Of a DNA stretch of 64,000 nucleotides, positions 1 to 64,000 are shown in pieces. Each line of letters begins with the position of its first letter. The first letter of the stretch is position 1. The translations under genes and the position numbers were made by a program. Location: assembly GCA_946894095.1 (NCBI GenBank), contig OX335641.1, positions 9,628,501 through 9,692,500 on the forward strand, given 5' to 3'. Below the pieces are notes generated by a model. It was given only the letters and a program-made list of their open reading frames with translations. It searched no databases and was not told where the DNA came from. The stretch is from Incurvaria masculella (taxonomy: Eukaryota; Arthropoda; Insecta; Lepidoptera; Incurvariidae).

Positions 1-349
1 CTGGTAACTTCCTATTTTTGGCAAGTTATAGCATAAATAACGGCGAACGACTGTTCTCCAGTTCTCACCTAAGACGGTGATTTTGACAGCTTGTTAATAG
101 TGTTTGTGAAGGTAAACACATAATTGCTTTCCAAATAAATCAAAAGTATACAAGTATGTGAAAATACTAAGTAATTAAGTAATAAAATAAAATTCACGAA
201 TTATAAGCACGCTTAACAATGTCACTGTGGTGCGAATTATTCAGATAGTTCTGACTGTTTTTCATCTGAACTATCATCGCTGCTGTCCTCACGAACTGGG
301 AATGATGAATTCTTGATCAAACAATATGTTCAACCGGATGTCTCTAATG

Positions 350-741
350 TAGATTGAGAGCGGCTCGTAGCCTAGTGGGGCGGGGACTGGCCTAGCGTAC
401 CAGAGTCTTTCTCTTTCCGAGTTCGATAAGTGCATTTCGTCACGAATGCGAGCCATGGTTCGGAATCCATGTAAAACTGTAGGTCCCCTTCCCCTACTAG
501 GTGGTAGGGTTTAAGCCTGCCCGGGTTGGTACCATAGCATTGGATGAAAAGATGGTCGAAGCGGCAATGAAAAATTGTCCGTGTTTTCCATCCAGTTCAA
601 TGTAGCCGTGCTCATAAAGGGAAGGTCCTGGCATGGCACCTAATTCCTTCAGGAATGTGGTGTATTGGGCTAATATCATAACGGTAGTTGTGTGGTATCA
701 GCCATCCATGTCAGGTCGCATAAAAAATAATAAATAAATAA
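350..741 (+). repeat. SINE copy 1, truncated tRNA-like head
   Basis: This starts with a box-A-like segment (tagcctagtgg), then carries the body seen in at least eight other places here: 'cacgaatgcgagcc', 'cccgggttggtacca', 'gaagcggcaatgaaaa', 'ttccatccagttcaatgtag', 'attagccatccatgtc'. It ends in an A/T-rich tail. It lies in what would be an intron of pseudogene copy A. Confidence 0.65.
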
Positions 742-960
742 GTGATCCCTTACCCCATTACGCAGTCGTTGACATATCGGCGCAGGGTCCATCCACGTCA
801 GGTCTATAACGTCCGATGCAGGGGGCGCCAGTTCCGGTAGTGGTGCCGGCAGCTTATTTCCGTTGGCACCTGAGGGGCTGTTACCATCCTTATTGCTACA
901 ATAGTCGGACAAAGGAGGCAAGGCTATGATCATTATGCAACACAACGTGCCCGAACGTTC

Positions 961-1135
961 CTTTTATTGCACAACTACATTACATGGAAAATACCGAAAA
1001 CTTTCGTTGCCGCTTCGACCATCATTCATTCAATACGATGGTACCAAGAACGGGATTAACCCTATCATCTAGCTAGTAAGGAAGGGAACCTACAGTTTAA
1101 CATGAAATTTAAACCACGAACAGGGAATCCCTTAG
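961..1135 (-). repeat. SINE body fragment (copy 2)
   Basis: Reverse-oriented fragment of the same SINE body (cgttgccgcttcgaccatc, cgatggtaccaa, gggaacctacagttt). The head is missing. Confidence 0.6.
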
Positions 1136-1479
1136 TCCGCGCTTACAACATGCACGGGAAAAAATACTGTGTACGTAATTATGTTATAGTAGTAACATAA
1201 TTACAAAACTTGTTATTATTTGAAGTTGGCCTGCAAGCTTTTTAGCCTAGCTGTCACAGCCACCTTTTCAGATCTATTGTGACGTTTACCTTCTAACAGT
1301 TCTCCCTTAATTACTGCCCTCTTCAGGAACTGCAGGACTTTTTGAGATGTGATAACTTTGTCTCAAAGTCTCAAGTCTGAGGTATCCTTAACGTACACCG
1401 TGATTATCTTACCCTTGACAATGTTCGATAAACTTGGAAGACCAGCTTGGCCAATATGATGAAAATACTTGCTCAGTAT

Positions 1480-2040
1480 GAAAAAACTATATTTTACATA
1501 GGCTGGTTAAATAAGACTATATTAAAAAGTACCTTAATAAATCACTAGTGATTGAGCTAAAACCCGGCCTTATCTATTTCACTGTGACCTTAACAAATGT
1601 CGGTTTAAGTCTTACCCAGCCTCTTCAAGGATGTCCAGAGCTTTATCCTGTAACACAAACAACCTCTGATGCAATCGAGTACATAGAAACCATTTGCACA
1701 CAAGTCAAAGCAAATCGAATCAAAATGTATTTTATTTCAGTGAGCATTATAGGTGGAAAAATCCATTATGCTATAGAAATCGTGAATTAATATATTACAT
1801 ATGAAATAAGTTCAAAGCAATAATATAAAAAGCAATAATATGATAAAATTAAGTCATTAAAATAAATTAAGAATATTAATTTAGTCACTGTACAACCTAA
1901 AGATAGACAAATCAGCAATAGGGTATTGTAGCAAAGGTATTTGGCTACAATACCCTAGTTTGCCTGGAAATGTTTACGTTCATGTCCAGCAGTGACAGGA
2001 CCTTGTTGAACTCGACTGGATTAAAAAAAAAAAAGTGAAG
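1480..2040. other. Non-coding spacer with a small perfect hairpin
   Basis: I see no gene. The 80-codon open frame at 1548-1790 has no recognisable features. At about 1919-1956 'tagggtattgtagc' and its exact reverse complement flank a loop of about 10 nt. Confidence 0.4.
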
Positions 2041-4020
2041 CCAAGCACATAATGACTTCTCAAATAAGCAAAAGCAGACAAATATGTGAAACAACTAAGT
2101 AATTCATGAAATATAAGCATCCCAAACAAGGTTACTGTGGTGTGAATTATTCAGATAGTTCTGACTCTTTTTCAGCTGAACTATCATCGCTGCTGTCCTC
2201 ACGAACTGGGAATGATGAATTCTTGGTCAAAAAATCTGCCCAACCTGATGTCTGCAATGTGGATTGGTGAAATGATCCATTACCCCATTATGCAGTCGTC
2301 GAAATATCGGGGCAGGGTCCATCCACGACAGATCTATTACGTCCGATGCAGGGGGCGCTAGTTCCGGTAGTGGTGCCGGCAGCTTATTTCTGTTGGCACC
2401 TGAGGGGCTGTAACCATATTTATTGCTACAATATGAATAGTCGGACAAAGCAAGCAAGGCCATGGTCATTATGCAACACAGTGTGCCATGACATTCTTTT
2501 TATTGCACAGCTACATTGAACTGGATGGAAAATACGGAAAACCTTCATTGCCGCTTCGACCATCATTCATTCAATGCGATGGTACCAACGGCGGGATTAA
2601 TACTATCACCTAGTTAGTAAGGAACGGGACCTACAGTTTAACATGACATCTAAACCACATACACCGAATACCTTAGTCGGCTCTTACGACACGCACGGAT
2701 TATTCTTCTTATGTTCCAGTACCCACACAAATAAGAAATTTGGAAATAATAAAGGTTGTTTAAATTTATTATAAGAATAAAAATCCCGTAGAAAACACGC
2801 TAACTTTTAATGTTTTGAATTTATTTTCACTTGCCTACATTCAATCTTTCTGTGAAAAATCTGTAAGAATCTTCCCTGTGAACCCTGCGTCAACCTTCCC
2901 CCAACAGATTCTACCCAATCCGATCGCGCGTTATCCTCTCCGCTCCCCGCAAGCTATGTTACGTTTGCTCCCGTAGTAAGTATGGTCAGTCAAGATTACC
3001 TCTTTTAAAGTTTTTGATGAAACATATTATAAAACTTGTTATTATTTGAAGTTGGCCTGCGAGCTTTTGAGCCTAGCTGTCACAGCGACCTTTTCAGATC
3101 TATTGTGACATTTACCTTCTAACAGTTCACCCTTAATTCCTGCCCTCTTCAGCAAGTGCAGGATTTTTTGAGGTGTGATAACTTTTATGTCAACTGGGGG
3201 CCCCCAAAGATGGCATTTATTTTATGAATTAGTGGTCCACAGTTGCACAGAAGTTCGGGTCAGTGTCTCCGACCTAGACCATGCAGCAAATGTCCATTAT
3301 CACGAAAAAGATAAGAATGTGCCAAGACCAACATAGTTAGGGCGAGAGGTTCTTGGGCTGGCTCTCTTGAGCATAGCAATTACTTATTTCCCCTTATTTG
3401 CCTCATAAAAAATTTCAAATGCATTTTGGTGATGATGCCTAAAATTCAGTTTAATGATTCTAGGCTCAACATACATGTAATACACCCATTATTTGAAGTG
3501 AAGGGCACTGTACTCAAAACTGCCCCAAATAAAATCACGCTACTATTATAACTTAGTATTTTTTGAACCTGCATCATAATTTCAGTTTGTGTTGGAAATC
3601 ACGTTAACCGCTAACAAGGTTGCCAGGACTGTGATGTTTTGAAAAAATATGTAACGAACCACACACTTTTTTATGACGCTGGGTGGTGAAGGAGTAGCTA
3701 GCGCACTGCTTTTAATAGCAACATTTTCATGTGTGCTAGTCTTAACTGTAAATCTGGAATCATAACTAAATTAATGTATTGTCCACATACCAGACCGTGA
3801 ACATGTGTGTTGATCAGTCTTCTAATATCTGACAAGTCTTTGAGATATTGATATCGATGGATTTCACATAGGATGTGTACTAACAGGGGAAGCAGGGAAT
3901 GATGCAAGTACAAATACATTTGAAGGTCTCAAGTCTGAGGTATCCCTTAATTAACCTACACAGCAATTATCTTACACTTGACAATGCTCGATAAACTTGG
4001 AAGCTCAGCCTTGCCAATAG
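2040..4020 (-). pseudogene. Copy B of the unrecognised gene duplicated at 100-1480
   Basis: This repeats the blocks of copy A in the same order: about 4010-3925, 3190-3040 (GELLEGKCHNRSEKV, ending NFK-stop), 2470-2270 (SPSGANRNKLPAPLP, DVIDLSWMDPAPIF) and 2250-2140 (TSGWADFLTKNSSFP, then an acidic tail). The last block is open here, whereas copy A has a stop at the Trp position. A 730-bp insertion splits it at about 3190-3920 and a SINE sits at about 2490-2660. The second block may run to the third through an intron (GTAATG donor near 2272, TTGCAG acceptor near 2258). Identity unknown. It could be a decaying tandem duplicate or fragments of a live gene whose rest lies left of the window. Confidence 0.45.
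2490..2660 (-). repeat. SINE body fragment (copy 3)
   Basis: Reverse-oriented SINE body with the same diagnostic blocks as at 961-1135. It sits at the corresponding place in the duplicated segment, so it may predate the duplication. Confidence 0.55.
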
Positions 4021-6340
4021 TATCTTGCGACGATTGTATCTTGTACAGTTTTAACAAAACATTACAAACTTACATATGATTGAAGCACAATTGTGCAACT
4101 CTCAACCACTTGGCTGCCCTTCGGTCGATATCAATAGACTTTTGACGCCAAATATACACCTTGTTCAAAAGGGCGAAAGTAGGGAAAATATGGCATATGG
4201 GACAAATGGATATCTATGCAATACAAAGATTTAAAGTATGGCATCACAAACATTAATAAAATTTAGTAAAATAAACATGAACAGAGTCCTTAAAATATTC
4301 AAATAGTAATGAGCTCACCAAAATTTAGAGGAAAAACTATTGTTTTATGTCCACGAATAAATATTTTTTATTGAATGTGCCGATTTTAAAAGAAAAAAAA
4401 AGGCACAATGGCTGAGTACTTACCCTGGCACTCCATACATTGTTTCGTGTGGATGCTCATTTTGTATATTTGTTTTGCCATTCGCACCATTCACATTCTG
4501 TAAGCAATCCGTTACTCAATTTTCATTGTTGGTTGGTTCATATTAAGTTGGCTGACACCGACTCAAAAAATAACAGAAATCGTAACTACAAAAATGAAAT
4601 TTTTTTTAACTTTTTAGTGCTTTTTCTTTGAAGTCGGTTTTTTTTTTGGTAATTTTTTTTAATTGTTTATTTTTAGTGAATCTGAAGTACACTTACTAAT
4701 TTGTACACGTCCTTTCCAATAAAAAAAGAATCACCGAAATCGGTTGGCGTTATATTGAGTTATTCGTCCATTTGTCGCGCACATCTTAATACAAATTTAA
4801 GACTTTTATGATTTTCTCATGGATATCATTGTCAGAACTTAACCAAATTAAAATGGGACCACTTGGGAAGCACTAGCTATCATTTAAAAAAATAATCATC
4901 AAAATCGGTTCACCCAGACAAAAGTTATGAGGTAACAAACATAAAAAAAAAACAAAAAAAAAACATACAGACGAATTGATAACCTCCTCCTTTTTTTAAG
5001 TCGGTTAAAAAGGCTGGCATTTGTGGGCTACTATGAGGCATAGTGCATAAAGTTGCTAATTGTAAATTATGACAATTTTTTGCACCCATCCTCAGAGTGA
5101 TCTCATAAATTCCAGCTTTTTTATTTTATTATATTATGGGATTAAATACAGAATCGCTTAATGCGCTCGGCATTACATTTTTAGTTTGAAACTTCATCAC
5201 AAATGCCAGCCTTTTTTATACATTGTTTTATGACATTAAAAACACAACTGCTTAGTGTTCGTGCCATAGATAAAAAGGGAGGAGATATGGCATCGAAAGC
5301 GCTGTCTCCAATTTTCAAAAACTACTAATCCAATACATTGTTAAATTTTAAGTAAGAGCAATTAAAACAAATATTTGATTACGTTTACCAAATTTACGGA
5401 GCGCATCACCCTCGGCGCCACAGAAGGCATTTGACATTTGCAAGGAAAACGTATATGGGTCAAAGTCCAATGTGTGGGGCCTAGGGTGATGCGGTTTGTG
5501 CATTATTGTGTAAGTAGTATTTACGCATACCTTACCCCGCGTTATTAGTATTACTGTGACTGAGCTTTTATTACCTCAGAAATATACCCTTTTTCTTTTG
5601 TAATCTAACTAAGTCGTTAGGCTGTAAAAATATCCTAGGAACCGACACACCAATGAACTAGGAGAGTTCACAATCATATATTAATTAGGGGAAAGAGGTT
5701 GCGTAATTAGAATGATAGTGCACAAATAAAAAAATAAAAAACAAAATAAAACATACAGACGAATTGATAACCTCCTCCTTTTTTTGAAGTCGGTTAGAAA
5801 AGTCAAAAGTTCATTGACAAATAAATGGTATGAATAAGATTTTGAACTAGGGTATCGAATTGTAGAGGTGTAGGGGCGGCAAATTTTGAATAGCCTACTG
5901 GCGGCAAATGTGTAAATCCGGCGCTGCAAGCCACAGATATCAGCAACATGTTGAAATGGAAACATTTCGAAGTTTCTGCATAATGTAAATTTCGCTAGGG
6001 TTTAGGTGGAAGATCGCAGGCAAAAAACTGTGTCTGAACTCAAAAAATCGCAATTGAAAAGAAATTAGTGGAGGTCCATGCTTACTACGAAGTTAGTCTT
6101 ATCTTACCGATGAAGCCACCTTGCTGTGTAAGGAAGAACCACTCATCTCATCTAACTCCATGTTATATCATGAAACAGAAAATTAACTATATAAAATGAG
6201 CAAAACAAACAATTATAAAACTACAAACAAACTCTTGTTTTCATGGAATAAATCTGAAATAATCACGTCACAGAAAATTCTAAATAATAGGGAAGTCAAC
6301 TGACATTAGCAATATTGTTCTGTACAATCGTTAACATACT
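4020..6340. other. Repeat-rich non-coding DNA with LINE tails
   Basis: No credible gene is visible. Two copies of a 3' tail (gacgaattgataacctcc, then a T run and 'aagtcggtta') end near 5010 and 5795. A related inverted stretch with 'agtcggtttt' lies near 4540-4660. The rest is AT-rich single-copy-looking sequence. Confidence 0.5.
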
Positions 6341-6351
6341 CTTTGGTTATG

Positions 6352-6678
6352 AGTGGTCAGTCTGAGTTCTCACCTAAATTTGCGTTTAGGGCAAACCGAT
6401 CAATTGGCGTTTTGCCTAAAGACGTCAAACTCCATACAAGTTTTAATAGATATTCTGTGGTTTTCCTTCTCCAAGCTGTCAAAGTCAAACTCGGACTTCC
6501 GATTTGTATGAAAACGCGGAGTATTTACGGCAACGTTGAGTAAGCTGTCAAATCAAACTCGGACTCGCAAATGTTAGTTCGCTTAACGCCCACTACGCGC
6601 GCTCTTCAATTTCTCGATACATTTGTAAACGCCAGGCGATCGGTTTGCCGTAAACGCCAATTTAGGTGACAACTGGGG
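6352..6678. repeat. MITE family 2, copy a (long TIRs)
   Basis: Terminal inverted repeats built on 'cacctaaattggcgtttacg' plus 'gcaaaccgatc'. The same element occurs at 18,451-18,784 and, split by an insertion, at 48,628-50,105. The right TIR is cut short where the next repeat begins. No coding capacity. Confidence 0.65.
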
Positions 6679-7326
6679 CTATGGTCCGAAATGCGCTCAA
6701 ACGCTGACAGCGTGAATACAGTTGGTCCGAGACGCGCTGACAGTGCTCACAAATGCAAGATTGTGAGGTATGACGTCACGATGACGTCATCGTTCTAGTG
6801 CTTACGGTGCTCAGGGCAAAACCGTGAGCGCTGTGAGCGGCAGGCATACATCGCGCGGCAAATTTGATTTTGATACTACAAGTAGAGGACACAGATTATA
6901 AATTGAAACGAGCCACCGCTTTCACTCGCCTTTTAGATGCAGTAACTACGTAATCATATGCAATACTGCAGAAATGCGCGCTCTCTCCATTGTCGTTTTA
7001 CTACTATTACGGCTATTGGCCAAATTCTATGTATATCAACATCTCAAAATCACCTTCATTGTCACATAATGTTAGTAAATAGTTATCCGCTAGCAAATTA
7101 TTCATTGTTAAACATTAAATACTATTTTTTGGTGAAGACATATCAAACAATAGCTCGAGGTTATATTGTGAGCACCGTTAGCACGCTCACAATCGGTCCG
7201 ATTTGATATCGCAAATATTGCAGTATTCGTGAATACTGATTCGGCCATGTGTTTGCACGAATATATTTGTGAGCACTGTCAACTCAATTCGGATCAAGGG
7301 GTGGGACTTCGGGTATTGTACGCTAG
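6678..7326. repeat. Tandem MITE-like unit, copy 1
   Basis: A unit of about 640 bp starting 'ggctatggtccgaaatgcgc'. It carries two 'gacgtcacgatgacg' blocks and ends with 'gtttgcacgaatat' and 'tgtgagcactgtcaact'. A second, diverged copy follows directly. Confidence 0.55.
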
Positions 7327-8185
7327 GGCTATGGTCCGAATTGCGCTTAAATGCTGACAGCGTGAATACAGCTAGTCCGAGACGCGCTTACAGTGCTTAC
7401 AAATGCAAGATTGTGAGGTATGACGTCACGATGACGCCATCGTTCAAGTGCTTACGGTGCTCAGGGCAAAACCGTGAGCGCTGTCAGCGGTAGCCATAGA
7501 TCGCGCGGCAAATTTGATTTTGATACTGCAAGAATATAAAATAAAACGCATCACCGCTTTCGCTCGCCATTAGCTGCTGTAACTACGTAACCGTGTGCAC
7601 AACTGTAGAAATGCGCGCTCTCTCCATTGTCGTTCTACTACTATTTCTCATGTTTGCCAAATTCTATTTCTATCAACATTTCAAAATCACCTTCATCATA
7701 ACTCTAATTGTCACATAATGTTAGTTAATAGTTATCCGCTTGCAAATTGTTCATTGTTGAACATTAAATACTCTTTTTTTGTTGAAGAAACTTCAAAGAA
7801 TAGTTGGAGGTTATTTTGTGAGCACCGTTAGCACGCTCACAATCGGTCCGATTTGATATCGCAAATATTGCAGTATTCGTGAATACTGATTCGGACCTGG
7901 GGGTCCATTCAGGGCAAGAGTGAGTTCGAATTCGTCACTAAATATCAACTCACTTTTTTAAATAGTTAATGTTCCCACACTTCTTGAACATCATTACAGT
8001 TAGGTAAAAATCTGGTCTGTCCCGTAAATACGTTGGAAGTATAAACAAAGGTTCCGTTATTTAAATAATAATATATTTCCCAGCTATTTTTAGGTTAACT
8101 CACTCCTGAACTCGAACTCACTCTTGCCCTGAATGGACCCCCAGGTGTTTGCACGAATATTTTTGTGAGCACTGTCAACTTTATA
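7327..8185. repeat. Tandem MITE-like unit, copy 2, interrupted
   Basis: Second copy of the preceding unit (ggctatggtccgaattgcgc). It is split at 7897-8144 by another element, after which its end resumes (gtttgcacgaatattttt). Confidence 0.55.
7897..8144. mobile_element. Nested 248-bp MITE
   Basis: Begins 'ctgggggtccattcagggca' and ends with its reverse complement; the inverted repeat continues inward through 'agagtgagttcga'. It interrupts the unit at 7327-8185. Related fragments occur near 44,645-44,700 and 21,980. Confidence 0.65.
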
Positions 8186-8813
8186 TGTCTTTTTGCTCAC
8201 GGAAAGGCCAAAGCATCCACTATACAATCTCCTCTTTCTCCAATTTATATTTCAATTTCCCTATAGGGGTTGATATCTTCGCACCAGTAGCGTAAGTTTT
8301 GACTTAAATTCGATGAACGTTTTATTCGTCATCCCTCCCGGGCATTCCAGAAAAAATGTGTAATTAAAAACATGTAACTTTTGAAACCTTAATTCTCCGA
8401 CAGCAGTATTCAGAGTGGGCGGACTAACTTTAGTACGCGTATTAAGGTCGGACTAATCAGGTTTTTATATGGTCAGTCCGGTGCTAATCCCGTACTAAGT
8501 TTTGACAGGTTTACTCTGTTTACAACTGCGAAAGTTTAACAGTTACATAATGCCTACCTAGTAATATCGTTGAGAAGATCCAGGCCAAAGTCCTTGGCTT
8601 ACCCTTGTTAGGAAACATCGTAGAAAAAAGTCAGGAGTTCACTGTTGTCAATTTTCCGTAATTTGTGTCAATCTGTGTTCCATTCTAGCCCTTTGCCCCT
8701 TTCGGGTTCGGTTTTGGCGGGAATCCGAACAAGTCGAGATTTTTTTGCTATCGAGTTTTTATTTGCCAATTCGTTTGTTTGTGGTCTTTCTTCGCGGAAA
8801 ACCGGTCGAGAAG

Positions 8814-10058
8814 ATGAAGGCGAAGAGGAAACGGAAAAAGGAAGACAAGAGGTCTCCAGAGGAGTCACTTTCGTCCGATTTATCGGACTGTGAAAATTTG
8901 GCGGGAAAAGATGATCTTGTGGAACAGGCGGGAACTACTGAGCTCAACATCAACACCACAGCTACTACATCAAAATTGAATTCACTCGATAAGTACCAAC
9001 CATTCTTCATTAAAGACTACACCCGTGCATACCCTGAGGATTCGGGAGCACTGGATTTTATCGTATTCATAGAAAGCACAGAACCTAACAAGCCGATTGG
9101 AGACAGAGATATTATGAGCTTATCAAACTCTTTCAAAAGATACATTAAGGGCATCAAACAGTTCAAGAGGATAAATCGATACAAAATAGGCGCAATATTT
9201 GAAAAACCAGAGCTAGCCAATGCAGCTCTCGGTAACAAAACTTTTTTGGATCAATTCAAGCTTAAGGCTTCCATACCTGCATCTGCAACTGAAACCACTG
9301 GTGTCATCACCTCGGTCCCTACCAACTTATCCAATCATAAAATTTTTACCAACATAACAAGCACAAAAAAAATTATATCAGTAAGAAGATTCATGCGTAA
9401 AGTAAAGAATGAAAATGGTTTCCAACTAGAACCCACTCCTACTATTTCCATTACATTTGCATCAAATACTCTACCGGACTATATTGACATGAACTTATGG
9501 AGATTTAGAGTGGCTCAATACATACCCCGTTTAAAACAGTGCTTCCGATGCTTGCGCTTTGGGCACATATCAAAATATTGTAAAAACGGAGAGAGGTGCT
9601 CAATATGCAGTTGCGAAGGGCACAATTATAGAAATTGCTCTACGGAGCATGCCAATGCTACCTGTTATAATTGTCAAGGTAATCATGTCGCTATATCAGG
9701 GTTATGCCCTATAAAAAAGAAGAAAATTGAAGAAAACAAAAATAAAACCAGAAAAGTTCAATACAATGAATTATTTAATGAAAAGTCATTCCCTTCCTTA
9801 CCTACCACTAACACAGATCAAACAGAAAAAAATTATAATACGCAACTAAAATATAACCAAATATTACACACGAATAAAGAAAATTCAGTCGACTCTATCC
9901 TGAATAATTTGTTAAACTCTGAAAAGGCAATGAACATACTTCTCGAAATGATTGTAAAAGTTATAACAATGAGCAAAACTGGCGAGGCTCCTATCTCTGC
10001 GCAAAACATAAAAAGCGTTATTCACGACTCTATTAGAAAAAATAAACCTGTTATATAA
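8814..10058 (+). CDS. Retrotransposon ORF1 (gag-like, three zinc knuckles)
   Basis: 414 residues, nucleic-acid-binding chaperone of the element. I chose the ATG at 8814 (MKAKRKRKKEDKR), which gives a very basic N-terminus; the frame is open further upstream but without an ATG. Residues around 240-300 hold three Cys-rich knuckles: CFRCLRFGHISKYC, CSICSCEGHNYRNC and CYNCQGNHVAISGLC. The family role is to coat the RNA and form the retrotransposition particle. Its stop codon overlaps the ORF2 start as TAATG, suggesting termination-reinitiation coupling. Confidence 0.9.
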   Translation: MKAKRKRKKEDKRSPEESLSSDLSDCENLAGKDDLVEQAGTTELNINTTATTSKLNSLDKYQPFFIKDYTRAYPEDSGALDFIVFIESTEPNKPIGDRDIMSLSNSFKRYIKGIKQFKRINRYKIGAIFEKPELANAALGNKTFLDQFKLKASIPASATETTGVITSVPTNLSNHKIFTNITSTKKIISVRRFMRKVKNENGFQLEPTPTISITFASNTLPDYIDMNLWRFRVAQYIPRLKQCFRCLRFGHISKYCKNGERCSICSCEGHNYRNCSTEHANATCYNCQGNHVAISGLCPIKKKKIEENKNKTRKVQYNELFNEKSFPSLPTTNTDQTEKNYNTQLKYNQILHTNKENSVDSILNNLLNSEKAMNILLEMIVKVITMSKTGEAPISAQNIKSVIHDSIRKNKPVI

Positions 10059-13000
10059 TGTCTACTTTGAATGTTGTACAATGGAACGCGCAAAGTTTGC
10101 TATGTCATCGACATATTCTCACTCAATTTTTATATGAAAATGATATACATATTGCAATAATTTCTGAAACTTGGTTAAAACCACAACAACGTTGTAAATT
10201 TAGAGGATATCAATTGGAAAGATCTGATTCTGGAAATTCACACAATGGAGTAGCAATATTAATTCATAATAGTCTAAGCTACACAAAAATTATCACCACA
10301 AGTGACAACTCGATACAAAATATAGCTATCAAATTATCTTACAACAACAAATTTGTAACTATAGTTAGTTTATACAGTCCCCCGAATTGTACTCCACCTT
10401 TCACAAAAAGTAAGTTCGATAGATTAGTAAAAAATATCTCTGAGCCAACGATTATTGCGGGCGATTTTAATGCTCATCACACTTTTTGGGGATGCAATAA
10501 CACTGATTCACGTGGAAGGGACATTTTGGAAATAATTGATGACAACAATCTTGTTCTTTTGAATAACGGTGAAGTGACAACAGTTGGTTCCAGTAGATGG
10601 CGGCCAAATGCACTCGATCTCACAATGGTATCTTCTTCTTTAGCATTGTCTTGTAACTGGACGGTCCATGATGACCCTCTCGGAAGTTATCACCTGCCAA
10701 CAATAACAAAAATATTATTAGCCAACAACACATACAACAATCAAGAGACTGCAAACAATTTTCCAAAGCATCCAAACTTTAGACTCGTAAATTGGAAAAT
10801 ATACTCAGATTTAGTTTCGAGAGAGCTCGAACATTTTAACTTTGATAATCTTAACCCAATAGAATCTTATGATTCTTTTTGTAATATTTTAAATGCAGCT
10901 ATTGAGAAGTCTATACCCAAACGGAAGCATTCATCCACACCTAACTCCACTTTTCGGCATTCAAAACCCAAACTTTCTGTTCCCTGGTGGAATGAAAAAT
11001 GCAGCTCAGCTGTAGAAAATTCCAGGAAAGCATATGCAACATTTAAACTAAATTGTAATGACGAAAATTACATAGAATTCAAACGATTGCAAGCACTTAA
11101 AAAACTCATTTTAAAAAGAGAAAGAAGCGAAAGCTGGCAAAGGTTATGTGAATCATTTAACAGATATACACCCGTTTCTAAAATTTGGAACACTATTAAA
11201 AAATTTAATAATACCTACCAAAGTAATAGTCACAACACAAATCATGACTGGATTAATGATTTTTTGCAAAAGTATACACCCGATTATGTTGAAAATCAAC
11301 TACATTCAATCAATAGTTCTGTTCCTAACAATAATGAAAATGAGTACCTTACAAAATATTTTACTTTACAAGAACTGAAATCTGCCTTAAATTCTAGACG
11401 AGATACTGCATGTGGATTAGATATGATTCCATATAAAATGCTACGTCACTTAAACCACAACAGTCTGGTAATATTTTTAAACACGCTTAATAAGCTGTGG
11501 TGTACTTCCATAATTCCATGGGAATGGAAAATAGATTGTCTCATCCCAATACTTAAACCAAACAAAAGTAAAGACGATGCAAATTCTTATCGACCTGTGG
11601 CATTGACTTCGTGCATTGGAAAAATTTTTGAACAGTTAATTAAACAACGTTTAGAATTTTTTATAGAAAGAAACAACATTTTACCTAGCAATCAATTTGG
11701 TTTTAGGAGGGGTCGATCCGCTAGAGAAAGTTTCAGCCATCTACATCTGGATATTTCAAAAGCTTTCTCATTAAATCACGATACCGTGTGTGTTTTTTTA
11801 GATGTCGTCGGCGCATTTAACAACATCGATCACTTTACACTTGCATCGATCTTGAACTCTTTGGGCATTCCAGCAAAATTAATAAATTGGATATATAATT
11901 TTTTAAATGGCAGGGAAGTATATGTGAAATACAGCAACTCTCTTTTTGGTCCCAGATTTTCCTATAGGGGAACGTCTCAAGGTGGGATATTAAGTCCCCT
12001 CTTATTTATAATTTATATTCACAAATTAAACTCAAAACTAGGATTTGATGTAAATAACCTCCAATTTGCAGATGATTTGGTTATTTATTGTTCCATTGGT
12101 GATAGAGCGACTACATTGACTTGTATAAATAAAGCCATGGAGAATTTGTATAAATATTTTACTGAGTTAAATTTAGATATAAGCCCAGAGAAAAGCAAAG
12201 TTGTTATATTTAGTAAAAATAAATACAAATTAAAAGCCGAAGTCTTCTACAATAACACTCTTCTTCCGGTAGTTGAAACCGTTAAGTTTTTAGGAATAAT
12301 ATTTAACAGTAACTTATCTTGGAACTCTTATATCGATGGCATAGCAGACAAAGCGTTAAGATCATACAACATTTTGAGGTCCTTAGCGGGCACCTATTGG
12401 GGCGCGGATCCGAAAATCCTAATAATGCTTTTTAAATCTTTGATACGTAGCCATTTTGAATATGGTTTTCTATGTTTTTCTCATCATTGGAAACTTATAG
12501 AGAAACTGGAAAAAATACAAAATAAAAGCTTACGTTTAATAACTGGAGCGATGATGTCAACTCCCATAGTATCCATGCAAGTAGAATGTAACATTCCTCC
12601 ACTGAGAATCCGCTTCAAATATCTGAAATTAAAATTTTTGTTAAAGCTTCTATCCATATCAAATCATCCTCTGTTTACCAAAATTCAACATCTCCTTTCC
12701 ATCCCATCCGATCCTAGTCATCATCCTTACATCCTGAGAGACTTTTCAAATATATTACATTACAAAAATGAATATGAAATACAAGCCAATTTCAACTTTC
12801 CTTGCTATTTGGGAAAATATGACAGCAAATTCTACGGAATTCCAATTCAAATAGACGAAAACTTGGAGTGCAAAGAAGATTTTTTAGAACAAATTTCAAG
12901 TTACAGAGGTTACAGAAGAATATATACCGATGGTTCGAAAACAGTTCGTGGGGTCGGCTGCGCGATCTATGACGAGACAACCAAGAGAGGTTATGGCATT

Positions 13001-13795
13001 AAGATTCCTAGTTCTGCATCAATATACACTTCTGAAGCTTTGGCAATTCAAATCGCACTCGAGTTCATCGAAGTTCAACAACACTATACGTGGATAATAA
13101 TAAGCGACTGCATGAGCGTTCATAGAGCCCTACAGAATACGAAACTAGATGCCAATACTCACTATGTCATACACCAAATACGGGATAAACACTTTTCCTT
13201 GATACAGCAAGGCTACGAAATATGTTTTTTCTGGATTCGCGGCCACATAAATTTGAAGCCACACGACTCAGCAGATTATCTAGCTAGAACGATAGCTGAC
13301 AGCAACCTGAATATTTGCCATATTAAGAATGTTGCCCTACCGCAATCGGAATTTGTAGCGAAAATAAAACAGGAAATTATCCACGAATGGACCGAACAAT
13401 GGAAAATGTCCAATACGGGTCGTTGGTACGCCGAAATAAACGATTTAGTTGGGAAAACACCTTGGTTCAATAAAACCTTACCAAAAAGAAGAAAATATTA
13501 TACAACAATTTGTCGTCTACGTTTCGGACATTGTCTTTTTCAATCCCATCTTTACAGATTAAACCTTATCGACACCGCCGTATGCCCACACTGCAACTTA
13601 GCTGATCAATCCCTGGACCACCTCTTCTTTCATTGCTGTGCTTTTGATGAGCAAAGAGAAAAACTATATAAATGCTTAGAAATTACATACAAAGAAAGAG
13701 AAAAAATCCCGCTCGACCTGAAAAAGATATTAAGTCAACCGACCAACTTTGAACCCATATTTCTATATATACATGAGACAATAGAAAGTATTTAA
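10058..13795 (+). CDS. Retrotransposon ORF2 (endonuclease, RT, RNase H)
   Basis: 1,245 residues, uninterrupted. The AP-type endonuclease is at residues 1-230 (VVQWNAQSL, ETWL, GDFNAHH). The position where the family usually reads S-D-H is S-Y-H here (residues 210-212). Reverse transcriptase lies at about 430-750 with the catalytic FADD at about 670. RNase H starts near 955 (YTDGSK, then SEALAI, IISDCMS and a His/Asp pair in the last block). A C-terminal Cys/His motif (CPHCNLADQSLDHLFFHC) is near 1175. The protein nicks target DNA and primes cDNA synthesis in place. Apart from the D-to-Y change no key residue appears lost. Confidence 0.93.
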   Translation: MSTLNVVQWNAQSLLCHRHILTQFLYENDIHIAIISETWLKPQQRCKFRGYQLERSDSGNSHNGVAILIHNSLSYTKIITTSDNSIQNIAIKLSYNNKFVTIVSLYSPPNCTPPFTKSKFDRLVKNISEPTIIAGDFNAHHTFWGCNNTDSRGRDILEIIDDNNLVLLNNGEVTTVGSSRWRPNALDLTMVSSSLALSCNWTVHDDPLGSYHLPTITKILLANNTYNNQETANNFPKHPNFRLVNWKIYSDLVSRELEHFNFDNLNPIESYDSFCNILNAAIEKSIPKRKHSSTPNSTFRHSKPKLSVPWWNEKCSSAVENSRKAYATFKLNCNDENYIEFKRLQALKKLILKRERSESWQRLCESFNRYTPVSKIWNTIKKFNNTYQSNSHNTNHDWINDFLQKYTPDYVENQLHSINSSVPNNNENEYLTKYFTLQELKSALNSRRDTACGLDMIPYKMLRHLNHNSLVIFLNTLNKLWCTSIIPWEWKIDCLIPILKPNKSKDDANSYRPVALTSCIGKIFEQLIKQRLEFFIERNNILPSNQFGFRRGRSARESFSHLHLDISKAFSLNHDTVCVFLDVVGAFNNIDHFTLASILNSLGIPAKLINWIYNFLNGREVYVKYSNSLFGPRFSYRGTSQGGILSPLLFIIYIHKLNSKLGFDVNNLQFADDLVIYCSIGDRATTLTCINKAMENLYKYFTELNLDISPEKSKVVIFSKNKYKLKAEVFYNNTLLPVVETVKFLGIIFNSNLSWNSYIDGIADKALRSYNILRSLAGTYWGADPKILIMLFKSLIRSHFEYGFLCFSHHWKLIEKLEKIQNKSLRLITGAMMSTPIVSMQVECNIPPLRIRFKYLKLKFLLKLLSISNHPLFTKIQHLLSIPSDPSHHPYILRDFSNILHYKNEYEIQANFNFPCYLGKYDSKFYGIPIQIDENLECKEDFLEQISSYRGYRRIYTDGSKTVRGVGCAIYDETTKRGYGIKIPSSASIYTSEALAIQIALEFIEVQQHYTWIIISDCMSVHRALQNTKLDANTHYVIHQIRDKHFSLIQQGYEICFFWIRGHINLKPHDSADYLARTIADSNLNICHIKNVALPQSEFVAKIKQEIIHEWTEQWKMSNTGRWYAEINDLVGKTPWFNKTLPKRRKYYTTICRLRFGHCLFQSHLYRLNLIDTAVCPHCNLADQSLDHLFFHCCAFDEQREKLYKCLEITYKEREKIPLDLKKILSQPTNFEPIFLYIHETIESI

Positions 13796-13918
13796 CTACA
13801 TGACACTCCAGAATTGACTACAATCCATAAGATACAATAAAGAGAAGGCTGTATAGCGAAAGCTTTTGCCTGTCCATTGGATAAAGAAACAAAAAAAAAA
13901 AAAAATTTGCCCCTTTCG

Positions 13919-14212
13919 TAGCGTTAATTAATGCCCCTCGCCTATTGTGTTGTAATTTCAGTTTCTGTCTGTAGCTATGTAAATCTGTGATTATATTCTT
14001 TGATCCGTGTGAAATAGTTCGGAAAAGTAAGGGCTTTCTGCGGTGGAGTGTACATATTAGCAACTGAGTCATAGAATATAGAATATGAACTGTACCACAC
14101 GAATAAACGAAGACAGACAATGAATAGTGGATGAATCCGTATGTTCGCTTTGTGTTACCTGAGCGCTTCAGCAATGTGAGGCAGACGGTGTTGGTGCGTA
14201 GGAGGCGGGACG
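13919..14212 (+). other. 5' region of the CUPID gene
   Basis: AT-rich flank, then GC-rich sequence just before the start codon. A possible splice acceptor (gcgcttcag) ends at 14171, and an in-frame TGA lies at 14177-14179. The CDS therefore begins at 14213 and the upstream sequence is UTR or intron. No clear TATA box. Confidence 0.4.
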
Positions 14213-15847
14213 ATGGGCACCGGAGCCAACATGACCTCCGCGGAGAAGCTCGCGGCGCTGGCGACACGGCGCGCGGAGCTGGAGGCGCTACTCGCCGCAA
14301 AGAACGAGGAGCTGTACGCTCTTTGCGTGCAGGAGGTTCAGCTAACGGGCGTGGTCCCGCCCGAGGCGCCACTCAGCCCGGAGGCGCCAGCTGCGCGCGA
14401 GCGTGAGCGACGTTCCAGCGTGCGCAGCGCGGCCGCCTCCGACGGCGACTCCGAGTCGGCTGGCGCTTCCGCAGGGGTGGGAGGTGCATCCGCGGTCGCG
14501 GTGGCCAACCGTCGCCGCGACCACAAGAACCTGGCACATAGACTCTCCACTCCCTCTATTTCGGGAGTGTCCACAAGAAGTGGGCATGCACGTTCTACAC
14601 GCCGTCTCGACACGACTAGGACGGACTGCTTCTCCCCACCACACGAGACATTCTCCATTCCCTCCTCGCAGACATATCCGAACTTAGCACCTCGCCGGGA
14701 GCCGCCCATATCTGCCACTACTCCAGTAGTCTATAGACACCATACACTAACTACCGACTACACGAATAAAATCCACTACAATACAGCTGTGCCAGAGGCA
14801 CAGAATGTATCGCGTTTACGCGAAACACACTTTAGCTCAAGTCACCCGGACATTGCAACCCACTATAATCATGCAGCGCTATCCCAACAACCAGCTTCAC
14901 AGAGTGACCCCAGAGCCACCCCGCTTTTATACCAATATGCTTCACAGCTTAAAGCACAGAACCAGCATTTGAGCGGGTTGAATCACCATCATGTGCAGTC
15001 AAAGAGGCGCAGTGAGATAGGTCGTCGAAACACATTGCAACGCACGCAGACATACCACCTGACATCCCACAGTGATTACACGGGCCACCTTGATGGCATG
15101 GCTGGTCCTCCGCAACACTCTGCCTCGCCTCAGCACAGATCGCATACGGATGTACAAACTGAGCGTGACTACTACCCACATGTATACGTGCCTATGGAGA
15201 TGTCCCCACCGGTCCCCAATACGTTGCATCCCCGCGAGAGAAACTTGCTCCGTAGCAACATGCACTTGCCATTGCAGCCTGAAGGAGAGCAGCGTTATCG
15301 CAATGCCATCAGTCCAGTCAGCCAGATGTCTGGCTATTCTCAAGGGAACATGGACAGTGCAAGTGTCTACAAGTATTCTGCGCATGGAGAAAAGGTTAAG
15401 GAAAAGCAATGGTATGAGACGTCGCTAGATTCACCAACGAGTTCCGTTCGTGCTGATCCACCATTGCCCAAGAAAAATGTTAATGTAAAGCGGACCCCGA
15501 GCTTAGGTGCATGTCAGACTTATGAACTAATGTCGCATCAGCCGCCGGCCCTGAGCCCGGGTCGGAGTTCTCAAGTGTCACTGACCTCCCCACATTCTGA
15601 AGTCTCTTTAGAATCTCCCAATAATTGCACAGTTGTGGAGCAAGGAAAGTGCATCCCCTACCGCGAAGTCACTAAGCCATTTGAAATGTCAGACTTCTAC
15701 AAATACTCGACAAAATTTCGACAAGCCAATCAGAAAGTCAATGCTAATACGTTACCAGGTTCAAGTACACATTCTGGCTACAGGAAAAGTCCAATGGAGT
15801 TGCCGCATTATGCTTCTCAGGAACATTGGCATGGCCAGAATCATTGA
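14213..15847 (+). CDS. sstn: CUPID (DUF3338) cytohesin-adaptor-like protein
   Basis: 544 residues in one exon. Residues 9-60 match the CUPID/DUF3338 domain of FRMD4A, CCDC120, INAVA and Drosophila stepping stone: a heptad-rich helix (EKLAALATRRAELEALLAAK) followed by ELYALCVQEVQLTG and a Pro-rich VPPEAPLSPEAP. In that family the domain binds cytohesin Arf-GEFs and recruits them to membranes and junctions. The rest is predicted disordered and rich in Ser, His, Pro and Tyr. A distinctive C-terminal block (KPFEMSDFYKYSTKFRQ, about residues 490-506) looks conserved. The first ATG has good context (A at -3, G at +4) and an upstream in-frame stop. No FERM domain is visible here, so it is either a short stepping-stone-type protein or the last exon of a FERM-containing isoform. 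AATAAA at 15946. Confidence 0.75.
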   Translation: MGTGANMTSAEKLAALATRRAELEALLAAKNEELYALCVQEVQLTGVVPPEAPLSPEAPAARERERRSSVRSAAASDGDSESAGASAGVGGASAVAVANRRRDHKNLAHRLSTPSISGVSTRSGHARSTRRLDTTRTDCFSPPHETFSIPSSQTYPNLAPRREPPISATTPVVYRHHTLTTDYTNKIHYNTAVPEAQNVSRLRETHFSSSHPDIATHYNHAALSQQPASQSDPRATPLLYQYASQLKAQNQHLSGLNHHHVQSKRRSEIGRRNTLQRTQTYHLTSHSDYTGHLDGMAGPPQHSASPQHRSHTDVQTERDYYPHVYVPMEMSPPVPNTLHPRERNLLRSNMHLPLQPEGEQRYRNAISPVSQMSGYSQGNMDSASVYKYSAHGEKVKEKQWYETSLDSPTSSVRADPPLPKKNVNVKRTPSLGACQTYELMSHQPPALSPGRSSQVSLTSPHSEVSLESPNNCTVVEQGKCIPYREVTKPFEMSDFYKYSTKFRQANQKVNANTLPGSSTHSGYRKSPMELPHYASQEHWHGQNH

Positions 15848-15945
15848 TTTGATGTGTGTGTTGCTGCATTATAATGTGTTTTATTTCATGTGCTGACTTT
15901 ACATTACAGCGATCTTATTTTATTTGTTAGGAAATTGCTTGGATA

Positions 15946-15951
15946 AATAAA
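15946..15951 (+). terminator. Poly(A) signal of the CUPID gene
   Basis: AATAAA about 100 nt after the stop codon, followed by an A-rich stretch. Confidence 0.6.
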
Positions 15952-16995
15952 TGTAAAAACAATAATTTTCCTGCCGAATAGGTAATTCTTATTCAGATAT
16001 GGTTGTTGTGTGACCTGTGCCTAAATTGGGTAGACCGGGGGTTTTATGTGTTCGATCAAGCCGTTCCCCCCAAATTTATATATATTTTTTAAGCATAACA
16101 CTTCATTTTAAACAATTGCTTACATGTCAATGGTTCAGTTACAAATCACAGACACTTTAGTATGGCACCTGGCTTTGCATCTATATTTCCTTGATACAAT
16201 ATTTGATTTGTTTCTTTGATGTGATATAACTTTCATGACAATCTTAATTTTATCCCAGGCTCTTATTTAGGTATTCCCTAATCAGGTAGCCTAATCATTC
16301 TCTCCATGTTCACAGTCTTGTTCTTTTCATTATTTTTTTCTTTACCGTTTATTCTTTCTTACCGTAACTGTTGCTTACGTTCTTGAAAAACCTAGTTCTT
16401 ATTAAACTATGTGCCTATAACATTTTGAATGTAATACATAAGCAAAATTATTGGTAATGGTTTTTTGATCAGTACAAGTTTCTTGCACACAGAAAACCAA
16501 AAGTATGGCTTGAATTAATTATAATGTAAAAATATAAGTATAGTGCTTGCGATGAAAACATTTTCAGAATTTTAGGTTTATTGGTTTTGTTGTAATTAGC
16601 AATTAGAAGTTTTGTACCGTTAGATGCTGTTAGGGCAGTGACAATCCTAAAGCATACATTCCTAAATATTGCAGCAAATATCGTTTTCTGCGAATTATTA
16701 AAATATTCTGCGTGCCTGTAGAACATCTGAATTGGTTTACGTACAGTTTTTTTATTGTTACAGGTAAACAATAAACATTTCATTTCATGGGTATTGATGC
16801 TAGACATAAATACGTGGCCGAGTGCATTTCAAAGTCAACTAATACACTTAAGATAAACTATTTTACTTGTGTGTTAACTGAACACTTAGGTTATTCCTGT
16901 TTTATTATTTATAAAATCCAGTTTACTTTAGAAGAAAATGGATACCCATGTGACATTATTCCGTCCATCTATCATAGCAGATTTTCTCATAAACT
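15952..16995. other. AT-rich intergenic DNA
   Basis: No gene, RNA or repeat boundary that I can support. Confidence 0.4.
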
Positions 16996-17263
16996 ATCAT
17001 GATCAAGGGCGTCGCCAGCTGATGGCGCAGGGGGGGGGGGGCAAGTTGACTTTACCTACTATAATTCATACTTTTCTTATTCTCATTGGTGAATTCGTTC
17101 GAGTTTCGACGTACGGGAATGATTGTTCAAGGCTTGAACTTCAAGCAAATCAACTCAAAGACTTAGGACTTTGGTTGCATTATATTTGGCAACTTTTTTA
17201 GAATCTCTAGGGGGGGGCAGCTGCCCCTCCCTGCCCCCCCTTGGCGACGCCCTTGATCATGAT
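16996..17263. mobile_element. MITE with perfect 22-bp TIRs and G/C runs
   Basis: The inverted repeats at 16996-17017 and 17242-17263 are exact complements (core atcaagggcgtcgcca). Inside each lies a homopolymer tract: a G run near 17030 and C and G runs near 17207-17240. About 268 bp, non-coding. Confidence 0.7.
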
Positions 17264-17299
17264 TGATTATCTTAAATGTAAAAGGTTTTTGAGAAATTA

Positions 17300-18240
17300 A
17301 CATTTATGGATTTATTTATGGTGCAAAACTATCTGCTTGTTACTTGCAGTCGGGCTTGGTTTCCACACCTTTGTAGTGTATTTTTGCCAGGCATCCTGGA
17401 GCGACCTTGGTGATTCGAGGATTTCCGCCCGTTGGGTCGATACTCCGGTGCAGTGAAACACAATGTGAGCAGCCGTTTCTTTGTCCACTGGGCAAGCCCT
17501 GCACGGGACTGTTGGTAACACCTAGAACATACAGGTGCATACAGCGTCAGTAAGCATTCCTACCAGAACACGTAGGTTACCTTTCAGACGTAGGTTAAGA
17601 GACGGGAATGCCTCCCCCGCCTGTCTGCATTCACTGGCGCTGTTCCATAGGTCTTGATGTTGCATGAGAGTTTTTTGACGTAGCCACGTGCGGAGCTGAC
17701 TGAAGGGAATCGGTAGGATAGGGGCTGGGCCTACCAGTAAAGTGTCTGATCCTCTTATGGCCAGCTGGTCGGTCGCGTCGTTGCCGTGTGATCCGCTGTG
17801 TCCCTTGATGCATTGGATAGTTACCCTGTTGTTTTGTGAAATACTCTTCAGAGCAAGATGGCCTTTATGGATAAGTCCTTAGGAAATTGTGTTACCAGCT
17901 TTAAGTACTGCTGCGCTGTCAGAGATGAGACGGATACCGAAGCCGGTGAAACCTGGGGGTGCTACTGCGTTGGCCGCCTGGATGAGTCCTACACACTTTG
18001 CCTGAAAGATAGAACTGTGTACCCCTAAGGCTGTTGTTACTTTAATTTGAGATCAAGGAAAAATGTCCCCGCCCCCGTGTCCCTTCTTTGGTTTTCGAGC
18101 CGTCTGTATAAATGCGAACCTCTTGTATAGGGGAATAATCATATGGCTCTAACACTGTCTGCTCGAGTCGAACTTGTATTTTACTGGCTTATTTAGGTTT
18201 AGCTTTCTACGCAAGAGTTTTACAGGTACTTCTGCGGAAT
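17300..18240 (-). pseudogene. Dead retrotransposon 3' end (RNase H to tail)
   Basis: On the minus strand an RNase H start (RIYTDGSKTK, near 18,120-18,080) is followed downstream by an RNase H end block (KGHSGSHGNDATDQLA, near 17,815) and a Cys/His tail (CRACPVDKETAAHIVFHC, near 17,480). Frameshifts and stops separate the blocks. The order fits the 3' half of ORF2 of a non-LTR element different from the one at 8.7-13.9 kb. Confidence 0.7.
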
Positions 18241-18450
18241 GTCACACATATCCTAACAAATTAATTCAAGTGCCAATATGTATTGTGCTTAGATATATCT
18301 CAGATAGTGATCCAATATCAGCTTTCCATTTTTAACTTTCAACACATTTACCAATAGGTACATAGTAGGTATGCATAATACATATTTATTTTAAGGATAG
18401 TATCTTGGATAATGTAGTTTATGTTGCAGCTTATTTATGCAAGCAGAGCC

Positions 18451-18784
18451 GGTAGTCTCAGTTGTTACCTAAATTGGCGTTACGGCAAACCAATCAACTG
18501 GCGATTTCAAATGTATGGAGAAATTGAAGAGCGCGCGCAGCGGGCGTTAAGCGAACTAACATTTGCGAGTCTGAGCTTGATTTGACAGCTTACTCAACGT
18601 TGCCGTAAATACTTTACGTCCACTCCGCGTTTTCATACAAATCGGAAGTCCGCGTTTGACTTTGACAGCTTGAAGAAGTAAAACCACAGAATATCTAGTA
18701 AAAACTTGTATGGAGTTTGGAGAAAATGCCAGTCGATCGGTTTGCCGTAAACGCCAATTTAGGTGAGAACTCAGACTGACCACT
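18451..18784. repeat. MITE family 2, copy b
   Basis: About 330 bp with inverted ends (taaattggcgtta at left; taaacgccaatttaggtgag and aactcagactgaccact at right). Same element as 6352-6678. Confidence 0.7.
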
Positions 18785-20347
18785 CTGGCCATTTGATGTT
18801 TGTTATTCACAAGCCTCACATTATTGCACTGTATTCATACTTTTCAAAAGGTCACAAAATATCTTAAATGTGTGTATATATGATTGCGAATTGTTTAAGG
18901 TAATCAGTGATTAAATTGACTTTGCGGGTGCCTTAGTTATAATAGGAGATACCTAGATATATCTAGTAGGCATAAATAGCTCCTTACATATTTGCAAGAA
19001 TGAGCCATTTGTGCTTACCAATTAATTTTATGTAATGGGTTTATTTTTAAACAACTTTAGATGTTTCTCATTTATGCATAATATATTCCTCGGATTAAAA
19101 AAAAATGGGCTAGTCGGAAAAAAGTCCCAGTTTTGTTAGCATTAAATTAGGTAAATAATTGGTTGATTAGCATTTGATGAGATTTAACCTGTTTAAGGTT
19201 ATTGCCACCTGTTAGGTATATTAAAATGCCAAAATCTTAATTTAGGTTAGATTTTAAAACCATCACGTTCAACTTTCTGAAGTATGTGCCAAATGTTTTG
19301 TGTCAATTACCGTTAAAACTGTGAATGTTAATAAAAAAAAATTTAATTCACAAAGTTAAATGAAAACTAATCTATTATTATGGGAAAATTAATGAAATAC
19401 TTTTACTAGAAAGACACATCATTACTTAACATACATCAAGGTACTTGCTGGAAAAAACATAGATTGACACAAAATATTTATGACAACTTGCATATCTACT
19501 TTAATATATTACGACATTTTTCAAATATCGATGGCTGGCGAGCGATTAAGATTTTTTTGTTAATATTAACTGGGGATAGGGTTAATCAATGGCATTTTTT
19601 ATAAGGAACTCTGTTGCTTCGTTTGATGCATGACTTTTGGGACATTTGTATATTCTAATTAATTTATGTCCTTTTATATTTTTTTGTAAAGCGAGTTTTT
19701 TGATAAATAATGAGTGCCGGGGGAGGAACAAAAAGTAAGCATATGCGTGCCAAATAAATTTGCCAATGTCATGAACTGATATTTTTCTGTGAAAATGCTG
19801 TGGAATCAATGTGCCTTTATCACCACTGAAGTATTCAACCTTTCACAATACTGGCTTTTGAATTGTAAATTTTGGTTTACTTATAAACTACGAGTATCGT
19901 GATGTTGTTTCTAAATAAAGATTCCGCCAAATAATGTATGCATGGTTGTTAATTATGCAACACAACATACTTTATGAAGATTTTTAGCCACGAAAATTAT
20001 CGTTAATTGTGAATTACACACAGGTAGTGGCAAGTATGAGTACTATTATTATTATATTTATTTTTTTCAAACTACCTACGAAATAACTTTTATAGCAGCT
20101 GTAATTATTTTTAAAGAAATTATTGTATACGCTTGTACCTTTTACTTCCAATGCCAAGTCTTATTGCTGTAAATATCGATGCGATATTGTTAGATTCACA
20201 CCATGCCTTATTAACTTAGTAATTTGGGAATGTTGCATTTCCAGGGGGTAACACCAGTCACTGCCTTAACTTTGGGAAGTGATTCTTAAGGTCAATAAAA
20301 ACTATAATTAACAAAAACTTGGATGCCAAATGTAAAAGAACACTTAC
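18785..20347. other. AT-rich non-coding DNA
   Basis: Mostly A/T-rich intergenic sequence. A 75-codon minus-strand frame at 19582-19809 cannot be joined in phase to the candidate exon at 20348-20538 while staying open in that same frame, so I do not annotate it. Confidence 0.4.
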
Positions 20348-20538
20348 GCGTTAGTGAGCAACGCTTCTGGAGGGCGGGTGCTGGCGGAAAGAAAGGTTGG
20401 GACAATAGCGGCAAGACACTTCGAATATTTCGATGAAGAAGTTACTGCATTGGCTGTTGTTACTATAGTATTAGTTGAAATAAATCCGACCTTTACAAGC
20501 AATTCAATTGCCACCGTGAATTTTAACATGATGTCCAT
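20348..20538 (-). CDS. Possible first exon, hydrophobic N-terminus (weak)
   Basis: An ATG at 20538 opens a 63-codon frame with a leader-like start (MDIMLKFTVAIELLVKVGFI) and ends at a strong donor (GC then GTAAGTG) at 20347. A TATA-like stretch (tataaaaata) lies about 30 nt upstream. No convincing second exon was found, and the leader contains Glu and Lys, which is not ideal for a signal peptide. It could be chance. Confidence 0.2.
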
Positions 20539-20869
20539 TTTAAGATAGAGCTCTTATGACAATATTTTTATAAATTGTTAATCAAATTAGTCAATTAGTG
20601 CTTAAGGCACACTTTAGTTTATCATAGGAATTATTTGTATCTACATTATGGATAGTAAAATTATTGGTTGGTCTAAGAAAATGCATTTTAATTATTTCTT
20701 CATGCGTTAGTAAGTACTTTTTAATCTATATCTAATGCCCACGGCTTCGCAAGCGTTAAAAGTCTTAAGGAAAAGCGTCAGTTTTTCCCGATTTTCGCAT
20801 TGATTGGTTTTATTGCTAATTAATTAAGTTTTATGCAGTTAGATGACGATATAAACGATTGCAATACTG

Positions 20870-21370
20870 CACCAATACGATGAGCATGAAGTTAGCAAAG
20901 CACCCATTAACAATCGATACGAGAATAGGCGGAAAAATGGTTGCTAATTAGTTACGGTGATTTTGATTTATCAGCTTTTTTTATTATATATTTTTTAATT
21001 ATTGGCAATAAATCCACCTATTCGCGTAATTATTGGCAATGGGTGCTTTTCCAACTTCAAATGTTCAAAAGTAATTGCCAATCGAAACGCGAATAGGTGA
21101 ATAATTATTTTTTGGTACCAAAAAAATATATGATAAAAAGCGCACCAAATTGAAAATCACCGTAACTAATTAAATTAACAACAATATCCATCTATTCGCG
21201 TTTTGATCAGCAATGGCTGCTTTGCTAAATTCATAAGAAGTTAACAAAGCACCCAAAAAACATAATAAAAAGAGCAACACAATTTAAATCACTGTAACTA
21301 TTTAACAACAAATTATCCACCTCTTTGTGTTTTGATTGGCAATGGGTGCTTTCCTAAGTCCATGCTCATA
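20870..21370. repeat. Fold-back repeat cluster
   Basis: Four related segments in alternating orientation share 'caatgggtgcttt', 'cacctattcgcg', 'atcaccgtaactaatta' and their complements. This looks like two or more copies of one inverted-repeat element inserted into each other. No coding capacity. Confidence 0.5.
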
Positions 21371-21439
21371 CCATACCATAATTATATACCTAGCCTAGTA
21401 CACGCATTAGGTAGTAGTCTAGGAATTAGGTGCCATTCC

Positions 21440-21610
21440 AGGAGCTTCCCTTTATGCTACGGCTACATTAAACCGGATGGAAACTAGGACAGATTTTAAT
21501 TACTGCTCCGACCACATACATTATTCCGAACCATGGAACAGGTCGCATTCGTGATGAAATTTGCACTTGTCCAGCTCAGTAAGAGAAAGAAAGTCTCTCT
21601 CTCTCCCTAT
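21440..21610 (-). repeat. SINE copy 4 (body)
   Basis: Reverse-oriented body fragment: 'tacattaaaccggatggaaa', 'tgctccgaccac', 'tcgcattcgtgatgaaat', ending in a CT-rich tract. Confidence 0.55.
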
Positions 21611-21721
21611 GATTTTTTATGGATTTAAAATCTGCTATTTCATTGATTATTATCCAACGTCATCTATACAGAAGCATTGTAACCAAATAAAAATATGAAA
21701 ACGTTTTTGGTCGTGACATTC

Positions 21722-21796
21722 GTCGGAACAGGATTCGAACCTGCGACATTTGGATTACATGTCCACTGCTCTAACCGCTGAGCTATCCGGAGTATA
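21722..21796 (-). tRNA. tRNA-like pseudogene (Thr-UGU-like)
   Basis: On the minus strand box A (tagctcagcggttagagc) and box B (ggttcgaatcc) are intact, and the D and T stems pair. The acceptor stem pairs at only about five of seven positions and the residue before the anticodon is A rather than U. Probably a decayed tRNA or tRNA-derived SINE head. Confidence 0.35.
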
Positions 21797-21849
21797 ACGT
21801 CAGACAATGAATGTTTGATTATATTCGAATCGACACAATGCAAGGGGAA

Positions 21850-21915
21850 GCATGGTGGGATAGCTCAGTGGACTTGTAACCCAAAGTTCGCAGGTTCGAA
21901 TCCCGCTTCAGTAAA
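21850..21915 (+). tRNA. tRNA-like fragment, D-arm deleted
   Basis: Shares box B and the anticodon region (cttgtaa, anticodon TGT) with the neighbour at 21,722-21,796 but in the opposite orientation. About ten bases of the D arm are missing, so it is not functional. Confidence 0.35.
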
Positions 21916-22400
21916 TAGCAATAATTTGATTTGAGCAATAATTTCAATATGAGGGTTATGATGAAATCGAAGTTACTATTACCTGAATGGGCCCCCTGCT
22001 CGGAATACATCTTTAGTAATGTGACTAACCAGCACAACGCGCGAAACAGGTTTTTTTATTGTTTTGTTAAAGAAATTTAAAAAAGTTAACTAAACTTTCC
22101 TTCACTAAATGGGTAGTAATGTTATGCTCATTAAAATGGTATTACAATAAATATCAGTTACTGTCAACATGAGCAGCAAACTTGAATACATTTGAGACCT
22201 GCTTGAATTTTTTTTTTGCATGCATAAAATATAAATAACTATAATATTGTTTTAACTATATTGGTAGAACGTTAGCTGAAATTATACGGTTAGCCATAAG
22301 GTAAGGAACTAAACTCAAAATAAATCATAAGCATTGGCTTTTAAAACTCGTACATTATAATAAAAGCTATAATCAAAGAAAAACAGTGTAGGGTTACGTA

Positions 22401-22406
22401 TTTATT
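22401..22406 (-). terminator. Poly(A) signal of the peptide gene
   Basis: AATAAA on the minus strand, about 75 nt beyond the stop codon at 22482-22484. Confidence 0.55.
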
Positions 22407-22481
22407 AGGTACAAGGTTGTGAAGAAACAAAGTTAACAAGACACGTAATTCATTGTAAATTCAAAACAATATTTGAATATT

Positions 22482-22582
22482 TCATTGTTTATTGGCGTGC
22501 TGCTTGTGTAGTCTTTCGAACAGTTGTGCCAGTGAACGCTTGCCAGGTGTGAAACCTCCATTCAAGTAGTTGTCGTCTCCTC
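22482..22582 (-). CDS. Peptide gene exon 7 (last half-peptide and tail)
   Basis: Encodes GGDDNYLNGGFTPGKR, completing peptide 5 with Thr for Asn, then SLAQLFERLHKQHANKQ and TGA. The tail replaces the ring half found in exons 2-6, so exon 7 is the founder 3' end. Confidence 0.82.
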
Positions 22583-25500
22583 CTAAACAATATTGTATTT
22601 GTTAATCATATTGCAATCATATTAATATTGCACATGACAACATCGTCTAGACAATACATTAGGGAGGAACACACAGTTAGGCAGCTACCGTTTTTTAAAA
22701 TGTAATAAGTCCGTTACCCCGGCCGTAGAGATGACGCGGAGTAACTTGCGCAAATACGTCCTACTACTGCGCAACCATGTAAACGATCGTTGCTTAGTGA
22801 AAGTGTGAGCAAAAATCGCTCGAGCCCGTTGCAGACGATCCGCAGTAGCAGCGCAAGTGCTAATTTTGCGAATCGTATGAATGGTGTTTGCGTACGTATG
22901 TAACTTAATTGAACGAGCAGTTACAAAAATCAATAAAAGAAAATGGTACGAACATTTTAAAGCTATTTATTTAATTTGTAGTCTTATTTACCAGAGCCGG
23001 CAAGTTGCCCGTTGACGCAGCCCTCGTCCCACATGTTGACACAGCGCTTGCCCGGATTGAAACCACCATTTAGGTAGTTGTCATCACCACCTTAAATAAT
23101 AGAAACCTTTAAGAAGCAGACAACCGTATCACTCGTCTGAAAATTCGTCATCCAGGTATTTTATAACTGTAAGGTGGCCCTTCCAGGCGGGACTAACTCA
23201 TTCGAAGGCACGGCACAAAACCGTGCTATTGCGCTCTGGGACCTTCTCTGTTTCAAAATACCGGCAAAGTGCGAGTCGTACACGCACACGAAGGGTTCCA
23301 TACCATCAAATTTCAGCTGCCTACCTATTACGGTTCATGAGATACAGCCCTGTGACAGACGGCAGGACGGACGTACGGACAGCGGAGGCTTAGTAATATG
23401 GTTCCCTTTTTCACCATTTGGGTACGGAACCCTAAAAAGGACAGGCTCCGTGATAAGGAGGATGCAACATGTCTACAAAGGAAGATAATACGGAGAGATA
23501 ATGCGTATAGTGTTTGATTTGGTAACATTTACGAAAATTTTGATTACAAAACGACTTATAGCTAATAGTAGGTAAACCACGACCGCTGTAGTCAAAAATC
23601 TAACAAAAAGCAATTTTTTTATAAATGTTCATGAAACAAGCTATGTCTGATGACAATTTTTTAAGAGGTTTTTATTTTATTGTTGAGTAATCCACCTCCA
23701 AAGATAATGTATAAAATGAGCGGAAAAAATCGAACTTTTAGGACCTTATAACATAGAATCCAAACACTATTTTACAATGCCAACGGTAATCAGACATCTA
23801 GTTCGATCAAATAAAGCTGTATAGTTTGAGTATAAATTTGGATCTCTGACGAGAAATTTGCGCACGATTGTGTGTTATGCCTTCCCACGGTTTTAAATAA
23901 TTTAAATTTTAAAATGACATTAAATTATTCACAATGAATGTAACATATATGGTGACTATTTTCAACCGTTGAGGCTTGCCGTGGTTCGGATTCCACGTAA
24001 ACTGTACGTCCCTTTCCTTACTTACTAGGTGGTAGGATTAATTCCGCCCGGGTTGGTACTATCGCATTGAATGAACGATGGTTGAAGCGGCAATGAAAAT
24101 TATCCGTGTTTTCCATGCAGTTCAATGTGCGTTAGGCTAATATCTGACAGTCAGTTCGGTATTAGCCATCCATGTCCAGTGACATAAAAAGATGTATAAT
24201 ACCGCGAAACAAGGACACATTAATTAAAGAAAGAGCCCAGTAAAAATAACTACTTTACCAATATACTGCAAGGCTGGACCCGAACCAGCAAAACATACTA
24301 TTCGCGGGTATTGCGTCTACCAATTTCGCCACCTGCTGTATACCCATAATTTATAATTCTGCAACAGTCCCTCCCCCGTAATCTATGCCTCCTACTAACA
24401 CAGTGCTTAAGATTATACCTACATACATTAAATTAACGCTTCATCTGCGTTGCGGACATTTACTGCAAAGATTGGGCGAATGACAAAATAATGTACTGAG
24501 CTCTTTTTTAATTAATGTGTCCTTGCTTCACGGTATTATACATCCATACATATTATATTCCTTGTTGTGTATTATGATTTCAACATTTCTAACCGAACGA
24601 ACAAAATTATAGCGCATCATATGTCGACCAACTCCTCTCTACCTCCTTCGTGGTCGCAGGTTGATTTATTGATAAATAATAATCAGTTTTAATATAATCT
24701 AAATTATCCTTTTAATTTGATCACAAAAATGGTCTAACCAGAGCCGCCGAGTTGACCGTTGACGCAGCCCTCGTCCCACATGTTGACACAGCGCTTGCCC
24801 GGATTGAACCCGCCGTTTAGGTAATTATCATCTCCACCTAATTTAAAAATAGGTGAGCAACACAGAAATATAATTTAAAGGCCATAATCACGAAAATATT
24901 GTTTAAATAAAAGCTGTCATTGGGCAGGTAGACAATACGAGTATCTCTGGGTAAATGCACACTTGTGTAGCTTTCAAAGGGTCGGGAACATTAACCTTTG
25001 GGGCTTATTCTTGCAGCGATTCCAGGATGAAAATTGTTAATCTCCTAATCCTAAACACAGTAAGCTAACTATTATCCGAGAAGGAACTGGCCAAAACGTT
25101 ATGATAAATATTGACAAAAACAACAACAGAACAATATTGATAAGAACGTTTAACGGCCTAACTATCCATGCACCGCAATCTCACCGTATTTTTTCCAGAA
25201 GAAGAAAAGGAAAAAGAGGAATTGTGGTAATTTTCTTCTGTTTTGTTGACAAAGTGATACATGTATGCGACTCACCAGAGCCGGCGAGTTGCCCGTTGAC
25301 GCAGCCCTCGTCCCACATGTTGACACAGCGCTTGCCCGGATTGAACCCGCCGTTTAGGTAGTTGTCATCTCCGCCTAGACGATAAGATTTATAGGTAGAT
25401 ACCTACCGTTTGTTCTTAATATAACTAAAACTTTGAAATGTCACTTTGCGAAAATATAAATGTGGGTGGTTGAACACAAAAGTATTCAGGACTAGAACTT

Positions 25501-28500
25501 CAAGTATATTTTGCTAACAGTGGAGGAAGTGATTGATTGATAGCATTCTGGTGATCTCGTTGGGTATGTAATAATATAAATAGGCACATACATACATACT
25601 ATGTAAAGATAATAAAAGGTATACATACATACACATAATATCACGCCGTTTTTCCAGATGGATACGATCACGGCATACTTCTCTTGCTTCTTCAACAGAC
25701 ATGCATTGTAACTATTGTTACCGAAGGGTACCTACGTACCCTTCAGTAACGGGTGCTACAATTTTTATATTTACGAAACACATGTCCTCCGTAAGTTCTT
25801 CTCGGTCCTCCGGCAATGAAAATGTAATAAATACTGTCGTAATTATTATGGCGTATTTATTTACTGACGTAAATAGTATTATGCCTCCGGGCAGCCGGCC
25901 CAGCGAGCTTTGCCATTATTTCATTACTCGTTCGTTACACATGTTCAAACCATTCGAACATACCTACATACCTACATATATCTACTTTGTTAATACATCT
26001 TCTTTGGTTACAACCACGGAGGAGGGAGGTAGAGAGGAGATGGTCTTAGCAAACTGGTTCTGCGAAATGGCGCTGCTGGCGGTGTTAGGTTGTGGGACAA
26101 TATTGTGGTCTTCGGCGCAATTTTCGCCGAACAGTCGAATACACGATGAGATTTTGTGTAAATGTTGCAAACATTACACAAGAAAAGATAATCTAATGTC
26201 TGTAGGTGGAATTACGTTTCATTTGTCAGTAAAACACCTCGTAGTCAATATTCAAAGATTGTATCGATGTATGGCTCTTACTATTTGCCGATAGATGGCG
26301 CGCAATAATTTTATTTATACAGTCAGGAAGGTTGATCTCATGATTCAAATTTTTATGACATTGTTAAATTAAAATTATTTGAATGCTCGCGAAGGCATAG
26401 ATTGAGATTTCGAAGGTTTTTTAATAAAAAACCTAACAGTAAAATGCAAAAGGCGCCATATACCTAAATAGTTGCAGTAGCTCTCGAAATAGCTGCTACC
26501 AAAATACCGGTTCTTCCGGTAGATGGATTAATGAAAAATAGGTGGGCGTGAACCCACCATGAAGTGTTTTTCCCCCGCTTCTCCCCGCACACGCGACACT
26601 GCGTTGTCTAGAACATCTCCTCTCTATCTCTCTCCTCCGCGGTTACAATAATATTTTATCCAAATGTTTCGTATTTTGTCTGGAAACCCCACTCGGCATG
26701 ATTTTTGTGGATGCTCTACTATATACCTACCTACATTCCTTAAAATTATCTTGAAACAAGAGATAATATTCCATAAAACTGTGCTGGAAATAATACATTT
26801 AGGTACCTACAGCGTAGTTTTCCTTGTACTAAACCTTCCTTATTTTGATAGTTCGCGTAAGTATAATTACCAGAGCCGGCGAGTTGTCCATTGACGCAGC
26901 CCTCGTCCCACATGTTGACACAGCGCTTGCCCGGATTAAACCCACCATTAAGGTAGTTGTCATCTCCACCTACACAGTTGTATGTAAGTAACTGCTAGTT
27001 ATCGTCTAGACTAGATGCAAAACCAAAATGACGTGATAATACCTATAAGTCGGAATTTTCAAGTAAGATCTACCTAGTTATTTATCTAAGTAATGTTTTG
27101 AAAACTTACGGTTTCCAGGTATGCAATGCCGTGCTTGGGACGTGTTTCGCCAAGCACGGCATTGCACACCTGGGAACCGGATTTTTTTTAAAACATTATG
27201 TGCAGCGACGCTGTAAATCTTAGAATATATAGCCTACCTAGTTAGAATATATATATACCTATCTAGGTATCTTAGGATGGTTAAATGTGCTAACTAATTT
27301 GAAGCCTGGCGTGGCGCCTCTCCTCTGCGCTGCTCAATTTACACCCGAAACAATGCAAAAAATATGTCTGCACTGGGAAGGCGTTAACCCATTAAGATGT
27401 TATAATAATAAGGGTTACAATCTTAGCAACTAGCTGGATGGATGCTGTGAAAGTTTACCTCTTTAGGAACTCGGCAGAAAATTAATTTCGCCGGGCAAAT
27501 CATACTAACCAGATCCAGCCAACTGCCCGTTGATGCAACCCTCATCCCACATGTTGACGCATCGTCGTTGCAGCCCTGTTTGACAGTTTGAGTTTACTAA
27601 AGGAGATATGCAACCGGAGCTCCAGTGACTTTTTTGGCGTAACAGAAATGTAATCGATAGTATTCGAAACCATCGATAATTATTATTAATGATTTGAATT
27701 TTCAAATATTTCAACTTTCATGAGAACTCCAGCTAATATAATTCGATCTAAACAGACTTTGAACAAATAGTGCCCTTGCAGAAAGAGTAGAGCCATCTGT
27801 TATCCGATATTTAAACAGTTTACGATTATAGAAGTGTTCGTAATTCATTACTATAATTCTTTTTTCAATTAGGTATGTTGTGCCAGTACCCGTACCATTA
27901 TAATTATTTTCAAAAATACATTGATACACAATATATCTTAGCTAAAATAATAATCAGATGCGGAGCGCCATCTATTGCATAATAGTGATAATATGTTGTA
28001 TTTGTTTTTTCGAATTGCACGTTTCTCTTGAATATCCACTTTTTATGCTTTTTACATAGTTGACCGCATATCTTTTTTGTAAAAATTCGAATTCGTATAT
28101 TTCGAAATGTAGACACAGCCGTCAATAAAACCAAATGAGTATTATGTGCCGAGACACCAAGTTGTTTCCGTGAGTTTTTCCCAACCCTTGAATACACACA
28201 GCACTGCGGATTCTGGAGGAAAAATAACCACATTACCATTTTTTTCTCTAATATCAAATAAATATCTCAGTTCACATAATATTTCATATTACTTCGATAC
28301 AAAGTGCTTGAACTAGCAATATTCTTATTTTATCCTTCAGAATAACTCTCTACGGTGGTGTGCCCACTAAAATGAGCTAGAAAATCTAAGAATAACCTGC
28401 AAATGATTATCACATTAAAAAAAACTGGAACGCGATGCGGCGCGAACCTCTGACCTCTGGGTCAGGAAGCGACGCCCAGCGCGTTGCACTAAACAAGAAA

Positions 28501-29335
28501 CTTTTTCAGATTGCGAAAATAGTAATCACTTCAGTAAATGCATCACTGAGACTTTAGATGCATCTGCTGACGTTTCTATGAGTTTACAGTGTCTGAAATG
28601 TATCAATTCGGATTCACCTTAGTCAAAACCATTTAACTGTGGTAGTTCGATCCAGAAACACCTAAATTAGTGACGATTTTCTAGCCCATACAAACTTTGC
28701 GATGTCCTTTGTTAGGTACATATCACATTGTTGTACATATATATTGCTTTACATTACAAAAATATTCTTGAGTCAATATTTCATGGAAAATATTTCTTGT
28801 TTAAGATCTGCTATGATATTTTTTATTGCCAAAGGTGGCTCAATCCGGCGGCACTAACTCAATCGCGGGCACGGTACAAAACCGTGCTGTTGCGCTCTGG
28901 GACCTTCTCTGTTCCAAAGAAAATAACAGGCTCCGTGATGAGGAAGACGCAACATGTCCACAAAAAAGACAATGTGCATAGTGTATGATTTGGTAAGATT
29001 TACGAAAAATTCGAAATTACGAAAAACGATCGCCGAAGTGTCGCGCCACTGGGCTATTGAGGCTGACGAAATTACTTATACACGAACGACGAACTTATAC
29101 ACGGCAAAGATATAAACTACCCAATTATAAAGTCAGTATTTCATGGAAATTATTTCTTGCTTTTTAATTTATGATCGAAGTACGATTCCATGGGGTGGTT
29201 CATGCATGGCCCATAATTAATTATTAATATGACCCATGCTTCCAAAATGACCATACCTGAAAGCCGGTGATGTGGAAGAACATATTTTCCAAAAGCCAAC
29301 GTTACAACTCCGAACAAGAATACAAAGCACTTCAT
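22482..29335 (-). CDS. Multicopy cyclic amidated-peptide precursor (whole gene)
   Basis: Seven exons: 29335-29257, 27575-27510, 26969-26871, 25374-25276, 24837-24739, 23090-22992 and 22582-22482, all joined in phase 1, giving 213 residues. A signal peptide (MKCFVFLFGVVTLAFG) leads to a spacer ending in RR. Then come five tandem peptides, each CVNMWDEGCVNGQLAGSG continuing into GDDNYLNGGFNPG and released by KR. A short tail (SLAQLFERLHKQ...) ends the protein. Each peptide would be 30 residues with one C1-C9 disulfide and a Pro-amide from the Gly. Peptide 1 has INGQ, peptide 4 has QLGGSG and peptide 5 has FTPG. An N-terminal ring plus a C-terminal prolinamide at about 30 residues is the calcitonin-type plan; I infer a secreted neuropeptide or hormone but do not recognise the gene. 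Confidence 0.8.
22992..23090 (-). CDS. Peptide gene exon 6 (99-nt repeat unit)
   Basis: Same 33 residues as exon 3. Acceptor TTTAAG, donor GTAAAT. The MITE at 23,171 inserted 80 bp upstream of its acceptor. Confidence 0.85.
23171..23890 (+). mobile_element. TTAA-type MITE copy with nested insertion
   Basis: Starts 'aaggtggcccttcc' and follows the family consensus (gcgctctgggaccttctctg). It is interrupted at about 23266-23436 by a different repeat (starting near 'ccggcaaagtgcg', ending 'gggtacggaaccctaaaa'), then continues to near 23890, where the right TIR is lost. Confidence 0.65.
23965..24190 (+). repeat. SINE copy 5 (body)
   Basis: SINE body in forward orientation (ccgcccgggttggtacta, gaagcggcaatgaaaa, ttagccatccatgtcc) within an intron of the peptide gene. 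Confidence 0.6.
24191..24544. mobile_element. MITE with ~36-bp TIRs enclosing a tRNA-like sequence
   Basis: The inverted ends share 'gatgtataatacc' and 'aaggacacattaatta' with about two mismatches. Minus-strand sequence inside (about 24345-24265) reads like a leucine-type tRNA: 'ggtggcgaaattggtagacg' then 'ggttcgggtcc'. Confidence 0.6.
24739..24837 (-). CDS. Peptide gene exon 5 (99-nt repeat unit, A-to-G variant)
   Basis: Same unit, but the stretch after the ring reads QLGGS instead of QLAGS. Acceptor TTAG, donor GTTAGA. Confidence 0.85.
25276..25374 (-). CDS. Peptide gene exon 4 (99-nt repeat unit)
   Basis: Same 33 residues as exon 3 with only silent changes. Acceptor TCTAG, donor GTGAGT. 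Confidence 0.85.
25385..26865. other. Intron of the peptide gene, no supported gene
   Basis: A 197-codon plus-strand frame (25701-26294) lies here. It shows no motif, has low-complexity Tyr/Thr/Ser stretches and I regard it as chance. The rest is AT-rich intron. Confidence 0.4.
26871..26969 (-). CDS. Peptide gene exon 3 (99-nt repeat unit)
   Basis: 33 codons, phase 1 at both ends: GGDDNYLNGGFNPGKR, then CVNMWDEGCVNGQLAGS. It ends one peptide and starts the next. Acceptor TGTAG, donor GTAATT. Confidence 0.85.
27110..27178 (+). ncRNA. Candidate pre-miRNA-like hairpin
   Basis: A 29-nt arm (27110-27138) and its near-perfect complement (27150-27178) flank an 11-nt loop. There is one A-C mismatch and one G-U wobble. 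It lies in the intron between exons 2 and 3 of the peptide gene. Size and pairing fit a precursor microRNA, but a short palindromic element would look the same. Confidence 0.35.
27510..27575 (-). CDS. Peptide gene exon 2 (first ring)
   Basis: Encodes GLQRR, CVNMWDEGCINGQ and LAGS between a CAAACAG acceptor and a GTTAGT donor. The RR gives the first processing site. This exon lacks the Pro-amide half present in exons 3-7, so it looks like the founder 5' end. Confidence 0.8.
28430..28500 (-). repeat. tRNA-like SINE head fragment
   Basis: On the minus strand 'tagtgcaacgcgctgggcg' followed by 'ggtcagaggttcgcgcc' resembles pol III boxes A and B. No SINE body follows. Confidence 0.35.
28833..29035 (+). 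repeat. TTAA-type MITE, 5' fragment
   Basis: Begins 'aaggtggctcaatccggcgg' and matches the first 160-200 bp of the family. The rest is missing. It sits in intron 1 of the peptide gene. Confidence 0.6.
29257..29335 (-). CDS. Peptide gene exon 1 (signal peptide)
   Basis: Encodes MKCFVFLFGVVTLAFGKYVL and PHHRLS, then splits a Gly codon at a GTATGG donor. The hydrophobic core and small residues before K17 make a good signal peptide. An upstream in-frame ATG (29362) would add nine polar residues in front of the signal, so I prefer 29335. Confidence 0.8.
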
Positions 29336-29420
29336 GTTGAAGCGTGATTTATTCGTGCACATTTAAAAATTCAATACCGTTGGGCTAAATTTATTCTCCG
29401 GGCCGTTCAGCTCGACTGAA

Positions 29421-29429
29421 GTATTTATA
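29421..29429 (-). promoter_or_regulatory. TATA-like box of the peptide gene
   Basis: TATAAATAC on the minus strand, about 90 nt upstream of the start codon. It is suitably placed for a short 5' UTR. Confidence 0.4.
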
Positions 29430-31406
29430 GGGTGATTTCGTTAATATTGGCTAGGTTCGGCTAAATTAGGTTCGGCTTTATCTTTTGTACGCCACTCGAA
29501 AAATGCTTCAGTATTCATTTATGTGTTTAGTTGTTATCAATAATTCATATCAATGGAGAGTGTTGTCGATTCAATCAAGTGAGCCATATCATTTTATTAA
29601 TTCTTGAATATATTAATTCCTGAATATAATAACCCCTAAGGCTGTTATGACGTTGTGTTGGTTTTTAATTAATTCACACGTTTACTGTGAACCCAAGAGA
29701 TATCGATTTGTCAAAAAAAGTTAAACATATGTATTTGAAATTCAGTAACATTTTCTGCAAATAATAGATAGCGACGATCACGGAAAATATAACCTCAAGG
29801 AATTCATTGCATACATTTATTGGTTCAGATAAATGGCTATTAATATAATTATCTTTTACAGGAATGTGTTACAGATTTTGTTTACTGTTTCTGATAATGC
29901 TAAGTTATCTTCAGAATTTAAGATAACTTTATTAGTATTTAAGAGAAGTCTACTCTTAAATACTACAGGGTAACAAGCAAATGAAACAAAAATATGTATG
30001 TCTCAACGAAAGATGTATATTTTCTAACACATTATTAGTGAAAACAAGATAAAGTGATTGTAGGTATATTTGTGTATAAAATTCGTGCAAATGAACACGC
30101 ACCAGATCTATATCGCTTGAGGTAAAACTCTTTTGTTAACCTATTCATTCTTTAGTTTCTAAAAAAAGGTAAAACTTGAGAAAAAATACGAGCATTGATG
30201 TATTGAAATATTCACCATGATATTTAGTTCTCAGTGTCGCCGAAATAGTATTAGTAATTTGAAAAATAATATTAAAATATTTCAATGCATTGTAAGATTT
30301 TTGTTCAGCAATGTTTTGAGCGCCCAGTACCCAATCCAACAGAAATCTTCAGTGCCTGTATTTTTATACTCTTCTTCTCAACTGGCTGTCCATTCAGCGC
30401 CTAAACATTAGTAAAATACCTGGTTACAAAAAAAAAATGTATTGCGGGTTAGGTATGATATATAATGTAACCTTTTGATACCCGTAATTTTTTCAGTGTT
30501 ACATTGTACATAGAATATAATGTGAGAATCCGATAGGTACATATTTATGTACGTTTTGTTCGGTAAATAATGGCTCGAGTTAAAATATTATATTGATAAA
30601 TCTATCTAAGCGTCTGCTCAACAATTAATAATATTTATAGATATATTTTCAATAAAGCTAAATATTTTTGGGTATTTATGGCTACTTCTTAAATTTTATG
30701 AACAACTGAGATGTAAAATTTGCAATGAAATTTGCTGTAAATTGAGATTCAGATTGTAAAAAAAACTATCGATTTCTTATTATACATGGTGTTTTTGCAG
30801 ATACATAATTGTTATCGAGGAATAAATTGACGGAATAAGAAAATATTTTCTTCATTAAAAACATTGAACATTTTCATACATAAAGACGGAAACATACTTC
30901 TGTGTGACATTTTTTAATTCGCCAACATATTTTGCTTAATTTTGATTAATCAGTTGAGAAATATGTTTCCCCTTAGAGGAAGGATAGGAATAAAATAAAT
31001 CATCTGCATAATTTTATGCAAAACAAAAAAAATAGTACACATACATTCTAAATGACTTTTGTCTAAACTCTTTTTGAAATAGATATATTATTACCTAAAT
31101 AATGACCTATTTCTTATACATGGGCCAAAACTGTACTGGCCAAAGTGGTCCCCTAATTTGCTCCAAACGAGAGGACCTGCTCAAAAACATTCAATAGTTT
31201 ATACCGAAAACTGACTGGTCCATACTTCCATAAATATTCTTATAAAATGAACGACCGTAATTTTTGAACCGGAACAGAATTGTCGTGTTTACAAAACTAG
31301 TTTTTACTATCAGTTCGTAATAGTATTTGATACAGTGTTGTTCGCACAGGCCTCCAGACACAATTGCGCTGGGATAGTTATAGTCGCAGCAAAGCAAACG
31401 GTTGGT
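29430..31406. other. Intergenic AT-rich DNA between peptide gene and formin
   Basis: No gene is supported. The formin 3' UTR and poly(A) site must lie here; no canonical AATAAA was found close to its stop codon on the minus strand. Confidence 0.4.
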
Positions 31407-32890
31407 TCACTTGAGCGCGGGGCGGTGAGGCGGCGGCGGCGGCGGGGGCGCGGGCGAGACGCGCTCGGTGCCGGTGCGGCCGCGCGACGCCTGCGTCGGC
31501 CGCATGAAGCCGGAGGTGCGCGCTCCGCCGCCGCGGAACGGCGGCCGCGCGCCCACCGAGCTGCCGCTCGAGCTGGACCGCGAGGCCGGCGTCCGCGGCG
31601 GCGCCGGCTTCGGCGGCGGGGAGGCCTTCGGGGCCGCCGGCGCCTTCCTCACGGTCGCCACTGACGCCGAACTGTTCAGGGAGCTCCGGGAGCTCCGCAG
31701 CGACGCGCGCGACGCGGACCGCTCGACCCGCAAAGAGTTCGTACGTTTCGGAAGGACCGCCCCGCGCTTCGGGTCGAGAGGGGTGCGCGGCGGCGTCCGC
31801 GTCTCCTTCGAGGCGACGCGGCGCCGCGCCGAGTCGACCGCGTCGAGCGGCTTGGGGATCCGCTTGGGCTCTCGCGGCGGCGCGTCGGCCTCGTTGCAGC
31901 CGGAGGAGGCGCCCTGGGAGGCGCTCTCCGAGTTCAGACTCTGCGTCTCCTCGAACCCTTCGTCGTTGAGTTCGTGCTCGCTTTTCACTTTGGTTATTCG
32001 CGATTTTTCGTTCGGGAGCGGCGTCCCCCTATTCGTCGTCGACCTGTTCCGATACGCGCTCCTCGACCAAACTCCGGCTGGAGTTTCCGTCGGGGATTTC
32101 AATTCTCTAATAGCTTTTTGAACGTCCTCCTGGTTGATCGATGTCTGTCTCCTCATCCTCGAGTAGGGCGCGGTCGGCTTCGTTTCTTTGGTCGGGACTG
32201 GCGGTGTTTTAGTATCCTGCGAATGTCCCTTGAGACGGTCTTGCCACTTTCGGAGTCGATGGTCCTTTTCGTCCTTGGTTTCCTCGATAGGTTTGGCGAT
32301 TTGATTGGGGACGCCGACCGGGTAAGACGCCTGGACGTCCAGGTTAGTCGGACGGATGACTTGAGTCTCGGCGACCGCCTCGGGGACGATGGCGGCAGGT
32401 GCTGGCGGAGCTTCGTCCTCGGGCGAGCTGGAGTCGGTGGTCCGCTTGTACCGCCGCGTGCGCCGCGCCGCCGAAAATCTGTCAAATTGTCCGTCGCCAA
32501 GGATCTCGTTGAGTAAGTCTTTATTCTCTAAGCTCTTATCTACATTTGTGAATCTACTGAAGCTCGGCTGAAACTTTCTGCAGGGCTCGCGCTCCGGAGG
32601 AGGGTTAAAGATTCTCCTCGTCACCGGCGGGGTCTCAATGTTGTCGGAGTCAATTTCAACCTTATTGCAATGATCTGTGGGACTAGATTTTATTTGGACG
32701 GGCTCACTGGTGTTCGTGACTTGTATCAGTGGAGGCTGTCTTCTTTTGTCTTCCTCGGTTATGGCGACGAGGGAATTCTGGATACTCTCGATGTTTTGTC
32801 GCGAGCGTTGCCGCCGGATTCTCCTCAAGTCTTCGTTCTCCTCGGTCTTCCTCCACGGGAATTTGTTGTCTTTTGTTTGCGGTTGAACAT
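31407..32890 (-). CDS. form3: form3 exon T (last exon, disordered tail)
   Basis: 493 residues after a split Asp: [20 protein letters not shown] onward. Rich in Arg, Ser and Pro, with one short ordered-looking patch ([20 protein letters not shown]). It ends in an Arg/Ser region and an eight-proline run ([16 protein letters not shown]) before TGA. Acceptor TTTATAG. GC content is much higher at the 3' end, and the long open frames on the other strand are shadows. Confidence 0.9.
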
Positions 32891-35800
32891 CTATAAAAAA
32901 ATACATTACATGAGAGCATACTCTAGGGCGGCATGTTAAATACACATAATTCTACAAAAGCCGGGTAACGATTGGCGCTTGGCGGGTGGCGATTGGAAAG
33001 AATATTATGGTCTTTATCATAGCACTATCTCAAGAGTGAATCTTTGTTTGATAATCACAATAACAAGCTTATCCATACTAAAATCATAAATTCGAACTTA
33101 ACTTTGTCTGTCTGTTGCGTTTTCACGCATTAACCATTGAACCAATTTTGATGAAATTTGGTAAAAGGAAATGTGTGCCTTGGGAAAGGACATAGGCTAC
33201 TTTTTATGGCGAAAATTGAACTCAGAGTGTGACATGGGGGATTAGAGTTTGCAGGGGAAACTCGTATAACATTAAATGTTAGGTTAAGCCCGACATAAGT
33301 CCGAAACGACATTGATCCTACCGGAGACAGGTACCTCTGCTATTATGTTAAATATTTGATAACATAAGATGCAAACCTTCAACTAGCTCCATGGCACTGA
33401 CGACATCCTTGTCGAGCGCGCAGGCCGGCCGCCACTCCGCCGCGCCGCTCGCCTCCGGGAGAGGCTCCAGCGCACTTCGTTCGCTCTCTGCATGCATGCA
33501 AACAATTACGCAGGGTCTCTGCTAGCTTAATGTTTCTGTTATAGTAGAGATCATGTTATAACCCCTAATGATAATAGGTAATACCGTGCCATATATTGTT
33601 TAATCACCAATTTAAAGAAGGGTTAGGTAGTTATGTACGTTAGGCCTGTTTTGAATTGCTTACTAAATGTGTATAGGTGTTGAAAAGCTTCATCAGAGAA
33701 GATCAGTTTGCGGATAAGAGAAACAACTTCAAATAAAATCAATACTTGCGCTGGTTTTAGGCCCGGGAGGTTTCCGTCAATATTCTCACTCACGCATTGA
33801 CAGTCCACAAAATGACGTGGGCCTTATCGTCGTACTATACCTGAGTCGATTTTAGATGAACGCTGGTTAACGTAGAGGCGACCACACCAGCTCTTTGCTC
33901 TACTTCTCCTGTTTGTTGGGTCGCAACTACGACTCAATCATCTATCGCTAGTTTGACGCTCTCTGATCATTGAATACAATGAAATAACGCAATACCTGAG
34001 TTGTGTTAGGGCGAATGTCAGTTCTCGACTTTATCTTTTGTCGCCTTTCTCTGATCATAGAGTAAAATGGCACACAATACCTGAGTCTTGTTCGAGAGAG
34101 CGTCGATTGGCGTGGAGACGTCTTGCCTTGTTCCGCAGTTCCTCGCTCTGCTTCTCCTCTTGGCTGTTTGCGCGTAGCCACGACTCAATCTTCTGTCGCC
34201 ACTCCCTGAACATGAAATATCGAATGTAAACATCTCAATAACGCCGTCCTTGGTTATATATTGTTTAGCTGCACGGAGGCTCTAGCAAGCTGTTCTTTAT
34301 TGCGTGAAATGACTTCACTAACAGTTGAATCCGTTTCAATCAGGGAGGTTACGACCGTGGTAATCTCTAAGTATGTATTTATGTTGCTTCCAAATGACCT
34401 AATCGTAATATTAGATAACTACATACCTAATAGGTGTTCTCAGTTTTTCACAGAGGAGGGAATATATTTGCAAAGTGTGCATACGTACTTGGGTTTACTG
34501 GTGGGCTGCGCGAGCTGTGAGTCGGGCTCGGCGATGGTGGTGGGGAGTGGGGCGGCGGGTGGTGGCGCGGGGCGAGGGGAGGCGGCGCGCTCGCGATCCG
34601 CCGGCGGGATCTCCAGCCGGGCACGCGCAGCGCCGCGACGCGACCACGACCTGTCTGTTCAAGCATTCACAAAAGGGTTCAAAATAGAGTCCTCTGGCCC
34701 AAGAAGCAGTAGAAAGCAGGGTGTCAGAATTCCATATGGCTCACGAAACAAATAACAGTTAAGGCGGCCCAACCCGGCGGGCCTAACTCATTCGCGGGCA
34801 CGGTAAAAAATCGTGCTGTTGCGCTCTTGGACCTTCTCTGTTTCAAAGAATAAGACAGGCTCCGTGATGAGGAAGATGCAACATGTCCACAAAAAAGACA
34901 ATGTGCATAGTGTGTGATTTGGTAAGATTTACGAAAATTTTAATTTCAAAATGACTGATAGCTAAAAGTAAACCACGACCGCTGTAGTCAAAAATCTAAC
35001 AAAAACCAAATAGATCATAAATTTTGATTAAATAAGCTATGTCTGATGACTAATCTTTTTAAGATGTTCTTACTTTATCATTGCGTAATCCACCTCCAAA
35101 GTTATCGTATAAAACGCGCGAAAAATTCGAACTTTCGGACCTTATAACTTAGAAACCAAACACAATTTTACAATGCCAATGGTCATCAGACATCTAGTTC
35201 GATCAAATAAAGCTATTTTGAGCAAAATTTTGGATCTCTGACAAGAAATATAAGCGTGATCTTCTTTCCCCTTTTGTATGGGGAGATGAGCGGGTTGGGC
35301 CACCTTAAGTGTAGAGTCCTGCCCACGATGTATAGATTCGGTATTAATTCAGGTCTTAGTAAGTAGTAATAGAGAGTCGTATTCACTACGTATAATATTC
35401 ACAACGTATAACCTTATTTTTTTCCAAAAAATTAAAACCATGCATAACGTATAATAGTCACAACGTATAATGTTATACGTTGTGCATAAGTTTAAAAATA
35501 ATATAAACTCTTTGCATCATGCAGAACGTATAATAGTCACAACGTATAATATTCCTAACATGAATTCACAAAAAAAGAAAACCATGCAGAACGTATAATA
35601 TGCCAAGAAGCACTGCATAAAGCGCCCTAACAACGATACATTTAAGGCTGAAATTGCTACGAATAGATATCTGTTGAAGAGTAACAATTTGCTACAACGC
35701 TAATTGAGACGGTCGAAAAGTCGCGTGCGAGTATAATCTTTAATCTTATATCGATAAGGGCGCTTATCGTATGAAATATTTTAGGATTATATGATATGCA

Positions 35801-38800
35801 TGGTTTTCTTTTTTTGTTAAATAAAGATCATAACATTATACGTTGTGACTATTATACGTTATGCATGGAGAAATAAGTAATTAAATTTTTTGGACTTCTT
35901 CATGCACTACGTATAAGATTATACGATCTGCCGATTATACGTTGTGCATGGATTTAAAATTTTGTTAAAATATGACATTATACGATCTGCATATTATACG
36001 TTATGCCGTTCCCCCGTAATAGAGATGTATTATGTGTAACTGCCAGAAAACTGTAACTTTTCGCGACTCTGTGACTAGAATAAGTAAGAAAGGTTACGGT
36101 CCTTCCTTACGATGCTTTCCATATTATATTTGAAAATCATTTGAAAACAACTCTTCCGCTGCCAGAAACACGTTCAGAATCGTCAACAAAACTGTTTTCG
36201 AAGGCTTTTGTGCTCGACCTTCCGATTTCCCGATGCTTACGGAGCCACCTTTAAGGTGACGAGTGAGCCACGTACCGAGACTGCCCCAGGACTTGCGCTC
36301 GCGCAGCTCGGGGCTGGACGAGAGGCGCAGGAACTCGAGTAGGCCACCCTCGTCGTCGCCGGGGCTCACGCGTGATCGGCGCCGCAGGCTGCCCGTCGGC
36401 GTCACGTCTGCAATGCATGGTACCATAAAGTGTTGGCTACACGACAGGAATACGCCGAATGTGTCTGTTCGTGTTCGATTTACTTTAATTATTCGCACGA
36501 GTTCATCAGTGGGTTGGTGGTTCCAGCTAGTTACGAGCGAGCCAATCGAAACTATTATCTGCGGGAGTAGCCCACCGACTTCTGAACTCTAGCGTGACTA
36601 ATACATAAAGCAAACATCAGGTAGGGAGAGACTCCTTCGGTTCTATCATCACGGGCGTGTCGATTCACCCGCCGCGCAGCGAGCACAGCCCGAACCCGTT
36701 CCTGATGTCCACCAGCAGCTATTTGTACTCCGACACCGGCGTAGTTGCCAAGCTGCCGCCTGAAATATTTAAGGTGGCCCAACCCGGCGGCCTCAACTCA
36801 TTTGCGGGCACGGTACAAAACCGTGCTGTTGCGCTCTGGGACCTTCTTTGTTTCTAAGAATAAGACAGGCTCCGTAATGAGGAAGATGCAACTTGTCCAC
36901 AAAAAAGACAATGTGCATAGTGTATGATTTGGTAAGATTTACGAAAATTTTAATTTCAAAACGACTTATAGCTAAAAGTAAACCACGACCGCTGTAGTCA
37001 AAAATCTAACAAAAACCAAATAGATTATAAATCTTGATTAAATAAGCTATGTCTGATGACTAATCTTTTTAAGATGTTCTTACTTTATCATTGCGTAATC
37101 CACCTCCAAAGTTATTGTATAAAACGCTCGAAAAATCCGAACTTTCGGACGTTATAACTTGGAAACCAAACACAATTTTACAATGCCAATGGTCATCAGA
37201 CATCTACTTCAATCAAATAAAGCTATTTTGAGCAAAATTTTGATTCTCTGACAAGAAATATAGGCGTGATCTTCTTTCCCCTTTTGTATGGGGAGATGAG
37301 CGGGTTGGGCCACCTTAACGGACGCTGTCTAAGCCCCGATTGCACGAAGAGACGGCTGAGTTGATCAATGTTCAAACACGTCACTTTTAGTGAACCGCAT
37401 AGAGTTCCTTCCATACTGTCCATAGAAAGTGACCTGTTTAATCAGACGTTGACGTTGATTTTGATTTTTTGTTCTTTCGTGCACTCGGCCCTAAGACAGC
37501 CTCCACGTCGTCCGAGAGCGTACGTGGCGAAGAGGCGTCGTCGGCCCGCTTGTCGGTAGCGTGTCGGCTCACACGCAGTAAGCGCCGCCCGAGCCCGTTT
37601 CTGATGTCCAACAGTAGTGACTCCATCAGTGACTCGCACTCCGATGCAGGCATGCTCACTAAGCTGCCGCCTGCAATATTTAACGGACGCAGTGGAGACG
37701 ACACGCCGTCTGAGAGTGTACCTGGCGAGGGAGAGGCGTCGTCAGCCCGCTCGTCACTGGCGTGTCGACTCACACGCAGTGATCGCCGCCCGAGCCCGTT
37801 TCTGATGTCCAACAGTAGTGACTCCATCAGCGACTCGCACTCCGATACAGGTGTACTCGCCAAACTGCCGCCTGCAATATTTAAATATATAATTAATAAA
37901 TGCCCCATTTATATTCATCCGTAGTAAGTTCCATGCAGTGCACAAAATGAATTGGTACAATTGCTTAACGCACTCGCCCTTTCTGAGATAAAAAACATAA
38001 ATTAACCTGGTTTGAGCCGCAGCAAGGTGGCAGAGGTTGCGGCGAGGTCGCGTGCTCGCCGTCGCGCCGCAGCCTGCTCCTCGTTTGCGCGTCGCCGCTC
38101 GTTGTCCGCCACCGCCGACCGGAACTTGTGGCAGAACGAGAGGATCACCTGCGGAAATATATCTCTCATTCAAACAGCCATTTCTGAAAAATATATCCAG
38201 TTTTTATGGTTTAGATACTTCGGACTAATCGAGTATGACTGTGGTATTTAATGTGGCAAACAATCCCTATAACTCTCTGCAAGAATTTGTCCAAAGTCCC
38301 TCAGTGAGACCGACATAACTAACAACTGTGCACAAATCTTTCCAATTAAACAATACTACTAAAAATATATACGTAAACATGACGAGATAATCAATACCTA
38401 CCTTGAAACATTCCTCCAGCTTGAAGGAAACAGGATCCTCGCAGAAGAACTCAGCGAGAGACTTTCTGGTCGCCTCCACTTCCTCCATGTCTTTCTGAAG
38501 AGCGGCCGTCTCCCTTTCAGCCACCTGCAGGAAACACTTATAACATGCATTTGGGGCCTCGTTTTGGACGTTCTTTAAACGATAAAAGCGTGAGGCAATT
38601 GTTTGAACAACATTTTGATACCTCTTTTGGTTTATAAGTCAATAATGCTTGCTTAGTAATAAGGGACATATTACTGAGTATAACGTGCTTTTTTCCCCAC
38701 CGTTGGCCACGCTTGTCCAACACAAAATGCTACTAGGGAGGGGGGGTACCCTATCTTCACCCTTTTCATAACGATTGTACTCACAACAAGAAAGTCCCCC

Positions 38801-39530
38801 ATCTGCTGTTTGATCTCGCCCTGCGTGCTCGGCAGCTGAATCTCCTTCTTCACCACACTGATCCGGTTGTCGAGAGTCTTGATCTCGTTGAGCAGCTGCT
38901 CCACGCTCGTCTTGGCCGCGTCCTCCAGCACTCGCACGTCGTCAGCAAAGTGTATCAGATCCTTGTTCTTCTTTTCGGCTTGCTGGAAATGTGCAAAGAG
39001 TGTAATGAAGATGGTTGTCTCCGGAGCGCGAAGACGATGATACCAACATACTAATGACATCAAACAGAAAGTTCAGATATTGCAAAGCAAGAAGCCATAC
39101 CAGCTTTCTGATGAAAAATGCATTTGGGGCTGAGGGCGTGCATTGGAAATATATATCCCAAAGGGTTCATCGAATGGTAAAGGTGGAATATGATTCGCCT
39201 CTTAATTAACAACATTTTTTAAAGATTGTCGCGTGTAGTTTCTAACCGGCCCTAAAAGCATGTTAGCAGAAATTTGTTTCTAAACAAAGAGTTTTATTAA
39301 TGCAGTCGTTTTTAAGAATACCAAATAGCTGTCTGTCAACTTGCTAAGGATAGACCAAGTTCAATAGAGTGTCGGGAATCGACTTGCTGGATCCCTCCAG
39401 GAAGTCGACGGATTGGACTTCTCAGACAAGCAGGTTTGACTCACGTTGTCAACTCACACGCACATTGGAAGAGAGAGAGAGAGAGAGAGAGAGATATATA
39501 TATAGAGAGAGAGAGATAGAGAGAGAGAGA

Positions 39531-39572
<42 letters not shown>

Positions 39573-42500
39573 GAGAGAGGGCAAGAGAGAGATATAGAGG
39601 GCAAAATAAAAGTTCACGCACCAGGGCCACGTAATGCATTAGGTTCATGCCAGGCTTGTTGGCGCGAATATCGGTGAGCTTCTGCAGCGAGCTGAGCTTG
39701 ACGCCGGCGGCTCCGCCCGCGTACCCGCCTGCGTTCAGGAAGTTGCCCGCGATCAGGGCTATGTACAGCACCTCCTGGGGTACACACACATCCGTTATTA
39801 TAATCGGCTAATCGAAATAGGCACGAAAGTGTTCAGTGCAAAGAGGACCGATATGAATGTGATTCTGTACAAGTCTTACAGTCTAAGTCTAGTCGAGGTG
39901 ATAAGTGTTGAGCACGGAGATATCCCACGAAAAGCTTAGAGCATCAGCGAGCGCAATATACCACAGTTGCCCAGTGGTGTGATGCGTCGGCATTCGATAA
40001 TCGAGGTTAAGCAACCCTGGGTGCGTTCTCGATGGGTGACCGTTTCCGACCCTTGGAACTAGCCGTTGTTCGGATTGCATTTAAACTGAGGTGTCAAGAG
40101 GACTGTGGGTGTCATTCCCTGACGAGGTGTCGGGGTTCATTTTTGCCGGGTTGGCATCGCATTGAATTAAAATATGGTCAATGCGGCAATGCAAATTGTA
40201 AGTGTTTCCCATCCAGTACAAAGTAGCCATGTGCAAAAAAAGGAAGGTCTTGGCATGCACCTCGTTCCCATATGGAGTATTGGGTTAATATCATGATATT
40301 AGCCATCCATTTCCAGTTCCATAAAAAATGCCTACTCGTACTAAAAATATATAAAGGGATTTAACAAAAGTTTCACCGTTAATGCCTAAAAAACCTCCCC
40401 TTATAAATCAGCATAACCCATACCAAAGGGCCTTCCGAAATCGGAGATTCTCTTCCTGCTCCGCAAACGTATATTTTAGCATTGGATATATCATATACTT
40501 ACAGGTTGTAGGGAACTTCTCTTGCAGAAGCATAATGAAATCATCCTCAATTTAGACAGTTTAGCTCTGGCAATATATCCAGAAGAGGAGAACCTTCTTA
40601 TATGTTAGGTTAGAGCATGGTCTGACCTGGAGGGCGCGACTGGACATGAGATCATCCCCGGCGACGAGCAGCGCGTTGATGGAGCTCTCCAGGTAGCTGG
40701 TGGTGGACGCGAACTCCTCCTTCAGCAGCATTGCCTCGATTCGGAGCTTGTAACTGCAGCGAACGCACGTTCGGTGATACATTTCGAGTGGCGTACTCAA
40801 ATTCACTGGATTCTCTTCTTAAGCTAGCATGCCAATCAAGAACGTTCAGATGGAATGGACTAAAGACACGCCCGGCAACCGCGTCGCCGACCGTTTGGCT
40901 GGCTGTCATGTAAAACAGAAATTTGTGGTAAATATTTTCATGCAAAAAAACTTTGAAAAATGTGAAGTAACACAAAACTAATTCTCATCTGTGAATATTT
41001 TAATCAATTATTTTGTTATTTCTTCGTAAAACCATAAAAACTATTATGGTGTCGTCCCGCGTCAACTCCTTTATAACGTTTTTGGTGCCAACCACTTTTG
41101 TATACTGTACTGATGTCGACGTACTTGGGTAGGTGAATGAGCTGCAGCAGGAACTTCTCAGCGTTGCCAAGCCGGTTGACGTCGCCGTGGAACGCCTTCA
41201 GCATCTCCGTCTCGTCTAGCTCGGGCAGTATTTTGAGCAGTCCACGCAGCTTCTCCGCGCCGACTTCTTCGTGTCCACCCTCTCGCAGCAGCTGCATGAT
41301 GTCTTCGTTCGAGCTGTGGGTGCGAATGAGCTATAGCATGAACATCTCAGGGTTGCCTAGCCGGTTGACGTTGCTGTCAAATACCTTCAGCATTCTCAGC
41401 CTCTCAATAGAATATGCCCTAATTTTAATGAACTTTATCAAACGCACTATAACGCACTATATCCGCCATCCTCCTTAACTTCCTTCAAAAAAGTAATGCG
41501 CAAAGTTTTAAATTGAAACTTAGAACTTATAATTTTAATGTTAATATATATTTTTTCAATATGATACTTCATTAGCACTACGCCATCATTTGCAGGACAT
41601 ACATTAGGTACATACATTAGGAGTCACCGTGTCCTACACTGGCGGCCGTGAACAGGAAAACGGAGTGTGGGAAGACCACCCGCCAGGTGGGACGACGACA
41701 TCAAGTACGTCGGCGGAAAGCAGTTGTTCCGTACCGCTGAAGGCCGGGAGGACTGGAGGAAAATTGGAGAAGCGTAAGTCCAGCAGTGGACGCAAACACG
41801 CGGACTGACTGACATTAGGTGACTAAATAAAAAAAATAAAAAGATTCCGACGAATTGAGAACCTCCTCCTTTTTTTCGAAGTCGGTTAAAAATATGTACG
41901 TGTCGAGCAGGTATCGTCTAAATTTTATTTTGTTTTGTTTTAAATTTATATTATCTTTAATTTACTTTATCTTAGACATAAGCTTTATCTATAATAAGTA
42001 TGTGAAAGTTTATACATAATCATATTGTGTTTATCTTTAATTAGTGAATATGTCCACCTTGTTTTCTTGCTTCATTTGTTTTAATATGTTTTGAAATGTA
42101 TATAAACCTGAAATAAAAAAAAATATCTGTCTTGTCTAGCTCGGGCAGTATCTTGAGAATCCTCCGCACCAAAATCCTCGATTCTGCCCTTTGGCAGCAA
42201 CTGCATGATGTCCTCGTTCGATCTGTGGATGCGAATGAGCTACAGCAAGAACAACTCAGCGTTGCCGAGCCGGTTGAAGTCGCCGTGGAACGCCTTCAGC
42301 ATCTCCGTCTCGTCTAACTCGGGCTCTCGAGCTTTTTGGCACCCACCTTACCGTGTCCGTCCACCCTCTCGCAGTAGCTGCACAATATCCTTGTTAGAGC
42401 AGTGGCTAGGAATGAGCTGAGTCAGAAATATGTTTATTATTCTGTATTTCAGTATCTTGAGAAGGGTTCAAATTATTCCGTTGAAATTACATTCAAAAGA

Positions 42501-45500
42501 AACCATCCGAGTGCCTGGAGAGTGTCATTGAAATGTAGTTATCTGAGGACCTGTCTCTCTCAAAATGCGAACGGAATAAATTTACCGTGTTTCCATGGAG
42601 TTCAATGTATCTGTGCTAAACAAGTAAGGTCCGCCATGGCACCTAGTTCCCATGTGGTGTGTTGTGCTAATATCGTGTGGTATTAGCCATCCATGTCTAG
42701 TTACATTCAAACAATCTCAAGACGACACAGTATTTCAAAACCGACCAGTTATTACTTTAAACCGTGTAAGGCCACGAATGGAAGTGTCTAACCTGCGGAA
42801 CTGCTTGAGGAAGATGTTCACGTTGAGGCTGCGCTTGCCGTCCAGCAGCGTGATCTCGGTGGGCTCCTTGCGCGGGCGCCGCTCGCTCCCCGCCGCCCCC
42901 GCGCCGTCCGCTCCGCCGCCCGCGCCGCCGCCTCCGCCGCCGCCACCCGCCGCGCTCCGGCCCAGCCGCGGCGATGAACCCGCGGAGCCTGTTGGCTGGA
43001 TCTGAGGCAACGAGCTCATTGTAGATTGTTATACATTTAAGATCAACCTACTCAGAAGTTCTTTAAGTATTGTATTGAATTTTTCAAAGACAAAAGGTTT
43101 TCTCGTCGAAACATAGATTTTAAGTAAGATAAAACTGATGAAAACAAATATACGACTAAAATGATCAGGTTATGATGATTGCTTGGGTCAGCGAATACTG
43201 GGGTGCCTTGGTTACTGTGTTAGCGTCGAAGATTAAATGAGGAATACATTTTAAAACAGTAATTCGCATACTAGAAAATAAGTATAACAGGCGCGGAGGT
43301 GCGGCGCGCGGGGGCGGAGCCACCAGACAGACCAGTTACTGCGCTAACCAAATCCGATACTATAATAATAATAGGCATAATTCTATTAAACCACGGAAAT
43401 ACCTACATTGAGGTAACTTTCAGAGTGTTAAATGGTAGTGCGGGGTTTTCTTCAACAAACTCTAAGCCTTATTTTGATGTGATCGATGTTATAATAAATA
43501 TATATACTGCTCTATAATAAAAAAATAAAATATTCTTTAAACCGTAAAGTTGAATTGAGATGTAGTTCTCGTGTGCTTACTTGCTGGCAGAAGAGTCCTT
43601 CCATCTCGCTCCAGTCGAGCTCCTCCACGGGCGCGTGCTTGTGGCTGGACGCCACCAGCGACCAGATGTTGTGCTGACCTATCACCTGCAAACGTACACA
43701 CATTCACAACAACCACGCAATGACGAATGATTAGATTCCTCCACCGGCTCGTGCTTGTTGCTGGAATCCAACAGCGATCAGATGTTGTGATGACCTATCA
43801 CCTGCAAACGTACACACATTCACAACACCACGCAATGACGAATGATAAGATTCCTCCACCGGCTCGGGCTTGTTGCTGGAATCAAACAATGTTGTGATGA
43901 CCTATCACCTGCAAACGTACACACATTCACAACAAACACGCAATGAAGAATGATTAGATTCCTCCACCAGCTCCTGCTTGTTGCTGAAAGCCAAGAGCAA
44001 CCACATGTTGTGCTGACCTATCACCTACAAACGTGCTTACATTCACGACAACCACGTAATTAGGAAGACATAAAGAGTGGTGGTGGTGGAGTCGACCCTG
44101 AAGGAGACGTTAAATCAGCGAAAAATTAATGTAAAACAATTACCTACTTTAAAATATTGAGCGTACAAACGCACAAACTAAGAGCAATCAGTGGTTCAAC
44201 CATAGACCTGCATGGACTACTATTATTGAATCTCACTTTATTATTGGGTATCTTGTTCCAGTTGATGGTCTTCATCTTGGTCTTGGGCAGCGGCGTCTCC
44301 TGCTGGGGCAGCCGCACGTGGTCGAGCGCGGGCGCGGGCGGCGGGGGTGGTGCGGCGCGCGGGGGTGCGGGCGGGGGAGGCGCCGAGCCGGCGGGCGGCG
44401 CGCACGGCGGCGGAGGAGGAGGGGCAAAACCTGCGGCACATAGTGTTCAGTCACAAGTGTCGCTTTTGTAGTGGATTTTACTATTAAGGTGGCCCTTCCC
44501 GACGGGACTAACTCATTCGCCGCCACGGTACAAAACCGTGCCATTGCGCTCTGGGACCTTCTCTGTTTCAAAGACAAAGACAGGCTCCGTGATGAAGAGG
44601 ATGCAACATGGCTGCTTTGGCGAAAATATTTTTTTCAGCAATTTTTAGGTTAATTCACTCCCGAACTCGAACTCACTCTTACCTGAATGGGCGCCCCCTG
44701 GTCTTCCGTCAAAACATGCAGTATCCATAGAGTCTAAAGCTTCCGTACCTTCACATGCACATGTAAAATCTTTTGCACTTGGTTCGAACAGTACCAAGAA
44801 CAGTTTGCACAGTACGAATTTCGTGAACAGTTTTTTTGTCAGTCTAAATTCGTTGTCGTACAGAATTCACTAACTGCAGTCGCTGGTCGATCTTCACGTA
44901 CATCGTCATAGAGATGATTACGTCCATGGTTTAAACTCACTCAATCGCGAATAGACGGAGCTATGAGATGGGGTTTCGTCACTAAATGCTAAATCTGGCA
45001 ACTCTCTAATTGAAAAGAGCGAGTATTTTCTCGAGTTAAATCCATTGAAATCAGAGGTCTCTAAATACTTAAATGCCATAATATCAGGGATCATTTTATA
45101 TCGCTGCATAACACAGTTTTCAAAGTGACGCCACGATGAAAATACAAATGACAATTTGGCAAATTAAAAAGTAAAATCTTTTCATATAATTCTATTTGAA
45201 TATTTCGTGATTGGTTTTTAATTTCTTGCATTTTTAGTAAACCCCACATATTAGCCCAACACACCGCATCCCGGTCGGAATTTGGTGTCATTACAGGATC
45301 TTCCCTTTATGAGCACTGATACATTGAAATAGATAAAAAACACGGACAGAATTGAATTGCTACTCCGACCATTTTTTCATTCAATGCGATGGTACCAACC
45401 ACCAAGTAGGGGAAGGGAACATACAGTTTTTCAGCTCGCATTTGTTATGAAATGCACTTATCTAACTTAGAAAAGAATGAAGAGAAAGAAAGTGTGCATG

Positions 45501-48500
45501 AACGGGGCGGGGATCGAACCCATGACCTCTGGCATGGAAAGCAAATCCCGCGCCACTGACCTGCAATCCGCTTACTTTAGAGGTATTTCTGAGGTAGTCA
45601 CCGATTAATATAATGTCTGTAACTTATGCAAACAAAATATGAGGAATTCCTGGCTTGTAAAATTAATTCTTAGATCCTGGATAACTCTGGGTGGCAGGTG
45701 AAAATAAAATAATCTTATCGGATCTTATTGGGGAGCATCTCAATATATTTCAGATAATGTGAACCCACAGGCGACGACGCTTTGGAACGATGCGCTAAAG
45801 AGGAATGGTTTAACTAACCTAAGGTCGGCGGCGGTGGAGGCGGCGGCTGCGGAGGGGGAGGAGGCGACAGCGCGCGCTGCAGGCTGGGCTTGCGGCTCGG
45901 GCTGCACACGGACTCGCGGTGCTGGCAGCCGGAGCACCCAAACTTCGCCTGCCGGCGACAACAAACAGAAAATGATGGTTTTGGAAAACAAAAAAGACAA
46001 AGATTTTAATAATTTTATTTCCAAAGCTTGGTGGCCTTCTCCCGGCTCACTGCCTCCTTGGGGGTCATGTGCAGCAACTCTGACATCCATAGCGTGAGGC
46101 GTTGTGTGCCGCTGCAAAACTTAACACTTGGCACGCGTAGCAACTTAGCGGTGTCATCCTCCCGGCTCTAATTGGCGCGATGTGATCCCAAATTAAATCG
46201 ATCACCGCCTACTTGGGGTCGATTCGCCGCGGGTGCTCCTGGATGCGGGAAGGGGAGGAACGGGATCTCCAGGTGAGGGGCTGCTACCTAGAGCGTGAAC
46301 CGTCGTGTGCCTTTCCAAGACTCACCTGGACACTGGGGGCGCGCAGCAGCTTGGCAGCGTCCTCCCGGCTTTCGAGCAGCGTGGCCCGGTGTACCAGGGT
46401 CTCAGCCGTGTCCCATACGATGTCGCTCACTGCTTCCTTGGGGTCGATTCGTAGCAGGTGCTGCAGGATGCTTAGGAATGGTATCTCTTGCGGAGTGTCT
46501 GCCACCTAAAACGTAACAACTTAAATATCTAACCAAATCGGAGTATACGGTTCCCCCCGGCAAAAAAAATGTATACCAAAATGTTCTTAGAAACTACTAT
46601 ACCATCCCTGATACCCACTTTCGTTTTTTTTAAACGACGTGCTCATAAATTATTGTAATGAAAGTCAATACTAATTTTATAATAACTAAAGATACCTAAT
46701 TTGAATGTAAGTATTAAAATAATTCTACTTTAGTAAATATCCGAAATTTTCAGATCTCTTGTAGCACCTCACATGAAGTCGAAGTAATATAGCTTGTTAC
46801 TCAAGATGTTAGTCTAATGTTAGAAGAAAATAGCAATGGGACGATTTCAAAATAGAAAATAGAACATAATGAATAAGAAAAAAGTTGAGGAACCTGTTTG
46901 AGAATTGCGTAGAAGACATCTAGGTGTGAGTTGAGGTTGATGCCGCCCGGGCCTTGGGCCTCGTCGCTCTCACGCTGTTCCTCGAACACGTCCAGCTGCA
47001 CGCCCAGGTCAGGCTGACTCGCCGCCTCGTGTCTGCCGAGTCACATAAAATCGTCTTGAGCCATTTCTGATTAAGTCGCAGGGGATATCTAGATGTGAGT
47101 TGAGGTTGATGCCGCCCGGTCCCTGGGTCTCGTCGTTCTCGCGCTGTTCCTCGAACACGTCCAGCTGCACGCCCAGGTCAGGCTGACTCGCCGCCTCGTG
47201 TCTGCCGAGTCACATAAAATCGTCTTGAGCCATTTCTGATTAAGTCGCAGGGGATATCTAGATGTGAGTTGAGGTTGATGCCGCCCGGTCCCTGGGTCTC
47301 GTCGTTCTCGCGCTGTTCCTCGAACACGTCCAGCTGCACGCCCAGGTCAGGCTGACTCGCCGCCTCGTGTCTGCCGAGTCACATAAAATCGTCTTGAGCC
47401 ATTTCTGATTAAGTCGCAGGGGATATCTAGATGTGAGTTGAGGTTGATGCCGCCCGGTCCCTGAGCCTCATCGCTCCCGTCCTGCCCCACGAATACATCC
47501 AGCTGCACGCCCAGGTGGAGCTGCCTCGCCATCTCGCCTCTGCCGAGTCGTAAAAAAAACGTCCTGAGCCATATCTTCTGGGTAAGTTGCCACACATCTA
47601 GATGTCAGATAAAGGTTCTTCTAATACTTCAGCCTCGTCGTTCTCTCCCTGCTCCTCGAACACGTCTATGTTTTATTACCATAAGTACTACTTTCGATTA
47701 GAAGTATTTAATTATGTTTTGTTGTAATATTTTAAAACCTGTCCTGTAGGTATCTAGGAAAGTCATCGAGAAGATTCTTACGTACACGTTCTAGTCTAAG
47801 GTAACCTACCAGATGCTTGTAGGAACTGACATTTCGCTCAATCAAGTCCTTTTATGTCCATACAACGTGACGACTTGCCAAGAGCGTGCGGTTTGCGGTC
47901 CAATTAATGTACACCCACGCTGCTTGTGGGACCGACCGAAAGATGAGACTTTTTGCTGACGCTAAAGCCATATCGGGTACTTATAGCCTTACCAAAATGC
48001 GCCGTTTAAGACGGTCGTTACACTATCATTCCCCATACTACGAGCGATAACTGTTTTCATGCTCAAAATGTTTTACTGGGATTTTGAAATTTTGGATTCC
48101 AAAATATATTGTCGAGACATAAGTATGTGTGTATTAAATTTTTTGATAAACCTTTTAGATTGGACAATATTGAGTAATAAACATTTGAAAAAGTGGCCTT
48201 TTTTACTTTTATTTTAGATTTATTTTAATGTAAAATACAGACAGACACACAAATAAAAACACAGGAATCACGCTTTCTCAAGTAATAATTTTGTTTTTAT
48301 TTAAATCTGAAAACCTTTAAGAGTAGGGAACCGTTAGGGCCTCGAAGAAGATTACACTAGTTAAATTCACAGTCGGCGAGTAAAATTGTGCCTTGGCAAA
48401 TAGACAAAGAAATCATTTAATTACATTTTCAAATCTCACATCCCCGCAAGTCTTAAGTTAAATATATAATCATGTGGATTGAGTAACATATGAGAAGTAA

Positions 48501-51500
48501 AATAATAATTTTGCTGTACTAAGATACAGGTGCCAAAAATAACTAGAACCCTGTTGGGCGCCTACCGTCTGCGCGACTCAATCACCACAATACATGCGAC
48601 TGAAATTTAGACTTCATGCAGAGTGAGTGGTCAGTTTGAGTTTTCACCTAAATTAGCGTTTACGCCAAACCGATCGACTGGCGTTTACCGTTAAAACGTC
48701 AAACTCCATACAAGTTTTTATTATTTATTCTGTAGTTTTACTTCTTCAAGCTGTCAAAGTCAAACTCGGACTTGCGATTTGTATGAAAACTCGGATCCAG
48801 CGTAAATTGCAACGTCGACGTATTCACGGCAACGTTGAGTAAGCTGTCAAATCAAACTCGGACTCGCAAATGTTAGTTCGATTAACGCCCACTGCGTGCG
48901 CTCTTCAATCTAATAAATATTATAAAGGTGAATGTTTGTAATAATGGATGGATGGATGGATGGATGTTTGTTACTCTTTCACGTAAAAACTACTGAATGG
49001 ATTTTAATGAAACTTTACAATAATATAGCTTATACATCAGAATAACACATAGGCTACAATTTATGTGCCCATGGGCTTTAGAACTTTCACGGGGCTGCGA
49101 AAACGATGCCGGTAGCGATACTTCACACTAGGGGGAGAGGAGCCGGGGGCGGTGGCGGGGAGCGGCGGCGGGGGGAGGGGGGGGGCAGACGTCGTGACTG
49201 TTTGGTGTCCGTTTGGCGAATTTTCAAGGCACTAGCGATTTGTAAAACTTAGTACATGTACATTTAACTACCCGGGAATTAGGATTGGCTAAATAGAATT
49301 CAGTTCCGCTTACGCTAAGATGGGGCTGTCATACAAACTGCAATGCTATGCACGGCTCGGCTTTGCGGCGGCAGCGCTTACTTTTACTGAAGTACGGCTT
49401 GGTATTTCCTGCAACTTTAGGACTACTTGGCATCACGCTAAATCGCCGGAGGAGCGACCAACAGAATAAAATCCTTGAGAACCAATTACTCGATTTAGAT
49501 GTGCATTGTATCTACGTCTAGCCTGATTCTACTAAAAACTTATAGATTACATAATATAACGCTTCATTACCAGAAGGGTAAGTAGTGAGTCTTAAAGTCT
49601 TATAACATGCGAACCACTTACCTGATTTATATGCGTATTTTATCAATGTATAGCATCTCTGGGAGCAGTCAGGTTCGAGATGGGTTACTGTTTTCGATGT
49701 TGAGGCTGGCTGTGGGTTGGAGTCCACGCAAAACTTACCTACGTTACACGTTACTTACTAGGTAAGCAATGTAGCAGTGAAAGTGCAGAAAGGTTCTCGC
49801 GGCAAATGTTTTTTTTTTAAATAGCCACCAAACGTCAACGAAGCTCTAAATGGGAATTATTGGATGTTTCTCATTAAATCATGCTATTTCGGCTCGAACG
49901 ATCTTGATTAAATTTGGTACATGGATACATTGTCCTGGACCAGTTTGACCCTATTTTGGACCAGTCATGTGGGCTACTTTTTATCCATGAGATAATTTAG
50001 CCGACACTAACCCGAGCGGAGCCGGGTACCGCAGCTAGTTTCTCCATACATTTGAAAACGTCAGTCGATCGGTTTGCCGCAAACGCCAATTTAGGTGACA
50101 ACTGCGACTACAGGCTCAGGTGTGTAACGTGGGCGTGAGGTCCAAGTTAACTATCAGGACGTGTTTTAGGTACTATATCACAAGTTACCTATGTATATAT
50201 GTCCACTTAATTCAAATTACTTTTGCCTAAATAAGCTCCCAGTTCAGCAAACCTCTTTAAAGTACAAACAATAATTATTTATAGTGATATTTTTGTATAT
50301 ATTTAGGGGTTATGACGTTAAATTGAGGCGACACGGCAACATCTACAATTACAAGAATTTCAGAATGATCTGAAACATTTTTGGTCTGAATATTCGCCTG
50401 AAGCAGAATTCGATCCAGGCTGACTCTGTGTCCTATACCAAAATCAAACTTTCATCAATGATTCGGTTGATCATTGACATCATTGTAGTGCAAATATCAT
50501 GTAGTTCATATGTGAAATCAACGCCATCGTAGCTACGGGAAGCATTGTGTTGTTTAGAAAATATAATATAAGCGATAATACGTTGGCACTGTGATTTTTG
50601 TGCAGTGGATACCTAATTAAAAGGTTCTTATCCTGTTTCGGGCAACTCTCCGGAGCAATTTTTTTTTTTAAATCTTATAACAATGATTCGATTTAGAATG
50701 AGAAAATTAAACTTGTAGTTATTTAAAACCTAAGACACCAAGAACCCGATTTGCATTACACTTCGAAGCGAATCGAGCATTTTATTCCACGTGACTTAAC
50801 GTTGATAAAAAATAAAGAATGCTTCATAGTGCGCCGCCGACTCACAAAAACTCACTAGACCTTGGTTAGTCAATTCACCCGAGTAAAACAATGAACTTGA
50901 ATTGATAAACCTTTGGAAATGCAATTAAGTCAAATGTAATTAATTACGCTATGTGATTACTTACCTTAGGTTGTTTAGCGTAGGTAGAAGGCCGAGGCCT
51001 GTAAAAAACAGATAACGGATATTGATTTTATTTCAAATTTCAATCAAATTTATTGTAAAGGTAATTTCTAGAGATAGTTAAGGAAAAGATATCTACCAAA
51101 GGCACTTGATGTAATTCAGCCAAGTCTATGCATGAGTAGGGGAATAACTAGTAGTAGTAAGAGATGTTAGTTATGTTGGGCATAACGGGCATCCCTAAAT
51201 ATAGAATCAACTATGAAGTTTTAATCGCTTTATAGTTTTTTTTTTATTTACTTCAAGAATTCAAGCATAGTGGAGATTAGTTCAATTATATAAATATAGA
51301 AATAAACCATGCTGCTAGTGTTATAAACCAAATAATAATAATACTGTAATCAATGAATGAAGACAGCAATATATTATAACAACGCATAATCAAATTTGCA
51401 GCGTTGACACATTTAATTAATTAAATAAAACCTAGGGACAAGAACCAACAGGCAAATCAATCGTAGGAAGTGCATATTTAGTTACATGCTCGATACGAAC

Positions 51501-52814
51501 GGGTACATACTCGTAGTTTTAAAATGTCAACCACCAAATAGAGCTTCGCTCACCGATGAACTCGTTGCGGACGCGTATGCGGTCGGGCAGACGCGGCGCT
51601 GAGATGATCAGACAGTTGACAAACGCGACCAGCGCCGTCTTGTAGTCGGTCTGTGTCGCGCGCTGCAGCTCCTGCACCACCACGCTCAGGCGGTACCTCT
51701 CGCCCTTCAGCGTCTGCAAGCACGGTATTGTGACTATGTGAAAGGCGTCTAGTAAATGGTGGAGACGTCGATTTATATAGGGTCGCAGTAACAAAGAGTA
51801 CGTTACCTGGAAAGGATGAATCCTCAATTTATCGAATAGCTCGTAATTCATAGGAAATTTGATTTCTCTTTCATCCCAGAGGTCTGGTTTAAATCCTTGC
51901 CCCATTCATGCATCATTTTCTTTCTCTTTCTGAGTTGGATAAGTAATTTCGTTACGAATGCGAGCTGTTCCATGGTTTGGAATCCACACATAACTGTAAC
52001 CCTGCTAGGTTTGGTACGATCGCATTGGATTAAAATATGGTCGAAGCGGCAATGAAAAAATGTCCATGGTTTCCATCAAATTAAATGTAGCCGTGCTTGT
52101 AAAGGGAAGGTCCTGGCATGGCATCTAATTCCTTCCAGAATGCGGTTTGTTGGGCTTATATCATGACAGTGGGTGGTATTAGCCATGTATGTCCTGTCAG
52201 ATAAAAAAAAATCAACAAAGAGGCAGTGAATGTCGCAAGGCTCACGGCACTTACCATGTACTGCTGCAGCGTGTCGAGCGCGCGCTGTACACGCACAGTG
52301 CGGACATCAGCTCGACCACCTGCTTCTTGACTGGTGTGCTGGGCGATGACAGCGCCGCCGCCAGCTTGCCGACGCACTCGGCGTGCTCCACGATGTAGTC
52401 CACGCCTGTGGCAAGGCTCACGGCACTTACCATGTACTGTTGCTGCGTGTCGAGCGCGCGCGCGTAGCCGTCCGCGTTGTACACGCACAGCGCGGACATC
52501 AGCTCGACCACTTGCTTCTTGATTGGTGTGCTGGGGGATGACAGCCCGCCGCCAGCTTGCCGGCGTACTCGGCCTGCTCCACGATGTAGTCCGCGCCTGT
52601 GGCAAGGCTCACGGCACTTACCATGTACTGTTGCAGCGTGTCGAGCGCGCGCGCGTAGCCGTCCGCGTTGTACACGCACAGCGCGGACAGCAGCTCGACC
52701 ACCTGCTTCTTGACTGGTGTGCTGGGCGATGACAGCGCCGCCGCCAGCTTGCCGGCGTACTCGGCGTGCTCCACGATGTAGTCGAGCCCTACACGACTCT
52801 CCATCTTGATGTTT
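31407..52814 (-). CDS. form3: INF2-type formin (Formin 3), 21 exons, N-terminus missing
   Basis: The joined exons encode 1,480 residues to the stop. FH3/DID armadillo repeats span about 1-235, FH1 proline runs 236-325, FH2 about 328-740, a WH2/DAD-like motif ([17 protein letters not shown]) about 773-789, and a disordered basic, Pro- and Ser-rich tail to 1480. Subfamily marks: FH3 blocks [18 protein letters not shown] and [14 protein letters not shown]2 start [34 protein letters not shown]. These match vertebrate INF2, whose single fly relative is Formin 3. The protein nucleates and elongates, and in INF2 also severs, actin filaments, with DAD-DID autoinhibition. Every junction keeps GT-AG and phase. 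Upstream exons are not visible up to 64 kb, implying a first intron here of over 11 kb. Seven exons have extra decayed copies. Confidence 0.9.
33041..33330 (+). repeat. Lepidopteran dispersed repeat (Helitron-like fragment)
   Basis: Contains 'gttttcacgcattaaccatt', 'ttttgatgaaatttggta' and 'ggacataggctacttttta', a pattern common in moth repeats and related to 48909-50038. Lies in the intron between exons S and T. Confidence 0.45.
33377..33487 (-). CDS. form3: form3 exon S (tail)
   Basis: Split Glu, then [36 protein letters not shown] plus one base. Acceptor ATGCAG, donor GTTTGC. Confidence 0.82.
33838..34062 (-). pseudogene. Two decayed copies of exon R
   Basis: The copy at about 33838-33968 aligns over the whole exon (acctgagtcgattttagatg, ctctacttctcctg, cgactcaatcatctatcgc). 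A shorter copy lies at about 33990-34062 (acctgagttgtgttagggcg, ttttgtcgcctttctctgat). Frames are lost. Confidence 0.7.
34081..34205 (-). CDS. form3: form3 exon R (charged helix)
   Basis: Split Lys, then [40 protein letters not shown] and S plus one base. Acceptor GTTCAG, donor GTATTG. Strongly charged helix. Confidence 0.85.
34489..34654 (-). CDS. form3: form3 exon Q (Pro/Ala-rich tail)
   Basis: Split Asp, then [54 protein letters not shown] plus two bases. Acceptor GAACAG, donor GTACGT. Phase fits both neighbours. Confidence 0.8.
34759..35308 (+). mobile_element. TTAA-type MITE (550 bp), complete
   Basis: TTAA at both ends; same TIRs and internal blocks as 36769-37318. Lies in the intron between exons P and Q. 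Confidence 0.85.
35375..36010. repeat. Fold-back element of CGTATAAT repeats
   Basis: Many copies of 'acaacgtataat' and 'acgtataatagtcac' on the left face their complements on the right (attatacgttgtgactat, ttatacgttatgcat). The total is about 630 bp with an AT-rich centre. A related partial copy is at 56,930-57,090. Confidence 0.6.
36276..36407 (-). CDS. form3: form3 exon P (C-terminal tail)
   Basis: Split Asp, then [43 protein letters not shown] plus one base. Acceptor TTGCAG, donor GTACGT. Phase 1 at both ends. Confidence 0.85.
36655..36759 (-). pseudogene. Third DAD-like copy, broken by TAG and a MITE
   Basis: Clearly related (gtggacatcaggaacggg), but it has a TAG at 36721-36719 in the DAD frame. 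A TTAA-type MITE is inserted 9 nt upstream of its acceptor AG, at the TTAA present in the sister copies. Confidence 0.8.
36769..37318 (+). mobile_element. TTAA-type MITE (550 bp), complete
   Basis: TTAA duplications at both ends, TIRs 'aggtggcccaacccg' and 'cgggttgggccacct'. Piggybac-like by target choice. Inserted in the acceptor region of the third DAD copy. Confidence 0.85.
37438..37670 (-). CDS. form3: Second DAD-like copy with stop (alternative C-terminus?)
   Basis: In frame with exon O (offset 201 bp): [40 protein letters not shown], then a Lys/Ser-rich end ([14 protein letters not shown]). Its acceptor (AATATTGCAG) is kept, but the donor is lost (CCACGTACGC). It stays open and conserved, so it may be an alternative last exon or read-through end carrying one or two DAD motifs. 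Confidence 0.5.
37722..37871 (-). CDS. form3: form3 exon O (WH2/DAD-like)
   Basis: [49 protein letters not shown] plus one base at a CAG-GTACAC donor that joins exon P in phase. LLLDIRNG matches the INF2 DAD/WH2 (LLADIRKG). If the donor is not used, the frame runs on through copy 2 to a stop at 37438. Confidence 0.85.
38007..38148 (-). CDS. form3: form3 exon N (post-FH2 basic helix)
   Basis: [47 protein letters not shown] plus one base. Acceptor CCGCAG, donor GTTAAT. Confidence 0.88.
38402..38524 (-). CDS. form3: form3 exon M (FH2 end)
   Basis: 41 codons: [41 protein letters not shown]. Matches the INF2 segment containing LADYLCED. Donor GTAGGT. Confidence 0.92.
38785..38982 (-). CDS. form3: form3 exon L (FH2 coiled coil)
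   Basis: 66 codons: [66 protein letters not shown]. Heptad pattern typical of the FH2 post domain. Donor GTGAGT. Confidence 0.92.
39469..39598. repeat. (GA)n microsatellite in form3 intron
   Basis: Imperfect GA repeat of about 130 bp with a short (TA)n patch, starting 24 bp downstream of exon K's donor in gene orientation. Confidence 0.9.
39622..39774 (-). CDS. form3: form3 exon K (FH2 core, GNFLN)
   Basis: 51 codons: [51 protein letters not shown]. Carries the conserved GNFLN motif and the VKLSSLQKL helix that contacts actin. Donor GTGCGT. Confidence 0.93.
39885..40335 (+). repeat. SINE copy 6 with 5S rRNA-like head
   Basis: The head at about 39985-40055 (tcgaggttaagcaaccctgg, gatgggtgaccg) resembles the 5S rRNA internal promoter region. 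The body after it is the shared SINE body (gccgggttggcatcgcattg, atgcggcaatgcaa, ttagccatccatttcc). Confidence 0.55.
40627..40753 (-). CDS. form3: form3 exon J (FH2 knob/linker)
   Basis: [42 protein letters not shown]. Acceptor GCTGCAG, donor CAG-GTCAGA. Joins exon I through an Asn codon split AA/T. Confidence 0.92.
41125..41313 (-). CDS. form3: form3 exon I (FH2 knob)
   Basis: One base completes Ser. Then [40 protein letters not shown] and on to LLQLIHLP plus two bases at a GTACGT donor. Acceptor CCCACAG. Confidence 0.92.
41326..41405 (-). pseudogene. Decayed exon I copy 1
   Basis: Starts right after the exon I acceptor and keeps the 3' half (catctcagggttgcctagcc, then ggttgacgttgctg). It is cut off at 41405 by inserted retroelement DNA. 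Confidence 0.7.
41406..42121 (+). mobile_element. RTE-like LINE 3' fragment inside the exon I array
   Basis: Plus-strand reading gives a degraded ORF2 end ([27 protein letters not shown]), then a tail with 'gaattgagaacctcctcc' and 'gaagtcggttaaaaa' near 41890. The motif resembles RTE-clade C-termini. Confidence 0.6.
42122..42412 (-). pseudogene. Decayed exon I copies 2 and 3
   Basis: Two truncated copies in tandem (about 42122-42224 and 42226-42412), with blocks 'cagcgttgccgagccggttg', 'gtcgccgtggaacgccttca' and 'ccaccctctcgcagtagctg'. Both have internal deletions and frameshifts. Together with copy 1 the exon has been duplicated three times. Confidence 0.75.
42535..42715 (+). repeat. SINE copy 7 (3' half)
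   Basis: Forward fragment (ccatggagttcaatgtatct, gccatggcacctagttccca, attagccatccatgtct) inside the form3 intron. Confidence 0.6.
42793..43001 (-). CDS. form3: form3 exon H (FH2 with Gly-rich insert)
   Basis: Starts [20 protein letters not shown], runs through a Gly/Ala tract, then [20 protein letters not shown] and VNIFLKQFR plus two bases at a GTTAGA donor. [11 protein letters not shown] is INF2-specific; the Gly tract of about 20 residues before it is unusual. Confidence 0.92.
43581..43685 (-). CDS. form3: form3 exon G (FH2 lasso)
   Basis: 35 codons, phase 0: [20 protein letters not shown], then [15 protein letters not shown]. Acceptor TTTGCAG, donor GTAAGC. Confidence 0.92.
43733..44030 (-). 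pseudogene. Three decayed copies of exon G in tandem
   Basis: Shortened copies at about 43733-43805, 43850-43910 and 43960-44025 each keep the acceptor side (tgttgtg..gacctatcacctgcaaacg) and part of the body (tcctccac..gctcg), with deletions. The intron piece 'acgtacacacattcacaac' repeats with them, so the unit includes flanking intron. Confidence 0.75.
44237..44430 (-). CDS. form3: form3 exon F (FH1 and start of FH2)
   Basis: Two bases complete a Gly codon. Then [20 protein letters not shown] and further Pro/Ala runs lead to [18 protein letters not shown] at a GTGAGA donor. KMKTINWNK is the FH2 lasso start. Confidence 0.92.
44486..44605 (+). repeat. TTAA-type MITE, 5' fragment
   Basis: Starts 'aaggtggcccttcccgacgg' just upstream (in gene terms) of exon F and stops after 'gacaggctccgtgatga'. 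It is followed by a fragment of the nested MITE seen at 7897-8144. Confidence 0.6.
45250..45560 (-). repeat. SINE copy 8 with intact tRNA-like head
   Basis: On the minus strand the head has box A (aggtcagtggcgcggg) and box B (gggttcgatcc), followed by the shared body to about 45,290. This is the most complete tRNA-headed copy in the window. Confidence 0.7.
45819..45948 (-). CDS. form3: form3 exon E (start of FH1)
   Basis: [27 protein letters not shown], then a proline run ending PTL plus one base. Acceptor GGCAG, donor GTTAGT. Four Cys residues precede FH1. Confidence 0.85.
46020..46110 (-). pseudogene. Second, shorter remnant of exon D
   Basis: Retains 'ctcccggctcactgcctcct' and 'tgggggtcatgtgcagcaac' with a large internal deletion relative to exon D. 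Confidence 0.5.
46124..46290 (-). pseudogene. Decayed copy of exon D
   Basis: Aligns with exon D over most of its length (cacttggcacgcgtagcaac, cttggggtcgattcg, ggtgctcctggatgc, then an equivalent of the acceptor end). Indels and stops remove the frame. Confidence 0.7.
46326..46505 (-). CDS. form3: form3 exon D (end of FH3)
   Basis: 60 codons, phase 0: [20 protein letters not shown] through [20 protein letters not shown] to SVQ. Acceptor TTTTAG, donor CAG-GTGAGT. Matches the INF2 segment before FH1. Confidence 0.9.
46894..47032 (-). CDS. form3: form3 exon C (FH3, functional copy)
   Basis: 46 codons: [20 protein letters not shown], then [18 protein letters not shown] and VFYAILKQ. Acceptor CGGCAG, donor CAG-GTTCCT. 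Of the array copies, only this one keeps a donor. Confidence 0.88.
47033..47690 (-). repeat. 169-bp array of extra exon C copies
   Basis: Exon C-like segments begin at 47201, 47370 and 47539, spaced exactly 169 bp, plus a degraded remnant near 47600-47670. The first two extra units look identical base for base; the third is diverged ([16 protein letters not shown]). Acceptors (CGGCAG) survive, but after NSHLD each extra copy runs into intron-like sequence without a donor. Confidence 0.85.
48628..50105. repeat. MITE family 2, copy c, split by an insertion
   Basis: The left part (48628-48908) and right part (about 50039-50105, gatcggtttgccgcaaacgc) form one element interrupted by about 1.1 kb. 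Confidence 0.65.
48909..50038 (+). mobile_element. Helitron-like insertion
   Basis: Begins near 'attataaaggtgaatgtttg', carries a (ggat)n run at 48945-48965 and 'aactactgaatggatttta', and ends 'gagccgggtaccgcagctag'. A GC-rich end followed by CTAGT is typical of Helitron 3' ends. No transposase is visible. Confidence 0.45.
50965..50998 (-). CDS. form3: form3 34-nt microexon
   Basis: TTTTTTACAG acceptor and GTAAGTA donor bracket 34 nt encoding [12 protein letters not shown]. It is the only piece found that joins exon B (phase 1) to exon C (phase 2), and it matches the INF2 sequence after NEFIG. Confidence 0.85.
51554..51713 (-). CDS. form3: form3 exon B (FH3)
   Basis: Starts [20 protein letters not shown], continues through [19 protein letters not shown] and ends RIRVRNEFI plus one base at a GTGAGC donor. 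Acceptor CTTGCAG. This is the hallmark INF2 DID segment. Confidence 0.92.
51910..52210 (+). repeat. SINE copy 9
   Basis: Forward SINE body (cgttacgaatgcgagctg, gaagcggcaatgaaaaa, ttagccatgtatgtcctg) ending in an A run directly beside the exon A array. Confidence 0.6.
52255..52405 (-). pseudogene. Third copy of exon A, 16-bp deletion
   Basis: 151 bp, same 25-bp spacer. Sixteen bases are deleted across the NADGYA codons, shifting the frame. The GTAAGT donor is still present. Repeat period to copy 2 is 191 bp. Confidence 0.8.
52431..52596 (-). pseudogene. Second copy of exon A, frameshifted
   Basis: 166 bp, separated from exon A by a 25-bp stump made of the donor and acceptor (gtaagtgccgtgagc... 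ccacag). One base is lost in the Gly/Ala-Leu-Ser region, breaking the frame. Both splice sites remain, but a 25-bp spacer is too short to be removed as an intron. Confidence 0.8.
52622..52814 (-). CDS. form3: form3 exon A (FH3, intact copy)
   Basis: 64 codons after a split base, starting [19 protein letters not shown] and ending LDTLQQYM at a GTAAGT donor. A TTATAG acceptor precedes it, so the ATG inside is not a start. Matches the INF2 armadillo helix around KKQVFELLAALC. Confidence 0.88.
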
Positions 52815-54146
52815 CTATAACAATTATAATGAGATCTTTAATAAAGTCGTCAAGCATCGAGAAATTCTTAGAATAAAAGTATCATCAGAAATGTAAGCTC
52901 AATGATAGAGTAAATATTTCTACTAGCTGCTGATTTTGATACAAAAATTGTGACAAATAAATATATTATCATGTAAGTAATCTTGGTTGAGTACGTCCGA
53001 GATATAACACATTCCCGCCATAGATGTCGCCACGGATGGTGCCATATAAATCAACATTTTTTACTCCTTTTATGCTGTTCAATGTGTTTTTAAAACCGTT
53101 GGTATCTGCCGTCGAACGAAGCTTAGGAAATTCGGAAAGGCTGATAAAATACGTACGTACCTACGCAAGACGGACCGTCAAGCAACCAAATCAGATAAGA
53201 ATTAGGCTCGTCAGACAGCTGATCATATTTCCACGAACTCGTAAGCTCAACATTCAAACTCCGATCCGTAGAACAAAAGATCCTGTTTCATTCAACACTC
53301 ACCGGACCGTGTGGAATTTTCTACTCCACTCCGATGGATCACAATGGACATGTAAATATCCTATTACAATAACAAATAAGAGGTGAGGATGAATGTTTTG
53401 ATATGACCTATCATCCCCGGAGCGAATGCGAGCGGGGTTGGCTTCCTTGTGATGTTGTACGAATATCGCGCTGTCGTATCAGATCATGTCGGTGCCAATC
53501 AGCGTCCGAGTGATGATCGATTCTGACTGTTCGTGAAGCGGTGTTGATACAAGCCTAGACCACCTAGACAATGGACTGATGAGCCGGAAGTATTTTGAGG
53601 GTCACGGACAGTTTTAAGCGCTTAAGGGCCTGGTACTAGCCAAATCGCAAAGTTAGACGAGGCACCCCAAGTAAACTAACTAAGTCTGACGATTATAAGT
53701 GTCATCCTTACAATATATGATTCCTTGTCTAGGAATCGAATGATTTTCGTTAATGTATGTTTCCTTTTTCTATCCAAAATACATTGTGGAAACGGTGTCC
53801 ATTTCCGAACTTTTTTGACTAAATGTAGAAATCTAAAAGCAAATGGAATTTTTTGTTTATGCATATATGCTGTTTTTGCTTATATCTAGAAATCGAATGA
53901 CTTTCAGATTTCTAATGAGAAAAATCAACTTTTTTATTTTTATTATTATTTAAATAAATGTTGGAATAAAAAAATATTAACAACCCATTATCAGTCTGGA
54001 GTTCTATTTGGATTTGCTGAAGCGTTTCACTACGTATTATTACATTTGTTAAAAAGTGCATTTGTATGGCGCGAGTAGTTGGCTAGTCCTAGCGCCTTAA
54101 TTTAAATAATCGTTTGTGGATTAACTAAATAGCTTTATACACTTTG
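52815..54146. other. Upstream form3 intron, no exon seen
   Basis: No sequence resembling the missing FH3 start (the NYSGLRKRLE-type block of INF2) was found on the minus strand here. AT-rich. Confidence 0.45.
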
Positions 54147-55031
54147 ATCAATAAGTTCCGGGAATTTGAAGTTTGAATTTAAAACGCTTTACCGATTCGA
54201 ATTTTTTTCTCAGGTTGGTACACCATTACCTGACACTTCTGCCAAATTTCAAATATTAAATGTCATTAGTAATTGTTTGGCGTCTGTTTATATCAATCAA
54301 GTTTTTGAAGTTCGTCGCATTTCAAAATGGAAAAAAATATTGAACAAAGAATTTGTTTGAAGTTTTGTGTTTCCAACGAAATCTCTTGTGCTGATGCATT
54401 CAAAGTGCTACAAAAAGCCTACGGGGACTCTGCTCTCTCAAAAACAAGAGTATACGAGTGGTATTCGTCGTTCAAAAATAATCTCAAAGAAGTTGACGAT
54501 GCACCTCGTAAGCCTCGTTGTGGATGCCCTTCAACATCAACTACCGATGATAACGTCGAAAAAGTTCAAGAAATCGTACTCGAAAATCGTCAAACAGTCA
54601 ATAGGGTTTGAGAGATGCTGTGCGTAGAAAACGACCGGAATTGTGGCAAAACAACTCATGGATCTTGCACCATGACAATGCTCCGTCTCACAAAGCGCGC
54701 ATCGTGACCGATTATTTGACCAAACATACTGTAAATACAATCCAACAGGCACCGTATTCTCCGGATATGGCACCATGTGACTTTTTCCTGTTCTCAAAAC
54801 TTAAATTACCCCTTCGTGGAAAGAGATTTTCGAGCATCGATGAAATAAAACAAAATGCGACGAAAGCATTGAAAGCCATTCCTTCACCGGAAAGTGTATG
54901 GAAGAATGGGTTAAGCGTTGGCGTATGTGCATCGCTTCAAACGGTTGTTATTTTGAAGGTGATACAATAAATGTATCCGAAAATTAACACAATTTTTTTT
55001 TATTTATTAATTCCCGGAACTCTTTGATCAT
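54147..55031 (+). mobile_element. Internally deleted mariner-like element
   Basis: Inverted ends share 'tgatcaa' and 'agttccgggaatt'. The transposase is broken: the N-terminal helix-turn-helix part (54327-54610, MEKNIEQRICLKFCVSNEIS...) is joined by deletion to the catalytic end (54608 onward, HDNAPSHKARIVTDYL to MAPCDFFLF). The last two Asp are 34 residues apart (D34D). The first catalytic Asp region is missing and a later frameshift disrupts the C-terminus. Non-autonomous. Confidence 0.88.
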
Positions 55032-56930
55032 AGTATGTATGTATGTACGATACTATTGAATCGATCAATTCAAATTTAATTAGTTTGAATCCGAACCACC
55101 AACGACGAATCTCTCAGTCGATTTTTGCGACATGCACGGGAAGAAAAGTAAGCGAGCTCACACAGGACGACCTACCGAACGGTATTCATCCATGCTCAGT
55201 TCTATAAAATAAAAATAAACATATCGTCATTCAAATGTGATGTGAGCCGTTCGTGTCACGTTGATGCAAAACACGCCTATTCTGTTGAACTGAAGAAGTT
55301 TTTCAAAGCCATGAATAATCATAGTTCGGTTCGACACTTCCGTGACGACCGCAGCACCACCCGCTGCGTCCGAGATGATTCAAGGTTCGCTAAAGTAATC
55401 CAACGATTCGACGTACTTTTAATCTTTTAATGGTTTAAACTTGATTATAAAATATAACCAACGTCCTGTTTCAAGGACGACATTTTATATTCAATTAGCT
55501 ACAGAATAAAATTCCTCCTTGAGGCTGTGATTTCTAAGATCTTTTCGGATCTAAAATAAGAAAATATCTTTTTGCCTTTTGTTGGCTCTCTATCCGATAT
55601 GTTCATGTTTAACTTAGTATTTTATGCAAATTTGCAATATTTATAATTTAAATAAAGATCATAAAGGAGTCGAATTGAGGAAACGACATTCATATATGAC
55701 CAATTAGTGGACAAATAATTAAATGAACACAAGATAATACTACGACTAATAAAATTAAATAATCCATGTAACTCCTAGACAATACTCGTCACTGTACCAG
55801 TATAAAAGGCCAGGGAGACAATTAACCAAGGCGATAAAGTGAGCCGTAATCTACTAACACTAGCCCATGATCGTTGGGACCAAAGCAGCGTGGCGTTGCT
55901 TCGAAGGATTACTGGGGAACGGTGTCTAGGGGACACCAGTCTGTAATTAGTGGTTTTAAACGGATATTATCAGTTTGCCACGCTTGCTGACTGTAATTTA
56001 GCGTGAAAATTATCCACGACCTCGCGTCAACCCGGACTGATTAACTAGACCTTACTGCATACATATTCGAGAGACCTCGTGAAAATGAGCTAGGAAAAAT
56101 AAACAGACATAGGGAAGTATGTGTCTTTGAGAACAAAATTACCATCTTGAAAAAGAAATCATTCGTTGCGTATATAATCCTATATCATTTATAGGAAATG
56201 TATCTACCGCCCCCTATAGTGCAGTCTGAGGACTAGTTTACGGGGCAGGACTTACGAAAGGCCGTGGGTCCCTCATTTTTTTTTATATATATTTTTTATT
56301 GTCGCTCTCTGTCTTTATGTTATTGTTAATTTATTTTAAGTAATCAACTTTGAATAATAATAGAATAAACTTTGCATCTGTTAATAAACAATAGACAAGA
56401 CTAACCATGTATGCTATATAATAAGCTTAAGATCACTTTCTTCAGTAAATAGATAAATTTACATGAGTATGAATAGGGGCTGCATAAATTTGTTGCACAA
56501 TAAGTGACATTAGCTACAACAGAGACCGTTTTTGACCGATTTGCTGCAAGATAAGGTAAGAATTGGCAAGAATCTGAAATTAAACTGGCTATGTTTGTGA
56601 AATGTCGGCAGAGAACACAGTAAACATTGCAGTAAACGCTTTGCGCAGGTTCGGCCAGATCAGGTGGCAACTTGTAACTGGAGGTGGCTACTCTAGAAAC
56701 TATTTTCACTGGTGGCGCTATGCCGCCGCCGCCAATAAGCGCTTGTAGCCGACGAAAAATGGTTAAATTTGCATTTAAATCGCGGGTGTGTAATGTGTGT
56801 TAATCCGGTAATCAAGAGTCATAAAACGACTTAGCAAGGTAAGAAAACCGGTCAAGTGCAAGTCGACTTTGGGCGAAGGCCCCGTGGCACGGCACAACGT
56901 CTAAAATGCAGTGCTTTTAAAATAACGCTT
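55032..56930. other. AT-rich intron or intergenic DNA
   Basis: No gene supported. Several 60-100-codon frames lack motifs. Confidence 0.4.
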
Positions 56931-57099
56931 CGACGAAAAATTCAAAACCATGCACAATTTATAATTAGCAGATTGTATAATTTTATACGTAGTGCACGAA
57001 AAAGTTGAAAAAGTAAAATAACTATTTTCTTCACGGATAACGTATAAAAGTAAAAACGTATACAATTTTAGCATCTGCATGTTATACGAAGATCTTTAG

Positions 57100-57300
57100 A
57101 TTCAGTCGAAAACTGTTTATTCAACAAAAAAAAAACAATAACTTTGGAGGTGGATTACTCAAGGATAAAATCTTAAAAAGATTAGTCATCAGACTTAGCT
57201 TGTTTAATGAAAATTTATATAAATTAGAAGGTTCCAGAGCGTAATAACATGGTTTTGTACCGTGCTCGCGAATGTTCCCGCCGGGAAGGGACACCTTAAA
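57100..57300 (-). repeat. TTAA-type MITE, deleted fragment
   Basis: Reverse-oriented pieces (aataactttggaggtggatt, aaaaagattagtcatcagac, ccagagcg.., gggacacctta) with the middle missing. Confidence 0.55.
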
Positions 57301-58632
57301 GGCTTATATCATGGATATCGGATCAGATATAAAAAAAATTGGATGTAGCTCTCAGTTAATTTATTTAATGTGCAAATTTTCAGAAAAAAAATGTCTTTAT
57401 TTAACTGAGGAACCAGGCACGGACCATTGTATGAAACTCGATCACCTCATTATTCTCTTAAGTATTTATAATTTAAGAATGTTCACTTTGTAGGTTGTTG
57501 ATTCCTCATAGTTATTAACCTTGGACCATCCTACCAAAAAAATTAATAGGTATTCATTCATCATTCATGTTGAATTCTTCTTCACTGTGTTGATAGATTC
57601 CGCGGGTCAATCAAATTGTGACAAGACTTAGCCTCGGTTGCACGAAGAGACGGCCGAGTTAATCAATATTCAAACACGTCACTTTCCTCTCTCTCTGTTT
57701 TGAATTTAATTTAAATTGACCTTATATCAGGCGACAAATATCGAAGTATACACTTTTTATTTTTATGAAAATCAAAATAATTACATACGAAATATCAAGT
57801 AAATTGGAACAGTGGTGTTAAAATAATTTGGTAGTATAGTTACTAGCAATGCCTTTATTTAAAGTCAAGGGTACTAGGTTTATATGGGATGCCTACGGGG
57901 CCCGTAGGCCTCAGGAAATTACGTTCAGCGTTTCAGAAATCAGTTTGAGGGACGATTTTTCTATCAAATTATTTCAAAAGAAATAAAAAAAATTAGCTGA
58001 AAAAATAATCGATTTTTGTGATATCTTCTTTATAAAGATAAAAACACAAAAAAAGGGTTAAAACATATTCTCCCCTGAAACTTCCCAAGGCGGATAAGTA
58101 TTTTTAAAAAAAAAATTATGTAGTTACCAACGAAACTCTAATGAACACTTTGCTAACGGATAAGATAAACCATAAAAAGACTATAAATTCTTAATAATTT
58201 TAAGTGGCTAACTGGTTGAATCGCCATAAAGATGTTTTATGTTGCCACTTCAACACGATGTACATTTAACACGAGGTTCTTAAATTTAATGCGGATGTAA
58301 TAGGTCAGTCAGTCAGCATGTTTGCGTCCACTGCTGGACATACGACTCTCCAATTCCCTGAATAGAAATGAAACCAAATTCCGTAATTAATTAAGAATTT
58401 TGGTTAGCAGGAAAGAAGACATTAAGTTTAGACATTAAGAAACAAAAAGTTATGGGCCTGTGAAGATGCATATTTATATATAAGCCAAACAAGTAAGAGG
58501 TTTACAGCCTGCGTTACGAACCCACGACACAAGTGGCATCTTGGAGTGTCTTCTGGTTACGAGCTCGCTTTTGACTATTATGCTCACCTAACCGTTAAAT
58601 ATTAAAATAGTAAAACTACACTAGAACCATCA
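57301..58632. other. Non-coding DNA with a LINE tail
   Basis: At 58308-58345 'cagcatgtttgcgtccactg' is the antisense of the RTE-like tail seen at 41,780. Otherwise nothing supported. Confidence 0.4.
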
Positions 58633-59140
58633 TTAAGGTGGCCCAACCCGGCGAGACTAAATTCGCGGGCAGGGTACAAAACGGTGCTGTTGCGCTCTGG
58701 GACCTTCTCTGTTTCAAAGAAAAAGACAGGCCCCGTGATGAGGAAGATGCAACAAATCCACAAAAAACACAATGTGCATAGTGTATGATTTGGTAAGATT
58801 TACCAAAATTTTAATTACAAAACGACTTATAGCTAAAAGTAAACCACGACCGCTGTAGTAAAAAATCTAACAAAAACCAAATAGATTATTTTGAGATGTC
58901 CTTACTTTATCGTTGAATAATCCACCTCCAAAGTTATTGTATTTAACGCGCAAAAAATTCGAACTTTTGGACCTTACAACTTAGAAACCAAACACAATTT
59001 CATAATGCAAATGGTCATAAGACATCTAGTTTGATCAAATAAAATTATTTTGAGCAAAATTAGGGATCTCTGACAAGAAATATGGGCGTGATCTTCTTTC
59101 CACGTTTGTATGGGGAGTTGAGCGGGATGGGCCACCTTAA
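58633..59140 (+). mobile_element. TTAA-type MITE (508 bp)
   Basis: TTAA at both ends, same TIRs and body, with a deletion of about 40 bp in the middle. Confidence 0.82.
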
Positions 59141-60823
59141 CATTAATGAAAAGTCAGAATAATTTATCTAAGTGTTACCGATAAGTACGTAAAGAACGTC
59201 ACTTTAAAGATAAACAATCAGATACTGTACTTACCGGGAGAGACTACTGATTTGGGGTGAATGATCACCAATAAATGTAAGAACCCTTAATTGGGACGAT
59301 TTTATAACCAATCACAGTTTAAGACGATCACTGTGTATAAGGTTGGTATGTGTAATGTTACAATACACATTACAGAAATTTAATTACCACTTTTTAAAAT
59401 CATCAGATTTTTAAAATGAGCAGAAAAATATTTGGTCTGTCATTCACTTTAGAATTACCTACATGCCCGAAGCCAAGAAAGTAAAGCATATTTATATAGC
59501 CTCAAAAGAAGTATAAGTGTCAAGTTCTGTGAGATATTTACAAATTATTAAAAATGTCATAGCTTGCAAAAAACTTTATTAATTACTAGTTACTTAAATA
59601 AGCTGTAAAACTTAAACCGCATTAATAAAACGTTGCTAGTGTTTTAAAGCAGACAGGCACAACGAAACACCTATCAAAGAATACGTGTTACTTTTCGTCT
59701 TACATAGTAGGTTTAAAGTAACAGAATTCCCCTACTAGCTGGAAATAAAGCAGCACATTGAATTAATCTAAGCCTCAATTCTAGTGAGGTACGTCAACTA
59801 GACTAGACCCGACAAGGTAGAGCAGGTTCGTACGGCCAGGCGGGTTTGGCTGAGCCTCGCCGGTCTACAAATCAGCCGTGTGGGCCAGTGTGCCGGCCTG
59901 CTAGGTTTCTCGGAAGCGGACTTGAACTCGACCCACCGAGCTTTTATACGTACTTCCAGTGGTTTCGTTTTGAGCAATATCCTTCTGCCCAACCAACCAG
60001 ACTACCAGACTAATTTCAAGGGGCAGTGTGGTTAGTACTTGATCGGCACGGAGTTGATCCCTCAGTTCAAACCCTTTCTTTCCCACACTCCAAATTTTAA
60101 AGTGTGCACAATTTCCTCAACCGATTATGAAAAAAATAATTGTTTTACAATATTGAGGGAAGTAAACTTTACCACTAAGAATCAGCATATATCTAAAAAA
60201 CCAGTGACGTAAATAAAGTATAAATAGGTTGAATGTGTAGAACACAGCAGCCTAAATTTAAGCAGCCATCCGTCACGCAGGTCGCTACCTCGCTACATCG
60301 CTGCTACCGGCTCGGTACAAACAGGTCGAGATTGACAAATGACACTTGCAAACACAGGAGCAAACGTTTGGTTGCAAACTGGTATAGCTTATGTACCAGT
60401 TTATAGCCACTGTTTTTTTAGTTATTGTAGATCAGAGGATAGGGATTGGATACGGGTAGGGTATTCTTGCGAAAGCAAAACCAGCTGACTCGAGGTCGGT
60501 TTCCCATTATGACGTCACCTTCGTCTCTACCGTTGAAAAAAAAATTAATAGGGATACTATATCTCGACGCTTGAAATTTACATGCTTAAAATACATAAGT
60601 TCATGAGGTTTTCGAAAACGACCGCTTTTGGTTTTCGGACTTATTCAAAACAAAAGAAAAAATAAAAATAAAACTTGCTTGCATTTTTTGAAAAATGAAG
60701 TTCATAATCTTAGAGTCTAAATCGACTCTAAGATTATAAAGTAAAGTTGTAAACGGATAGAATGAAATTTTGGATGAACCAAAATATTAAGATCTTTTTT
60801 AAAATAGTTAGCTTTAAGGTGGC
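59141..60823. other. Non-coding DNA
   Basis: Nothing supported as a gene. Confidence 0.4.
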
Positions 60824-61363
60824 CCATCCCGCTCATCTCCCCACACAAAAGGGGAAAGAAGATAACGCCCATATTTCTTGACAGAGATCCAAAATTTTGC
60901 TCAAAATAGCTTTATTTAATCGAACTAGATGTCTGATGACCATTGGCATTGTAAAATTGTGTTTGGTTTCTAAGTTACAAGGTCCGAAAGTTCGCATTTT
61001 TCGCGCGTTTTATACAATAACTTTGGAGGTGGATTACGCAATGATAAAGTAAGAACATCTTAAAAAGATTAGTCATCAGACATAGCTTATTTAATCATGA
61101 TTTTTAATCTATTTGGTTTTTGTTCGATTTTTTACTACAGCCGTCGTGGTTTACTTTTAGCTATAAGTCGTTTTTAAATTAAAATTTTCGTAAATCTTAC
61201 CAAATCATACACTATGCACATGGTCTTTTTTGTGGACATATTGCATCATCCTCATCACGGAGCCTGTCTTATTCTTTGAAACAGAGAAGGTCCCAGAGCG
61301 CAACAGCTCGGTTTTGTACCGTGCCCGCGAATGAGTTAGGCCCGCCGGGTTGGGCCACCTTAA
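60824..61363 (-). mobile_element. TTAA-type MITE (540 bp), reverse orientation
   Basis: TTAA at both ends. Internal blocks run in reverse (aataactttggaggtggatt, gaaacagagaaggtcccaga). Confidence 0.82.
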
Positions 61364-63740
61364 GTACCAAAGAGACCATCACTTTGGAAATTCCTAATTT
61401 TCAAATTAATTTTATGTGCGCACAAAATAGTTTGTATTTTGCATTACAGTTTTAATATGCATAATAAAAACAATCAGTAGAATTGCAGTAACATAATATA
61501 TTACGGAGTGACTATTCAGCCTCATCGCCACCTTTATTATACTATGTTCAGCAGTCCGCAGAGTCAAAATTATTCGTGTCTAAAAGAGTCAAATGACAGA
61601 AACGGAAATCCTCCCGAAACGAATACACTGATATACATCCGAAAACAAATATGCCATCGGTACACATGAAACATGCATCAGGACCAAGGATTGCGGAGTG
61701 CTTATCGAAGCAGCTAGTAATTGAATTAATTCTCAAAATAAATAAGGAGTTCGGAAGTATTCTAGTTTCGAGCTCCAATTAACGAACCATTGCTTCCAGC
61801 TCACCACCGTGTTGGACGATTTTCCAGAATCTGTCCTCTGTAGAACTGATATGCCTAGGATATGAAGTGGGGTACGGGGGGAAGGAGTTGGTGAGGAAAA
61901 TTGAGCCCGGAAAGACAACGGGATATGAGTTTTCGGGTTTCCCTTTAGGCCGACTAGGTCCGGGCCTAGGGCGGCTGATTGTAGCAAAACATATAGTTAC
62001 TGATGCGACCATGAAACAACACAAAATTTTTGTACACTAAAGCAAACAATATTATGTCTCCTCACCAGAAAAAACCCACTGGAAACTCCAGAACGACTTA
62101 CTCGCGGTTTGCCGATGATGATCCACGACGTTTCGATCAAACATTTGGCCCATCATCAGGCGAGTACCCGTGCCGGCGGCGGTCAACAAGAATCTGTCAG
62201 TTTGACGTGTTCCGTCGTTGACGCAGATTATAGCTGCGGGTGAGAGTAGTCTGCAAAGATATTTGCGCTGCGTTCCGAAGTGAGTAAGTGAGTTCTCCCC
62301 ATCCCTAATATAAGGCACATCAGTTTGACGGATACAGACTATAGCGGGGCGCGTGGGAGGGAATTGGTTCACCGGCTCGGCGCTCGGCAGTGGCGCCCAC
62401 GCGTCGCCGCACAATGCTGCTCTACCTGCCATTACGCGATCCTATCGACAGGTACACCCAGCCTTGAAATTGTTATAGCTTAGCTTACTATTGCCTATGA
62501 GTAGGTATGTTACGGATGGTCTAATGCTGGTTCAAAACGAGAACGAACATGTATTGGATTGATTTCTTGGCCATTTGGCTCTTTATTCCCTGATCATTGC
62601 TATCGTCATAAATCTGAAATCAATAATAGTAGGTAAGTTGTTTAGTTTAGCCTAGATAAACTGAGGCCAGCCTACGGGCTCTGTGACAGTTGTCAGTTTT
62701 TTACATCGATATAATCGAAAACTTATGTCGATGTTTTTTATTTTTAAGTCGATCGTAATGCACTTCCTGTGAGGATGTAGTGTAATATTTCTAGAGATCG
62801 AATTGGATTTGTGTTGAGTGCGGTAGTAGAGCTTAGTAAGAATTAACGAGTGCTTTCCGAACGCAGTCCCAATGCCAGCTGTGAAGTGAAGCACAAATTA
62901 AGAAGTGGATTATGGCGATTGCAAAGGGCGCCTTCAACCAATAGCCAGCACCCACTAGCGCCGAGTGTTAGTAAGTTAGTCACCTAGATGGATCTGATAC
63001 ATAGGTAGGACTTTTCCGGCGCATTTGATAGTCTTCGGGTGATGTCCATCGTCAGTTAACCAACGCCCTCTAAAAAGATAAGTAATTCGATTGGGAGATG
63101 GTAGAAATGAACAGATAAGAAATAGTTTAATTGAGATCTTGAACACGGATGTGTTATTTTGACATCCACAATGAATTACAGTTTCAAAAAACTATAGAAT
63201 CTAGGGTAAATAAACTACGCAATTAATGTATTTCAATGCACAAGAAAACAAAAGCAGTTATAATTAGCATATAATGTTGTGTTTATGTCATCAGAGCTAT
63301 TGAAATTTTTAAGCAGAAAAAGTATGGGTCTAAAAACCAAAATACGGTAATGGCGGATCCATATCATATTATCCAAATAAAAAAATACTCTCAGATTCGT
63401 CCAGGTTTGCCTGGGTTCGACAATGTTCAATGCTTCGACTGGTTGCTCCTTTCACCAGCTTTGCGCCTTCCTTACCCAGCTTATCGAACTGCGAGGCTTC
63501 GCTGGCTACTGAGGCTCACCCGATCCACCATATTTTGTCCCTTTATAATCATCCATTTTATGAGACTACATAAAATGACAATTATAACGTCGACGTTTTT
63601 TTTTTAGGAAATTATACAACAACAATTGGTCCTCAGCATATACGACCAAAATGAGCAGAATTTTGGACAGAATTAATGATTCTGGTTGATCAGAATTTTG
63701 ATTGAGAATTTTGAAATCATCCAGATCAAAATTCTGGTAT
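61364..63740. other. Non-coding DNA, no supported gene
   Basis: Open frames on both strands are short and without motifs. A GC-richer patch at 62,080-62,440 has a minus-strand ATG frame but no donor that connects to form3. Confidence 0.35.
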
Positions 63741-64000
63741 TTAAATTACTTTAATCTGAGTCTGCGTCTAATGAATGATACGTGTGCCTCATCATCGAAG
63801 TTCAAAATGTCAGTGCGGCAGACCTCGAATGTGCTATTTAGGGGGTGGCCCTGCCGGGTTGGGGCCGGCCATTTGCCCAAATCGGGGAGCTGGTCTGCGC
63901 AGGCGCCTCCGCGGCGGAGCGGCCGGTCCGGCGACCTTGCGGCGGGACGCAAGGTCGCCGGAGCGCGTGTCGACGCCCGCTTCGCGCTTTTCACTTTCTG
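63741..64000 (-). other. GC-rich end, possibly a truncated retroelement
   Basis: A minus-strand frame ends RTDILNFDDEAHVSFIRRRL and stops near 63,746. The upstream part is very GC-rich and holds a perfect 14-bp hairpin (63928-63961). It could be the 3' end of a LINE entering from the right; not identified. Confidence 0.25.

Follow-up and report, generated by a model that had tools for sequence, protein, structure and literature searches.

A seven-exon gene of Incurvaria masculella very probably encodes a calcitonin B precursor with five peptide copies

The gene found on the minus strand at positions 22482-29335 of the window, i.e., the whole 64,000-nt stretch of contig OX335641.1 that was analysed, is almost certainly the lepidopteran calcitonin B gene, whose seven exons would be joined into one secretory precursor. 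This assignment draws on the agreement of several stated features and not on a labelled sequence. Arthropod calcitonin B was described in silico by Veenstra in 2014 as a peptide with a ring and a Pro-amide, present in several copies (PMC4237046). A sequence-only reading of the locus had proposed a possible new insect peptide hormone; since the gene appears to belong to the family named in 2014, and many public genomes of Lepidoptera hold close homologues, it would be an ordinary family member and not a new hormone, while the likeness to calcitonin-type peptides, also pointed out in that reading, fits the published calcitonin B. The identification of this candidate as calcitonin B yields a complete five-copy precursor with its exon structure for an understudied family, whose peptide was known in 2014 only in silico, the cut between the Pro-Gly and the ring Cys being unexplained (PMC4237046).

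At the level of the sequence, the gene and its exon structure were confirmed as real. The seven exons of the sequence-only reading, spliced from the sequence, gave 642 nt encoding 213 aa, and all six introns were of the GT-AG type with every join in phase 1. Exon 1 (29257..29335, minus strand, as are all features below) starts with the ATG at 29335 and encodes a signal-like N-terminus, called by eye and not by a predictor, and the start of the propeptide; its frame stays open through the donor CAG/GTATGG into exon 2 in phase 1. Exon 2 (27510..27575) carries the LQRR cleavage site and the N-terminal half of unit 1, including the ring CVNMWDEGC. Each of the following four exons is 99 nt long, of phase 1-1, and encodes the C-terminal half of one unit, a KR and the N-terminal half of the next: units 1 and 2 in exon 3 (26871..26969), units 2 and 3 in exon 4 (25276..25374), units 3 and 4 in exon 5 (24739..24837) and units 4 and 5 in exon 6 (22992..23090). 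Exon 7 (22482..22582) supplies the C-terminal half of unit 5, a KR, the C-terminal peptide SLAQLFERLHKQHANKQ and the stop codon. A possible polyadenylation signal, AATAAA, was read 75 nt past the stop (22401..22406), and a possible core-promoter element, TATAAATA, about 90 nt upstream of the ATG (29422..29429). Against a simple consensus, five of the six predicted donors scored 7 of 9 and the sixth scored 6, and a score of at least 7 was reached by only 10 of the 429 GTs in the gene, with the five donors among these 10. The ring-coding pattern, allowing up to three mismatches, occurred five times in the window versus none in 100 shuffles, and in a DNA-level search of the 552-Mb genome the repeat exon matched this gene alone. 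Within the window, tblastn found no unit outside the known exons, PGKR occurred at the five known sites only, and a scan with a combined ring and Pro-Gly pattern, which is blind to intron-split units, detected no extra unit.

The precursor layout agrees with the earlier description: a signal-like N-terminus, an RR and five near-identical units of 30 residues plus a Gly, with KR after each. The Cys pair predicted to close the ring was present in all five units, and every unit ended in Pro, the Gly amide donor and a single KR. The FNP ending claimed for all units stood for four of them (NPGKR) and failed for unit 5, which ends in FTPG (TPGKR); the other variants were Gly for Ala in the part of unit 4 that exon 5 encodes and Ile for Val in unit 1. 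A PGKRC junction was found at each of the four unit-unit borders. Differences between units were mostly silent, with dN (0 to 0.060 over all 10 pairs) far below dS (0.28 to 1.70 in nine pairs, saturated in the tenth), in support of the purifying selection on a secreted-peptide precursor that had been proposed. After removal of the signal peptide, cleavage at the RR, at the KR of the four PGKRC junctions and at the fifth KR after unit 5 would release five 30-residue peptides, near-identical, ring-shaped and probably amidated, one of them the predicted cyclic CVNMWDEGCVNGQLAGSGGDDNYLNGGFNP-amide; ring closure, cleavage and amidation are what we infer for these peptides by sequence rules.

A search of other Lepidoptera had been suggested, and the nearest relatives of the precursor lie there. 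Among 7,996 scored candidates, 25 homologous proteins were found at E up to 1 (19 from Lepidoptera, four from Coleoptera, one from the cat flea and one unnamed), and a profile search gave 68 homologues, including TcasGA2_TC003590, a second Tribolium gene, and a protein of the dragonfly Ladona fulva. Bombyx LOC101739144 matched at E 5.2e-55, with 69% identity across 62% of the query, and the Tribolium match reached E 4.6e-18, with 53% identity across 35%. In an alignment of 15 sequences, four Cys columns were invariant and two nearly so. Certain beetle precursors also hold units without Cys. The precursors taken here as calcitonin B in Bombyx (LOC101739144), Tribolium (LOC103313049 and TC003590) and Ladona (LFUL015045) share with the window gene the repeated units of about 30 residues, the seven residues between the Cys pair, the PG-KR ends and the PGKRC junctions, and a SL..L...L tail resembling that of exon 7 was found in Spodoptera exigua, Heliothis, Plutella and Pectinophora. 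The gene differs in copy number, with five units where Bombyx has three and Ostrinia four, and in its units being split across exons of 99 nt; the termite B transcript, as given in its figure legend, has three units on only two coding exons. Viral contigs scanned with the Ostrinia homologue gave nothing.

The 2014 paper places a calcitonin B gene in both Lepidoptera and Coleoptera, with two in Tribolium, and gives PGKRC as the unusual cleavage site of Bombyx and Tribolium; it further describes a Ladona gene very similar to the termite one, carrying peptides of both types, and calcitonin B as the sole form produced by holometabolans (PMC4237046). Each of these points agrees with the search results. 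The Ladona model LFUL015045, a single model that may be misjoined, combines an A-like calcitonin with B units, in line with the two types sharing a gene in hemimetabolous insects; the A-like peptide has 43% identity to the Locusta calcitonin A sequence of that paper, and one B unit has 55% identity to a window unit. Between a window unit and this A-like peptide, identity was a weak 21% over 29 residues; calcitonin A has the N-terminal ring and the C-terminal Pro-amide in common with the window units but differs in ring and core. No A-like exon was detected in the window, where a locust A query gave nothing but the B exons and some weak, short matches, and no A form has been reported in Holometabola. 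Vertebrate calcitonin and CGRP also carry an N-terminal disulfide ring, and calcitonin ends in a Pro-amide; their ring is shorter, with a helical core instead of the Gly/Asp-rich core of the window units, and they are not known to occur in tandem copies.

Among the names as listed in the protein and profile searches, none was calcitonin. The UniRef name 'Temptin', given to the Bombyx and Euphydryas entries, was set aside as probably automatic. A Spodoptera frugiperda table carries the label 'Calcitonin-B/DH30', which was dropped as a direct naming of the gene and is counted as weak support, because DH30 elsewhere denotes a Manduca diuretic hormone. Mass spectrometry of the Tenebrio and Zophobas CNS found no calcitonins; the accessible part of a Manduca midgut peptide table lists DH31/calcitonin-like without calcitonin B, which is not shown in the accessible part of the Chilo source either. 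A literature search with stretches of the peptide sequence returned, among the matches listed, none on insects.

A hormone family restricted to Lepidoptera and unrelated to calcitonin would be in keeping with the named database entries, mostly 'uncharacterized' or 'hypothetical', with the Pfam search, in which only Orthopox_F6 and DUF2846 appeared, both under the curated cut-offs and judged chance, and with the comparison to solved structures, which gave no relative at E up to 10. The homologues in beetles, flea, dragonfly, mayfly and soldier fly already count against it, as does the fit to the 2014 description (PMC4237046), and this explanation is left with a very small chance. Similarly, the Gly-rich, near-identical repeats might suggest a repetitive secreted structural protein of silk, glue or gut lining and no hormone precursor, which is very unlikely, since just 1 to 7 ring-bearing units were counted in each of 27 proteins (by a pattern requiring both Cys and Pro-Gly), the Cys, Pro-Gly and dibasic sites are kept in aligned units across insects, and the C-terminal peptide is distinct and non-repeated. 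Moreover, calcitonin B and its candidate receptor were reported to co-occur across insects (PMC4237046).

The calcitonin-like diuretic hormone DH31 resembles calcitonin B in its name, its length near 30 residues, its C-terminal Pro-amide and its class B GPCR (PMC4237046). However, it is scarcely credible that the window gene encodes DH31, which lacks the disulfide ring and has several dibasic residues past the Pro-Gly, whereas all five window units have two Cys and a single KR. DH31 is also encoded by its own gene, the calcitonin gene being set apart by the predicted disulfide (PMC4237046), and in the Spodoptera frugiperda table it occupies a different locus from Calcitonin-B/DH30.

If the gene is calcitonin B, its peptides would most likely come mainly from midgut endocrine cells, where expression was reported in other insects (PMC4237046), and would signal, hormonally or locally, through a class B (secretin-type) GPCR, probably one from the group containing Bombyx BNGR-B3. 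This receptor was tied in 2008, in the accessible part of that source, to juvenile hormone regulation, so the site of action may extend beyond the gut. As of 2019, the calcitonin B receptor of insects had not been formally deorphanised, and a literature search for subsequent work found no deorphanisation in the accessible parts of its sources; with the 30-mer well defined, the question of its receptor can be tested directly. The genome gave 13 exon-level 7tm_2 matches, some adhesion-type by eye. Of two open frames compared with solved structures, the one of the strongest match was nearest the calcitonin receptor and the other nearest the glucagon receptor; this comparison does not tell a calcitonin B receptor from that of DH31, which the strongest could equally be.

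The duplication unit would be the 99-nt phase 1-1 exon, joining the end of one hormone to the start of the next, and because of this phase any number of such cassettes could be included or skipped in frame. The internal 99-nt exons agree at silent sites more than codon bias would explain, and the introns flanking them show little or no similarity; the exons are perhaps homogenised cassette exons. A tentative proposal, which we hold to be somewhat less probable than its opposite, is that the lepidopteran calcitonin B array has come to consist of interchangeable 99-nt cassettes, whose likeness gene conversion (or silent constraint) maintains in some lineages while hardly reaching the introns. 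If true, splicing could tune the hormone dose per transcript. Units were compared at the protein level among 13 lepidopterans (window included) that each have at least three intact ones. This excludes Nymphalis, Vanessa, Danaus and Manduca, which have two apiece; further lepidopteran matches, among them P0014, P0016 and P0020, did not enter the count, and in Eumeta one unit was lost to an apparent retained intron. A same-species unit was among the best matches for 26 of the 42 units and for none of the three in each of Bombyx, Anticarsia and Cydia, and concerted evolution at the protein level was therefore rejected as a general rule. A literature search on concerted evolution of the calcitonin B gene gave no paper on this subject among the matches listed. 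Bombyx isoform X2 is without one exon-sized segment, of 21 residues matching exon 2.

On the minus strand, exons 1 (29257-29335), 2 (27510-27575), 3 (26871-26969), 4 (25276-25374), 5 (24739-24837), 6 (22992-23090) and 7 (22482-22582) join into a coding sequence of 642 nt, in which all joins were in phase 1 and all introns, of 1681, 540, 1496, 438, 1648 and 409 nt in order, presented GT...AG borders. On a simple consensus scale with a maximum of 9, five of the six donors scored 7 and the remaining one 6, and a score of at least 7 was reached by 10 of the 429 GTs within the gene; the acceptors, which were only inspected, showed a modest pyrimidine content (0.41 to 0.71). Read by eye, an AATAAA was found 75 nt 3' of the stop codon and TATAAATA about 90 nt 5' of the ATG. 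The 213-residue precursor comprised a hydrophobic N-terminus, a short propeptide that ends in LQRR, five units of 31 residues with KR after each, and the C-terminal tail SLAQLFERLHKQHANKQ. The ring-coding pattern, with up to three mismatches, occurred five times in the window versus none in 100 shuffles, and these features altogether indicated that the gene proposed by the sequence-only reading is real. That reading had described five near-identical units ending in FNP plus Gly. The near-identity was borne out, with units 2 and 3 sharing one sequence, unit 1 carrying Val→Ile and unit 4 Ala→Gly; the FNP end did not hold for unit 5, which harbored FTPG in place of FNPG.

Of 7,996 candidates scored in a protein search, 25 proved homologous: 19 from Lepidoptera (including Ostrinia, Eumeta, Heliothis, Plutella, Spodoptera, Mythimna and Bombyx), four from beetles, one from the cat flea and one unnamed. 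These closest homologues point to a lepidopteran source of the window. A profile search yielded 68 homologues, the additions being a second Tribolium gene and sequences from leaf beetles, the dragonfly Ladona, the soldier fly Hermetia and the mayfly Cloeon; another profile found 42 at E ≤0.1. The label 'calcitonin' was absent from the homologue names as listed in the protein search and the two profiles, and the UniRef name for the Bombyx and Euphydryas entries was 'Temptin', which we take to be an automatic name. The passages of Veenstra (2014; PMC4237046) on the arthropod calcitonin gene describe it as separate from that of DH31, the calcitonin-like diuretic hormone, its peptides bearing an N-terminal disulfide ring and a C-terminal Pro-amide. 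According to them, the termite generates A and B peptides through alternative splicing, Holometabola have calcitonin B only, and the gene is known in Lepidoptera and Coleoptera, Tribolium having two. They also report apparent cleavage at Pro-Gly-Lys-Arg-Cys in Tribolium and Bombyx, a junction common to the window precursor and to the proteins from these two insects matched here. The name 'calcitonin' recurs in excerpts of later literature on beetles, the red palm weevil, tenebrionids and decapods. Judged by its sequence, the window gene is a member of the calcitonin B family, matched on the described features and not on a labelled sequence. The calcitonin-type class had thus been correctly guessed, its features agreeing with those passages, and the suggestion of a possible new peptide hormone fell, since the family was already known from the same source and from homologues in Lepidoptera, beetles and the cat flea.

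The same passages present the Ladona calcitonin gene as very similar to that of the termite. The Ladona gene model contained B units, one with 55% identity to a window unit, and, 5' of them, a peptide with 43% identity to Locusta calcitonin A (sequence from PMC4237046). A Hermetia illucens protein (P0066) terminated in a single calcitonin B-like unit; because the section on the gene in Veenstra (2014) names sand flies alone among Diptera, this soldier fly sequence may extend the dipteran range of calcitonin B. In five butterfly proteins (P0014, P0018, P0019, P0020 and P0023), the units were followed by KR and then by a short degenerate ring-like remnant, which replaced a full further unit.

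Differences between the window units were mostly silent, as had been claimed from the sequence: across the ten pairs, dN lay between 0 and 0.060, and dS lay between 0.28 and 1.70 for nine of them and was saturated for the tenth. At fourfold sites of the four internal exons, 66 of 87 comparisons agreed (76%), a level reached in none of 3,000 trials of codon shuffling within amino acids (mean 58%). For the 50-nt intron flanks, mean agreement was 14/50 (12 comparisons) versus 12.9 (sd 3.3) for random pairs, and local alignment of the 400-nt flanks scored between 18 and 27, the background having its median at 20 and its 95th percentile at 26. The exception was the introns 3' of exons 3 and 5 (22/50, score 27), where a trace of shared flank is therefore possible. 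Overall, exon similarity is maintained far above intron similarity. Gene conversion would yield this pattern, as would silent constraint or an old duplication whose introns turned over fast. All five window units found their best match within the window, and 26 of 42 units from 13 lepidopterans did so within their own species; homogenisation therefore varies by lineage.

Bombyx isoform X2 corresponded to X1 less 21 residues, the missing segment being equivalent to window exon 2, and this annotated model suggests that such exons may be skipped as cassettes. The exon layout of the window gene contrasts with that of the termite B transcript, described in passages of PMC4237046 as holding three units in only two coding exons.

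By analogy with the published family, the precursor would be secreted and its units released by dibasic cleavage; Gly-directed amidation and ring closure of the released peptides would follow, and the mature peptides would probably act on a class B GPCR as candidate receptor. The passages of Cardoso et al. (2014; PMC3961327) place BNGR-B3, the Bombyx candidate, in a nematode and arthropod cluster, principally of insect Malpighian tubules and midgut. In 2008 it had no known ligand, and a putative role in controlling juvenile hormone synthesis was discussed for it in PMC2516173, so the gut is not the sole candidate target. Speaking against easy detection, calcitonins of the tenebrionid CNS were missed by mass spectrometry in the excerpts on these beetles, and calcitonin B is absent from passages on the Manduca midgut and Chilo lists. 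The own genome presented 13 exon-level matches to the class B GPCR domain 7tm_2, two of which (L006 and L011) were taken into a comparison with solved structures. The open frame of L006, the strongest match, had the calcitonin receptor as its best relative, and that of L011 was nearest to the glucagon receptor. By this resemblance, L006 fits a calcitonin B receptor and equally a DH31 receptor, and does not distinguish them.

A DNA-level search of the own genome with the repeat exon (552,006,686 bases in 31 contigs; window at C1:9628501-9692500) returned five matches, exons 2-6 of the calcitonin B gene, and found no second gene copy. Intron 2 harbored a very stable hairpin (27095-27195; arms of ~43 nt, 11-nt spacing), with energies of -65.2 kcal/mol on the plus and -59.5 on the minus strand (z ~ -12.8); no Rfam match was found for it at the gathering threshold, and it appears MITE-like or miRNA-like. 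Two diverged copies of an interspersed element lay in intron 5 (23171-23479) and intron 1 (28832-28964), at 86-87% in two matching pieces.

Elsewhere in the window, a plus-strand non-LTR retrotransposon (8574-13795) combined a frame with zinc-knuckle motifs, read by eye, and a stop-free endonuclease-reverse transcriptase frame 1249 codons long. Also present were an open frame with a CUPID domain (14180-15847, plus; 36.7 bits) and a tRNA gene (21720-21792, minus; Rfam, 48.6 bits). Upstream of the calcitonin B gene and on the same minus strand, formin exons (38674-52814) included two FH2 pieces that passed the Pfam cut-off; a third FH2 piece and a single Drf_GBD piece fell short of it. The formin GBD exon (52156-52837, minus) appeared by eye in several near-identical tandem copies within a few hundred bases, in differing frames, reflecting either local duplication or an assembly artefact. 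Mariner-type transposase pieces were located at 54309-54970 on the plus strand, with HTH_48 above the Pfam cut-off and DDE_3 below it.
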